Assembly (NCBI GenBank): GCA_948567375.1
Contig: OX419761.1
Coordinates: 47,406,243-47,470,242 of the forward strand
From: Lunularia cruciata
Lineage: Eukaryota > Streptophyta > Marchantiopsida > Lunulariales > Lunulariaceae
DNA: 64,000 nt
Reading direction: 5' to 3'
The translations under genes were made by a program, and so were the position numbers. Shown one piece after another: positions 1-64,000 of the stretch (position 1 is the first letter of the stretch; the number at the start of each line of letters is the position of its first letter). The notes under the pieces are model-generated. The model saw only the letters and a program-made list of their open reading frames with translations, was not told the DNA's origin and searched no databases.

Positions 1-1434
1 GGAGTACCTGATGGAGTACCTGCTAGTCAGCCACCTGCTACTACACAGACTGAGTCTAGCATGATGTTGGGGGCCGCTCAGCTGATTATGCGGCATCCTT
101 TATTTTCAGCCAGTGACATGTTTACATTGGGAGTTGACCCAGCCCCAGTGTTCCGGTTGGCTGCCACGTTGTGTGAGAGTAGGGATGGTGCAGTTCCTAC
201 TACTAGAGCAGAGGTGGTTGGTAGTGGAGCTGACTTGGTTGAGGAGCATGGGATCCGTTCAGCGACCAGTGGTTTATGGCAGGCAGCAGCGGCTAGACTG
301 GAGGAGTTGCCAGCTAGACCGGCCTTTGAGAGAGCGCGGTTTACACCTGGTGTTGTCCTATTGGATAACCAAAGGGGGATCTTTCGTTTGGTAGGACCTT
401 CAGGGAAGGTCTATACACCACAGAGAGTCTTGTTAGACTCTGGTGCGCAGCCCCTTATGTTGGGGAAGGCTGTAGTTGTTGGTCTGGAGTTACGGAAGAC
501 CGATATGGAGAGGTGTCCATTTCAGATCCAGACATCTCTTGGTGGTGGTTCGACACAGTACATCACACGTGGAGAGCTTGTTGTCCAGGTTCAGCCTGGT
601 CATCCGACTGATAGCTCGGTGGTGAGAGCTCAGGCTATTGCGACGATAGCTGAGTCCTATGATGTGCTAGTTGGGGGAGCAGTGTTATACCCTATGGGTT
701 TCAGTATTGACTATTGGGAGGAGACAGCCTCTTATAGACCTGGTTGGCAGTCTGGTGAGGGACGGGTATGTCGCCTACCAGTACGCTTTAGTAGTGGCAG
801 TCTTGGCTCACTACAGTCCGGGACCATGGCAGCATCAGTTTTGGCTTTCAGTGGTGCAGTTACTTGGCCTGGTGACTTGTTGGAGGGGAACGCCCATGCA
901 GAGGATACTCCAGTACCAGAGGAGATCACTCGGCTATGGAGTACGAGTGGGATTGTTCCATCCACCTTGGATGTTCCATTGTGGAGTTCAGAGGAGGCAT
1001 TGCAGCAGCATGCAGATCAGTTGGTGCAGCAGGCTTGGAGTGGAGCCTTCGTACCATCAGGGGATGAGTGTGAGGATGAGCCTCCAGAGGCGATTGCTTT
1101 GACACCTCTGGATACCACACTCATTGCTTGGCAGTATCCAGTAGAGGGGATATGTCTATTAGAGTTGTTTGGTGGGATCAGCACCGGACTAGCTGCGGTG
1201 TTACAGGCGGGTATCCGAGTACAGAGGTACTTGTATGTAGAGAGAGATGAGACTGCTAGGCGAGTCTCTCTACATCATGTGGCACACTTGGCCTATCGGT
1301 ATCCGGAGTTATTACCGATGTCAGCAGTCAGAGGTTACCAGAAGGCCTTACCAGGAGACATTTCCTTATTGGGGGCGCATGACCTAGAGAGACATGGGCC
1401 TATTCACTTGGTGATTTCTGGATGGCCATGTTAG
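1..1434 (+). pseudogene. Polyprotein part 1: retropepsin-like protease and N-terminal half of a C5 cytosine DNA methyltransferase
   Basis: The frame is open from base 1, so the start lies outside the window. An aspartic protease core is seen around 424-720: LLDSGAQ carries the DSGA active site and YDVLVGGAVLYPMG matches the later hydrophobic-Gly flap/core segment. A linker of about 130 residues follows. From about 1150 the frame shows methyltransferase motif I (LLELFGGISTG, the S-adenosylmethionine site), motif II (YLYVERDE), motif III-like GDISLL and motif IV GWPC with the catalytic Cys at 1429-1431. The next codon is TAG (1432-1434), in the place where the PCQ signature has Gln; CAG to TAG is one C-to-T change. 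The open frame resumes at once in the same phase. The domain resembles the Dnmt3/DRM branch in canonical motif order, not the permuted DRM order; subfamily placement is by eye. Confidence 0.87.
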
Positions 1435-2384
1435 GGACATACACGTGCGGGCCGCGGTTTGGGTCTTCAGGATCCTCGTTCTGGTGTGTTTTGGGAGATG
1501 TTACGGATACTACGACATCTCCAGGTTCATCAGTCTGTTTCTCCAGCTTACCTTTTGGAGAACGTTCCATTGATGGGTGATTCTCGCACTAGAGTGGTGG
1601 CGAGTACACATCAGGTCCATTCTTGGATGGGACTTGCTGTATTGTTAGATGCAGCCAGAGTGGGATCACGGGCTCATCGTCTTCGTCTTTGGTGGACGAA
1701 CCTTTTACCCAGAGAGGTTCTACAGCGTAGTTATGATGGGATTCAGCGACTAGACCACATTCTTGTTGATGATATCTTGGATGTTGGACGTCAGTCTCAG
1801 ACAGTGGTAGTGGCTGATAGGTCACCTATGGCAGTGGTGAACCTAGTTGGACAGCCTAGAGCTGCATTTCCCACACTCATGAGTTTCCCAGGCTCTCATG
1901 CTTTTCGAGAGGGAGGACCTGGACTTGTTTGGGACTCACAGTTACAGCAGTTGGTGGAGCCCAATGCTGATGAGAGAGAGCGGGCAATGGGTTTTCGCAC
2001 CGGTATTACCGTTGTTCTAGCAGTGTCAGAGGCATCCAGGCGTCAGGTGTTAGGTCAGGCTATGGACCTGAACTATTTGACCTGGATTGTGAGCCTTGGT
2101 TTGGCAGAGCAGCGTAGGATGCGCTTGATAGGCATCACCACTTGGACACTTGTGAGCCCTGTGCCTATCGAGACGATTCAAGCACATGCTGGGGGCAATG
2201 GACCGAGTGGACATGGTATTCTTGGGACACATCCAGTAGCTACTAGGGAGAGTGGTCTACTTGGAGTCCATCCAGGTGAGCGTGGGCTACTTGGATTACA
2301 CCCTTGGTCCACATGGGATGCAGCCAGAGGACGTATGGAGCTTGCAGCCAGAGTGGAGGGAGTTTTTCACACAGAGGTTGGGAC
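1435..2384 (+). pseudogene. Polyprotein part 2: C-terminal half of the C5 DNA methyltransferase
   Basis: This is the same frame as 1-1431, continuing after the amber codon with GHTRAGRG and DPRSGVFWEMLR. Motif VI is YLLENVPLMGDS (ENV at 1558-1566), motif VIII is SRAHRLRLWWTNL (about 1660-1700), followed by a target-recognition stretch, RERAMGFRTG (about 1975-2005) and motif X-like GQAMDLNYL (about 2053-2080). All motifs needed for SAM binding and cytosine transfer are therefore present in order. Such enzymes methylate carbon 5 of cytosine; in a retrotransposon the target could be its own cDNA or the insertion site, which is inference. After the domain come three spaced G(I/L)LGxHP repeats (2217-2305). 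The frame is interrupted at 2384 by element C. It is not a separate host gene, since protease and RT lie in one frame with it. Confidence 0.87.
2381..2384. repeat. Target-site duplication GGAC, left copy
   Basis: GGAC directly precedes the left LTR and recurs at 10214-10217 directly after the right LTR. Four bases match exactly when the LTR ends are placed at TG...CA; five bases would not match. Confidence 0.85.
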
Positions 2385-3076
2385 TGTAACACCCATTTGT
2401 GCATGTGTGTGGTATTGTGATATTTAGCTTGGTATTACAAGTACTTAAAAGATATTATTTATATAGAGATAAAGGATGGTTCTATATTAGTCATGGTTAG
2501 CTAAAGTTAGTCATAGCTAAGATAGATGGGACCTTACTTTAGAGGAAGTAGAAAAGATGAGCACCACTATTTTGGATTTTAGTGTGTTGACTTGGTATTA
2601 TTCCTAGGTGTTTGGCTTTGGGGAAAGAGTTGAGAACTCTTGGGCCTGCAAGCCTTTTTGTTTTGGATTCTTCTTTAGTCCAAGGATAGCCCATGTGAAG
2701 GAATCCTTGCTTTAGTGGTTGGGTCAAGATAAGACCACATGCTTAGGGGAATATGCCCATGTGAATGGATATTCCTTTCTACTTTTTGACTTTACTTGAC
2801 TTTTAGTCTAGTAACTTGAGTTACTACGGTAATTAGTAACTTTGGTACGTAACTATTTCACAAGTATATAAACAAGGAGTGAGGAGGTACTCATCATCCT
2901 TTCATTTGCAACTATCTCTCTCTCATTGAGTTCTCTAGTGAGCAATGTCTTGAGTCTTGGAGTGTTAGCCTTGGAGGAGTATGATGGAGTTGGGGTTCCT
3001 TGCCTTCTTAGTCCATGGTGCGCTACCATAATAGCCATCAGAGGTTCATCTTGAGTGAGAGACAGGCCGGCTCACA
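2385..3076 (+). repeat. 5' LTR of element C
   Basis: Begins TGTAACACCC and ends GGCTCACA; identical to 9522-10213 except for two T/C differences. It carries the promoter: a TATATAAA box lies at 2865-2872, about 210 bp before the LTR end. Confidence 0.96.
2865..2872 (+). promoter_or_regulatory. TATA box of element C LTR
   Basis: TATATAAA within CAAGTATATAAACAAGG; transcription would start about 30 bp downstream. The same box lies at 10002-10009 in the right LTR. Confidence 0.65.
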
Positions 3077-3080
3077 TTTT

Positions 3081-3098
3081 TGGTTCCGTTGCCGGGAC
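3081..3098 (+). other. Primer-binding site of element C (tRNA-Asp type)
   Basis: TGGTTCCGTTGCCGGGAC starts four bases after the 5' LTR. It resembles the TGGCGCCGTTGCCGGGGA type site complementary to the 3' end of tRNA-Asp, used by many Athila/Tat elements, with a few mismatches. Confidence 0.75.
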
Positions 3099-3117
3099 CT
3101 CTCTAGAAGGCAAGATA

Positions 3118-3288
3118 ATGTTCCGCGTCCAATTCTACATTAGGCAGAAGGAGGCTATGAGAGCTCACTTGGAGAGAACATTAGGAGAGGAGAGGGCTGA
3201 ACTTATGTTAGAGAACCAAGATCCATTTGTATACCCTGTAGTTCATTATGATGTCTTTGAGGTGATTTTGTACATCTTGTACACATGA
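3118..3288 (+). CDS. Short open frame after the primer site, gag-leader-like
   Basis: A frame of 56 codons from ATG 3118 to TGA 3286. The peptide includes FYIRQKEAMRAHLERTLGEE, which looks like the leader segment just after the primer site of elements D1 and D2 (IERTTGRE context). It may be the remains of the true N terminus of the gag precursor, now cut off by a stop, or a short leader ORF. No function can be assigned. The stretch 3289-3961 after it has no supported gene and reads as untranslated leader. Confidence 0.3.
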   Translation: MFRVQFYIRQKEAMRAHLERTLGEERAELMLENQDPFVYPVVHYDVFEVILYILYT

Positions 3289-3961
3289 GAGGAATTGGAG
3301 AGATTGTGTGAGGTGGATTGCAGATTTTGGGGATTAAGGTGATTTTGGGCAAAATCTAAAGTTTGAGATCTGGACTTGAGATTTCTACACATGATAGCTT
3401 GGGTTATCTTTCAGTTAGCACACTTGAAATTATTGAGAGAGCTTCTATGCGCACTGGGCTAGAATTTTTGAAAGTTGATAGGGTAAAGTGCTCCCGCAAC
3501 TGCATGCTCTCTGGAAAATTGTACAGAGTCTGCCATTTCTTCAATTTTTAGTGAATTGTCCTGAAAATTTCCAAGAAAATTCAGTGCATTGTATCCTACC
3601 TGGTGCCACAAAAATTAGAGAGAGATCATTTTTGCGAAGTGCGTTATGAGTTTTTGAAGTGAGGGGGGTGGTTTTCAGACCAAATCTGAAATATGGGTGC
3701 TGAATAGAAAGGTGTCTAGGCCAAATGGCTCGATGAAAAGATCTAAAATTTTTGCAGGGAGGGACGCCCTAGAGTTGTGATCAAGTGTGGAAAATTTCAG
3801 AGGACTGTGACATATTCGTTGAGAGATTTGAGTGACATTGTGAGGAAGGGTCAATTCTGCAGAGTGGAGATCTCATGCATGAGAAGTTTGAGATCAACAA
3901 AAAGCATGTTTGAGTGTTTAGATTCATCTTTGGGAACATGGAGGGTCATCAAGAGTAGAAA

Positions 3962-4411
3962 TTGAGATTATGCAAGGTTCCCCAAGGGTTTGAGGTGATT
4001 GTAGGGGTGGATTTGAGGAAAAGAGAGTTTACAATAGAATTTGAAGAGAGTGTTGAGAGGATCCAAAAACCTACACCACTTGGAGGAAAGAGTGAGTCTA
4101 AGTGCTTTCTATGTGGAGAGAAGGGACATAAGGCAAGTTCATGTCCATTAACCTTTGAGAGCAAGAGATTGAGGGAAAGGAGAGGCTTACTTGACTTGGG
4201 TTTGCATGTTGGACCTTCTTCACCAAGATTGGGAGGGAGAAGATCTAAGACCAAGGAGTTGTGTGAGGTTTGTGGAGTTGAAGGACTTCCAAAAGGACAT
4301 GAGTGTAGTGGAGTAAAAGCACTTTTGGAAACTTTGGTGAAGGATCTTGGAGAGAGTCTTAGTACAGCTACAGAAATACTACCACCTTCATCAGCTAGTT
4401 CTCAAGATTAG
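3962..4411 (+). CDS. Accessory open frame upstream of gag with zinc-knuckle motif (ORF1-like)
   Basis: An open frame of about 149 codons lying between the primer site and gag. It contains CFLCGEKGHKASSC, a CX2CX4HX4C knuckle, followed by a second Cys/His cluster (CEVCGVEGLPKGHEC). Such proteins usually bind RNA or single-stranded DNA. A TAG lies just upstream in frame and no ATG is visible near the start, so it is either a decayed ORF, a spliced exon, or starts at a non-ATG codon. Tat-lineage elements such as Ogre are known for an extra ORF before gag, so the position is suggestive. Product and expression are unknown. Bases 4412-4646 after it hold a purine-rich leader and no gene. Confidence 0.45.
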   Translation: MRLCKVPQGFEVIVGVDLRKREFTIEFEESVERIQKPTPLGGKSESKCFLCGEKGHKASSCPLTFESKRLRERRGLLDLGLHVGPSSPRLGGRRSKTKELCEVCGVEGLPKGHECSGVKALLETLVKDLGESLSTATEILPPSSASSQD

Positions 4412-4646
4412 CGATGGAGATAATCTTTCAACTTATGGATAAACTATCCATGAGAGTTAGATTAATATGCACTCTAGGATTTGATGTTGCTATAGAAATC
4501 TTGGAGCAACCTGAACCTTTTGTGTTCCCTAGAGTGGATTATTCTCAGATGGTGTTAGTCATGTATATACTCTATTAGTAATAGAGTGAGAGAAAAGAAA
4601 AGAGAAAAAAAAAATTAAGAGAAAAGAAAGATAGTGAGGGGTTAAG

Positions 4647-5243
4647 ATGGGGAAACTTCCGGTTTTCTTTGGCAAGGATGGAGAAGATGTGGAGGCCTTT
4701 GTGAGAGACTTCAAGAGAGCTTGCATAGGAAACAATGAGAGGAGGAAGAATGAGTGGGCCTCATTATTACCAGATTTCTTTGAGGATGCAGCACTTACAT
4801 GGTATGAGTCAGAATACCAAAAGAGAGAGAGGAGAGAGGGGGAAGAGGAGTCTTGGGAGACTTTGACTTCAGCACTCATTGAGAACTTTCTTCCTGATGA
4901 GAGTTATGAGAGATTGATGAGTGAGGTTACATTTCTCAAGCAAGGAGATGGAGAGAAAGTGAGAGTCTATGTGGAAAGAGTGGAAAAATTGGAGTCCAGA
5001 TTTCGCATAGTGTTGAGGAAGGGTGGGGATGATGTGGAGACTACAATGATTGGCATAGGGGCCATGCTCACCAAGAATTTTGTGGGAGGATTGAGACCAC
5101 AAATTAGAAGCAAGGTGAGATATGAGAAACCTTCTTCCAAGGTTGAAGCTATCAAGATCGCAATTCGTATGGAGGAGAGTTTGGAAGGGGATGAAAGTGA
5201 TTTGGTGGTGAAGGAGGTTGTGCATCCTCCTCAAGGCTACTAG
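4647..5243 (+). CDS. gag: Element C gag (capsid region), ends at an amber codon
   Basis: ATG at 4647 follows a purine-rich leader. The 198-residue product has the plant retrotransposon gag layout: MGKLPVFFGKDGEDVEAFVRDF near the start, ALTWYESE in the middle, then a charged helical part with LPDESYERLMSEVTFLKQ. It would build the virus-like particle that packages element RNA. The frame closes with TAG at 5241-5243, 21 bases before the next listed methionine-free open stretch, and the pol frame is in the same phase. The zinc knuckle that normally ends gag lies after this stop. A TAG here is therefore more likely a point mutation than the natural gag end; stop-codon readthrough is the alternative. 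Confidence 0.85.
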   Translation: MGKLPVFFGKDGEDVEAFVRDFKRACIGNNERRKNEWASLLPDFFEDAALTWYESEYQKRERREGEEESWETLTSALIENFLPDESYERLMSEVTFLKQGDGEKVRVYVERVEKLESRFRIVLRKGGDDVETTMIGIGAMLTKNFVGGLRPQIRSKVRYEKPSSKVEAIKIAIRMEESLEGDESDLVVKEVVHPPQGY

Positions 5244-8200
5244 TATGGTGGAACTTCTGATACTTTGGTGACAAGGGTTGCACCACAAGTAGTAGTTGCT
5301 CCAGTTCTTGCACCTCCACCAAAAGATCCACTCCAAACCATCACAGAACAACTTGCGGATCTCAAGATCAATGTGGTGCAATTATGGGAGAAGAGAGAGG
5401 TGGATCAGAATGTAGGGAGAGGGCCTAGGAGTTATGGAAACCATCCATATAGAGGAGGCCAACCAGCCAACAATTTCAATGATAGAAATTGTTTTGGTTG
5501 TGGGGGAAGAGGCCATATCCAAAGGAATTGCCCAAATTCCACTTACCATGGAGGAAGGGGTTATGAGGGAGCCAATAGAGGGAAAGAGGGAGGTAGTGAA
5601 ACCCAAGTGGCTCCTAATCCCAACAAAGGTAAGGGGATAGCATCCATAGATGTGGTTGAGAGCAAGTATGAGAAGGGAGAGTGCTCAAACTCCAAGGGTC
5701 CTAATTTGGAGCTTTTGGCACAAGAGAAGAAGAGAGCTCGTTTTGCAGAGGATGTTCACTCTTCTCAAGGATTTACTTCAAGCAAGGATACTCCTATGTC
5801 TACTAGGAGCACTCGCACCTCAACACCATCAACAACAAAGACTCCAAGGAAGAAGTTGGGGATGGAGGACTTCTTGATCTCCAAGCAACAATGGAACTAC
5901 AATGTGTTGGAGGATGTTGGTAGTCACAAGGCTAACATCACAGTGGGCCAATTAATTGCTTTGAACCCTACCTTGAGAAAGGAGCTTAGAGGTGGTTTGA
6001 GTTCTACAAGGAGCAAGAAGAAGAAGAAGGCAAAAGTTCCAATATCAATGGGGGTGGTGGATGCCAAGCCAGCACCATGGGAAGCTTGTGAATATGCCTC
6101 CAAGATTGATGTGAGAGTGAATGGTCACAACATCAAGGATGCATTGGTTGATGGAGGATCAGCAGTGAATGCCATGTCAGAAAGGTTGATGAAGAAGTTG
6201 GGTATGATACCCTCAAGAGCTTCAACATTTGTGGTGAGCATGGCAAACAAGCAACAAGTTCGACCAGTAGGAGTGATGGATAAGGTGGTAGTTTCAGTTA
6301 TGGGAGTTCAAAATCTCATGACTTTCCAAGTCTTGAAGGATTCAAGCTATGACTTACTTCTTGGGAGGCCATGGTTGAGAGCAGCACGCACAACTGATCG
6401 ATGGCACAAAGGGTACTTAAGGATTGGGCCATCAAACCATAGAGTCACTGTTCCTGTGACTAACACCACCAACACTTCACATTCAGATACCCCATCTTCT
6501 GATTATTGGGAATCTGATTCTGAAGGAGGAGCTTCAGGTGTGGACACAAGCATGGAAGAGGAGACTTCCACGGAGGAGGATGAATCTGAATCTGATTCAG
6601 ATGTGTATCCTTTGTGTGCTATGGATTTTGCACCTAAGCCAGAGGTTTTGAAGGACCCAGATAAATCACCATTGACACTTGAGGAGGTAGAGAGAAGGTT
6701 ATCTACCCTCAAGTATGGCCCAAATGTTACCAAGGAGGAGAAGGTGAGATTTGAGGAGATTTTCCGCAAGTTCATCCATGTGTTTGCTTTTAGTTACAAG
6801 GATTTGAAGGAAGTCACCTTGGAGGAGCACAAGATAGAGGTGGAGTCACATGCAAGACCAATCCGCCAAAAGCAACGTCGCATTAGCCCACCAATATCTT
6901 TGGTTGTGAAGGAGGAGATTGATAAGCTCAAGGAGGCTGGATTTATCTTTGAGGTGGAGAATTCAGAATGGGTGTCTCCAATTGTCATTGTGAAGAAAAA
7001 GAATGGCAAGCTTCGGGTATGTGTGGATTACAAGAAGCTCAATGTTGTTACCAAGAAGGACTACTACCCATTGCCATTCATTGATGAGATCTTGGAGGAG
7101 GTTGCAGGTCATGAGAGGTACAGTTTTGGAGATGGTTATAGTGGATATAACCAAATCAAGATTGCACCAGAGCATCAACAACTCACCACATTCACCACAC
7201 CTTGGGGAACTTACGCTTTCAAGGTCATGCCTTTTGGGCTTTGCAATGCTCCAGCCACATTCCAACGGTTCATGAACAAGGTATTTGAACCTTTCATTGG
7301 GAAATTTGTGAGAGATTTCATTGATGACTTTTGTGTCTATGGGAGCAAGGAGGAGCACTTTGAGCACCTAATCAAAGTCTTGCAACGCTTGGATGAAGCA
7401 AATGCATCACTCAACCCAGAGAAGTGCATTTTTGGATGTGAAGAAGGTCTACTTTTGGGGCACATCATCTCCAAGGATGGAATAGCAGTTGATCCTGAGA
7501 AGGTGAGGAAAATCTCAGACCTTCCATTCCCTTCAAGCTTGACAAAGTTACGCCAATTCTTGGGAATGGTTGGGTACTATAGGAGGTTCATCTTCTCATT
7601 TTCCAACAAGGCTTATGCATTGACCATCTACATGAAGAAGGGTGTAGATTACATGGTGATTTTGGAAGACAAGGAGGCTCTCAAAGCTTTTGAGGAGCTC
7701 AAGCAATCCCTTGTTGTAGCTCCAATTCTTGCTAAACCTGATTGGAGTAAGCCTTTCATCCTCTACACTGATGCTTCTAATGTAGCTATAGGATGCACTC
7801 TTAGTCAATTAGACCAAGATGGGCATGATCATCCAATAGCTTATGCTAGTAGGCAGATGGTTTCAGCAGAGAAGAACTACTCTGTCACAGAGAGAGAAGG
7901 GTTGGCAGTGATCTTTGGTCTCAAGAAGTTTAGACACTACTTGATTGGAGGGAAAGCCACAATTGTCACGGATCACAAGGCTTTGAAGTACATCTTCAAC
8001 AAGCCTAATGTTGAAGGGAGACTAGCAAGGTGGATGATTCTCTTGTCTGAGTATGACTACACAATTGAGGATAGGCCAGGAAAGAAACATGCAAATGCTG
8101 ATTTGTTATCTAGAGCCTATGATCATGATGGAGATGAGCCAGTAGATGATTCCTTCCTGGATGAGGAGCTCATGACAATCTCAGTCACTCAAGAGGTTCC

Positions 8201-9473
8201 AATGGAGTACAAGGAGATTGTGGATTTTGTGACAAGAGGTAACTATCCAGAAGGGATGCATGCTAGGGAGAGGAAGGCCCTTGCAGCAAGATCTAGACCT
8301 TACACAATGGTGGATGATATTCTTTTTCACCAAGGAGCAGATGGTCTACTTCGAAGAGCAGTGGGTAAGGAAGAGTCTATCCTACTCATAAAGGAGTTTC
8401 ATGAAGGTTTAGTATGTGGAGGACACTTTGCAGGAAAGGTGACTGCTTTCAAGATTCTAGATGCAGGTTACCATTGGAGAGGGATTTTCAAGGATTGTCT
8501 TGATTATTGCAAAACTTGTCATGTTTGTCAAGCTTTTGCTAGAAAGTCTACATCCACTCCACCACTTAGATCAATTCCATTGCTAGGACCCTTTGAGAAG
8601 TGGGGAATTGATTTTGTAGGACCTCTCAATAGAACCCCAAGGAACAATCGGTACATTGTGGTAGTTACTGATTACCTTACCAAATGGGTTGAGGCTAGAC
8701 CATTGAGGGACAAGAATGAAGATGAAGTGGGTAGATTTCTTTATGAACGTATTATCACTAGGTTTGGATGCCCTTTGGAGTTGGTTTCTGATAGAGGAGG
8801 AGAGTTTACAGGAAGCATTACTACAGCCATGCTACGACATTTCTCTATCACACATAGAGTAACTACATCCTATAAGCCAAATTCCAATGGCTTGGCAGAG
8901 AGAACCAATCAGACCTTGTGCATGATGTTGGCCAAAGATGCAGAAATGGAGGGGGCTAAACATCATTGGGACAAGAGGATTCATGCAGTTTTGTGGGAGT
9001 ATAGGACAACCATGAAGACTTCCACTGGATATTCTCCATTCCAATTGGTGTATGGTATTGAGTCTACCTTACCTATTCACTTTGATCTTCCTACCTTCCA
9101 AAGCATTCATAGGAGATTGAAGAAAGCACAAGGAAGTGATGCAGAGAAGTCAAGGAAGGATCAACTCATGGAGTTGGAAGAGGCAAGAGCAGTTGCTATG
9201 GTTCGAGTGGAGCAAGCCCAAAGGAAACAAAAGGAGAGCTATGACAAGAGGCAAGGCAAGAAGAAGGTGGAGCCTTTCAAAGAAGGTGATTGGGTAATGT
9301 TGTTTGATTCCATTCGATTCAAGAGAGTACAAAAGAAGTTTTTGCCTAAGTACTTTGGACCTTTCATAGTAGAGAAGGTGTGGGGAAATTACACTTATGA
9401 TCTCAAGGAGTTGGGAGGAAGACACTTTGATAGGATTAACCATGATAAGTTGAAGATGTACCATAGAAGGTAG
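5244..9473 (+). CDS. pol: Element C pol: zinc knuckle, protease, RT, RNase H, integrase (intact 1,402-codon frame)
   Basis: The open frame is in phase with gag; residue numbers below count from codon 5265. A CX2CX4HX4C knuckle (CFGCGGRGHIQRNC) is at 76-89. Protease has VDGGSAVN with Asp 296; the DGGS form is usual in Athila/Tat proteases. Reverse transcriptase spans about 520-700 with FIDDF (Asp 687, 688). RNase H starts near YTDAS (Asp 836). Integrase has the HHCC domain from His 1054 (GGHFAG ... CKTCHVCQ) and catalytic D1116, D1176, E1212, a D-59-D-35-E spacing. The C-terminal part (EGDWVMLFD ... YFGPFIVEKVWGNYTYDL) is the usual GPF/Y-type end; no chromodomain is seen. All catalytic residues are intact, so this frame could supply enzymes if translated with gag. 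Confidence 0.95.
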   Translation, partial: YGGTSDTLVTRVAPQVVVAPVLAPPPKDPLQTITEQLADLKINVVQLWEKREVDQNVGRGPRSYGNHPYRGGQPANNFNDRNCFGCGGRGHIQRNCPNSTYHGGRGYEGANRGKEGGSETQVAPNPNKGKGIASIDVVESKYEKGECSNSKGPNLELLAQEKKRARFAEDVHSSQGFTSSKDTPMSTRSTRTSTPSTTKTPRKKLGMEDFLISKQQWNYNVLEDVGSHKANITVGQLIALNPTLRKELRGGLSSTRSKKKKKAKVPISMGVVDAKPAPWEACEYASKIDVRVNGHNIKDALVDGGSAVNAMSERLMKKLGMIPSRASTFVVSMANKQQVRPVGVMDKVVVSVMGVQNLMTFQVLKDSSYDLLLGRPWLRAARTTDRWHKGYLRIGPSNHRVTVPVTNTTNTSHSDTPSSDYWESDSEGGASGVDTSMEEETSTEEDESESDSDVYPLCAMDFAPKPEVLKDPDKSPLTLEEVERRLSTLKYGPNVTKEEKVRFEEIFRKFIHVFAFSYKDLKEVTLEEHKIEVESHARPIRQKQRRISPPISLVVKEEIDKLKEAGFIFEVENSEWVSPIVIVKKKNGKLRVCVDYKKLNVVTKKDYYPLPFIDEILEEVAGHERYSFGDGYSGYNQIKIAPEHQQLTTFTTPWGTYAFKVMPFGLCNAPATFQRFMNKVFEPFIGKFVRDFIDDFCVYGSKEEHFEHLIKVLQRLDEANASLNPEKCIFGCEEGLLLGHIISKDGIAVDPEKVRKISDLPFPSSLTKLRQFLGMVGYYRRFIFSFSNKAYALTIYMKKGVDYMVILEDKEALKAFEELKQSLVVAPILAKPDWSKPFILYTDASNVAIGCTLSQLDQDGHDHPIAYASRQMVSAEKNYSVTEREGLAVIFGLKKFRHYLIGGKATIVTDHKALKYIFNKPNVEGRLARWMILLSEYDYTIEDRPGKKHANADLLSRAYDHDGDEPVDDSFLDEELMTISVTQEVPMEYKEIVDFVTRGNYPEGMHARERKALAARSRPYTMVDDILFHQGADGLLRRAVGKEESILLIKEFHEGLVCGGHFAGKVTAFKILDAGYHWRGIFKDCLDYCKTCHVCQAFARKSTSTPPLRSIPLLGPFEKWGIDFVGPLNRTPRNNRYIVVVTDYLTKWVEARPLRDKNEDEVGRFLYERIITRFGCPLELVSDRGGEFTGSITTAMLRHFSITHRVTTSYKPNSNGLAERTNQTLCMMLAKDAEMEGAKHHWDKRIHAVLWEYRTTMKTSTGYSPFQLVYGIESTLPIHFDLPTFQSIHRRLKKAQGSDAEKSRKDQLMELEEARAVAMVRVEQAQRKQKESYDKRQGKKKVEPFKEGDWVMLFDSIRFKRVQKKFLPKYFGPFIVEKVWGNYTYDLKELGGRHFDRINHDKLKMYHRR

Positions 9474-9511
9474 AGAGACCTTCACTTTGAGGACAAAGTG
9501 AAAACTTAGTC

Positions 9512-9521
9512 CGGGGGTAAA
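9512..9521 (+). other. Polypurine tract of element C
   Basis: GGGGGTAAA directly precedes the 3' LTR and is the expected plus-strand primer site. Confidence 0.75.
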
Positions 9522-10213
9522 TGTAACACCCATTTGTGCATGTGTGTGGTATTGTGATATTTAGCTTGGTATTACAAGTACTTAAAAGATATTATTTATA
9601 TAGAGATAAAGGATGGTTCTATATTAGTCATGGTTAGCTAAAGTTAGTCATAGCTAAGATAGATGGGACCTTACTTTAGAGGAAGTAGAAAAGATGAGCA
9701 CCACTATTTTGGATTTTAGTGTGTTGACTTGGTATTATTCCTAGGTGTTTGGCTTTGGGGAAAGAGTTGAGAACTCTTGGGCCCGCAAGCCTTTTTGTTT
9801 TGGATTCTTCTTTAGTCCAAGGATAGCCCATGTGAAGGAATCCTTGCTTTAGTGGTTGGGTCAAGATAAGACCACATGCTTAGGGGAATATGCCCATGTG
9901 AATGGATATTCCTTTCTACTTTTTGACTTTACTTGACTTTTAGTCTAGTAACTTGAGTTACTACGGTAATTAGTAACTTTGGTACGTAACTATTTCACAA
10001 GTATATAAACAAGGAGTGAGGAGGTACTCATCATCCTTTCATTTGCAACTATCTCTCTCTCATTGAGTTCTCTAGTGAGCAATGTCTTGAGTCTTGGAGT
10101 GTTAGCCTTGGAGGAGTATGATGGAGTTGGGGTTCCTTGCCTTCTTAGTCCATGGTGCGCTACCATAATAGCCATCAGAGGTTCATCCTGAGTGAGAGAC
10201 AGGCCGGCTCACA
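9522..10213 (+). repeat. 3' LTR of element C
   Basis: Same length (692 bp) as the left LTR and differing at two positions by reading. Ends CTCACA, then GGAC target duplication and element M sequence. Confidence 0.96.
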
Positions 10214-10217
10214 GGAC
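10214..10217. repeat. Target-site duplication GGAC, right copy
   Basis: Matches 2381-2384. Element M resumes at 10218 in the reading frame interrupted at 2384. Confidence 0.85.
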
Positions 10218-11009
10218 CTCTAGTGGTCGGGAGCATGACACCATTGCTCCCAAGGGCCCAGTGTAGCAGCCAGTCAGTACGTCTTCCACTCCTACTACAG
10301 TTACAGAGGATACTTGGGAGCCAGATCTTGGACCCAAGCTTACTGGAGAGGAAAGACGGAGGGTTTGGAGGTTCTTGAGGAGTCACACGAGTTGTTTTGC
10401 CTTCAGTATGAAGGATTTGGGTGCTCTGAAGGGACCTGGTATACGGATTGAGCTGACTAGCGACACACCTGTTTTCCGACGTCCTTATCGATATAGTGAG
10501 ATGGAGAGGACATTGATTCAGAGCCGGAGTAGTGACCTTTTTGAGGCTGGTTTGGTGGAGATTTCACATGGAGAGTATGCATCAGCGACAATGATGCCAA
10601 CCAAGAAGGATATGCATGGCAACTATACAGATAGGCGGATGTGTGGAGATTACCGTCCTATCAACCAACAGACTAAGGCTGATCGGTATGCCATGCCTAC
10701 ACCGGAGGAGATTTTTGATGCGATTGGGCATGCAAAGGTCTTCAGTACTTTGGATCTTCGAGCGGGATATCATCAGTTGCCGATCAGGGAGGAAGATAAG
10801 TCCAAGACAACATTTTGGGCTATTGATCCTCATGGCAAGGATGTGTTATATCAGTGGAGATTCTTACCATTTGGGTTGAAGAATGCTCCTGCTGAGTTCC
10901 AGAGGGTCATGGATAGGATCCTAGCTGGACTGGATTTTGCTCGGTGCTATATTGATGACATTTTGGTGTATAGCACTACTGTGGAGGAGCATGAGAGACA
11001 GTTGTTGGA
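10218..11009 (+). pseudogene. Polyprotein part 3: linker and reverse transcriptase of element M
   Basis: Continues the methyltransferase frame. One TAG at 10264-10266 (next to a CAG) interrupts the linker; the RT core is open from about 10375. Seen motifs are the template-grip region (MCGDYRPINQQTKADRYAMP), FSTLDLRAGYHQLPI, FLPFGLKNAPAEFQRVMD and the catalytic box YIDDILVYS near 10950. The RNA-dependent DNA polymerase role is clear from these. The YIDDI box and this motif wording differ from the IDDF elements C and D, so element M is a separate gypsy lineage. Near 11010 the phase shifts by one base (the downstream frame starts inside the end of this one), consistent with a single-base deletion. 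Confidence 0.9.
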
Positions 11010-13004
11010 GTGTTTGAGAGGTTGAGATCTCATGGACTCAAATTACATCTTGGGAAGTGTAGGTTCTTCCATGAGCAGGTTGAGTATTTGGGTCACACTA
11101 TCTACCCCGGAGGACTTGGTGTTCAGCAGACCAAGGTGGAGGCTATTGCACGTATTCCTCGGCCTACGGATGTGAGCAGAGTGCGAGCATTCCTTGGGTT
11201 GGCGAACTTCTATCGCCGCTATGTTAGAGGATTTAGTGCCATTGCCAAGGCCTTGACAAAGCTGACCAAGCTTACACAAGAGTGGTGTTGGGGAGATGAG
11301 CATGAGAGAGCTTTTGTAGAGCTCAAGGAGAGGTTGACATCTGCTCCTATTTTGAGGAGACCGATCAGGGGACGACCATTTCAGGTTCACACTGATTGGA
11401 GTATGTTGGGGCTTGGAGCGGTGCTCACCCATCATGATGATGAGGAGAAGGAGTTTGTGGTGGCCTATGCTAGTCGCTCCAACAATTCAGCGGAGGTGAA
11501 GTATAGTTCATATGAGGGAGAGTGCTTGGCAGCAGTTTGGGCAGTAGCACATTTCCGATGTTACCTATTTGGTAACCCCTTTACTCTCATCACTGATCAT
11601 CAACCGCTGAAGTGGTTGATGGAGTCCGACAAGCTTTCAGGGAAGCTTGCACGATGGGCTCTGATTTTACAGGAGTATGATTTCACGGTTGTTCACAGAC
11701 CTGGAGTGGTGAACCGTGATGCAGATGGGTTGAGTAGAAACCCATGTCCCAGCCAGCAGGATCAGACCGGAGCACGTTGGCATGGTGAGACAGATGAGGA
11801 GATGGTGCCAGGTTGGCATGCATCAGCCTTTCTGTGTATATTTGCAGAGACATTGGTGGTATCTCTCTCAGCACATACAAGAGGAGTTATTGAGGTCATA
11901 GATCCAGAGAGTGAAGATATTGGTACAGTTCAGCGAGACATTCATGATGATGTCTTAGTGATGGACTATCTTCGCACTGGTGTTGTGGGTGGCACAGTTG
12001 GGGCCAAGGAGAGAGACAGTGTTCTTCAGCGAGCCAGACGGTTCAGATTGGAGGGTAGACACCTTTTGCGTGTATGGGAGGATGGTAGAGTGCGAGTAGT
12101 ACCACTTCCATCACAGAGACCACAGTTGGTCCATCATGCTCATGAGGAGCTAGGACATTTTGGAGTAAAGCGTACATATAGCTTACTCCAGAGTCATTAT
12201 TGGTGGCGCGGTATGCAGACCGAGGTACAGCAATTTGTTGCCAGATGTGTGGTTTGTGACCGAGTTAGAGCATCATTCAATGCTCCTACGCCACAGTTAC
12301 ACCCATTACCTATCATGGGATTGGGTTACCATTGGAGTTTGGACTTTGCCGGACCTTTACCGCTGACTATGAGACATCATCGGTATGTTTTGGTGATGGT
12401 GGAGCACTTCTCCAAGTGGATTGAGTTGGTGGCACTTCCTGACAAGTCTAGTGAAGGGACAGCTTACTCGTTCCTGGATCGAGTTCTTAGTCATTTTGGT
12501 GCACCAGCTGAGGTTTTGACTGATCAGGGTATAGAGTTCTTGGGAGAGTTTCAGGTCTTGTGTGACAAGGCTTTGATTGATCATCGTACTACATCTCGAG
12601 ATCACCCTGAGGCAGATGGCTTAGCAAAGAGAGTGGTTCAGACGGTGAAGAGAGGATTGCGAAAGTATGGTTTGCAGAGAGGCCACTTGGGAGATTGGGA
12701 TCTCCAGTTACCTTGGTTGGCCATGGGCTATCGGTTCAGCCGGCAAGCCTCCTTAGCATCCTTCTCTCCATACTTTCTACTCTATGGACGAGATCCAGAT
12801 TTACCTATAGCCATTCGTCGAGATGCTACTGTAGTTTTGGACTTGGATGACCCTAATGTATGGATGAGCGCATGTTCTCAGCGGGCAGAGATCTTTCGGA
12901 GAGTGATGCCAATGGCCTTCAAGAACTTGGCGATTGCTCAGCATAGAGATACTTTACGCTATGCTACCATTCAAGGAGGAGGTTATAGACCCTCGATCCG
13001 TTGA
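11010..13004 (+). pseudogene. Polyprotein part 4: RT C terminus, RNase H and integrase of element M
   Basis: Starts with RLRSHGLKLHLGKC and FLGLANFYRRYV (RT thumb/connection). RNase H follows with FQVHTDWSMLGLGAVL, YEGECLAAVWAV, ITDHQPLKW and the closing ADGLSRNP. Integrase has the HHCC zinc domain (HEELGHFGVKRTY ... CVVCDR), then the catalytic core with Asp at 12342 (SLDFAGP) and Asp at 12522 (LTDQGIEF). The third acidic residue is replaced by Lys at 12627 (GLAKRV), so strand transfer should be lost; GAG to AAG would be a G-to-A change. The frame ends at TGA 13002, which fits CGA to TGA, and continues beyond in the same phase. Confidence 0.9.
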
Positions 13005-13379
13005 TTTCATCCAGGCGACTATGTATATCTACAGCAGACAGCACCAACGACACTTGATGTTTCTACAGGCCGCACTATCTTGAGAGTGCGCGAGGTTTTG
13101 CCATCTAGAGTCCTTGTGTTAGAAGGACGTGATGGTGTTTTTTGGAAGGATCATGTGCGCAATTGTGCGCCATGCCACCTCCCAAACATTGATGGTACTA
13201 TGGACCCAAGCTTGGCACTTGTACGTGCAGGCTTGAGGTGTATGTTATGTGGCTCTTCTGGTGGAGCTGCTACTATGTTAGTGTGTGATAGTTGTTCGAG
13301 AGGATGGCATATGGCATGTATGACTCCTCCTCTCACGGTGGTTCCTCAAGGACAGTGGTTATGTCCTAGATGTACTTGA
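13005..13379 (+). pseudogene. Polyprotein part 5: integrase C-terminal tail and PHD finger of element M
   Basis: In phase with the integrase. The tail reads FHPGDYVYLQQ, then ILRVREVLPSRVLVLEGRDG and NCAPCHLPNIDG. It is followed by a C4HC3 zinc finger: CMLC at 13239, CDSC, GWHMAC, and CPRC ending at 13373, with the aromatic LVCDSCSRGWH core and PPL...VPQGQW typical of PHD fingers. The polyprotein ends at TGA 13377-13379. PHD fingers generally read the methylation state of the histone H3 tail; here the finger would replace the chromodomain of chromoviruses as a possible integration-targeting module. That role is inference. Element M thus has a DNA methyltransferase and a PHD finger in one polyprotein. 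Confidence 0.9.
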
Positions 13380-14228
13380 CCTATAGCTAGTTCATTCTTG
13401 ATATGGTATAGATTGCAGACAGGCGACTAATGATGGGGCTCCATAGCACCCGGCCTCCTGATCTTTGCCCATTAGAGGGTATACCATATACTTAGAGTAG
13501 ATGGCTATCTGGAGTTAGAGGGACCTAACCGCCAGCTAGGGAGGCGATTGTGTCACTTTAGAGTCTATGTATGACTTATGTGTGAGTTGTGCTTTTATAG
13601 TGTATGATGTTGACAGCGATGTATGTTGTGTAGCGATGTATATACGCACGACAGCTGTCACGCCATTTGTAGTTCCGCATCTAGATGCTCGGACACTGGA
13701 GTTTATAGTGATGGTAGTTAGAGTTATTCTAGCTGTTTCTCAGGGACTACTTTCCGACGGTTAGATTTCGTGTTTGGGGTACTGACTTCACGGTGGGGCC
13801 CACCGTCACTTTGCACCGTTTGCACCGTCGAGTGTGCCGTCAGCGGGACCATTAGGGTTTCAGGGCTAGCTCGAGTCCAGGGGGTATAGTTTTGAAGTGA
13901 GCTCCAGAGAGCTCACTTCTTTGATGTTGAGCCTTCGAGTTCCTGGCTATGGTGGACAGAGGTCGGCGAGCGTCACCTGGATTCTCTATGCTTGAGTGGG
14001 TGTGGCTTGACTGTAATCAGTGCCCAATTGTTGGCAGTTTATAGAGTGACAGATCAAGTACTGATCTGAGTTGAGTTGAGTTGAAAGTGTTAAGCAATCT
14101 GATTGATTGTGGCACTTTAGAGTCTATGTATGACTTATGTGTGAGTTGTGCTTTTATAGTGTATGATGTTGACAGCGATGTATGTTGTGTAGCAATGTAT
14201 ATTGTGTAGCGATGTATATACGCACAAC
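13380..14228. other. Noncoding 3' region of element M, probable LTR material
   Basis: No gene is supported. The stretch holds a 118-125 bp direct repeat (13546 and 14105), a near-palindrome at 13790-13806 (ACGGTGGG, one base, CCCACCGT) and a perfect 11-bp hairpin at 13894-13919 (arms GAAGTGAGCTC, loop CAGA). It should include the 3' untranslated region and at least part of the 3' LTR of element M, but no LTR ends can be proved inside the window. Confidence 0.5.
13546..13663 (+). repeat. Direct repeat, copy 1 (559 bp apart)
   Basis: Starts GATTGTG(T)CACTTTAGAG and recurs at 14105 with few differences. Likely the start of an LTR or LTR-internal duplication. Confidence 0.8.
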
Positions 14229-14229
14229 A
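14105..14229 (+). repeat. Direct repeat, copy 2
   Basis: Matches 13546-13663, with an extra short tandem GTAGC(A/G)ATGTATAT unit near its end. It stops where family A gag sequence starts, so the copy is cut by an insertion or recombination. Confidence 0.8.
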
Positions 14230-14427
14230 CTCTCCAAGTACTTTAGTCGCAGGTACTGGGTTTTGAGACGGCTCTTCTTCTTGCATGGCTTGATCGTTCC
14301 TGAGGATCTGCACTTGACTTTGCAATGTCTCCATGGTCATCTTAATCTCTCGAAATTCATTCAACATCCCTTGCATTCCTTGCACCAGCTCTTGCAACTG
14401 CGGATCCATGGTTCCTACAACACCCAA
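14229..14427 (-). pseudogene. gag: Family A gag, N-terminal fragment
   Basis: The minus frame encodes MDPQLQELVQGMQGMLNEF (start at 14409; another ATG at 14427), a helical, Gln-rich opening typical of plant chromovirus gag proteins. After about 60 residues the frame runs into element M sequence, so the gene is truncated. The next 570 bases upstream are leader down to the primer site, which supports the start. Confidence 0.65.
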
Positions 14428-14999
14428 TTGCTAACGTCTACTTCAATACAGAGTCAATATAATCACTCTGGAAGGCGCACAAACTATCGGAACTACCATT
14501 GGGACCTCAGAAGCTATCACTCGTTGATAATACTCCTCACCAAAATTCCTAACCACAAAATCTCTAAACATCAATTTCAGCCTCACTACATAACGGATTT
14601 CTACTTGAGTGTTGAAAGGGAGAGGATTTGGGACATTCATATCCATATTATCATAATAGAATGTAGATCGTCAAATCCCACTCTCTGTCATATATCACCA
14701 CAGGTAGAATCACCGGGTTTGGTGAGTTCATCACTCTGTCCATGAATTCCGCACCAAAGTGATAAACTAGCGATACTCTCATCTACTCACGCTGGATGTA
14801 CATAACCTCGATGTGGAATGGGTTTGAGAATGGAAAGCTAGGTGCGGGAAATTGTCCCCCCGGTGCATCCATCCCATCCGCTCTCTAAAGTCCTTCCTAA
14901 GTCTAGCAATTACTCTATGTTCTCCACCTCAAATTACTCAGTTTCAGTAGTTCGTGCTATTCCAAGAGGGGTGATCCACTCTCTTGGACTATAACACTC

Positions 15000-15011
15000 G
15001 CTCTGATACCA
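15000..15011 (-). other. Primer-binding site, initiator tRNA-Met type
   Basis: Minus strand reads TGGTATCAGAGC, the standard site complementary to plant initiator tRNA-Met, one base after the LTR end. Confidence 0.9.
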
Positions 15012-15012
15012 T

Positions 15013-15752
15013 TGTAATACTCTGAGGACAAGAGAAGAGAGAAAACACAAATTGCACACTCAAACATTCAATGCCCCAAGGGAACACCTTCTCTTTATTA
15101 TATAGACAAAGAGGATCTCCTCCAAGGAAACTCCACCATAGGATTAAGGACACAGATAGGTGACATGTCAGCAAGCTCCACCCTTGGATTACTTACTTGG
15201 ATGGGTGACCTGTCTGGTCTAGGTCCTATCTGGTTGGTCAAACGAGCTTTGACCGGAGGGAATCTTTTAGGGAATCTTCCTGTAGGAATCTCAGAATCAC
15301 ATGAGTAAGGTACCGTTGGAAAGCTCTCAACAAGACAAACCAAGGGGGAGGGAGCACTAGCCTCTCCTCCGTTGGGGGGAGGAATCTGCACATTTTTTAG
15401 GCCTAATTCATCCGTTTAGGCCTCCGAAATTGCCTTCAAAGATTTCAGGCATATTTCGATTCCTACTCTATTAGTAGAAGTCCCCTTTTGGTGATACCTC
15501 TTTCTGATCTGTTTAGTCCATCATGTGTAACATCCTTCCAGATGTTACCAAACCAATTCTCACCTGTAAATCATATGTTTAGCTATTGGTTCTAAGGTTC
15601 TCAAGTCTATTTCGGTTTTTGCCCTATTAGTAGAAGTACTCTTTTGGTGATACTTCTATCTGATCTATTTTGACCATCATGTATAACATCATTCTAGATG
15701 TTACCAAACCGAATTTCACATCTAGATCATATGGCTAACCCTTGGTATTACA
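15013..15752 (-). repeat. Family A LTR (5' LTR of the fragment)
   Basis: 740 bp; minus strand starts TGTAATACCAAGGG and ends GAGTATTACA. A TATATAA promoter box lies near 15098-15104. Closely matches 27001-27728 and, on the other strand, 22906-23649. Confidence 0.92.
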
Positions 15753-16689
15753 CCCACACCCAAAGGAATAAAGCTTTCTTACTATTGATGATAAGGTATA
15801 ACAATATTAAAATAAAATATGATTCTATTACCAACAAGTTTAACCTTATGCTATAGATTATAGATTATGATATGAACTAGACCTGTTGTAGAAGTTGAAT
15901 ACTAGAAGAGAAAATTGATCAATAATAACATTGATGCTCTTTTAAACTAATTAAGCAAATTTATTATAGCTATAAATGTGAAACTCTCAACTATAACAAA
16001 GTTGAGAGCTTCACATTTACAACTTGTTTCATTTTCATAGTATGGTTTTGAATCATCCTTGTATGAGTAGCTTATGGAAATTTAAGTACAAAACATAATT
16101 TGCAAAAAATATGAGTTATTTTTTCACTTATAAAAAGATAAATTCCTCATGATGTGTAATATAATTAAAAAACTTAGACTCTTCATCCAATATCTATCCA
16201 ATTTGGAGAGGATTATATAGTAAATGGAATTTATGATTGCAAATTTACATTATGACATCATTTCAAGATTACCTTAACTTTATTATAATAAGTTGATGGT
16301 GAAATATGATAATTTGAAGTAACAAGACAAAGTAAGATCCTATATTTTGGATGCTTTGAATCTTTGATAAAAAACTACTTATTCAAATACTTAACACAAG
16401 AATACTAATGTGCCTCCTATTTAGCAAGCTACAAAGGAAGAGACATTAGTGTTTGTGATTTAGATCGTTGACAACTAATGATAAGATTTGATCCAAATGA
16501 GATGAAGATTTCCAATTCAAGGATGTTGGATGAGATCTATTGAGATTTTGTATGATGTGTTTAATAACCTATCTAATTTTTTACCTTATGATCAAGGAAT
16601 TCCAATTTGGAGTAAATGATTTTTAATATATTTATTTAAATTATAATATTTTTTAATTTTTTAATCTATCTACCTATTGTATTCAAAGA
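15753..16689. other. AT-rich stretch without recognisable gene
   Basis: All frames are closed by many stops. It probably holds the decayed gag/protease part of the RT relic downstream, but nothing can be matched with confidence. One hairpin is present at 15974-16018. Confidence 0.5.
15974..16018. repeat. Hairpin with 18-bp arms
   Basis: AAATGTGAAACTCTCAAC and its inverted partner 16001-16018 match at 17 of 18 positions around a 9-base loop. Confidence 0.75.
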
Positions 16690-17430
16690 AATAGAGAAAC
16701 ATGGGAGATCTTTAGTTAGCTTATGGAGATTGAGTTTATTAGAAACTAAACCTTACCTTTGGAGCAACTTTATTATTTTTTTGTAGGAAGATGGTGATAT
16801 TTGATTATGTATTAAATATCACAAATCAAATTGAAGCAACGAGGAATTAGTATCCTTGCTTCAAATATATGAATTGTTGGATAGATGGAGTAAAGTGAAA
16901 TTAATACAAAATTTGAATATTTGTAGTAAGCATTGAAACTTCATATCTCAAAAAGATATATCAAGATATTTGTTCAACAAGATATATATCCTTTAAATAT
17001 ACAATCTTCCTTTGTATCATGAATCAAATACACTAAGTAATCAATAAATTATTGGGTAGATATATTATGTTGTGTGTTTATTTTGATAATATCATCATAT
17101 ATAGCAAGACCAAATGATAACATTATGCTAATTTTTTTAGAGTATTGCAATGTGTATGCATGGAGAACTTATTTTCCAAGAAATAAAATAAGAGTTTTGG
17201 AGAGAAGAGTTTATATTCTTGGATAAGAAGGTTTCAATTGAAGGTAATAAGATAAAATAAGCAAAGATCAAGAATGTTATATATTACCTCAATCCAAAAG
17301 ATTCTATTGAGTTCAAGGGTTTGACAAGTTGATGAGCTTTTATTTAGTATTCATATATTATTTTGCACATATTGAAGCATCACTAACCACCTTTAGATAG
17401 TAATGTAAAATTCAAAAGAGACAATAAGTA
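16690..17430 (+). pseudogene. Relic of a gypsy reverse transcriptase
   Basis: Read across frames, the stretch keeps the order of a chromovirus RT: an EDGD/LCIKYHK remnant of the KKDG...CVDYR region near 16790, ELLDR near 16875, an FMxQIH-like MNQIH near 17020, LLGRY and the active-site remnant YFDNIIIYSKTK near 17075, then a GxKVSxEG-like thumb segment near 17230. The second active-site Asp is replaced by Asn and stops are frequent. It is AT-rich and older than the B copies. Which family it belongs to is not clear. Confidence 0.6.
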
Positions 17431-18051
17431 GAAGGATTCTTCTCAAAAGACTCATATACTTGGTATCCATTTAATCTAATAACTATATAATCAATCATCT
17501 TATGTACTCAATTTTAGTGCTTATAACTTTGCTTTGTAAACAATAAAACAATAGACTTGCACAACATTTCCTTTGCCTCAAGAAAATCATTCTTCTTATA
17601 ATCATGAACAGTTATTACATGTTTTATGCTATCAAGATTGTGTGATATTATTTGTAGATAAGCTTGGCTTATGCATACCATAAGCCATTATTACAAACTG
17701 TTTATCCAAAATAAAGAAGTACCACTCTACTCTCATACTATGTAGCATACTTTAGACATTTTTGGTCCATTGCACCATAGAGAACATTGGATAGTGCAAT
17801 CAACAAGAGAGAAATCACAATAGGTGATGCTTCTTTGGATGCTCTAGTCGTTTGTAGACCTTACAACTTGCATAGCTTGGATATCTTAAGTGTGGTAGGG
17901 TTAATTTCTCATATCAATATTGTTAGGGCCTAGCTCCATTTTACCTCTTTTATCTCTCCCTTGTATGGCTTAATGGGGTCTTCCTATCCTTCATGTTTCT
18001 ATGTGGTCACCTTTCTCTCTTTATCCAAAATTTTATAGATTATAATTTTCT
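17431..18051. other. No gene seen; holds one arm of an inverted repeat
   Basis: No frame matches anything recognisable. 17764-17890 is an inverted copy of 18449-18571. The segment ends at the start of the B5 LTR. Confidence 0.5.
17764..17890 (-). repeat. Dispersed about 125-bp repeat, copy 1
   Basis: Reverse complement of 18449-18571 with scattered differences. The second copy interrupts an LTR, so the unit may be a small mobile element. Confidence 0.75.
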
Positions 18052-18717
18052 TGTTAGTCATAATACTAAGGAGTTAGCAAAAGCAAAATATAGCAAAAAG
18101 AGGTAGAATAAGCACATATTTAGGAAATTATAAGAATGTTGTAGAAGAATCCAAGAAGCTTCTTGGTAAGAAGCTTATATGAACTTTCTAAGGGTTGAGT
18201 TCTTGCATGCCAAGTTAATGATTAGTTTAGCTTGGATGCCAAGCAAATAGGTAACTTAGCTTGTACTCCAAGAAAAACAACTCCTAGTAGGAACCTTATT
18301 TTGAGTCTTGTACCTAGTTTACCTATAAAGAGAGAAAAAGTAACTATGTGTGAAAATAAGAAGGATGAGACAATCCAATCAAGCCATACAAAGGGGGAAA
18401 AGAGGACTAAGCCCAATAGTATTGGTAAGAGGAATCTTCACTAAAGTACCTAAGATATCTAAGTTATGCAAGTTTTATGGTCTACAAACAACTAGAGCAT
18501 ATGAAGAAGCATCACTATTGTGATTTCTCTCTTACAGATTGCACTAACCAATGCTCTTTAAAGAGCAATAGAAACATGTTATCTAAAATATGGTATGAAA
18601 TATATAGTTTAGCTATAAATACCAAAGCTCAAGTCCATGTTAGGTAGTTGGACTTTACTTATTCAAGAGTTCTTATGTGATATTCTATTATATTATTTCT
18701 CTCCTCAGTCTTTTGCA
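18052..18717 (+). repeat. B5 5' LTR with internal insertion
   Basis: Starts TGTTAGTCATAATACTAAGG and ends CTTTTGCA, aligned with family B LTR ends. It is longer than other B LTRs because about 150 bp (near 18440-18590) including the inverted repeat copy are inserted. The promoter region TATAAATACCAAAGC resumes near 18615. Confidence 0.75.
18449..18571 (+). repeat. Dispersed about 125-bp repeat, copy 2
   Basis: Inverted partner of 17764-17890, inserted into the B5 LTR. Confidence 0.75.
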
Positions 18718-18949
18718 TTGATATCAAAGTAAAAATGAGATGAATGGAATCTGTGGACCACCAAATATATTAGGATTTCCATGTTCATGTACTACTTAAG
18801 TTTCATTAAATGCTTTGGTTATAATTTTTTTGAAAATAATCACCTTGTTTGATGAACCATTGATCATTTTATTTGTAGCTTACAAATAACTATTTAAATG
18901 TTACATTTAGGTATCAACTTAAAGGTTTCCGAGTTGGTAGTTTGGTAGA

Positions 18950-20423
18950 TAAGTAGCTATGGCAATGAAAAGATAGATTGTGATGGTTAATAACAATAAA
19001 AAATGGAAAAAGTAACTTGATAAGAGGATAAAGATCAAGTATGATTCCCAAAGCCTAAGCCATTTGAAAGCAAGAATTTACCAGATGTAGTGGAGAACTT
19101 TGTACTTGATTATGAGTGGTACATTGAAGTTATAAATCTTTTTTATGAATGGAGATAGATCTACTTGGATTGAAGCAGATTAGATGGAATGGCAAAACTA
19201 TATTGATAAGTCCAAGTAGGTAAGTTGAATGGTAGTTTGTTGCTCCAATCTTGAATTTAGAATAATTAAAGTGTGGAATAATTGAGAGATTCAAAGTGGT
19301 GAATGGTGCATAAATTGCATGTGATAGATTGGCAAAATTGAGGTAGATTGGTTATGTGAGGAGTTATGTCATCCAATTCCAAAACATAATAATGTAGATT
19401 CCAAAGATATAAGAAAGCAAATCTTTAGTTTAGTTTGTGAGAGGTTTGAAATCATGCATCAAATTGGAGGTGATCATATGTGAGACCAAAGATTTTGAAT
19501 AAGCCATATAATTAGCTGAACGCTTTGATTCCTTAGTTGCCACAACTTAGTATCAACCTAGATCTTTGTAGAACCTACAAAAGCATCACATATGGGTGGA
19601 GGGGATAGAAGCGATGTAGATTGATGCCATCAAATAAAGACCACTTAGCATTACATACCTAAACAATTCCAACAAAATATTGGTCGTTTATATTATTACA
19701 AATTTAGATATTGCATTACAAAATGTCTAACTATGAAAATATGACCTTGACCCATAGTCCAAATGGAGTTCTTAGAACATGAGAAGAAAAGAAAAAAGAA
19801 TCTTGATATGAAATATTGAGAAATTTATTAGGAACTTAATTTTTTCTAATGAGACTGAAAACTTGACTTATGGAAGTTTTATTTACTTACAATGTATCCG
19901 ATCTTGATTGTAGGATTTTGGTGAATTGTGTGAGTTTTGAGGATTTTTAGGGTTGCAATTAGCAAAGGAATTATATATTCCTGTCAAATTGATATAATAT
20001 AATAAATTGAAGATGGCACATGGCAAATGGTAAAAAAATAAAATTTTGTACCTCACATCTTATTGTATTCAAGATTGAGAAAGAGTAACCAGATCATATG
20101 AGATGCATTATAGCTCCCTTCCATTCTAATATCATTCTATCTGTTTCTTGGCTTGAATATTTTAAGGTCCAATTTGATTGGACATGACAAAATATTAAAG
20201 TACAACATCAGAGTAAAGATTATAGATTAGGTTTTCCAACACTTTTGAGGAAGACAACTAAGATTATTCAACCCTAAGATGGATAGTCTATCAATATAGC
20301 TGCTATTAAATTAGCTTTAGAGGGAAATATTCTTATTTTTGCTATGTAGATCAAGCCTATTATGAAAGGAGAATACAATGAGGATCAAAAACTTCAAGAA
20401 GCAACGGTTGATCAAATAGTTCT

Positions 20424-20460
<37 letters not shown>

Positions 20461-20534
20461 GTTTTAATGATAATCCAAATAGGTTATCCTTTGATTAAGA
20501 TATGCCTTTCAAGTTCAAGCTGTTGTCAAGTAAT
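18950..20534 (+). pseudogene. B5 gag and protease relic
   Basis: Fragments follow the B2 gag: PKPKPFESKNLPD-like opening near 19050, the ERFDSLVATT-like segment near 19515 and the proline-rich MEIDAI-like segment near 19600, then a hydrophobic MAHGK-type protease remnant near 20010-20170. No usable frame remains. An (AT)n run lies at 20429-20455 in the spacer before RT. Confidence 0.6.
20429..20455. repeat. AT dinucleotide microsatellite
   Basis: Uninterrupted alternating AT run of about 26 bases. Confidence 0.9.
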
Positions 20535-22303
20535 ACTCTAATGAGTAGAGCAATCTTGACTTTGACCAAAGGAATTAGAAGAACTTCAAACAATGATGAT
20601 TGAGTTATTGGAGAAGGATTTCATACACCATAGTACATTTCCCTGGGGAGCATTGGTACTATTTATGCCAAAGATAGATGGAAAGATTTAATTCTATATT
20701 GATTACCATGGTCTTAATAAAAAACATGAAGATATATATATTCTTCAAATGTATTGCTTGCCTCAAATCAATAAAAATTTTGATCAATTAAGTGGAGCAC
20801 AATACTTCTCAAAGTTGGATTTATGAATCAATTATTGGAAAATTCTAATTGATGGAGAAGATGCATAGAAGATTGTCTTTTGTATAAGGTATGTGCAGTT
20901 TGAATAGAGACTTTTGTCTTTTGCTTTTACTAATACTTTGATAGTTTTATGAATAAAATACATCTAGTGCTAGAAGAGCTATTGGATTGATATGTAGTAA
21001 TTTTCTTGGATGAAATTTTATTTTAAAATAAGATGTAGGTAGAATGTAAGAACCATGTACAACAAGTCTTACGATGACTACAACAACGGAAGTTCTATTG
21101 TAAGAAGTACAAGAATATCTTTTGGCAAAAAGAAGTTATCATCTTGGACCTAAAAGCTATAGTGGAGGGGATCAAAATAGAAGAGGAAAAAATCAAGCCA
21201 TTAACAATTGGCATATTCCTTAAGATATCACCAAAATTCAAAGATCTAATGGATTGGGAAGTTTTTAAAAATGATTTATCCATGATTATGCTCATGTAGC
21301 TACACCATTGATTGATCTCTTAGGGAAGATAGAAGCTTTGAATGGACAATCAAGCAAGAAGAAGCATTAAGGAAACTTAAGGATATGTTGTAAGTACTCA
21401 CAATCCATCCTCCAACCATATGATCCTCAATTACCTCATGTGGTTAATTTTGATGCTTCTAACTTTCCAATTGAAATTGTGTTGTAGTAGAAATTCCAAA
21501 ATGGGTTGCATCTCATTACTTCTGTATTTTGATACCTAAATTTAGCATAAAGGAATGATTAAACTCAAGACTGAGTAAATTTTGCAATGGTATATGCAAC
21601 AAAGGTATCTCTTGCATAAATAAGTGATAATGTATACCAATCATAAACACTTGCTATAGACCTTACATTTGGAGCACATAACAAGTAGACATCATTGATA
21701 GGAGGAGAAACTATAACTGTTTGATATTAAGCTTAAGTACAAACCACAAAAGTTCCATGTCACTCTAGATGTCTTATTGTGACAATTTGGTATGAAAATT
21801 CTTCCTAATTCTCCCATAGCAACAACAATTACCATGGCATTGACTGACTCAAATTTACTAGTAGAGTTCAAGAATTCTTTAAAATAAGACCCTTTCTTCT
21901 TCCTTGTGCATTGTTGCCTTGCATCACATGATAAGGAGTACAAAATATTTTGCAAAATCAAAGGTCATATGACCTTTGATTTTGCAAGAAACCAATGTAC
22001 ATTCTAATTATGAGAAATCTATAACTTGCATGACTTCAAGAGGCTTATGATTTACCAATCATTGGTCACATAGACGTGGACAAGATATTGAGTTCCGTAT
22101 AACATCAATAGTGGTGGAAAAATATGGCATGAGAAGTTTGAGAGTTTTTTCAATCTTGTGAGAGCTACAAATGCAATAAGATAAGCAACCAAAAAACCAC
22201 ATAGAATGTTACAACCATTACCAATTTCATTTGCCAAATAGGAACATGGGAGCTCAGATCAAATCACATTGTTACCAAAGATGTACCAAGGCCATATAAT
22301 AAT
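20535..22303 (+). pseudogene. B5 RT, RNase H and integrase relic
   Basis: The plus strand keeps the B-family RT opening (ELLEKDFIHHSTFPWGALVLF-like, about 20605-20680), KLDL and FLDEIL remnants (about 20810-21020), RNase H around 21430-21620 with NFDASNF-like wording, and the integrase HHCC remnant (GHIDVDKILSSV) near 22060. The frame is broken many times. At 22303 it is interrupted inside the DLITSLPKTKQGH segment of the integrase core by B4. Confidence 0.7.
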
Positions 22304-22746
22304 TATAAAAGACTAATGAGAGAAATAGGAGAATGGAAGACCATAGCAAAAGATAAATTGGGACTCTCAAGTGAGGGAAACTCCAAATATCTAGCTTGAG
22401 CTTAGCTTGGGTATTTATAGGTAGCTTAGGTAAAAGACTCCCAAGGAGATTCCAAAGAAGGTTGCTTCTAGGAGCCACCTTACTTGGAGTGCAAGTCAAT
22501 CTAACTATTTACTTGGCATACAAGCTAAGCTAATTTTCAGCCTGGTGTACAAGTTACTCCACTTTTAGAAAGTTCTTAAAGTTTTCCACCAAGAAGCTTC
22601 TTAGACGTTTTTAGAATATTCTACTCACAACCTTTCTTGATGCTTTAGCATATTCTTAGGCTAGTTTTACTTCTTTTCCTATATTTAGTTTAGACTACTA
22701 ACTCATCAACTTTTATCAACTTGTTAGTTAACTCCATATGATTATA
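22304..22746 (-). repeat. B4 3' LTR
   Basis: 443 bp, aligned end to end with the B1 LTR: TATAAAAGAC... at the left and ...CCATATGATTATA at the right on the plus strand. Terminal TG/CA are eroded. Confidence 0.75.
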
Positions 22747-22905
22747 TATTCCATTGTTGGTAGTTGGTGACCTCCTTATTGCCATGGAATCTTTGAACTC
22801 CTAAAGGGTTTTATGTGTATTATGGAGATGTGAAAGAGGCCCCCATGTGGAATTGTGAAGGAGTACCCTTTCCGAAGGACCTTATATTCAATGTGTCATT
22901 GGTGA

Positions 22906-23649
22906 TGTAATACCAAGAGCTAGCCATATTATCTAGATGTGAAATTTGGTTTGGTAACATCTAGAATGATGTTATACATGATGGTCAAAATAGATCAGAT
23001 AGAAGTATCACCAAAAGAGTACTTCTACAAATAGAGCAAAAATTGAAATAGATTTGAGATAAATAAACCTTAGAACCAATAGCTAGACATATGATTTAAA
23101 GGTGAGAATTGGTTTGGTACCATCTGGAAGGATGTTTCACATGATGGACTAAACAGATCAGAAAGAGGTATCACCAAAAGGAGACTTCTACTAATAGAGT
23201 AGGAACCAAAATATGCCTAAAATCTTTGAAGGTAATTTTGGAGGCCTAAACAGATGAATTAGGCCTAAAAATGTGCACATTTCTCCCCAATGGAACAAAG
23301 GCTGGCCTTTCCCTCCCCCCTGGTTTTTCTCATTGAGAGCTTTCCAATGGTACCTTACTCACGTGATTTTGAGACTCATACAGGAAGATTCCCTAAAAGA
23401 CTCCCTCTGGTCAAAGCTTGTTTGACCAACCAGATAGGACCTAGACCGACATGTCACCCATCCAAGTAAGTAATCCAATGGTGGAGCTTGCTGACATATC
23501 ACCTATCTGTGTGCCTAATCCTATTGTGGAGCTTCTTTGGAGGAGATACTCTTTGTCTATATAATAAAGAGAAGGTGCTCCTTTGGGACACTAAATGTTG
23601 AGTGTCTAATTTGTGTTTCTCTCTCTTCTATTGTCCTTGGAGTATTACA
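22906..23649 (+). repeat. Solo family A LTR
   Basis: 744 bp, TGTAATACCAAG ... GAGTATTACA, opposite in strand to the other A copies. Flanks GGTGA / AGTGA give a target duplication with one mismatch. The B4 chromodomain region continues on both sides, so it is a clean insertion. Confidence 0.9.
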
Positions 23650-26230
23650 AGTGACCATGTTGGATATAACAATATGCAAGTATAGTATCAACTTTATATT
23701 CCTTGTGATTTTTTATACCGATGGTATGGAGAAGGGGTTGGCAATGAGTGGAAAAGGAAGGTGGGTTAGAAACAAGGGTGTTTAACTTTGAAATATGGAT
23801 GACAAGATGGGTTTGTATATAACTAAGAAGAGAATGCAGGTAAGTAATGAGAGAAATGAGTAATATCAAATAGACCTATCCAATTGGGAGCAAGTTTACA
23901 AACTTGTGTATCAAGTGGGAGAGGAAGGTTACTAAAAGAAAAATTACCTTATTACCAAGTTGAAAGGTGAGATTGTGACAATCTTTATTAGTAAATTGCT
24001 TTTGTTTATATTGAATAATGAGAAGATGAAACTTAGCTTGGGCATGGATTTAGATAACATGGACAAGAAGGTGGAAGTATGTGGGACTTGAAATGGTGGA
24101 GGAGTAAGAAGAAAATTAACAACAAGTGGATCTTGCCCATATTTAAGAAAAAAGGAAAAAGCTAGTACTTGCTTAATTAGAATTATTGTAGGCAAACTCA
24201 ACAACTACAAGACAAGTATACAATTTGTGTGATGAACATCTACTCCAAAGTGCATTTTTTGGTTTTTTTATCATTTGTTTGAGGATGATTAGTTGTAGAT
24301 AATGCAAGCTTTGTACCAAGGGGTTTAAAAAGTGCTTGCTAAAATTTACCATTAAAGAAAGAATCTTGATAAGAGATGAGAACACTTGGTATCATATGGT
24401 GTTTGAAGATAATGTCTATGTAGATTTGGACAAATGTTATATCATCAATTGTATTTATGGTAGGTGGTAAATGCATCTAATTGTTGAGCTTATCAGTACA
24501 CTATGATGGCTATATGGCCATAGTCCATCTTTGGCAATGAGGTCTAAGCTTACATGTTCCCAATGGGTAGATGTAATTGGTAGTGGTTGAAGGAGTTTTA
24601 TTGACTTTTAGTTATTGGTTTTGTTGCATCGGCAACTCTCACAAGATTGGAACAACTCTCAAGTCTTTTGTGCCATATTGGGCCACCACCATTGAAGTTG
24701 TAAGCACTCAAGGTCTTCTCAACACCCATGTGACCAATAATTGATAAGTCATGGACCTCTTGAAGCCACACAAGTCATAGATAATCCTTGGTTGGAATAT
24801 AGATGTGATTCTCTTCGAATAGAAGATCTTTGTCAAAGAAGAAAGTGTTATTACTTGTTGTGTGCTTCAAGATGACCTTGTACTAAATGAAAGAAGAGGT
24901 CTTGCTATAAAGTGATCCTAGATTTGATTTAGAATTTAAAGTCAATTGGTATTACTGTAATTGCTAGTATTATGAGAGATTTAGGAGGACTCTTCAAACC
25001 AAGATGTTGTGGTAGGACATTGGGGATGACATGGAACTTGTTGGGTTTGTATTTAAGCTTGATGTCAAACAACTATATATTTTTTTCCTATCAATGATGT
25101 TTAATCTTCATGTGCTCCAAATGTAATGTCTACAACAAATATTTGTGATTGGTTAGTATGATCATTTGTTTCGCCAAGAGATAATGTTTCCATATCTTTA
25201 TGGCATAAACAATTGCTAGTTGTTCTTGATCTTTAGTAAATAATTCCTTTCTATAGTGTTTATTAGGCAAGACACAAAGGCAATGTGATGTAATCTATCT
25301 AGATATTCTTGTTGCGACACAACTCCAATGGTTAAGTTAGGAGTATCACAATCAACCACACAAGGTAATTATGGATCATATGGTTGGAGGATTGGTTTGT
25401 GAAGACGCCATATGCTTCAGTTTCATGAATGCTTCTTTGTGCTTGGTGATCTATTGAAAGGTTGATGTCTTCTTCAAGAGATTGGTCAACAGTGCAACCA
25501 TATGAGCATAATAATGGATAAACCATTGGTTAGAACTCACCAATTCATTATATGCCCATACTTTTATGACATCTATAGGAGTAGGTCAATTAATGATGGC
25601 CTTGATTTTCTCCTCTCCTATCTTGATCCCCTCTAATGAGACCTATGACCTAAGAAGAGAACTCCCTTTTGCCAAGAGGCACACTTGTAGTAAAAATTCC
25701 ATTCGCATAATCATATTAGGACTTCTTGTATGTGGTTCATGTAATCTACCTCCATCTTACTATTGATTAAAATATCATCAAAAAACACAATCATGTGTCA
25801 ATCTAATAGCCCATCCAACATCTAATGCATTTGATGCATGAATACTGCTAGAGCATTAGTGAGCCCAAAAGGTAAAAAATTCCATCAAAATGACCATACC
25901 TTATGCAAATGGTAGTTTTTTCACATCCTCCCTATCAATGGGAATCTATCAATAACCACTTTTAAGATCCAACTTGGACAAGTATAGTTCTCTACTCAAT
26001 TGATCCAACAAGTCATGAGTTTGAGGCAAAAGATACACATTCTTCATAGTTTGTTTATGAAGGCCAGGGTAGTCTATACAAAACCAAAGTCTTCCATCCT
26101 TTGTTGGTATAAAGAGTACTTATAATCCACAAGGAGATGTACTATGTCATATGAAATCCTTCTCCAAAAAATTAGTCAATGTTGGTCATAGCTCTTTTGA
26201 TTCCTTTGATGAGAGCCTATAGATTGGTCT
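23650..26230 (-). pseudogene. B4 chromodomain, integrase, RNase H and RT relic
   Basis: Read leftward from 26230: the RT opening, a FHMTQYIS/LVHYF region near 26100, a KLDL-type segment near 25970, a MDQMH-type segment near 25850, FDDIL near 25780, then thumb (about 25550), RNase H (about 25340-25120), integrase HHCC (about 24730) and core (about 24600-24170, with FAYNNSN near 24175) and the GPF-type end (about 23900). Many stops and short deletions. Same wording as B1 at lower identity. Confidence 0.7.
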
Positions 26231-26546
26231 TGTAAAAGACCTAAGAGAGACACAAAAGAATAGAAGATTGGAGTGGAAGATCACATTGACTTTCAAACAG
26301 AAGAAACTTAGAATACCTAGCATGAGCTTGGGTTTTGATGTTTATAGGAAACAAGGTTATTGGGAAGTTCCCAAAGATACTTCCTACTAGAAGCCATATT
26401 CTTAGAGTACAAGCTAATGCAGCCAAGAAACTTCCAAAGAAGCTTCCTCTTATGAGCCACATACTTGGCATGCAAGCTAAGCTAGCCAAGAAGCTTCCTT
26501 CTAGAAGTTGCCGACTTGGCATACACGTTACTCAATACTTGGAAGG

Positions 26547-28060
26547 TGTAATCTTTGAGGACAGTAGACATAAGAGAAACATGGAAGAGGAAACACAAGA
26601 TTTCAAAATCAACCTCCAATGCCACAAAGGAGCACCTTGATTGTATTATATAGCAAAGGGTACTCTTCCAAAGGAAGCTCCACCCTTGGTTTAGATACAT
26701 GGATTGGTGACATGTAAGTGAGCTCTACCCTTAGATTGGTTTCATGCATGGGTGACATGCTGGTTCTGATCCTATCTGGTTGGTCAAACCATATTTGACC
26801 AAAAGGAATCTTTAGAGAATCTTCTTGTAGAAATCTCCAAATCAATGGTGAGATACCATTGGAAAACTCTTGGTGAGATATACTTGGGGGAGGCAAGGCC
26901 TTTTCTTTGTGGTGGTGGGGGAGGGGGAATCTACATGTGGGGAATCTGCATGGGGAGCATATGGGAATCTTCCAAGGTCTAATTCATCAGTTTAGGCCTC
27001 TGTAATATTCCGAGGACAAGAGAAGAGAGAAAACACATATTGCACACTCAAACATTCGATGCTCCAAGGGAGCACCTTCTCTTTATTATATAGACAAAGA
27101 GGATCTCCTCCAAGGAAGCTCCACCATAGGATTAAGGACACAGATAGGTGACATGTCAGCAAACTCCACCCTTGGATTACTTACTTGGGTGGGTGACCTG
27201 TCTGGTCTAGGTCCTATCTGGTTGGTCAAACGAGCTTTGACCGGAGGGAATCTTCCTATAGGAATCTCAGAATCACATGAGTAAGGTACCATTGGAAAGC
27301 TCTCGATGAGACAAACCAGGGGGGAGGGTAGGCCAACCTTTCTTGCATTGGGGGGGGGGGAATCTGCACATTTTTGAGGCCTAATTCATCCGTTTAGGCC
27401 TCCAAAATTGCCTTCAAAGTTCAGGCATATTTCGGTTCCTAATCTATTAGTAGAAGTCCCCTTTTGGTGATACCTCTTTCTGATCTGTTTAGTCCATCAT
27501 GTGTAACATTCTTCCAGATGTTACCAAACCAATTCTCACCTTTAAATCATATGTCTAGCTATTGGTTCTAAGGTTCTCAAGTCTATTTTGGTTTCTGCCC
27601 TATTAGTAGAAGTACTCTTTTGGTGATACTTCTATCTGATCTATTTTGACCATCATGTATAACATCATTCTAGATGTTACCAAACCGAATTTCACATCTA
27701 GATCATATGGCTAACCCTTGGTATTACAGCCTCCAAAATGAGCTCTAGAGTTTCCAGGCTATTTTTGGCTAGTACTCTAGAAGTAGAAGTTCTCTTTTGG
27801 TGGCACCTCTATTTGAACTACCTAGACCATAATGCATAACATCCTTCCAAATGTTACCAAGCCAGTTTCCACCTCTAGATAATATGTTTAGCTTTTGGTA
27901 TTACAAATTCAAGCCATTTTTGGCTCTTGCACTATTAGTAGAAGTCCTATTTTGGTGAGATCTCTATCTGATCTAACTAACCCATTATATATAACATCCT
28001 TCCAGATGTTACCAACCCAATTTTCAACTCTAGATGATATGTGTAGAGATTGGTATTATA
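26547..28060 (-). repeat. Composite of at least three family A LTRs
   Basis: Outer LTR: 26547 to 28060, flanked by GAAGG / AAAGG. Inside, 27729-27905 and 27906-28060 are two diverged copies of the same LTR start (both end TTGGTATTAC/TA on the plus strand), and a young solo LTR fills 27001-27728. At least three generations of one family are stacked here. Confidence 0.8.
27001..27728 (-). repeat. Solo family A LTR with perfect target duplication
   Basis: 728 bp, TGTAATATTC ... GGTATTACA on the plus strand. GCCTC precedes it (26996-27000) and follows it (27729-27733). Close match to 15013-15752. Confidence 0.93.
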
Positions 28061-28170
28061 AAAGGTACCAAGAAGTTTCTTAGATGCTTCTAGAACATTC
28101 TTAGATTGCTTGGCCAATTTGCTTACTTGTTAGCTTTGACTTACTTGTCTACTAACACCATATTGCTATA

Positions 28171-31100
28171 CATTCTCCCATTGCTTGTTGGTGATATCTT
28201 TGCTGCCATGGAATCTTCAAACTCCTAGATGACCTTTTGCGCATTGTGGAGATGAGAAAGAGGCTCCCATGTGGTATCATGGAGGACATACTCTTTTCAA
28301 AGGACTTTGTATTCAAGGTGTTATTGTCGGCCATGTTGGATGCTACAACATGCAAAGATATGATCAACTTCATACTCCTCATGATTGTTGATAGGTACTA
28401 CGTTGAGTGTTTGGTCCCTAAAACTTTGCATGGTGTAGTTTCCAAATGTTTTAGAAAAGTTGTGTCCTTATTGGAGCCAACATTTGATAGGCAAGTCATG
28501 TTTGCCACAAGCTCATGGGATTCTACCAGAACTTTTAGAAACCAACCTCAATGGTCCAAGTACTTTTGCACTAAATGGGTGGTTTTTCCATCTAAAATTT
28601 CCGCAAGATAGGTTCTATGTTGTTCTTCATCAATATGGAAACTACATCAACTACTTTCACAAGTGGGCTCATGTTCTTTGAAGAATGAGTGGTTTTAGCT
28701 TTTCCATACTCATGGACACTCTTAATATCAAGCAAGTTAATTCTCATCACCTAGAATTACTATATTTATGACTTGAAACACAACTTAAACCAATGGCTTG
28801 TTTTTGGTGTTGGTGACAATGGAATGCTACACCGTGCTTCTGATGCAACTTGTATGGGGAAAGCAAATGACTTTGGTTGCCACTTCATTCATAACATCTC
28901 TACCCAAGGTTTCATCCTAGAGCATCTCCAAAAGGATCTTGGAACTACTTTTTTTTTGACTCTGATGATTGAACATGCATGGTGGAGGGGCTTTGAGGTC
29001 TGGATCATTTTTGAAAGTGTCAAATTCTTGTTTGAATGCAAGATCAGAATGTAGTTTAGGTTAGTGAGTTGAGGTTTGAGTTGTTGACATGGGATGGGAG
29101 AATGAAAGGGTTGGATACAAAATGAAGATGGATTAGAAATGTAGGGTTTCAACTTTGAAATATGAAAGATAGGGTGGATTCACACATGATTAGGCAAGGC
29201 AAGACAATTCAGCAAGCAACATGAAAAATAATTTGGGTAACATCAAATGGACCTATCTAATTAGGGGTAAGTTCATAAACTTGGGTATCAAGTGGGAAGT
29301 GCAAGTTACTACAAGAAAGTATGCCCTTATCACTTAGTTGAAAGGTGAGATCTTGATGATGTTGATCAACATATTGCTTTTGGATTTTGAGCAATGAGGA
29401 AATGAGATTTGGCTTGTAGACAAGAAGGTAGAAGTATGCAGAATGTGAGACAACAAAGTAGCAAGAAGGGAATTTGAAACAAGTGGGTCTTGGCCAAAAT
29501 CAAGGAAGAAAGGAGAGAATCTTGTGCTTGCCTACTTGGAGTTATTGTAGGTAAACTCAAGAGCCACAAGGCAAGCATCCCAATTGGTATGGTAAATTTT
29601 TACAAAGGCACAAAATATATCTTCCAAGGTACATTTTGCATGTTTGGTTTACCCATTAGTTTGAGGATGATAGGCCATAGACAAAGCAAGCTTGGTGCCA
29701 AGTGGCTTGAAGAGTACTTGGCAAAATTTACCAATGAATCAAGGATCACGGTCAAGATGAGAACCCTTAGCATCCCATGGTGCTTGAAGATAATATCAAA
29801 GTAAATCTTGGCTAGCATTGGAGCATCCATGGTGGATGCCAAATGAATATGCTTGCTAAGTTTATTGACAAACACCACAATGGTGGTATAGCCTTGATCT
29901 GTGTTGGTAAGGATGTGATGAAGTCAAGACTTACATGTTCCTATCAGGTATTGGAATGGGAAGTGGTTGAAGAAGTTCACCTAGTTTTTGGTTGCTAACT
30001 TTGTTGCATTGGCAACTCTCTCAAGATCAAACAAACTCTTGAACTTCTTATGCCATGTTTGGCCACCACCATTGATGTTGGAGTGTACTTAGGCTTTTAT
30101 CTACACCTAAATGACCAATGATTGGTAAGTCATGGGCTTCTTGAAGCTACAAAAGCCGAAAGTCATCCATAGTTGGAACATAGATCTAATTCTCACAAAA
30201 TAAAGGACCCTCCTTGAAAGAAACGTGTTGTAATTCTTGTCATGCATTGCAAAACAATTTTGTAACAATTGAAAAAAGAAGTCCTATTGTAAAGCAATCT
30301 TGAATGCCATGTATACGTTTGAGTTAGTTGACACCATGGTGATTGTTGCTACCATGAGAGAGTTAGGAATAAGCTTCAAATCAAGATGTTGTGATTAGGC
30401 ATTGTGAATGACATGGAACCTTGAGTTTTTACTCAAGCATGATCAAAAGACTATAGGTTTTGCTCCTACCAATGATGTTTGTTTATGATTGGTTTGTATG
30501 ATCATTTGTTTCTCCAAGAGATAATACCTCCATACCTTTGCTGCATATACCATTGCTAATTGTTCTTTATCTTGAGTAGAGTAATTCCTTTCTACAATGT
30601 TTAGTTGATGAGACATAAAGGCAATGGGATGTAACTCATATGAAAATTCTTGCTACAACACAACTCCAATAGCAAATTTAAAAGCATCAAAATAAACACA
30701 CAAGGTAATTGAGAATAATATGGCTAGAAGGTTGGTCATAAAGACACCATCTGCTTCAATTTCTTGAATGCTTCTTTGTGCTTGGTTGTCCACTAAAAAA
30801 TTGAGGTCTTCCCCATGATTTTAATCAATAGTGCAATCACATGAGCATAATAGCAAGTGAAAAATTGGTAAAAACTTACCAATTCATTAAATACTTTCAC
30901 TTTTGTGACATCCTTCAAAGTAAGCCAATTGGTTATGGCTTTGATTTTCTCCTCTTCTATCTTGCTCCCTTTTGATAAGACTTTATGATCCAAGAAGGTA
31001 ACTTTCTTTTCCCAAGTGTACATTTTGACTTTATGTAGTAAAAATTCCATTGGCATATTCATCTTAGGACTCTTATACATGATTGTTGTGTTTTTGTCTC

Positions 31101-32240
31101 TCCTTTACTATAGAATAAAATATCATCCAAGAACACCACCATGTACCAATCCAATAGCTTATCTAACACCCAATGCATTTGATCCATGAAACTGCCAAAG
31201 CATTAGTGAGCACAAAAAGTAAGACTCTCTATTCAAAATGCACAAACCTTGTGCAAAAGGAAGTATTTTGCATATCTTCCTTATCAATGAGAGTTTGCCA
31301 ATAGCCACTTTGAAGATCCAACTTGGAGAAATATTGCACTCTACTAAATTGATCAACATGTCATCAATCCAAAGCAAAGGATATGTATTCTTTGTGGTTT
31401 TTTTTATTAAGGCTATGGTAGTCAATATAGAATTTAAATCCTTTATTCTTCTTTACTATAAAGAGCATTGGTGCTTCCCATGGAGATGTACCAATGTTGT
31501 TTGAAAATTTTCTTTAACAACTTGGTCAATATTGTTTGAAGCTCTTCTAAATCCTTCAATGAGAGCCTATACATTGGTCTACTCATAAGATTCTATTAGC
31601 ATTAGCTCAATCTTGAAGGGCATATATTGATTACAATGTTATCCCTTTGGTAGATCATCCAAAAACACATTTGCAAACTTCTAAACTATGTGATCAATGA
31701 TGGTTTGATGAGGCTTCTAGCCCTCATCAGCTTCTTCTTGTGCAATTGGCTTGGTCTACATCACATAAACAAGAACATCTTCTTCTAAAGCTTGCTCTAC
31801 TATTGCTTTGTTGACAAACTTCCCATCTGGAGATTGACTATTTGTAGGTGTTTTACTCATAAGTGCTAGACAACCTAATCAATAATTCTGATCTTAGTAT
31901 TGTACTTGAATTTTTTATTGGGTCCATCAAATTGAATCTTATGATGTTCAAACCAATGTAGACCTAGAATGACATTATGGTGTAAAGACACTACTACAAA
32001 CTCATACATTCCAAATACTCTTTCTCAATTCTTGAATGTAACAAGGTATGAGGTATGGAATACAAAAACCTTTCAACCATCTAACATCATCAATTTACTG
32101 CCAAACATTAGTTTGATAAAATCACATATTTCCTTTGTGAATTGCATGGACATGTAATTCTTTGAACTCCGAAAAGCAACCTAAATCTTACAACCATGAT
32201 CAAATATCATACCTTGCAAATGAAGCATACTTATATATGT
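28171..32240 (-). pseudogene. B3 pol relic: RT, RNase H, integrase, chromodomain
   Basis: Read leftward from 32240: protease remnant (about 31860-32240), RT (about 31620-30950, with WIFKVAIGK and a MDQMH-like segment), RNase H (about 30760-30560), integrase zinc region (about 30120) and core (about 29880-29600: FVNKLSKHIHLAS and a YHPQ-like YHPLT region), then the C-terminal domain to about 28240. Stops and frameshifts throughout. An insert interrupts it at about 28397-29095. Confidence 0.75.
28397..29095. other. Unexplained insert of about 700 bp in B3
   Basis: B1, B2 and B4 have nothing corresponding between the chromodomain region and the GPF-type region, where B3 has this segment. Short open frames exist on both strands (for example plus 28773-29054), but none is recognised. 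No clear target duplication or terminal repeat was found. Confidence 0.5.
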
Positions 32241-33034
32241 TGTGACAACCCGGCAAATATCACTTTTGCGGTAATCGGGTAAGTAAAGTTCGTTCCCGCA
32301 GAGATACGAGTCAGAAATGTCCAAATACAAAGTCAAACAGTAACATGTAGTTCTTCTTGGTTGCATCTTTAATCTCTCAAGTAGAAACCACACCCAGAAG
32401 AGAGTAACAAGCATTGACTCGCAATCTTGTCACAAATTAACACTCCTTAATCACATCTTCATCAAATCTTTCCAAACAATCTTGATTGTGATGATTCATG
32501 CTCTCCCAAAAATGGCACTTCACTGCAAAACGACTTCGCCTCAAAATTGTGTTCCACCCCTCCATTGAAGGTACAACTTCCTCAATCAAAATTGCTTCAC
32601 ATCAACTTCGCACTGCACTCACAAATGCAGAATACTACCAACACTACAATTCCTCTCAGGTCTGTCAAGGCATTGCTTCGATTGCACTTCATTCAGGATC
32701 AAACACACAGAATGAAGATCAAGGCTATGGAATCCAACATCCAACAAGCACTCTGACTTGCACTTCAAAATTCTTCACACACTCACAAACATAGACACAA
32801 AGTTGATACTTGAAATCAAGCTCAAGCGATGAGCACTGCTTCACAGCACTTTGCTTTATCTATTCTCAAAAATAATGAGCATTGAACAACATTTGATTGC
32901 GAATGCCACTCTTAAGTAGTGAACAAGTCGACAGTTCTAACAACTATACCATTCTACAACAACTGTTCTAACCTGCAGATCCAAAATGACAATGCACCTC
33001 TTCATATCTGCCTCTTCAAATCTCAAATCTGTTA

Positions 33035-35610
33035 CTACTCCGATCCGATGTCTACTTCTTCCTTGGCTTTCAAACCCGAACCCAAAGTAATCTTACTTGC
33101 TATCATTTTTTCCTTGGGTTTCATATCTCCTACTTCTTCTCCCAATTCCAGCAACTCTCTTTCCTGATCTGAAATTCCACTAGTGGGTAATCTATCTAAC
33201 TTCTTATCTCCCAACCCACTATTCTCTAATGTCCCCATCGGTAACTCCAAAGACATTTTCACTCCTATGTTATCTACTTTGGGTTTTGCTTCAACATCTT
33301 TCCAAAGCTTTTCTATCTCTATTTTCACTAAGTCTAGTCTAATTGCAATATTATCTTCTACCTCTAATATCTTCCTTCTACACAAGTTCTCAATTTAATC
33401 AACAAGGCGTTCATCTCGGTGTCTTTTGCCTATCTTCGCCTCGTCTCTTGCACCAACAATTTCAACTCGTGCAGTCTCGTCTCTTCAATTTGAACACTGG
33501 CCTCTGTACTCAACATTGCATTCATTTGGAGGACAATCTCCTTTATTGGCTCCAATCTTGTCTTCCTTTCTTGTTCCCGATCTGCAAGCCAGTCCTCTCT
33601 GTACATTGCCAACTCCTCCTCAAATTTGGCTTTCACCGTCTCCTTCTCCTTCTCCTTTTGTACTACCTTCTCCTCTTGATTACGAAGTAATTCTTGTAAT
33701 CGGTCTTCTTCTTTGTATCGCGCCGCCAACTCTCGTTGCTAGAGTTGTTTCTTCTCCTCCATACTCTCCATCACTCTATCAAGCTCTTGATCCTTTGCTG
33801 CTAGTTTTGCCATAGCATGGATTACTTCTACTCTTGAATCAGCAAACTACTGCTTCAAGATTTAGTATTCAGGTACTTGTCTCTCCCTTGCTATGTCACT
33901 CTTCTTCACAAGCTCCTCTTGATAGCTCACTTCTCTCTTCAGGTCTTCAATTACCTGACTTTTCTCTACTACCTCTGCTTGCATTACTTCCCTTTCCTCC
34001 TCACCTTGGGTTACACTCTTCTTCAACTCCGAGTTCTCTTCGTCTAGTCGCGCTAACACCTGCAACACAATCTTTACCTCTGGACAAGTCGACTGCATCT
34101 CCTTCTTCTTGTGCTCCAACTTCACCAACAATGGGCACACAATTTCTTGCAAGTACTCCACTCCATCATTGGCAACTACTTCTTCCTGCATAGAAATATC
34201 CTTCCTTACCTCTTCTTTACCCGATACTTGCCTTCTCCTTTGCAGTCTTCGTATCGGAATTGACGCCTCACTGCCCGAGCTTTCTCCAACCTCTTCCTTC
34301 ACTTTACTCGGCCCCGCTTCACACTTTGCCTTACGTCTTGAGCAAACTCCTTGCAGTATTGTGATCTTCCTTTCCTTGGGCACAGTTACTTTGTCCTCCA
34401 ACTGTGTGTTGTCTTTGGCCTCCATCTCAGCGTACACCTCTTCCTCCTCGTATTCATCAGCTGTTGGTGCCGATGTCATCTCTCCCACTTCATCACTATC
34501 GCTGCTTGTATCTCCACTTTGCAATGTTAGCTCAGGCTCCTCCTCGTGTTCCGAGTCTTCCGTTTTGAGCTTGGCATCTCTTTCTAAGTCCTCATCCTCT
34601 AACTCAATCACCATCATACTTTGCCTCGGGTTACTTCTTTGCATCTTCCAAGGTTTCTTGCTATCTTCGGCTTGTCCTTGCCGACTCCTCTTCTTCGTTG
34701 GAGTACTTACTACGACCTCCACGTTCTTCCTTGTCTTCGCGTAGTAGTCGTCGGTGCTCCTGATTTGGAGAATGTACGGTTGTTCCTCGATATCAACCTC
34801 CTTTTGCACATCCGGATGGAAGTGTGACACCATCCTAGTCCGCTCCGCCAAATTTAGCAAGTTGAGCCCAAGGTAGAAGTGTGCTGCAAATGGCACAATG
34901 TAGTGTGGAGGCGACTTATCCCGCAAATTCCACACCATCTGCCTTGTTCTCCCATGAAAACACCTCGCCCAATTGATTGGTTCTCCTGCAAACAACTTAT
35001 GGAAGAACACCGCTTGGTGTTTCATCACATAAGTGGTTCTCTTTGGCTTCAAGATAGCCATCAGAGCACTCACGATCCCTCTCTTCACAGGGTCTTTGTA
35101 GCTCTCAACCTTGTACCCATTCTTTGTCCGTTTTGAAGAGAAGGCATCTCTCACCTCCTGAGTTTCCTGGGCTATCTCTCCCTTTCCCAAGAACATGGCT
35201 CCTTGCTCTGAGCCTGCTTCCTTCCCAAGTACAAGTCTCCAATCCAACTCTGTCCAACGAGCCGGATTTCCTGTCTTCCCTTCTTCCTCGGGTCCATCGA
35301 GACACTTACTCTTGATGATTTCTGTCATGAGTCCTAGAAAACTTACATTCCAGTTCCATGCCAGAAAGGTGATCCAAAGTTGGCTCAAGACTTTGATCAT
35401 TGCTATCACATCTAGCCTCTGAATCGCATGATTTCTCACTGTGAATTCGGTGTTCTTCTTCCCTCTTCCCATCTCTTCTACTTTGTCACTTTCTCTCAAT
35501 TTCACTCTCGCAACTTTGCCCTTGCGCACTAACACGATCCCAACTCTATTTCCCTTTCCCCGATCACCTGCAAGATGACTTCTCAACGGCAAAGGAAAAT
35601 TACTTGACAT
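33035..35610 (-). pseudogene. Long ORF inside the family D LTR (about 858 codons, with four stops and a frameshift)
   Basis: ATG at 35610 (MSSNF) is chosen because D1 has the same start at 53284 while the further upstream ATG (35646) is not conserved. The frame is open for about 580 codons to TAA 33862, then continues in phase past TAG 33847, TAG 33739 and TAG 33430; a frameshift near 33385-33430 leads to the end at 33035 (EEVDIGS, also seen in D2). All four stops fit CAA/CAG to TAA/TAG. Order: basic N terminus; a globular part with LDWRLVLGKEAG, PINWARCF and RQMVWNLRDK; a nuclear-signal-like KKRSRQ; an acidic tract; and a long heptad-like C-terminal region rich in Glu, Lys and Leu, probably coiled coil. 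No signal peptide or clear membrane segment. Unknown family; it could be related to plant-transposon accessory proteins. Confidence 0.8.
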
Positions 35611-35629
35611 TTTGTCATTGCAGTTTTGA

Positions 35630-35637
35630 TTTTTATA
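35630..35637 (-). promoter_or_regulatory. TATA box of the family D LTR
   Basis: Minus strand TATAAAAA, 27 bp from its first base to the MSSNF start codon. D1 has the same box at the same distance. Confidence 0.6.
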
Positions 35638-36023
35638 GAGTTGCACTTCTTCGTATTTTGTCGCTTCAAGTTTCTACCAAGAAATCACACCTCCGGCATG
35701 CACCTGTCACTGTCAATAAACCTTCACGTGTATGGGCCGCCAATTTTTAAACGACTCCTTCTTGAATTTCTTGCCCCGACGAAAGGTTGTTAGACTGTCT
35801 TCACCTTGGGTTGAGCTACCCCTGATACAAAGACAATTTACTTTGCGTTGTCTGCTGATAGGGCATTTCCGAGTACTTTGCCTTATGACCCGAAGTCACT
35901 TTCCTTTGGGTTTCATCCCGAAGACTATTTCCTTTGCCTTCTTCGGCCATATAGGTGCAATTCGACTTCTCTGTACACTTCTTCTCCTTTATTTTGAGAA
36001 AAACAAAAAATGTGGGCACCACA

Positions 36024-37195
36024 TATGTCAACCCTTCAATCCCATTGGAACTAATCAGATTCCCAATAGATGGTCTAATATCTCCTATTAGGATTCTTTT
36101 TTCCCTGATTATCATACTTGATGAACTCCACTTGGGCAATTTGTTGAGGTCGTTTATTCTTGAGTAGACATTCAACAATGCAATGTCCAATTTGGTGATA
36201 ATAAAAGCAACCACCAAGTGGTCTCCATTGAGAGGCATCAATTTTCATTGGTGTTTTCTCCTCCAACTATGTGTAATGTGTTGGTAGGTTTTGTGAAAAT
36301 TGAGGTTGAGACCAAGTTGTGGTAACCAAGGAATCAAAGTGCTTAGCCAACTACATGGCTTTCTCAAAGTTTTTGCCTCTCATATGGTTACTTTTAAGTT
36401 GTTATGTGACTTCAAGGCCCTCATAAGTAGATCCAAAACTTCACCTTCTAGTATCTTTAGAATTATGATATTGGCACAACCACCTACTTCAGTTTTGCCA
36501 ATTTATGTTGTGTAGCTCATATAATATTTATAACTTAGAATCTTCTAATTATTATGCTCTTGAATTTTTTCCATGTCAAAATCAATATAATAAACTACCA
36601 TTGAGCTTACTACACTTAAATCACCATCATAGTTTTGCCACTCCATCCAATTTGCTTAAAGCCAAGAGATTTGTCTATGTTTATCTTGAGGATTTGTAGT
36701 TTCAAAATAAGATATGTAATTAAATACAAAATTCTCAATTGCACCTTGGAGATTCTTGCACTCAAATAAATTTGGCTTTGGAAATAGGATTTTCTCTTCT
36801 CCTTCTCAAAATAGTACTCTCGACTTGTTCTTGTTGTGAATGTTCTCTCATCTAAACAATCAAGTAAGGTGCTCAATTTGTTATTGCACAAATTGAGGTC
36901 ATCATTGTTATGCAATGATAACCTCAAGCATTGGCACAATTAGCTACTACTCTATCAAACTACTTGAAATTATCTTAATTAACATGTAGATGCATCATGT
37001 CCACCACTCTTTGTAAATTACAATTAAAAGTATCAATAGTTCATTGGACAAGGTAATTGCATTCAAATTTTTTTATCCAAAGCGTGAAATGATAAATTGA
37101 ATAAAATGATGTTTGGGTAGTATATGGATATAAAAATCCTAATGGTTTTGGAGAAATGGATTTTTTGATCCAACAATTCCATCCATCCCATTCTT
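36024..37195 (-). pseudogene. B3 gag and start of protease, decayed
   Basis: Read leftward from the primer site: leader to about 36960, gag with CYLCRQ-type knuckle remnant near 36190 (GGCFYYHQIGHCIVEC; second Cys replaced by Tyr) and the proline-rich linker near 36250. Followed at 36028 by the D LTR insertion inside protease. Same wording as B2 gag with many stops. Confidence 0.72.
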
Positions 37196-37207
37196 ACTCT
37201 AATACCA
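37196..37207 (-). other. Primer-binding-site remnant of B3
   Basis: Minus strand TGGTATTAGAGT, the initiator tRNA-Met type site with two changes, just inside the 5' LTR. Confidence 0.65.
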
Positions 37208-37208
37208 A

Positions 37209-37694
37209 TATAAAAGATTGAGGAGAGAAATAAGAGAACAAAAGATCAAAGTGAAAGATTACATTGGGACTCTCAAATGAGTGAAACTCCAAATTTTTAG
37301 CATGAGATTAGGCTTTGATAATTCATAGGAAATATAAAAAGCTCTTGGGAAGTTCCCAAAGAAGCTTCTTACTAGATGCAATCTTCTTGGAGTGCAAGTT
37401 AAGCCAACCAAGAAGTTTCTAAAGAAACTTCCTCCTATGAACTATCTACTTGGCATGCAAGCTAAACTAGTTTGGAAGCTTCCTAAGAAGCCACCTACTT
37501 GGCATGCAAGCTAAACTAGCCAAGAAACTTTCTCCTAGAAGATGTCTACTTGGCATACATGTTACATGATACTTGGATGATACCAAGAAGTTTCTTAGAT
37601 GCTTCTAGAACATTCTTAGATTACTTGGCTGATTTGGCTTATTTGATCACCTTGTTGCCTCTTCTAACTTGTCTACAAATTCCATTTTGTTACA
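37209..37694 (-). repeat. B3 5' LTR
   Basis: 486 bp, TATAAAAGATTG ... CCATTTTGTTACA on the plus strand. Contains TTCTAGAACATTC at 37603-37615, the conserved heat-shock-type motif. Confidence 0.82.
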
Positions 37695-37805
37695 AGTCTA
37701 CTCATAGGAGTACTACTTGACAATAGCTTGATTTTGAAAGATATACCATTAACATTTTTGGAAGATCATCCAAAAACACATCCAAAAGCTCTCTCATTAT
37801 CTAAT
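37695..37805 (-). pseudogene. B4 RT opening, right-hand piece
   Basis: Matches the B1 region encoding the pre-RT segment (plus strand AGTCTACTCATAGGAGTAC, then GATCATCCAAAAACACAT). It is the part of B4 on the far side of B3 and ends at the E LTR. Confidence 0.7.
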
Positions 37806-38400
37806 TGTAAGGACAAGAGACTCCAAGGACAAGAGAACTCTCCAAGAGAGATACAAGAGAAAAAACATAGGTTTCACACTCAATCCCTTGATGTTCCCAA
37901 AGGGCACCTTCTCTTTATTATATAGCAACGAGGGTTCCCTCAAAGGAAGCTCCACCCTTGGATCAGATATATGGATTGGTGACCTGTCAGCAAGCTCCAT
38001 CCTTGGATTAGTTGTTTGGATGGGTGATATGTCAATCCTTGTCCTATCTAGTTGGTCAGAAAAGTTTGACCAAAGGGAATCTTCTTGTAAGGAGCTTAGA
38101 ATTGCATGGATGAGGTACCATTAGAATGCTCTCACTGAGATGAATCACAGGGGGAGAAGTCAAGCCTTTACCTCCTTGAGGGGGTGAGCATTTCTATTTT
38201 TGAGGCCTAGTTCATCCATTTAGGCCTCCAAAATTGGCTCTAAAGTTTTCAGATTATTCTTGACTTCTGCCCTATTAGAAGAAGTACTCTTCTGATGACA
38301 CTTTTGTTTGATCTACCTAGCCTATTGTACAAAAAATCCTTCTAGATGTTACCAAGCCAATTTTCACCTCTAGATAATATGTATAGTTGCTTGTATTATA
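37806..38400 (-). repeat. 3' LTR of element E (diverged family A)
   Basis: Plus strand starts TGTAAGGACAAGAG and ends TTGTATTATA. Its body follows the A LTR order (TTCTCTTTATTATATAGCAA, TCCACCCTTGG, GGCCTAGTTCATCC). Confidence 0.82.
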
Positions 38401-38417
38401 CACCTCCCCCTTTTAAG
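38401..38417 (-). other. Polypurine tract of element E
   Basis: Minus strand CTTAAAAGGGGGAGGTG directly before the LTR. Confidence 0.75.
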
Positions 38418-39262
38418 ACACAATGTCCTCATTGCAAAGTTGTTGCTCAAAAGATTGAACTAACACTAGTGCATTGGTCAAGTTGGCTATTGGTTCCTAT
38501 GTTGCCTAGTATAGTAGGTACCCTTTCCAATGGATCAGATATTCCACATGCGGATGTTGAGCACCACAAATGCATTTCTGGAGAATGCATTTGACCTCAT
38601 ACTCCTCCGTCTCATCAACCAAGGTTGGACAAGGTCAACTTTCTTGGATGGAAAAGAAGTGGAATGGCTAAGGACCATATTGACATAATAAGGAAATGTG
38701 AAAAATGAGGTGGATCTTCATATGTGGCGGTAGCTCAAGGTGATAGGCCATTGCATTAATGCAATGAAGGATGGCAAAAGGTCCAATAAAATAAGGTTTG
38801 AGTTCATGAGGACCAACTAACTTGAGGTTGGTGGTTGACAGCCAAACTTGATCTCCCACATTGAACTCCATGTGTTGGCAGTGTGCATTTGCATGTGCTT
38901 TTGCTAATTTTTGGCAATTTGCAATGTGTGCTTGGTGTGCTCTATCCCTTGTTGGATTCTAGAAACAAAAGTGTTGATAGTGTCAACCTTGGTAGCCACC
39001 AGATGGACCTTCATCAAGCTTGAAGGTGTGAAACAATGCTCTCCATACATGAGGAATAATGGTGTGACTTGTGTGGATGCATTCACAAAATTGTTGTAAG
39101 CAAATTCCAACAATAGGAGTAAGGTGTCTCAACTCTCTTGCTCATCCAAAGGTAAATCCCTGAAGCATGTCCTAAATAGAGTGATTAACACTCTATATTT
39201 GTCCATCAATCTATGGATGGTAAGCTATAGACATAACCAATTTGGTTTTGAAGAACCCAAAG
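38418..39262 (-). pseudogene. Element E integrase C terminus and chromodomain
   Basis: Minus frames give LEFAYNNFVNASTQVTPLFLMYG (39113 leftward; end of the integrase core), a helical linker, MEFNVGDQVWLSTTNLKL with HELKPYFIGPFAIL (38871 leftward; the GPF/Y module) and near 38600-38500 EYEVKCILQ ... VEYLIHWKGY, a chromodomain. Chromodomains bind modified histone H3 and steer integration in chromoviruses. Stops separate the pieces. Confidence 0.8.
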
Positions 39263-39366
39263 TGTAAAAGACCGAATCCGAGGAGAGAAAAAGGAGAATG
39301 GAAGCTCACATTGGGACACTTGAATGAGGGAAAACTCCAAATGCCTAGCATGAGGTTTGGCTTTGG

Positions 39367-39374
39367 TATTTATA
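39367..39374 (-). promoter_or_regulatory. TATA box of B1 LTR
   Basis: Minus strand CTATAAATACC, conserved in B2, B3, B4 and B5 LTRs. Confidence 0.7.
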
Positions 39375-39390
39375 GGTAGCATACAAGGCC

Positions 39391-39674
39391 CTTGAGAAGC
39401 TTCTCAAGAAGCTTCCACAAGCCGCTTTCTTAGAGTGCAAGCCAAGTTAACTAGGAAGCTTCTCAAGAAGCTTCCTTCTAGAAGCCGCCTACTTGGCGTG
39501 CAAGCTAAGCTATTTGGAAGCTTCTAGAAGCTTCTTTCTAGAAGCTACTTACTTAAGGTGCAATTTAAGCTAACCAAGAAGCTTCCCAAGAAGCTTCCTA
39601 GATACTTCTAGAATATTCTAGGCTACTTTGTCTTATGTGCTACTTCGTAAGCCAGACTAACTTCCGGAATATTC
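39391..39674 (-). promoter_or_regulatory. Cluster of heat-shock-element-like motifs upstream of the LTR TATA box
   Basis: Perfect alternating nGAAn units: GAAGCTTCTAGAAGCTTC at 39517-39534, TTCTAGAATATTC at 39606-39618 and TTCCGGAATATTC at 39662-39674, plus several GAAGCTTC pairs separated by four bases. On the minus strand the cluster ends about 17 bp before TATAAATA (39374-39367). Heat-shock factors bind three or more such units. Function is inferred from motif and position. Confidence 0.65.
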
Positions 39675-39744
39675 TAGGCTACTTTGTCTTATGTGCTACT
39701 TTGTAAGCCAGACTAACTTCGTCGCTAAACTCCATATTGTTACA

Positions 39745-41368
39745 TATTCCCCCGCCGCTAGTTGGTGACGTCCTCGTCGCCAGTGAAGCTTCAAATTCCT
39801 GGATGGCCATCTATGCATTCTGGAGGTGAGAAAGAGGCTCCCAGGTGGCATCATGAAGGGGATACCCTTTCCAAAGGACCTTGTACTCCGTATGTTGGCG
39901 ACGGCCTCGTTGGATATGGCGACGAGCAAGGATACGATCAACTTTGTACTCCTCATGATCATTGATAGGGACAGGAAGAGGGGGAGGCTGGACTTGAGAG
40001 GAAAAGGAAGAGGAGTTAGGAACAAAGGGTTTCAACTTGGAAATATGAAAGACAGGATGGATATGCATGTGACAAGGTAAGGCAAGTTGATAAGCAACAG
40101 GAGAGACAATTTGGGTGATATCAAAGGGTCCTATCCAGTTAGAGGCAAGTTTATGAACTTGGGTATCAAGTGGGAGAGGGAGGTTACTGGAGGATAGCAT
40201 GACTTTATCACCAACTTCAAAGGTGAGATCACGACAATGGTGGTCCGCATATTGTTTTTGGCAATTCTGAGCAACAAGGAGGTGAGACTTGGCTTGTTGG
40301 AGCAAGTGGGATATAGTGGTCAAGAATGTAGAAGTATGAGGAACCTGAGATGGAGGGGGAGCAAGAAGCAAATTTGGAACAAGCGGATCTTGGCCAAAAT
40401 TGAGAAAGAAGGGAGAAAATCCGGTGCTTGCCTATTTGGAATTGTTGTAGGCAAATTCTGCAACTGCAAGACATTCATCCCAATTGGTATGGTGGACATT
40501 GACAAAGGCCCACAACATATCCTCCAATGTACAATTTGCACGTTTTGTTTGTCCATCAGATTGAGGATGATAGGCTGTAGACAAAGCAAGCTTGGTGCCG
40601 AGTATCTGGAATAGTGCTTGCCAAAATTTCCCGGGGATCACGATCAGAGATGAGTACACGTGGCATCCCATGATGCTTGAAGACATTGTTGAAGTAGATT
40701 TGCGCTAAGGTTGGAGTATCCATGGTATCATAGGTTGGTGCCAAGTGGATTTGCTTACTAAGCTTATCCACAAACACCACGATTGCGGTGTGTCCTTGTT
40801 TTGTCTTTGGCAAGGATGTGATGAGATCCAAGCTCACATACTCCCAGCAAGCGGATGGAATGGCAAGTGGTTGAAGGAGTCTACTCGGCTTCTAGTTACT
40901 GGCCTTGTTACGTTGGCAGCTCTCACATGATCTAACAAATTCTTGAACATCTTGTGTCATGTTGGGCTACCACCATTGACGTTGGAGGGTACCCAAGGTC
41001 TTGTCCACACCCATGTGACCAGCGATGGGTAAATCATGGGCTTCTTGAAGGCGCACAAGTCAAAGATCACCTTTGGCTAGAACATGGATTTGGTCCGCAT
41101 GGAATAGAAGGCCTTCCTTGAAGGAGAAGTGTTGTACTCCTTTTCACCTATTGTTAGACGACCATGTACCATTTGGAAGAAGAGATCTTGTTGTAGAGCT
41201 AATCAAAACTCGTTATGGATCTTGGGGTCAATTGACACCGTCGTAATTGCTGCTGTGATGAGAGGAAGGGACTTCAAATCAGGTCGTCGTGATAGAGCAT
41301 CAGTGATGACATGGAACCAACCTGGTTTGTACTCAAGTGATGTTGAACAATTGAAGTTGCTCTTCCTA
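39745..41368 (-). pseudogene. B1 integrase and chromodomain
   Basis: Read leftward: HHCC region near 41040-40930, core with DLITSLPKTKQGHTAIVVFVDKL (about 40830), SDRDPR near 40640 and STAYHPQSDGQTKRAN (about 40590; Lys where the catalytic Glu is expected), FAYNNS near 40440, the GPF-type part with KVMLSSSNLPLPL and NWIGPFDITQ (about 40200-40110), and a chromodomain HTEYKVLWKGYPLHDATWEP near 39890-39830. The chromodomain marks the family as chromovirus. Several frameshifts, for example near 40620. Confidence 0.85.
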
Positions 41369-42720
41369 TCAATGATGTTGATTCTTCATGTGCTCTAGGT
41401 GTAAGGTTTGCAACAATGGCTTATGATCAGTTTGCATGATCACTTGTTTCCCCAAGAGATAATGCCTCCATACCTTGGTGATATATACCATTGCAAGTTG
41501 TTCCAGATCTTGAGCAGAGTAATTTCTTTCAGCTATATTTAGTCGGCGAGACACAAAGGCAATGGGATGTAGTCCATCTAGAAATTCTTGTTGCAACACA
41601 ACTCCAATTGCAAAGTTAGAAGCATCAAAATCAACCACACAAGGTAGTTGAGGATCATATGGTTGAAGAATGGGTCTTGAAGATACCATATGTTTCAACT
41701 TTTGGAATGCTTCTTCATGTTTGGTGTTCCATTGGAAGCTCAAGTTCTTTCCCAAGAGGTCAATCAATGGTGCAGCCACATGAGCATAATAGTGGATGAA
41801 CCGCCGGTAAAAACTGGCCAATCCATTGAATGCCCGTACTTCTATAGCATCCTTTGGGGTAGGCCAATCAGTAATGGCCTTGATCTTCTCTTCCTCCATC
41901 TTGATCCCCTCTGATGAGATCTTATGACCCAAGAAGGTAACCTCCTTTTGCCAAAAAGCACACTTTGACTTCTTGCAGTAAAATTTCCATTGTCATAGTC
42001 GTCTTAGGACTTCTCGCACATGATTCACATGTTCTACCTCTATCTTGCTATAGATTAAGATATCATCCAAGAACACCACCATTGACCAATCCAATAGTCC
42101 ATCCAACACCCGATGCATCTGATCCATGAAGACTGTTGTAGCATTAGTGAGTCCGAAAGGTAGAACTCTCCACTCAAAATGTCCATACCTTGTGCGAAAG
42201 GCAGTCTTTTGCACATCCTCTCTATCAATCAGAATTTGCCAATAACCGCTATAAAGATCCAACTTGGAAAAGTAACATGCTCTACTTAGTTGATCAAGTA
42301 AGTCATCGATCCGAGGGAAGGGATATGCATTCTTCACGGTTTGCTTATTGAGCCCACGGTAATCAATATAGAAACAAAGTCCTCCATCCTTCTTTGGAAC
42401 AAATAGTACCGGTGCTCCCCAAGGAGACGTACTATGTCGTATGAAATCCTTCTCTAACAACTTTGTAAGTTTTGTTTGCAACTCCTCCAACTCCTTTGGT
42501 GAGAGCCAATAGATTGGTCTACTCATTGGAGTACTCCCTGGCAATAACTCGATCTTGAAGGGTATACCTCGATCGGAGGGTAATCCCTTTGGTAGATCAT
42601 CCGGAAACACATCTGCAAACTCTTGAACTATCCAATCAACCATTGCTTGATGCGGCACTTGGCCCTCCTCATATTGTTCTTGTGCAATCGGCTTGATCCA
42701 CACCGCAAATAAGGACTTAT
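41369..42720 (-). pseudogene. B1 reverse transcriptase and RNase H
   Basis: The frame from 42820 leftward gives [66 protein letters not shown] and [14 protein letters not shown] near 41993 fits CGA to TGA; the frame resumes with FLGHKISSEG, FYRRFIHYYAHVAAPL and RNase H (VVDFDASNFAIGVVLQQ, MQTDHKPLLQTLHL) down to 41369. All RT catalytic residues are present. Confidence 0.9.
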
Positions 42721-42897
42721 CTTCCTCCAAAGCTTGCTCTATGGCTGCTTCCTTAACAAACTTCCCTTCTAGGGACTCATCTCTCTTCCAAGCTTGCTCC
42801 ATGGTTGCCTTCCTGGCCAACTTCCCATCTTGGGACTCATCTCCCTTCCAGATTTGCTCTATGGCTACCTTCTCGACAAACTTCCCATCTTGGGACT
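42721..42897 (-). repeat. In-frame 60-bp tandem repeat between protease and RT (three copies)
   Basis: Period is 60 bp (unit marks at 42735, 42795, 42855), encoding a 20-residue unit of the type IEQxWKxDESxxGKxxxK. The same array is in B2 at 57453-57629. Confidence 0.85.
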
Positions 42898-43333
42898 AAC
42901 TATTCTTAGGTGTCTTACTCAGAGGTGCCAGACAACCTAATCGGAAATTCCTACCTTGGTGTTGTACTTGAATTTGGCATCGGGTCCAATCGAATTGAAC
43001 CTTATGACATTCAATCCAAGGTAGACCCAGAATGATACCATAGTGTAGAGGTGCCACTACAAACCTCATACACTCCAAATACTCCTTCCCAATCTTGAAG
43101 GTAATAGGATGCGAGGTGTGGAATGCAGAACCCTTTCTACCATCCGCCATCATCAAACTACTTCCAATCACTGGCTTGATAGGAATACCCAATTCCTTTG
43201 CTACTTGCATAAACATGCAATTCTTTGAACTTCCAGAATTAACCAAAATCCTACAACCCTTATCAGATATCATACCTTGCAAGTGAAGCAGACTTGCATA
43301 GGTCGAGCCTTCAATCCCATTGGAACTAATCAA
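42898..43333 (-). pseudogene. B1 protease
   Basis: The minus frame has GCRILVNSGSSKNCM, with Asn where B2 has Asp (VDSGSS), then GIILGLPWIECHKVQFDW. GAT to AAT removes the catalytic Asp. The frame closes with TAG at 42896 where B2 has CAG. Retropepsin-like enzyme that would process the polyprotein. Confidence 0.85.
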
Positions 43334-43876
43334 GCTCCCAATAGGCAGCTCAAAATCTCCTACTAGGATTCCTTGTTTCCCTAATCATTCCGCTCCACAA
43401 CCTCCACTTGGGCAACTTGTTGAGGTCGTCCATTCTTAAGTGGACATTCAGCAATACAATGCCCCAACTGGCGACAATAAAAACAACCACCATTTTGTTG
43501 CAGTTTCTCCCTATCTGCCATGCCCAGTGGTCTTCGTTGAATTTCATCAATCTCCATTGCTGGCTCATCCACTTGTCTGTAGTGTATTGGTAGGCTTTGT
43601 GGGGGTCGAGGTCGGGACCAAGTTGTTGCTTCTAAGGAATCAAAATGTTTGGCCAACCGCATGGCTTCCTCCAAGTGTTGTGGCTCTTGCATGGTTACCT
43701 CTAATTTGGTTCTTGCCTTCAAGCCCCTCACAAATCAATCCAGAGCTTCACCTTCCAAAATATCTGGAATTTGCATGATGGTGTTTTGGAACTGCGTGAT
43801 GTAACTTCTTACAGAGCCAATCTGTTTCAACTCTGCCAACTTATCCCGTGCAGCTCGTGTGGCATTTATAGCTTGG
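43334..43876 (-). pseudogene. gag: B1 gag, C-terminal part with zinc knuckle
   Basis: Minus frame with MRGLKARTKLEVTMQEP, LEEAMRLAKHFDSLEATTW, a proline-rich linker and CFYCRQLGHCIAEC (CX2CX4HX4C) near 43480. The N-terminal part is missing at the junction with D1 (43876/43877). Confidence 0.85.
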
Positions 43877-43992
43877 AGAAGAACTGAAATTGTTACTTTG
43901 CTTTGTATTTAACCAATTCTGACTTGTATCTCTCCGGGAACAAACTTTACTTACCTGATTACCGCAAAAGTGATATTTGCCATGTTGTCACA
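43877..43992 (+). repeat. D1 5' LTR, last 116 bp
   Basis: Matches the left end of the giant solo LTR (reverse complement of 32241-32356), ending GTTGTCACA before the primer site. Confidence 0.85.
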
Positions 43993-43999
43993 TGATTTT

Positions 44000-44019
44000 T
44001 GGTGCCGCTGCCAAGGATA
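44000..44019 (+). other. Primer-binding site of D1 (tRNA-Asp type)
   Basis: TGGTGCCGCTGCCAAGGATA; D2 has the closer TGGCACCGCTGCCGGGGA. Confidence 0.8.
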
Positions 44020-44080
44020 CAAATCTCGGAAGTGGAAGAATACAAAGCCAAATTTGAAATTGGGTATCAACGCAATATGA

Positions 44081-45954
44081 ATGTCTACATTGAGAGAACA
44101 ACGGGAAGAGAGAGCTCAAAGACGAGCACTTCAGCGTGAAGAAGACGAATGTCTGAACGTCCCATCCACTGTTGAAAGAACTGAACGAGAGGCGTTGGAC
44201 TTTCAACTCCTTCACAAAGTGAAGAAGCCATGCAAGAACTTGACCACAAGAAACGTGAAGGCGGTTGGCAAGGCTACTTCGCATCTCCCTCTTTGTCCAA
44301 GAAGAAGAAAGAATTGAGTGGGCAAACATATGCATTGCAGCCTAGTACACCGACTTCCCCTAGAGCTGTAAAGGAAGTTGCGTCCTTGAAGAACTTTGTT
44401 CGAGAAAAGACAGCACACACACTTATTGAAGACGAGTGTTAACATCTTCTACAAACAATTCCTCGGTTGTCCCAAAGGAATTTTGAAGAATCAATCGAAG
44501 GTGTTGATCCTGAATCTTCCACTCGGGTTGAAGTCGACACCCTCATAGCAGAAATTGTCAAAGAAGACACCACCTTGAATTTGACAAATTGGAATCCTTG
44601 GGCTGACAACACGGCGTCGATACCAGCCAATCCTTCAGTTCCATCAAGTTCAGCACTACCTCAGCCGATCCAAGTGCATCAAATGATGACTTTGTTGCAT
44701 GTCAACCGACATGCCTATGAGAAGTACAAGAGGATAGAACAAGACAAAGACCCCGATGAATTCATCAAAGAATTTGAAGTCATCTCCTTTGCTAACAAGG
44801 AGCATGACTTGGCGGATTGACTGAGAATTTTCCCAAGTTTGCTCTGAAAGAAAGCTCGGAGCTGGTACACCCATGTGACCCAGAAGGGGTTCGTACCAGC
44901 GGACTAGGCAGACTTGAGAAACAACTTCCTGGAACAATTCCGGGATGTTGATTACGACACGAGTGTCTTTGTGGCACTCTACGGTTTAGACCAAGGCAAG
45001 AAGGAGAAGTTGAGAGACTACCCTGAGTGGTTCATGGCACTATTGAACCGAGTTCCCAAGCAATCGGGGGTGGTGGGTTACTCCGATGCCCAAGCCATTA
45101 CCTGGTTCCTTGAGGGACTTTCACCAGAGATACAAATCTTTGCAAGGGAGAGGAATGTAACTTCCCTTGACAAAGTACTCAAACATGTCACTCGTTATGA
45201 GGCGGCCTACTCTCACTCTGCCGGTAACCGGAGAAATTGGGAGAAGAAAGGCAAGAAGCCCAGAAGGAGAGCTTCACGCAATACATCCCCTTCTTTGGAC
45301 AAATCCTCCATGTCTCCGAGCTCTTCTTTGGAATCCACTGAAGAATCAAAGCCAAGACGAGTTAGAAGACATGGAGGCAAGAAACCACTGACTCCTCCAG
45401 CGAAGAGTGTAAATAAGGCGGATACCAAGCTGGATGCCCTCATCAAGGAGTTTTTGGATTTCAAGATCCAGATGATTGGGGCCAAAGACAAAAGGAAGGC
45501 CCCAGCATTTGGGAGATCAAATGTATGGTGCACCGCATGTGGCAAATCAGGCCACGCAAACATAGAATGCAATACTTGTAATGCATTCCCGGTGCAACAA
45601 ATTGATTGGGTTCCGGGATGGAACCAAGACGAGGACAAAGAGGCTGTGTACCAAATGCAAGAAGTACAACCTCAAGCGAGCACATCGTACCAAGGTCCAA
45701 GGTTTGGACCAAGGGAGTATAACCCCAATGCTCCTCCACGAAGACCACCGATGAGCAACCAAAATCACCCTCATAATGTTGCACATGGAGCCTATTATAA
45801 TTGTGGCTTGATGGGACATTGGTCTCCAAACTGTCCTGAGCCAAGATGGCAAATTGAGTACGTTCCCCTATGCAGAAATTGTAAAGGATCGGGGCATATG
45901 GGCAACCAATGTCCTCACCCACCAAACCCAAAGCCGCCTGTAAAGTATGTATAG
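44081..45954 (+). pseudogene. gag: D1 gag with three zinc knuckles
   Basis: Begins MSTLREQREERAQRRALQ; a frameshift lies near 44230-44317 and stops at 44440, 44818, 44845 and 44906 break the capsid part (HAYEKYKRIEQDKDPDEF, ARSWYTHVTQKGF, RDVDYDTSVFVAL, MALLNRVPKQSGVVGY). The last 346 codons are open from 44914. Knuckles: CTACGKSGHANIEC (about 45532), YYNCGLMGHWSPNC (about 45793; first Cys lost, present in D2) and CRNCKGSGHMGNQC (about 45871). The frame ends at TAG 45952, where CAG is expected, and goes on into protease. Confidence 0.88.
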
Positions 45955-47421
45955 GCCCCCGCTGAGCGTGCAGCACTTCAGCCAAAGGGGAATACTAATG
46001 TAAATTGTATCACTCTTGAGGAAGAAAGACCTCAAGAAGGGAGTCCGGCCTCCAAAGGAGAATGGCCGGACCTTGAAATTTTGAAAGTTAAGAAATGCTC
46101 CAGCAAGAAGAAGCGTGATCCCGAAGAACTGAGTACAACCTCGTTGTCTTCTAGAAAAGCGAAGAGACTACGCCCAAAGGCAATTCTTTCTGCCAAGGAG
46201 GAAAAGATCCTCATAAAAGCTAAACTTAAAGCCTTGCAGAAAGAACTAAAGGAGGCATTACTCAGGACTCGGGAATTGAGTTTGGAAGAGGAGACAAAGA
46301 TGAAGTCTCCAGTTTTTCCGGTGGACATCCGATCCGAAGTAAAGGGTCTGATCCAAGCCGAGGTAGGCCAATCCGTGGAACCTTGGGTTAAGGCCATTAG
46401 TAAGCCCGTCACCATTTTGAAGCGTCCCAAAGTCAAGAGGGAACATGGAGAAACTTCGGAACCAAAGCCAAAGCCAAAGACAGTCAAATTGGGAGGAGTT
46501 CCCCAATACAATATTGTAGCATATCTGGCAGCCACAAATGCCAACATTACATTCAAGCAATTGTGGGAAGATAACAAGCTGTACAAGAGGCAACTAAACT
46601 CGGCACTCAAGAAGGTGAGGTTGATGTCAAAGAAGGACCTGCCTGCTATCTATTGTATTGAGCAAGAAGATTTGGGATCTCCCAAGGTAGACGCGGAGAT
46701 TGCAGGGTGCATGATCACATCAATACCCATTGACTCTAGGTCTGGTGTGAACGTCATGACCAAAGATACTGCAAATCAACTCGGGTATCACACGTTTGAA
46801 CCAACACCCCAAGTGTTGAAGTTTTTTGACCAAACCAGGAGACGGCCTTTGGGCATGCTGTCAAACATCACCACAATCATTGGAGGGGTACCCTTCAAGT
46901 TGAACTACATCGTGTTGCGACCAGTGACAAAGACTGGTTACACTCTGTTGATCGACAGACCATGGTTGTATAGCGCCCAAGTTGTGGTGGATTGGCATTA
47001 GCAGAAGTTAAGATTCAAGGACATCTCGTTCGAAGATCAGAAGCTGGTGACTGTGAGTTGGAAAAAAGTTCCCCACCTTGTGGAAACAAGTTTGTCGGAA
47101 GAGGAGGACGAATCTGAAGACTCATTGTCTTCGTCCTCATACAAATCCAAAGACGAAGTCCAAGTTAATTACTTGGAATGCTACGAGGTGGATGTTGAAG
47201 ATAAAGATCCATATGACCTTGCCTCGGGTGAACCTAACTTGGAGGAAGGAGGTTTGATGGCAGCTCGACTCGGGTTAAGCCGAGTTAGCCACGTTGAAGG
47301 TGTCGTCAACCCTGATGACTGTCAAGATGTTTTATTAATTGAAGGAAAATTTTTAAAAATCTTGAAGATAGTTACTTTGGAGGAGTTGGCAGGATACACT
47401 GCCTTGTTTGTAGAATTCTAG
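45955..47421 (+). pseudogene. D1 spacer and protease
   Basis: In phase with gag. A Lys-rich spacer (SSRKAKRLRPKAIL) precedes protease near 46725: IDSRSGVNVM, where D2 has the intact DSGSG; the Gly next to the catalytic Asp-Ser is replaced by Arg. TLLIDRPWLYSAQVVVDWH follows, then TAG 46999 (CAG in D2), an acidic Ser-rich spacer and TAG 47419. The protease is inactive by its active-site change. Confidence 0.83.
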
Positions 47422-48774
47422 GATGTATTTGCCTGGTCTATTGATCAAATGCTGGGTATTCCATGAGAATTCGGAGAACACCGGATTGATCTGGTTGAAG
47501 GTGCAGTTCCGGTTTGGCAGCAGCAATACCGTCTGAACCCAAAGTACTCGTTGTTGGTGAAAGATGAAATTGATAAGTACTTAGGGGCCGGAATCATCTT
47601 CCCTGTCTTAAGCAGTGAATGGGTTTCCCCCATTGTCATTGTCCTAAAGAAGAAAAAAGGTAAGATCCAAGTGTGCCAAGACTATCGGAAGTTGAACGCA
47701 GTCACAAGGAAAGATCATCATCCCTTGCCTTTTATCGATACCATTTTAGATCAGGTAGTTGGGCATCCTTGTTATAGTTTTCCCAATGGATTTTCAGGGT
47801 ACAATCAAGTATCCATTCAAGAAGAGGACAAGGATAAAACTACATTCACAACTGATTGGGGCACTTTTGCTTACAATCAAATGCCCTTTGGGTTGTGTAA
47901 TGCTCCCACTACTTTCCAGCGGATGATGAATTCAATCTTCAAAGATTTCCTATGCAAATTTGTGGAAGTTTTCATTGATGACTTTTGTGTGTTTGGGCGA
48001 AGAGATGTACATTTAGATTACCTTTGCCAAAATTTTGAAAGGTGTCGTTTTGCCGGCTTGTCATTACACCCGGAGAAATGCTTCTTCGCAATGAAGGAGG
48101 AAATTCTTTTGGGGCATCAGGTGTCAAGCCGAGGTATTGAAGTCAATGTTAAGAAGGTCAAGATAATTGCAGCTTTGGAATCCCCGAAGAACATCCGGGA
48201 GCTGAGAGCCTTCTTGGGACATGTCGGATATTACAGACGCTTCGTGTCAAACTATGCAATGCTTGCTACACCACTTACAAAGCTTTTGAAGAAATCCAAA
48301 GACTATCTGTGGGAATCAAATCAAGAAGAAGCTTTCTAGGTGTTGAAGAAGAAGTTGGTTGAAGCACCAGTGAGGGCCCCAAATTGGGATGTCCCTTTTC
48401 ATGTATATGTGGACACTTTGTCCATGGCCATTGGAGTCGTCTCAAGTCAGAAGTACAAGAAAAAGAAGGACTACCCGATGTATTATGCCAGCTGACAACT
48501 TTCAGTTTCTGAAAAGAACTATTTGACGACTGAAAGAGAAGCACTCCGAATGGTGTATGCCTACAAGAAATTTTGCCATTATCTGTTGGGGTAGAAGTTT
48601 GTCTTCTATGTTGACCATTACGCACTGCAACATTTGGTCAGGAAGGCAGATTTATCCGGGCAAATTGCAAGATGGATCTTGTTGTTACAAGAATTCACGT
48701 ATATTGTACAAGTAAGGAAGGGAGCTTTGCATTTGAATGCGGACTTCCTCTCCAGGTTAGAAACTCAAGACTAG
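47422..48774 (+). pseudogene. D1 reverse transcriptase and RNase H
   Basis: RT frame 47551-48339 is open: WVSPIVIVLKKKKGKIQVC, FPNGFSGYNQVSI, MPFGLCNAPTTFQRMM, catalytic FIDDFCVFG near 47978, and AFLGHVGYYRRFVSNYA. TAG 48337 (expected CAG) separates RNase H, which has VYVDTLSMAIGVV, EKNYLTTEREAL, VDHYALQHLV and ADFLSR near 48750, with TGA and TAG interruptions. IDDF wording agrees with element C and places D near Athila/Tat. Confidence 0.88.
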
Positions 48775-49973
48775 GAGTGGGAAATTGATGATCGGTTCCC
48801 TGATGAAGAGTTGTATCACTTATCAGCAATGCAAAGTACGAGGTATGCAGCTAAATATCATTATCTGAATACTCTCCATTGTCCTAAGGGGATGGACCCG
48901 GAACAGCGAGCAGTCTTTCTTAGGAAAATGGGGCCGTACCAGCTTAAACACAACATTTTATTTAAGATGGGCAAAGACAAAGTACTTTGGTGATGCTTGG
49001 AGTCATACGAAGTAGGAGGAGTGATTGAATCTTTACACTCCGAAGCATTGGGAGGACATTATGCTCTAAAGAATACTATAAAGAAAATTCTTTTGGCAGG
49101 GTATTGGTGGCCTACAATGTACAAAGACGTGCATGCTCATATCCGAAGCTGTGATGCTTGTCAAAGAACGGGGAAGCCGACGGCTACTTCTCAATGGCCT
49201 TTGAGACCAATTTTGCCTTTGGCCCCATTTGAGAAATGGGGGATTGATTTTGTGGGTCCCATTCAATCAGGGACCCGAGTCACAAGAAAGCAAAACATTT
49301 TGGTTTGCACTGACTATGCTACCAAGATGGTCGAAGCTGAAGGAACTTGCAGAGATGATGCTGAAACTGTGGTGGAATTCTTCTTTCAAAACATCATCTC
49401 CTAATATGGGTGTCCTTTGGAATTGGTCAGTGATCGAGGAACACATTTTTTGAACTCTGTAATGGAGTCGTTAACCAATTACTTTTAGATTAAACATCGG
49501 AAGATGACTCCTTATAACCCAAAAGCAAATTGCTTAACAAAAAAAGCGAATGGGTTACTTTGCAAAATTTTGGATAAGGTGACTGTCAATTATGCCTATG
49601 ACTGGGATACAAAATTACCAGCCACATTGTGGGCATATCGAACGACAGAAAAGATTACAACCAAACAAACTCCATACTTCTTGACATATGGCTTGCATCC
49701 CATACTGCCAGTTGAATTTGAAGTGCCGACATATTGGGTTCTTTGTGAAGAACAAATGTCGGAAGAGGAAAGTCAAGATCTTCGGATTCATCAACTGATG
49801 TGGTTAGAAGAGAAAAGAGACAATGCAATGCAAACCACGGAAGAAGTACAAGCACATGGGAAAGTCAAACACAATAAGAGAATCAAGCCTATAACTGTAC
49901 ATTGTCGTTGGGAAAAAAAAGAAAAAAGCCAGATGAGAGTGGTAAGGAGTGGTTGCAGGATTTTGAGAAGATG
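48775..49973 (+). pseudogene. D1 integrase
   Basis: HHCC domain HSEALGGHYALKNTIKK ... CDACQRTGK (about 49015-49170), core with GIDFVGPIQ (about 49240) and VSDRGTHFLN (about 49425). In the third catalytic position Lys is found (LTKKANG, 49540) where Glu is expected. Stops at 48991 (TGA), 49402 (TAA) and near 49486 (TAG). The C-terminal part ends near 49970 without a chromodomain, directly before the tandem array. Confidence 0.85.
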
Positions 49974-49975
49974 AG

Positions 49976-51490
49976 GGCTAGACAGTAGAGGGTTTCGAGT
50001 TTGCAGAGGGCAGAAGGTGGGCAGGAAGGAAGTGAAACGAAATGAGAATTGAAACTATCGTGAAGGAGTAATCAGGAAGGCTCTTTAGTGATAGAGTGAA
50101 GGAAGAATGACAGAGGTTTGTTTTATCTGATTGGAGTGAGAGGGTTTTGAGTTTGCAGAGGACAGAAGGTGGGCAGGAAGGAAGTGAAACGCAAGGAATT
50201 GAAACGATCGTGAAGGAGTAATCAGGAAGGCTCTTTAAGGACAGAGTGAAGGAAGAATGGCAAAGGTTTGTTTTATCTGATTGGAGAATGAGAGTTTCGA
50301 GTTTGCAGAGGACAGAAGATGGGCAGGAAGGAAGTGAAACAAAAGGAATTGAAACAATCATGAAGGAGTAATCAGGAAGGCTCTTTAGGGACAAAGTGAA
50401 GGAAGAATGGCAGAGGTTTGTTTTATCTGATTGGAGAATGAGGGTTTTGAGTTTGCAGAGGACAGAAGGTGGGCAAGAAGGAAGTGAAACGAGATGAGAA
50501 TTGAAACGATTGTGAAGGAGTAATCAGGAAGGCTCTTTAGGGACAGAGTGAAGGAAGAATGGCAGAGGTTTGTTTTATCTGATTGGAGTGAGAGGGTTTT
50601 GAGTTTGCAGAGGACAGAAGGTGGGCAGGAAGGAAGTGAAACAAAATGAGAATTGAAACGATCGTGAAGGAGTAATCAGGAAGGCTCTTTAGGGACAGAG
50701 TGAAGGAAGAATGGCAGAGGTTTGTTTTATCTGATTGGAGTGAGAGGGTTTCGAGTTTGCAGAGGACAGAAGTTGTGCAGGAAGGAAGTGAAACAAAATG
50801 AGAATTGAAACGATTGTGAAGGAGTAATCAGGAAGGCTCTTTAGGGACAAAGTGAAGGAAGAATGGCAGAGGTTTGTTTTATCTGATTGGAGTGAGAGGG
50901 TTTTGAGTTTGCAGAGGACAGAAGGTGTGCAGGAAGGAAGTGAAACGAAATGAGAATTGAAACAATCGTGAAGGAGTAATCAGGAAGGCTCTTTAGGGAC
51001 AAAGTGAAGGAAGAATGGCAGAGGTTTGTTTTATCTGATTGGAGTGAGAGGGTTTCGAGTTTGCAGAGGACAGAAGGTGGGCAGGAAGGAGGTGAAACGA
51101 AATGAGAATTGAAACAATTGTGAAGGAGTAATCAAGAAGGCTCTTTAGGGACAGAGTGAAGGAAGAATGGCAGAGGTTTGTTTTATCTGATTGGAGTGAG
51201 AGGGTTTCAAGTTTGCAGAGGACAGAAGGTGGGCAGGAAGGAAGTGAAACGAAATGAGAATTGAAACGATCGTGAAGGAGTAATCAGGAAGGCTCTTTAA
51301 GGATAGAGTGAAGGAAGAATGACAGAGGTTTGTTTTATCTGATTGGAGTGAGAGGGTTTTGAGTTTGCAGAGGACAGAAGGTGGGCAAGAAGGAAGTGAA
51401 ACGAAAGGAATTGAAATGATTGTGAAGGAGTAATCAAGAAGGCTCTTTAGGGATAGAGTGAAGGAAGAATGACAGAGGTTTGTTTTATGG
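49976..51490 (+). repeat. Tandem array, ten copies of a 150-152 bp unit
   Basis: The mark CAGAGGTTTGTTTTAT recurs at 50111, 50261, 50411, 50563, 50715, 50867, 51019, 51171, 51323 and 51473, giving steps of 150, 150, 152, 152, 152, 152, 152, 152 and 150. Units are highly similar and purine-rich (GGAAGGAAGTGAAACGA). The array lies between integrase and the 3' LTR, where Tat-lineage elements are known to carry variable tandem repeats that can seed satellites. Confidence 0.95.
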
Positions 51491-52854
51491 GATTGGAGTG
51501 AGAAGGTTTAGCCAGGATCAAAAGCAGAAACCAAGAGAAGGATCTTCTAAGAGGACAAGTAGTCTCAAAAGGAGAAGAAGAGAAGAAATCATAGGGGAAA
51601 ACAGGGAAGGTATTCAGAAGAACAAAAATCAGCATAAAGGTTAGCAGGGCACAGGTGTCCCTAAGGGCTTGGTAGGAATAGAAAAATCTTGAAAGGTTGG
51701 TCGGACAGAGAATCTGTTACTAGTTGAAGGTTTCATCCGAAACTTACTTGAGGAGCAGAGAGGAAAGGCCAAACTAGCTTGCAAAGGGAAAGTGGACAGT
51801 AACAAAAGAAGAGAGAAGTCATGTTCAGCTCCGGATAATACAAGGACTGGATATAGAAACTCGATATGGGATTCGTCAAGAGCTTCTACCAGGCGTAGAG
51901 TCCTATGGCAAGAACAGTGCAAAGCGTTCGGGAAGATCTAACATACCGGAATATCAAAGAGAAAGGAGAATCCCGAGGAAGGACCTCATGGATAGTGGAG
52001 ACTTGGAAAGAACAACAAATTGGAGATGCTGCAGAACAAGGAGATGACGAGTTGTAAGGAATAGGAAATAGGACCTGCTCAATCCCTTTTCTTTCTTCAT
52101 GTGCTTGGCTAGTTAGTGTGCTTTGGTTTGGTCACTGTTTGGTTAGGAGCCGTGTGTCATGGCTCAAAGGATTATAAACTATGAAACTTGGAATTGAGAT
52201 GGAAATGAGATTCCTAGTGATTGAGTGTGTGTACTTGATGTGCAGACAGCAGTAGAGAGAATAATAATAAATTTATTTATTTTACTTCTTTTTTACACTC
52301 AGTCCGGATTATGTAGATGGGTCAGCACATTTAACTACTTGCCCAGGATTGAGTCCGGTTGCATAACTAGTGGACAACTCCACAAAACCCCACCAAATCA
52401 TTCTCCCTGGAAGATCAGTCTGGACTAGAACTGCAAAACCCACCAAACCCAAAACATATTCAAGCCGAGGATACTAGACCAAAAAAGAGGTCAAGAATAA
52501 TGAGCCGGGACTAATAATAGACGGTACAAGAAGGACAAAACACTCCAAAAGCCTAAGCGCAGGCAGCCACGTGCCTAGCGCAATCTCAAGACCATACAAT
52601 CCCCACGACAACGTGAAGGGGATTTGGTTTTGTTATATGACAATCGCCAAATATTTTTTCCAGGCAAGTTGCATTTGAGATGGATGAGTCCCTATTGAGT
52701 TCTTCATCTTTATGGAAATGGGTCCATGCAGCTTGTAGATTTGAAAGGTAATCCTTTTGCCACTCAAGTAAATGGGTGGAGAGTTCAGAGATATTGGACC
52801 ATAGACTCGGAAGTTTATAAGAGACCCGAGGTCTATGTTCACGGGGATGCTCAC
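51491..52854. other. D1 3' untranslated region, no gene seen
   Basis: No supported frame. Purine-rich to about 52000, then mixed. Leads to the polypurine tract. Confidence 0.6.
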
Positions 52855-52871
52855 ATTTGAGAGAGGGAGTA
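52855..52871 (+). other. Polypurine tract of D1
   Basis: TTTGAGAGAGGGAGTA directly before TGTGGTGCCC, which fixes the LTR start. Confidence 0.8.
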
Positions 52872-53256
52872 TGTGGTGCCCACAATTTATTTATTTTCAA
52901 AATAAAGAAGAAGAAGTGTATAGAGAAGTCAGATTGCGCCTGTATGGCCAAAGAAGGCAAAGAAAAGAGTCTTTGGGATGAAACCCAGAGTAAAGTGACT
53001 TTGGGTCATAAGGCAAAGTACTCAAAAATGCCCTGTCAGCATACAACCCAAAGTAAATTGTCTTTGTATTGGGGGGAGCTCAACCCGAGGTGAAGATAGT
53101 CTAACAACCTTTCGTCGGGGCAAGAAATTCAAGAAGGGACCGTTCAAAAACCGGCAACCCATACGTGCAAAGGTTGATTGATAGTGACATGTGCATGCAA
53201 GAGGTGTGATTTCTTGGTAGAAACCCAAAGTGAAGAAAGATGAAGAAGCGCAATTC

Positions 53257-53264
53257 TATAAAAA
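53257..53264 (+). promoter_or_regulatory. TATA box of the D1 3' LTR
   Basis: TATAAAAA, 27 bp before ATG 53284, exactly as in the solo LTR. Confidence 0.6.
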
Positions 53265-53283
53265 TTGAACTTGCAACAAAAAA

Positions 53284-54547
53284 ATGTCGAGTAATTTTCC
53301 TTCACCGTTGAGAAGTAGTCTTGTAGGTGATCGTGGGAAGAGAAATAGAGTTGGAATTGCGTTAGTGCGTAAGGGAGAAGTTGCGAGAGTGAAATCAAGA
53401 GATAGTGAGAAGGCAAAAGAGATGGGAGGAGGAAAGAAGAACTTTGAATTCACAGTGAAAAATCATGCAATTTGGAGGTTAGATGTAATCGCTAGGATCG
53501 AAGTCTTGAGCCGACTTTGCATCACTTTTCTGGAATATGAGCTTTCTAGGTTTCATGACAGAAATCATCAAGAGCAAGTGTCTCAATGGACACGAGGAAG
53601 AAAGGAAGAGAGGAAATCCGGCTTGCTGGACAGAGTCGGATTGGAGACTTGTACTCGGGAAGGAAGCATGCTCGGAGCAGGGGGCCACGTTCTTGAAGAA
53701 GGGAGAGATAACTCAAGAAACCCAGGAAGTGAGAGATGCATTCTCGTCAAAGCGGACGAAGAATGGGTACAAAGTTGAGAGTTACAAAGACCATGTGAAG
53801 AGAGGAATTGTGAGTGCACTGATGGCCATCCTGAAGCCTGAGAGGACCACTTATGTGATGAAAAACCAAGCGGTGTTCTTTCACAAGCTATTCACAAGAG
53901 AACCGATCAATTGGGCGAGGTGTTTCCACAAGAGAACAAGGCAGATGGTGTGGAATTTGCGGGATAAATTGCCTCCACACTACATCGTGCCATTTGCAGC
54001 GCATTTCTACCTCAGGCTAAATTTGCTGAACTTGGCAGAGTGAACTTGGATGGTGTCGCACTTCCATCCTGATTTGCGAAAGGAGGTCGATGCCAAGGAG
54101 CAGTAATACATCTTGCAAATCAGGAGCACCGACAACTACTACACGAAGACATGGAAGAACATGGAGGTCACAGTGAGTACCCAAAGTACAAAGAAGAGGA
54201 GTCGACAGGGCGAAGCCAAAGACACAAAGAAACCTCGGATGACACGGAGAGGCAACCTGAGGAGAGGTATGGTGGTGATCAAGTCGGAGGATGAAGACTC
54301 GGAAGGTGATGCCGAGCTTAAGACTGAAGACTCTTAACACGAGGAGGAGCCTGATCTAACACTGCAGAGTGGAGATCCGAGTAGCAACAGCGAAGGAGGA
54401 GAAATGACATCGGCACCGGCGGCTGCAGAAGAAGAATATGAAGAAGAAGAAGTGCAGGCAAAAATTGAAGCCAAAGATAATACACAGTTGGAAGATGAAG
54501 TAATTGTGCCCAAAGAGAAGAAGATTGCAGTACAGAGAGGAGTTTGC
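53284..54547 (+). pseudogene. LTR-encoded ORF of D1, truncated
   Basis: Homologue of the ORF at 33035-35610. Starts MSSNFPSPLR; frame changes near 53540-53770 (two overlapping frames cover the globular part), then a TGA at 54042 and a TAA near 54105, a nuclear-signal-like TKKRSRQ and the acidic tract, and ends at 54547 just after GVC. Conservation of length, start and TATA spacing with the solo copy argues that the frame was once used. Function unknown. Confidence 0.78.
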
Positions 54548-57452
54548 ATCATGAAGGGGATACCCTTTCCAAAGGACCTTGTACTCCATATGTTGGCGAC
54601 GGCCTTGTTGGATATGGTAACGTGCAAGGATACGATCAACTTTGTACTCCTCATGATCATTGATAGGGACAGGAAGAGGAGGAGGTTGGACTCAAGAGGA
54701 AAAGGAAGAGGGATTAGGAACAAAGGGTTTCAACTTGGAAACATGAAAGACAGGATGGATACGCATGTGACAAGGTAAGGCAAGTTGATAAGCAACAAGA
54801 GAGACAATTTGGGTGATATCAAAGGGTCCTATCCAGTTAGGGGCAAGTTTACGAACTTGAGTATAAAGTGGGAGAGGGAGGTTACTGGAGGATAGCATGA
54901 CTTTATCACCAACTTCAAAGGTGAGATCATGACGATGGTGGTCCGCATATTGTTTTTCACGATTTTGAGCAACAAGGAGGTGAGACTTGGCTTGTTGGAG
55001 CAAGTGGATATAGTGGTCAAGAATGTGGAAGTATGAGGAACCTGAGATGGAAGGGGAGCAAGAAGAGAATCTAGAACAAGCGGATCTTGGCCAAAATTGA
55101 GAAAGAAGAGAGAAAATCCGGTGCTTGCCTGTTTGGAATTGTTGTAGGAAAATTCTACAGCTGCAAGACATTCATCCCAATTGGTATGGTGGACATTGAC
55201 AAAGGCCCGCAACATATCCTCCAATGTATGATTTGCATGTTTGGTTTGTCCATCAGTTTGAGGATGATAGGTCGTGGACAAAGCAAGCTTGGTGCCGAGT
55301 ATTTGGAAGAGTGCTTGCCAAAACTTCCCGGTAAATCAAGGATCATGGTCAGAGATGAGTACATGTGGCATCCCATGATGCTTGAAGACATTGTCAAAGT
55401 AGATTTGCACTAAGGTTGGAGCATCCACGGTATCATAGGTTGGTGCCAAGTGGATTTGCATACTAAGCTTATCCAAAAACACCACGATTACGGTGTGTCC
55501 TTGTTTTGTCTTTGGCAAGGATGTGATGAGATCCAAGCTCACATGCTCCCAGCAAGTGGATGGAATGGTGAGTGGTTGAAGGAGTCCACTCGGCTTCTGG
55601 TTGAAGGAGTCCACTTGGCTTCTAGTTACTGGCCTTGTTACGTTGGCAGCTCTCACACGATCTGAAAAATTCTCAAACATCTAGTGTCATGTTGGGCCAC
55701 CACCATTGACGTTGGAGGGTACTCAAGGTCTTGTCCACACCCATGTGACCAGCAATGGGTAAATCATTGGCTTCTTGAAGGCATACAAGTTGAAGATCAC
55801 CTTTGGCTGGAACATAGATCCGGTCCGCATGGAATAGAAGGCCTTCCTTGAAGGAGAAGGTGTTGTACTCCTTTTCACCTATTGTTAGATGACCATGTAC
55901 CATTTGGAAGAAGGGATCTTGTTGTAGAGCTAACCAAAACTCATTATGGATCTTGGGGTCAATTGACACCGTCGTAATTGCTGCCGTGATGAGAGGAAGG
56001 GACTTCAAATCAGGTTGTCGTGATAGAGCATCAGTGATGACATGGAACCGACCTGGTTTGTACTCAAGTTTGATGTCAAACAATTGAAGTTGCTCTTCCC
56101 ATCAATGATGTCAACTCTTCATGTGCTCCAGGTGTAAGGTCTACAACAATGGCTTGTGATTAGTTTGCATGATCACTTGTTTCCCCAAGAGATAATGCCT
56201 CCATACCTTGGTGGCATATACCATTGCAAGTTGTTCCCGATCTTGAGTAGAGTAATTTCTTTCAGCTGTATTTAGTCGGTGAGACACAAAGGCAATGGGA
56301 TGTAGTCCATCTAGAAATTCTTGTTGCAACACAGCTCCAATTGCAAAGTTAGAAGCATCAAAATCAACCACACAAGGTAGTTGAGGATCATATGGTTGAA
56401 GAATGGGTCTTGAAGACACCATATGTTTCAACTTTTGGAATGCCTCTTCATGTTTGGTGTTCCACTAAAAGCTCAAGTTCTTTCCCAAGAGGTCAGTCAA
56501 TGGTGCAGCCACATGAGCATAATAGTGGATGAACCGCCGGTAAAAACTAGCCAATCCATTGAATGCCCGTACTTCTGTAGCATCCTTTGGGGTAGGCCAA
56601 CCAGTAATGGCCTTGATCTTCTCTTCCTCCATCTTGATCCCCTCTGATGATATCTTATGACCCAAGAAGGTAACCTCCTTCTGCCAAAAAGCACACTTTG
56701 ACTTCTTGTAGTAAAATTTCCATTGTCGTAGTCGTCTTAGGACTTCTCACACATGATTCATGTGTTCTACCTCTGTCTTGCTATAGATTAAGATATCATC
56801 CAAGAACACCACCATTGACCGATCCAATAGTCCATCTAACACCCAATGCATTTGATCCATGAAGACTGCTGGAGCATTAGTGAGTCCGAAAGGTAGAACT
56901 CGCCAATCAAAATGTCCATACCTTGTGTGAAAGGCAGTCTTTTGCACATCCTCTCTATCAATCGGAATTTGCCAATAGCCGCTACAAAGATCCAACTTGG
57001 AAAAGTAACATGCTCCACTTAGTTGATCAAGTAAGTCATCGATTTGAGGCAAGGGATATGCATTCTTCACGGTTTGCTTATTGAGCCCAGGTAATCAATA
57101 TAGAAACGAAGTCCTCCATCCTTCTTTGGAACAAATAGTACCAGTGCTTCCCAAGGAGAGGTACTATGTCGTATGAAATCCTTCTCCAACAACTCTGTAA
57201 GTGTTGTTCGCAACTCTTCCAACTCCTTTGGTGAGAGCCAATAGATTGGTCTACTCACTGGAGTACTCCCTGGCAATAACTCGATCTTGAAGGGTATACC
57301 TCAATCGGAGGGTAATCCCTTTGGTAGATAATCCGGAAACACATTTGCAAACTCTTGAACTATCCAATCAACCATTGCTTGATGCGGCACTTGGCCCTCC
57401 TCAGATTTTTCTTGTGCAATCGGCTTGATCCACACCGCAAATAAAGACTTAT
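54548..57452 (-). pseudogene. B2 RT, RNase H, integrase and C-terminal region
   Basis: Leftward: RT opening (PKELEELRTTLTELLEKDF, 57276), a one-base frame change near 57090, [15 protein letters not shown] and [10 protein letters not shown] (about 56800), FLGHKI-type thumb (56665), RNase H (VVDFDASNFAIGAVLQQ; MQTNHKPLL with Asn for Asp), integrase HHCC (GHMGVDKTLSTLQRQWWW, about 55720) and core (DLITSLPKTKQGHTVIVVF, 55550; TYHPQTDGQTKHAN, 55270). The tail with NWIGPFDITQ ends near 54700; the complete chromodomain is lost at 54548. Confidence 0.85.
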
Positions 57453-57629
57453 CTTCCTCCAAAGCTTGCTCTATGGCTGCTTCCTTAACAAACTTCCCTT
57501 CTAGGGACTCATCTCTCTTCCAAGCTTGCTCTATGGTTGCCTTCTTGGCAAACTTCCCATCTTGGGACTCATCTCCCTTCCAGATTTGCTCTATGGCTAC
57601 CTTCTCGACAAACTTCCCATCTTGGGACT
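57453..57629 (-). repeat. In-frame 60-bp tandem repeat of B2
   Basis: Three units, same phase and wording as 42721-42897 in B1. Confidence 0.85.
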
Positions 57630-58020
57630 GACTATTCTTAAGTGTCTTACTCAGAGGTGCCAGACAACCTAATCGGAAATTCCTACCTTGGTGTTGTACT
57701 TGAATTTAGCGTCGGGTCCAATCAAATTGAACCTTATGACATTCAAGCCAAGGTAGACCCAAAATGATATCATAGTGTAGAGGTGCCACTACAAACCTCA
57801 TACACTCCAAATACTCCTTCCCAATCTTGAAGGTAACAAGATGCGAGGTGTGGAATGCATAACCCTTTCTACCATCCACCATCATCAAACTACTTCCAAT
57901 CACTGGCTTGATAGGAATACCCAATTCCTTTGCTACTTGCATAGACATGCAATTCTTTGAACTTCCAGAATCAACCAAAATCCTACAACCCCTATTAGAT
58001 GTCATACCTTGCAAGTGAAG
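57630..58020 (-). pseudogene. B2 protease
   Basis: RILVDSGSSKNCMSM carries the intact DSG active site; FVVAPLHYDIILGLPW follows, with the frame to 57706. The position that is TAG in B1 is CAG here. Confidence 0.85.
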
Positions 58021-58997
58021 CAGACTTGCATAGGTTGAGCCTTCAATCCCATTGGAACTAATGAAGCTCCCAGTAGGCGGCTCAAAATCTCCTACTGGGA
58101 TTCCTCGTTTCCTTGATCATTCCGCTGCACAACCTCTACTTGGGCAACTTGTCGAGGTCGTCTATTCTTAAGTGGACATTCAGCAATGCGATGCCCCAAC
58201 TGGCGACAATAAAAACAACCACCATTTTGTTGCAATTTCTCCTTGTCTGCCATGCCCAGTGGTCTTCGTTGAATTGCATCAATCTCCATTGGTGTTGGCT
58301 CCTCCACTTGTGTGTAGTGTATTGGCAGGCTTTGTGGGGGTCGAGGTCAAGACCAAGTTGTTGCCACCAAGGAATCAAAATGTTCGGCCAACTGCATGGC
58401 TTCCTCCAAGTGTTGTGGCACTCGCATGGTTACCTCTAATTTGGTTCTTGCCTTCAAGCCCCTCACAAATCAATCCAAAGCTTCACCTTCCAAAATATCT
58501 GGAATTTGCATGATGGTGTTTTGGAACTGCGTGATATAACTTCTTACAGAGCCAATCTGTTTCAACTCTGCCAATTTATCTTGTGCAGCTCATGTGGCAT
58601 TTATAGCTTAGAACCGACTGATTATTGCACTCTTGAATTCTGCCCATGTCAAGATCGGTGCAACCATTTGTCCTTCGACTTGCTCCACTCAAAATCTCCA
58701 CCATAGCTTTGCTACTCCATCCAATTGGCTAGAAGCCAAGAGAATCTATTTTTGCTCATCTTGTAGATTGGTAGCTTCAAAATAACATTCACAATCAAAC
58801 ACAAAATTCTCCACTGCACCCAAGAGATTCTTGCCTTCAAATACCTTGGGTTTAGGGAATCTGATCCAATCTTCTCCTTCTTGAATTGGTACTCTCTCCA
58901 CCTGCTCTTGTCGTCAAAGATCTTGTTCATCCAACAATTGAGTAAGGTGCTCGATTTGGTGTTGCATAGCAAGGATAACATAAGGTATTGCCGCCAT
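58021..58997 (-). pseudogene. gag: B2 gag
   Basis: ATG at 58997 (MAAIPYVILAMQHQIEHLTQ) follows the primer site by about 260 bp. Wording includes PKPKVFEGKN, a capsid core with several stops (TGA near 58920 and 58465, TAG near 58740), FVRGLKARTKLEVTM, and the knuckle CFYCRQLGHRIAEC near 58210. Stops mostly fit C-to-T changes. Upstream 59000-59255 is leader with no gene. Confidence 0.83.
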
Positions 58998-59255
58998 GGT
59001 TGCTCCTCTATCACACCACTCCTAATCTATCTAATTTATTAACACATAGAAACAACACGTCCACCATTCTCCATAAGTTACAACCGGAAGCACCAAGGGT
59101 TCCTCAGATATGGTGATCATATGCAGAAAATCTTGTCCAAAGTGCAAGGTGATGAACTGTGTGAAACGATGCTTGGGTAGTATTTGGATGCAAACATCCC
59201 AATGGTTTAGTGGAAGTGGATTTGGTGGTCCATCAATTCCATCCATCCCATTCCT

Positions 59256-59267
59256 GCTCTGATAACA
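59256..59267 (-). other. Primer-binding site of B2
   Basis: Minus strand TGTTATCAGAGC, the initiator tRNA-Met site with one change. Confidence 0.8.
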
Positions 59268-59268
59268 A

Positions 59269-59674
59269 TGTAAAAGACCGAATCCAAGGAGAGAAATAGG
59301 AGAATGGAAACTCACATTGGGACACTTGAATGAGGGAAAACTCCAAATGCCTAGCATGAGCTTTGGCTTTGGTATTTATAGGTAGCATTCAAGGCCCTTG
59401 AGAAGCTTCTCAAGAAGCTTCCTCAAGCCGCTTTCTTAAAGTGCAAGCCAAGTTAACTAGGAAGCTTCTCAAGAAGCTTCCTTCTAGAAGCCGCATACTT
59501 GGCATGCAAGCTAAGCTAGTTGGAAGCTTCTAGAAGCTACTTAAGGTGCAAGCTAAGTTAACCAAAAAGCTTCCCAAGAAGCTTCCTAGATACTTTTGGA
59601 ATATTCTAGGCTACTTTGTCTTATGTGCTACTTTGTAAGCCCGACTAACTTCGTCGCTAAACTCCATATTGTTA
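59269..59674 (-). repeat. B2 5' LTR
   Basis: 406 bp. Keeps the GAAGCTTC clusters (59403-59590) and TATAAATA box of B1 but lacks the 56-bp duplication. Confidence 0.88.
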
Positions 59675-60715
59675 TATCGTAGCATTCCAAATAATTAACT
59701 TGGACGTCGTCTTCGGAGTCCTCAAAAGATGAAGACGATGAATCTTTGGATTCATCCTTGTCTTTTGACGAAGTAGTTTCCCCAAGATGAAGAACCTTCG
59801 TCCAACTCACCGTCACCAGCTTTTGTTCTTTAGACAAAATGTCTTTAAATTATAATTTTTGCTGGTGCCAATCCACCATAACCTGGGCACTGTACAACCA
59901 AGGTCTCCCAATCAAGAGAGGGTAGCCAGTTTTGGTAACTGGTCGTAACACAATGTAATTTAATTTGAAGGGCACCCCTCCTATAATTGTGGTGATATTC
60001 GACAGCATGCCCAAGGGCCGTCTCATGAATTGATCCGCAAACTTAAGTATTGGGATGTTGGTTCAAACGTTATGTACCCCAGTCGATGTGCTGTGTTTTC
60101 TGTCATGACATTCACACCCGACCCCGAATCAATGGGTATGGATGTAATCATACATCCTATCATCTCCACATCCATCTCGGGAGATCAAAAATCTTCCTGT
60201 TCAATACAATAAATTGCGGGCAAGTCTTTCTTGGTCATCGCCCTTACTTTCTTAAGGGTTGAACTTAGCTGATTTTTATAAAGCTTATTGTCCTCCCATA
60301 ATTGTTTAAATGTGACATTCACGCTTGTAGACGCCATATCTGCCACAATATCATACTGTGGAACTCCCCCCAATTTCACATGCTTCGTCTTTGGCTTTGG
60401 TTCTAAATTTGTTGCCTGTTCAAAGCAAACTTTGGGATGCTTGAAGATGGTAACCGGAGTGCATAGGTGCTTGACCCGATGATCATCGGGTTGACCAAAT
60501 TCGGCTTGGATCAAGTCTTTTACTTCAGACCTGATATCTGCCGGAAATATGGGCGGTAGTGTCTTTGTATTTTGCTCCACACTCATCTCCCGCGTGCATA
60601 GTACTGCTTCCTTAATTTCTTTCTGCAAGGCTTTTGCTAAGACCTTTTTGTCCTTTGCAAAAAGGATAGCTTTTGGTCGCAGTCTCTTAATTTTCCGTGA
60701 GGAAGAAGACGCCAT
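59675..60715 (-). pseudogene. D2 spacer and protease
   Basis: Spacer from 60715 (MASSSSRKIKRLRPKAIL) to about 60185, then protease with PIDSGSGVNVM (about 60140) and an intact DSG, PLLIGRPWLYSAQVMVDWHQQ near 59890, and the acidic Ser-rich stretch up to B2. One stop near 59840. Serves as the undamaged reference for the D1 protease. Confidence 0.82.
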
Positions 60716-62800
60716 ACTTGCTTCTTCGGAAGCTCAATTCTTCCTCTCCGTGCGAGTTTCTAACTCTTCAAAATTTTGAGGTCCGGCAAATCTCCTTCTG
60801 TAGCTGGACTCCCTTCTTGAGGCCTCTCTTCCTCAAGTGTGATACAATTGACATTAGTGTCCCCTTTTTCCTAGAGCGCAGCACTCTTGGCGGGAGTTTG
60901 AACATACTTGATAGGGGGCTTTGGATTGGGTGGTTGCGGGCATTAATTTCCTATGTGCCCCGATCCTTTACAATTCCCACAAAGGGGTACGTACCCAATT
61001 TTTCATCTTGGCTCCGGGCAATTTGGAGACCAATGTCCCATCGAGCCACAATTGTAACAAGCACCAAGTGCAACATTTTGAGGTCTATTTTGACCACCCA
61101 TCGGGGGTCTTCGTGGGGGAGAAATAGGATTATATTCCCGTGGTCCAAACCTAGGACCTTGATATGATGGGCTTGATGGAGGCTGTATTTCTTGGGTTTG
61201 GTATACCGTCTCTTCTTCTTCGCCTTGATCCCATCCAAGAACCCAATCAATTTGTTGCACTGGAAATGCCGTGCAAGTTAAACACTCCGTATTAGCGTGG
61301 CCGGATTTACCACACGTAGTGCACCATACATTTGGTTGCCCAAATGACGGGGGTTTTCTTTGGTCCTTTGCCCCAATCATCTGGATCTTGAAATCCACAA
61401 ACTCTTTAATAATAGTTTCCAACTTCTGATCCGTCTTAGATACATTCTTTACTAGCAGTGTTATTGGATTCTTTCCTCCACATCTTTGTATTTTTCTCGG
61501 CTTGGGTTCTTCGTCGGATTCCAAAGAAGAACTAGAAGATGTGGAGGATTCCTCCAAAGAAGGAGAAGTGCTACAAGAAGCTTGTCGTCTTGGCTTCTTG
61601 CCCTTCTTCTCATGATTTCTTTGGTTATTGGACGAGTTAGAATGAGCCGCCTCATATCGGGCAACATGTTTGAGGACTTTGTCCAAGGAAGTTACATTCC
61701 TCTCCTTGACAAAGATTCGAATCTCCGGTGAAAGCCCACCAAGAAACCAGGTAATGGCTTGGGCATCAGAATAACCTACCACCCCGGATTGTTTCGGGAC
61801 TCGGTTCAATAAGGCCATGAACCGCTCAGAGTAATCTCTCAATTTTTCCTTCTTTCCTTGATCCAAATCATTAAGTGCCACAAAGACACTTGTATCATAA
61901 TCCACTTCTTGAAATTGTTCTAGGAAGCCATTTCGTAAGTCTGCCAAGTCTGCTGGTGTGAATCCTTTCTGCGTTACATGAGTATACCAGCTCCGAGCCT
62001 TCTTTCGGAGCAGACTTGAAAAAATCCACAATCGATCGGCGGAGTCATGTTCCTTGTTGGCAAAGGAAATGACTTCAAATTCCTTGATGAATTCATCAAG
62101 ATCTTTGTCTTGCTCTATACCTTTACACTTCTGATAAGCATGTCGGGTTACGGGTAATGAATACATCGTTTGGTGCGGCGGATTTGGTTGTGGTAAGTTT
62201 GAACTAACGGGAACCAAAGAGCTTCTTGGTATGGACGTTGTGTTGTCTACCCACGGGTTCCAATTCATCAAGTTCAAATTGAAATTGCCAATTCTTTGAT
62301 AATTTCTTCTTCTCTAATTGTGTCGACTTCAACCCAATCAGAAGTAAAAGGTTCCACAACTTCAATCTGGTCTTTGAACCTTCTTTGGAATAACCGGGGA
62401 ATTGTTCGTACTAGATGCTGACACTCTTCTTCCATGAGTGTTCGTGCTGTCTCTTCTCAAACAAACTTCTTAATGAAATCAACTTCCTTTACAGCTTTAG
62501 GGGAAGTCGGTGTACTAGATCATAGCGCGCATGTCTACTCGCTTGAGTCTTTCTTTTTCTTGGAAGAGGGGGATGACAAGTAGCCTTGCCAACCTCCTTC
62601 TCGTCTCTTTTGGTCAAGTTTGCGCAAGGCTTCTTGCACTTTGTGAAGGAGTTGAAAGTCCAACTCTTCTCATTCGATTTCGTCTGAAGTGGATGGGGCT
62701 TTCAAACGTTCATCTTCTTCACGCTGCAATGCTCATCTTTGAGCTCTCTCTTCCTGTTGTTCTCTTGATGCAAACATTCATATTGCGCAGACACCCTGTT
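60716..62800 (-). pseudogene. gag: D2 gag
   Basis: The N-terminal part (EERAQR, EELDFQLLHKVQEAL, KRREGGWQGYL) from about 62790 has several stops. The frame 62277-61003 is open for 424 codons: NLMNWNPWVDNT, ARSWYTHVTQKGFTPADLADL, FMALLNRVPKQSGVVGY, CTTCGKSGHANTEC and CYNCGSMGHWSPNC. A third knuckle lies after a stop near 61000-60950. Better preserved than D1. Confidence 0.87.
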
Positions 62801-62840
62801 TCAAATTTGGCTTCGTATTCTTCCACTTCCGAGATTTGTA

Positions 62841-62858
62841 TCCCCGGCAGCGGTGCCA
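62841..62858 (-). other. Primer-binding site of D2 (tRNA-Asp type)
   Basis: Minus strand TGGCACCGCTGCCGGGGA, close to the expected tRNA-Asp complement. Confidence 0.85.
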
Positions 62859-62865
62859 AAAATCA

Positions 62866-64000
62866 TATGACAACCCGGAAAATATCACTTTTGCGGTAAT
62901 TGGGTAAGTAAAGTTTGTTCCCGTAGAGATACTATCCAAAATTGGTCAAATACAAAGTCAAAGGTCACAATTGCAATTCTTCTTGATTTCTTCTTTAATC
63001 TCTCAGGTAGAAACTACACCCAAAAGAGAGTAACAAGCTCATAATCTTGTCAACTTGTCATGAATACACACATAATCACAACATAGCAAATTCTATCCAA
63101 ACAACTCTTGATTGTGTGATTCAAATTCTCCCAAAGACGGCACTTCACTACAAAGAACAATTTTGCCTCAAAATTGTGTTCTACCCCTCCATTGAAGGCA
63201 CAACTTCCTCAATCAAAATTGCTTCACATCAACTTTGTGTTGCACTCACCAATGCAGAATACTACCAACACTACAATTCCTCTCAGATCTGTCAAGGCAT
63301 TGCTCCAATGCACTTCACTCAGGATCAAACACACAGAATGAAGATCAAGGCTACAGATTCCAACATCCACAGGCACACTAATTTGCTCTTTGGATTTCTC
63401 CACACACTCACAACTACAAGCATGAAATTGACAATCGGAATTAAGCTTAAGCGACAAGTACTAAGAATAGCACTTCACTTTATCTATCTTTAGAAATTTG
63501 AATACTGAACAATATTGTATTGCAAATGCTCTACTTAAATACTAAAACAATCGGCAGACTTGCCTACCTAGGCACTGCTTCCTAACATCTCTTCCTACCT
63601 GCAGATCCCAATTGATAATCTATCTCTTCATATATGCCTCTTCCTATCTCAAAATTGACATTTATCCCGATCCGATGTCTACCTCATCATCGGCTTCCAA
63701 ACCCGATGATCTTCCTACTACTTCTCCTTCTTTGGGTATGGCTAATTCTGCCAAGTCCTTCCCTACTTCTACTCTTAACTTTCTTGCAACTTCCCCTACT
63801 GACTCCGATGCATATCCTCGAGAGTGCTCTACCTTCAACTCCTCACGATACATCTTCAACTCGTCTTTGTATTCTGCAGCAAGCATCTTCTTCTCCTCTT
63901 CATACTGCACATTCTGCTGTTCCGCGCTCCCGACAAGTTCTCGCAATTGTTCTTCTTCTTCTTGCTTGGCTGCCAACTCTCTACCATGCTTGATCTTTTG
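62866..64000 (-). repeat. D2 5' LTR, 3' end only
   Basis: Starts TATGACAACCCGG at the plus-strand left end (TG eroded to TA on the complementary end) and parallels the solo LTR at 32241 rightward. The LTR continues beyond the window. Confidence 0.88.
63662..64000 (-). pseudogene. End of the LTR-encoded ORF in D2
   Basis: The minus frame (MAAKQEEEEQLRELV ... EVDIGSG) matches the C-terminal coiled-coil-like tail of the solo-LTR ORF and ends at the same place. Its remainder is outside the window. It helps fix the true end of that protein. Confidence 0.78.

What the first reader, a model, noticed from the sequence alone, without database searches (positions are those of the whole stretch)
1..13379. 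A Ty3/gypsy polyprotein that carries its own C5 DNA methyltransferase
Protease, a methyltransferase with motifs I, II, IV, VI, VIII and X in order, and RT/RNase H/integrase are in one reading frame once the nested element C is set aside. DNMT capture by retrotransposons has been published for dinoflagellates and charophyte algae (de Mendoza and colleagues, 2018); I do not recall it for a land plant with this kind of genome. An element that methylates cytosines could mark its own cDNA or its insertion site, changing how the host sees it.
Basis: partly seen in the sequence, partly recalled or inferred. Interest (0 to 1): 0.93.

Follow-up and report, generated by a model that had tools for sequence, protein, structure and literature searches.

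The report
Liverwort jumping gene carrying DNA methyltransferase
A retrotransposon present in many copies in this plant genome, probably a liverwort, carries its own DNA-methylating enzyme; relatives of this kind occur from green algae to mosses and liverworts, and here the enzyme ends just before a stop signal of the leaky type, which suggests that it is made together with the particle proteins.

Summary
The domain is real and the junctions are not chance. The window holds the 3' two thirds of a ~9.9-kb Ty3/gypsy element, gag-PR-DNMT then RT-RH-INT-PHD, split by a young nested gypsy element (2385-10217). The DNMT is DNMT3-like with unrearranged motif order. The host genome has at least several hundred copies; 17 of 20 copies sampled by their integrase carry the DNMT in place. 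Relatives with this order occur in Marchantia, Calypogeia and Sphagnum, and a second order (RT-RH-DNMT-INT-PHD) in chlorophytes; in my tree the retrotransposon DNMTs form one clade. Two corrections. (1) DNMT and RT are not one open frame: 34 of 34 copies read have an in-frame UAG between them, in 33 followed by CARYYA, the tobamovirus-type leaky-stop context; 633 of 644 exact-flank matches genome-wide read TAG. So the DNMT is probably made with Gag-protease, and RT-IN by readthrough. (2) Ends are DIRS-like split repeats (A-coding-B-A-B), yet 9 of 9 copies have 4-bp target duplications, as a DDE integrase makes. The kind was published for a charophyte alga in 2018 (KnitGypsy-Dnmt3); one 2019 paper says land plants lack it. 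This copy is dead; activity and readthrough are untested.

The parts
1..1080 (+). 3' part of ORF1: aspartic protease (DSGA at 430-450) and linkers; gag itself lies upstream of the window (ATG near L039:7441)
   Evidence: PR profile built from relatives E 1.7e-120; Pfam itself does not call the protease here, nor the gag pieces, but calls the protease in relatives P0020 and P0212
1144..2193 (+). DNMT3-like cytosine-5 methyltransferase domain, motifs I-IV-VI-VIII-IX-X in unrearranged order
   Evidence: 71-73% identical to P0001-P0003
1432..1434 (+). in-frame TAG right after motif IV in this copy (decay of this copy; not shared by the other 33 copies compared)
2385..10217 (+). nested young gypsy element without DNMT (LTRs 2385-3076 and 9522-10213, gag 4638-5243, pol 5244-9473) plus 4-bp duplication GGAC
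10264..10272 (+). in-frame UAG between DNMT and RT with CAGCCA after it (CARYYA leaky-stop motif), common to the family
   Evidence: 34 of 34 copies TAG; 633 of 644 places with the same exact flanks
10267..11025 (+). ORF2 N-terminus and reverse transcriptase; first ATG only at codon 48
   Evidence: PF00078 E 5.3e-21
10995..13004 (+). rest of RT, RNase H, integrase (H2C2 + rve); frame shifted against 10267-11025 in this copy, ends in TGA
13239..13373 (+). C-terminal PHD finger
   Evidence: PF00628 E 9e-12
13546..13653 (+). repeat B1 (ends GACA); followed by 2-nt spacer GC 13654-13655
13656..14104 (+). repeat A2 (449 bp); A1 is at L039:5472-5919, 96.7% identical
14105..14229 (+). repeat B2, the true 3' end of the element
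14230..14233 (+). 3' copy of the 4-bp target duplication CTCT (5' copy at L039:5468-5471)

Best explanation
A Ty3/gypsy-type retrotransposon family of a land plant that has carried a DNMT3-derived methyltransferase for a long time. Shown by sequence: domain order gag-PR-DNMT / UAG / RT-RH-INT-PHD; split direct repeats A-coding-B-A-B; ends TGTC...GACA with 4-bp target duplications; at least several hundred copies; constraint on the DNMT. Inferred: (a) most ribosomes stop at the UAG and make Gag-PR-DNMT, a minority read through and make RT-RH-IN-PHD, so the methyltransferase is made at Gag level and enters the particle; (b) it methylates cytosines, most likely CG as DNMT3 enzymes do, on the cDNA or on newly inserted copies; (c) the internal B1-A2 junction holds both complete termini and lets reverse transcription restore the ends, after which the DDE integrase inserts the DNA; (d) the PHD finger reads a histone tail to choose sites. 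The window copy itself is dead.
For: Family and order. Carriage: 17 of 20 integrase-sampled copies; 644 exact junction flanks; 1006 integrase places at up to 1 mismatch; 123 PF00145 places, a few of them host genes. UAG: in frame in 33 of 33 loci measured, TAG in 34 of 34 with the window, CARYYA next in 33 of 34; TAG in 633 of 644 exact-flank places, the flank with CAGCCA being fixed by the pattern; CARYYA after UAG is the type I readthrough motif (PMC5382211, passages); of the 47 codons between UAG and first ATG, those from about the 12th-17th on match Marchantia and Sphagnum proteins; of 24 relatives with a readable motif X among P0001-P0052, 20 end in the linker before RT. Ends; 4-bp duplication in 9 of 9. 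Constraint: variants shared by copies have N/S over opportunity 0.29 in DNMT and 0.32 in PR, singletons 0.53 and 0.82; 26 of the 62 best copies have no stop in the PR-DNMT match. One retrotransposon-DNMT clade, 99/100.
Against: No activity, expression or translation data. In de Mendoza et al. 2018 the isolated K. nitens domain did not methylate yeast DNA (they call it inconclusive; PMC5890265 section 10). Near-fixation of the UAG within one genome can come from descent alone, and its DNA could not be read in other species. Relatives are mixed: 4 of the 24 (Marchantia P0007, P0009, P0012; Sphagnum P0038) are models that run on from DNMT into RT, spliced or truly open, and the 20 that end do so 28-156 residues after motif X (119 here), some perhaps cut by contig ends. 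Algal relatives P0208, P0212 and Closterium P0228 have DNMT and RT in one open frame. Metagenome ORF2 relatives P0173 and P0176 begin with their own Met ahead of the conserved part, so a separate start is possible there. One of 34 copies breaks CARYYA; 2 of the first 100 listed junctions carry TAA. No RNA structure after the stop (z +0.78). The 30 loci behind the selection count were the best-scoring ones.
Confidence: 0.57

Rival explanations
1. The UAG is a defect of a master copy: the family is non-autonomous and was multiplied in trans by another element; no readthrough occurs.
For: Copies are close relatives (30 loci 97.7-98.5% identical to the window), so one defect could be shared by descent; no RNA structure after the stop; some relatives run on from DNMT into RT.
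Against: The context is the type I readthrough motif; 20 of 24 relatives with a readable motif X also end in the linker before RT; codons after the UAG but before the first ATG match proteins of other species.
Confidence: 0.18
2. The methyltransferase domain is kept for something other than DNA methylation: RNA methylation, or nucleic-acid binding and targeting.
For: The isolated K. nitens domain was inactive in yeast, and RNA methylation was suggested for a LINE DNMT (PMC5890265).
Against: PC of motif IV is kept in 90% or more, EN of motif VI in every row, of the 28-row alignment; best structural relatives are DNMT3A/B/C (29 best hits), tRNA enzymes score E 0.8 or worse.
Confidence: 0.17
3. 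Host DNMT gene or pseudogene next to unrelated gypsy pieces; the junction is chance.
For: The window copy is interrupted and has several lesions.
Against: Uninterrupted copies elsewhere (34 loci); 17 of 20 integrase-sampled copies carry it; host DNMT3 pieces have motifs in different frames, as across introns, the host DRM is permuted, and both fall outside the retrotransposon clade.
Confidence: 0.01
4. The DNMT serves self-restraint: methylating its own copies lowers transposition cost to the host, rather than hiding the cDNA.
For: Copies show a strong deamination footprint at CG and CHG (transitions per site and copy 0.030 and 0.025 against 0.006 at CHH); discussed as a possibility in PMC5890265.
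Against: CHG methylation is host CMT work (recalled); a DNMT-less young element in the same genome also has raised CHG transitions (0.012 against 0.0016 at CHH), so at least the CHG part is not specific to DNMT carriers.
Confidence: 0.12

Closest known systems
KnitGypsy-Dnmt3 of Klebsormidium nitens (de Mendoza et al. 2018, PMC5890265; abstract, sections 9-11 and passages seen)
   Same: Gypsy enzymes, non-permuted Dnmt3 in the polyprotein, DIRS-type repeats, purifying selection on the DNMT
   Different: Here: land plant, at least several hundred copies (the paper says K. nitens has fewer copies than Symbiodinium), DNMT ahead of a UAG common to the family, 4-bp target duplications documented, PHD finger ('PHD' occurs 0 times in the main text of that paper).
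SymbioDIRS-Dnmt3 of dinoflagellates (PMC5890265)
   Same: Dnmt3 in a retrotransposon polyprotein and A-coding-B-A-B repeats
   Different: Tyrosine recombinase and DIRS RT instead of DDE integrase and gypsy RT
Chlorophyte gypsy-PHD elements with DNMT between RNase H and integrase (e.g. P0166, P0169 of Haematococcus)
   Same: DNMT of the same clade, gypsy RT, integrase, PHD finger
   Different: DNMT sits after RNase H, not between protease and RT; Pfam itself does not call the DNMT in P0056 and P0166, my profile and the precomputed domains of several others (e.g. P0062-P0064) do
Host DNMT3, DRM and CMT-like genes of this plant (L001, L004; L002; L003)
   Same: C5 methyltransferase family
   Different: Motifs spread over frames as across introns; DRM permuted (PDB DRM2 E 1.6e-103); DNMT3 and DRM outside the retrotransposon clade. 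The short CMT-like fragment L003 fell inside that clade on a very long branch in a first tree (support 0.62) and was left out.

Membership tests
Ty3/gypsy (Metaviridae-type) retrotransposon | gypsy-type RT, RNase H and DDE integrase in the order RT-RH-INT | tested here: met
   RT tree places it among green-lineage gypsy RTs
Ty3/gypsy (Metaviridae-type) retrotransposon | two full-length direct long terminal repeats | tested here: not met
   repeats are split, A-coding-B-A-B, in the window and the 8 usable sampled copies, one of them with a partial B2: gypsy enzymes with DIRS-like ends, so I call it gypsy-type by its enzymes only
Ty3/gypsy (Metaviridae-type) retrotransposon | integration with a short (4-6 bp) target duplication | tested here: met
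   4 bp in 9 of 9
DIRS order | A-coding-B-A-B split repeats | tested here: met
DIRS order | tyrosine recombinase, no target duplication | tested here: not met
   rve/H2C2 integrase and 4-bp duplications
KnitGypsy-Dnmt3-type elements | non-permuted Dnmt3-type DNMT in frame with a gypsy polyprotein | tested here: met
   (in frame, but with a UAG between DNMT and RT)
KnitGypsy-Dnmt3-type elements | DIRS-type arrangement of repeats | tested here: met
   legend of Fig. 4c of PMC5890265
KnitGypsy-Dnmt3-type elements | DNMT and RT in one open Pol ORF | tested here: inconclusive
   a UAG separates them here; the exact K. nitens layout is in a figure that is not held
KnitGypsy-Dnmt3-type elements | common descent with the K. 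nitens DNMT | not testable with these tools
   no K. nitens DNMT is among the hits listed (53 and 54 list only the best 120); K. nitens RTs P0196, P0215, P0227 lie on another branch of the RT tree
Active C5 DNA methyltransferase | PC (IV) and ENV (VI) motifs | tested here: met
   alignment A1
Active C5 DNA methyltransferase | methylates DNA | not testable with these tools

The most novel reading that the evidence does not exclude
One capture of a DNMT3 early in the green lineage founded a large clade of gypsy-PHD elements that still live in chlorophytes, zygnematophytes and bryophytes; the domain moved once within the polyprotein (between protease and RT in one branch, between RNase H and integrase in the other). 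In liverworts the gene order plus a leaky UAG makes the methyltransferase a Gag-level component of the particle that methylates the element's own DNA before or at integration, while RT and integrase are the minor readthrough product.
Probability: 0.33. Interest if true: 0.8.

Novelty: new variant of a known kind. Interest (0 to 1): 0.62.

Why it matters
Retrotransposon-borne methyltransferases were reported from dinoflagellates and one charophyte as independent, lineage-bound events, and one paper states that land plants lack them (PMC6338049). Here such a family is a high-copy resident of a land-plant genome and has relatives in Marchantia, a model with genetics and methylomes (recalled), so the open question of what these enzymes do for the element or to the host methylome becomes directly testable. 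The Gag-side position with a leaky-type stop predicts how much enzyme is made and where, and gypsy enzymes with DIRS-like ends and 4-bp duplications suggest that split repeats can serve a DDE integrase.

Tried and rejected
Rejected: chance junction. Rejected: the window's A2 repeat as an ordinary 3' LTR; the sequence after it is repeat B again, in 7 of 8 sampled copies in full and in the eighth in part, judged by eye. Rejected: non-templated spacer at B1-A2; among the first 100 listed of 655 places it is GC 71, AC 13, GT 9, AT 4, TC 2, GA 1 (the 100 pairs were typed from the list), which CHG deamination explains for all but 3. Not informative: RNA folding after the stop. Led nowhere: viral-contig scans (the one hit L040 is a phage-type methylase); structure prediction (not available). 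A DNMT-less control element (16 loci, one of them the window's own copy) shows CG transitions 2 in 704 site-copies against CHG 28 in 2304, while in the DNMT family CG is as high as CHG. This hints at extra CG methylation of DNMT carriers but rests on 2 events, different ages and different CG content, so I do not use it. Looked at without use for the readthrough motif: passages of PMC8310308 and PMC9841425. A first domain survey used an integrase profile in the wrong frame and was redone. A first junction count used a wrong regular expression and was redone.

I lowered the main confidence from 0.60 to 0.57, the novel reading from 0.35 to 0.33, and raised the defect rival from 0.15 to 0.18.

Rows dropped: L006 (gap) from the substitution counts (33 of 34 used); L005 (partial); 2 of 10 sampled copies without a recognisable repeat at one end; 22 type-C rows and the CMT-like fragment from the tree; type-C rows above P0090 (three excepted) from the tree, and a block of type-C rows from the RT tree.
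Full report
WHAT IS THERE. Window 1-2384 encodes an aspartic protease and a DNMT3-like C5 methyltransferase in one frame, broken by one in-frame TAG. Pfam PF00145 passes its cut-off only when the two halves are read together with X at the stop (E 2.1e-6; first half nothing, second half 0.019). Of solved structures the 29 best hits are all DNMT3A, 3B or 3C; HaeIII methylase (0.0068) and DRM2 (0.026) follow. The motif order I-IV-VI-VIII-IX-X is unrearranged, unlike the host's own DRM (L002). From 10267 on come RT, RNase H, integrase and a PHD finger. Between them lies a nested gypsy element, 2385-10213 plus a GGAC duplication; no DNMT was found in it, its LTRs are 99.7% identical, and its family is young (15 other loci, chosen as best protein matches, 99.05-99.78% identical to the window copy over 4.0 kb).

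THE FAMILY IN THE HOST. The window is G000:C11:47406243-47470242 of a 565.8-Mb assembly in 74 contigs. Window 1-2384 matches all 30 loci fetched with P0001 over its whole length (one to base 2383) at 97.7-98.5% identity, and all 34 loci printed continue at once into RT where the window has its insert. Counts are lower bounds: 123 PF00145 places, a few of them host genes, 644 exact junction flanks, 655 exact B1-A2 junctions, 1006 integrase 31-mers at up to 1 mismatch. To test whether family members lack the domain, I took the 20 exact integrase matches listed on contig C1 and read 451 bp at the distance where the DNMT should be: 17 of 20 had it (one over only 85 bp); of the other three, two showed RT/RNase H sequence of the same kind of element and one another gypsy element, by eye.

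NOT ONE FRAME: A UAG COMMON TO THE FAMILY. In 33 of 33 loci measured the DNMT and the RT side are in the same frame but separated by TAG, and with the window 34 of 34 have TAG; the next six bases are CAGCCA in 32, CAGCTA in 1, CAGCCT in 1. Genome-wide, of 644 places with the same exact flanks (the flank fixes CAGCCA) 633 have TAG; among the 100 places listed the two exceptions are TAA, the other nine were not seen. UAG followed by CARYYA is the type I readthrough signal of tobamoviruses and others (PMC5382211, passages). The first in-frame ATG after the UAG is codon 48; from about codon 12-17 on the stretch before it matches Marchantia (P0012, P0009) and Sphagnum (P0038) proteins, so it is coding in relatives. 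Of 24 relatives among P0001-P0052 with a readable motif X, 20 end in the linker before RT, 28-156 residues after motif X (own copies 119; Marchantia P0002 90, Calypogeia P0003 92), and 4 run on into RT (Marchantia P0007, P0009, P0012; Sphagnum P0038). These are gene models or contig ORFs whose DNA I could not read, so the comparison across species is mixed. I infer readthrough. It is not shown, and within one genome the near-fixation may be descent.

ENDS. A 449-bp repeat A lies at the 5' end (L039:5472-5919) and again near the 3' end (13656-14104), 96.7% identical. But the 3' A is flanked on both sides by a second repeat B (13546-13653 and 14105-14229), and sampled copies agree. This is A-coding-B-A-B, which PMC5890265 describes for DIRS elements and, in the legend of Fig. 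4c, for the K. nitens gypsy-Dnmt3. The true ends, TGTC...GACA, are flanked by identical 4-bp duplications in 9 of 9 copies (window and 8 of 10 sampled from C1; the other two lacked a recognisable repeat at one end). That is the mark of a DDE integrase, not of a tyrosine recombinase (recalled). A1 against A2 distances (Kimura) are 0.032 in the window and 0.0185-0.057 in the 8 others (two of them over part of the repeat).

SELECTION AND DECAY. In 33 copies, over 2.4 kb, transitions per site and copy are 0.030 at CG, 0.025 at CHG, 0.006 at CHH and 0.0028 at A/T: copies carry the footprint of cytosine methylation. Of 45 in-frame stops in 34 copies, 33 are TAG where most copies have CAG. Variants shared by two or more copies have N/S over opportunity of 0.29 in the DNMT and 0.32 in PR; singletons 0.53 and 0.82. 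With transversions alone the numbers are too small to tell shared from single in the DNMT (0.49 and 0.51). So the DNMT looks constrained in the lineages that multiply, about as much as PR. 30 of the loci were the best-scoring ones, so the absolute values are biased downward.

RELATIVES AND TREE. One search found 52 relatives, among them Marchantia polymorpha, Calypogeia fissa, Sphagnum, Monoraphidium and unnamed metagenome proteins. (best 120 listed of 154 and of 2576) added Haematococcus, Volvox and Closterium. By my profiles, of the 285 proteins held, 60 have DNMT after PR and/or directly before RT/RH (one, P0042, ambiguous), 134 have it after RT/RNase H or directly before integrase, 9 have DNMT alone and 82 none; one search was seeded with the second type, so these are not frequencies. 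In the IQ-TREE analysis (70 rows, 336 columns) the retrotransposon DNMTs form one clade (99/100) apart from host DNMT3, DRM and DNMT3A; the second order forms one clade (100/100) nested in the first. In a first tree with FastTree the same clade had 0.895 and took in a short CMT-like host fragment on a very long branch, which I then left out. The RT tree puts the window with Calypogeia P0171 and in one clade (1.0) with the chlorophyte type; other PR-DNMT-RT elements are scattered deeper. This suits one old capture and one later move, but the reference set is small, the backbone within the clade is weak, and K. nitens DNMTs are missing.

LITERATURE. PMC5890265 (abstract, sections 9-11, passages) reports DNMTs in dinoflagellate DIRS and LINE elements and in K. 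nitens gypsy. [quoted passage not shown] PMC12344493 (passages) repeats the earlier report for streptophytes and dinoflagellates. PMC6453930 (passages) on moss DNMT3 does not mention them in what I saw. Seven searches of the held library and one on split repeats showed me no report for bryophytes in their listings; subscription journals are mostly not held.

HOST. A liverwort is my inference from the nearest relatives and from at least eight chromosome-sized contigs.

VERDICT. Real, and a new variant of a published kind. The dead window copy adds little by itself; the family adds the land-plant host, the Gag-side position ahead of a leaky-type UAG, DDE-type insertion with DIRS-like ends, and a common clade with chlorophyte elements of another order.

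Noticed in passing
window 2385-10213: The nested gypsy element belongs to a very young, very abundant family: 104 scored places at 100% (rounded) protein identity over 400 aa, many with open frames of 1611 aa; strongly CG-depleted coding part (CpG observed/expected 0.12) against 0.44 in PR-DNMT.
   Followed up: partly
window 2385-10213 against 1-2384: CG transitions look relatively rarer in the DNMT-less nested family (2 in 704 site-copies) than in the DNMT-bearing family, where CG equals CHG. Too few events to interpret.
   Followed up: partly
P0044, P0056, P0166, P0169 and relatives: Gypsy-PHD polyproteins of chlorophytes (where named) carry the DNMT between RNase H and integrase, a second position for the same domain clade.
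   Followed up: partly
P0023 and P0173: A DNMT-ended ORF and an RT-INT-PHD ORF come from contigs of the same length (6232 bp), possibly one contig, which would mean that ORF1/ORF2 separation also occurs outside liverworts.
   Followed up: no
window 49894-51557: Tandem array with a unit of about 152 bp, next to integrase remains of another gypsy element at 48994-49401.
   Followed up: no
window 39843-43857 and 54541-58592: Two copies, 92-97% identical in stretches, of another gypsy-like element on the minus strand, with a more distant third at 29195-31765.
   Followed up: no
L001, L004 (G000:C7 and C1): Two host DNMT3-like genes with motifs spread over frames, as across introns, apart from the retrotransposon clade.
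   Followed up: partly
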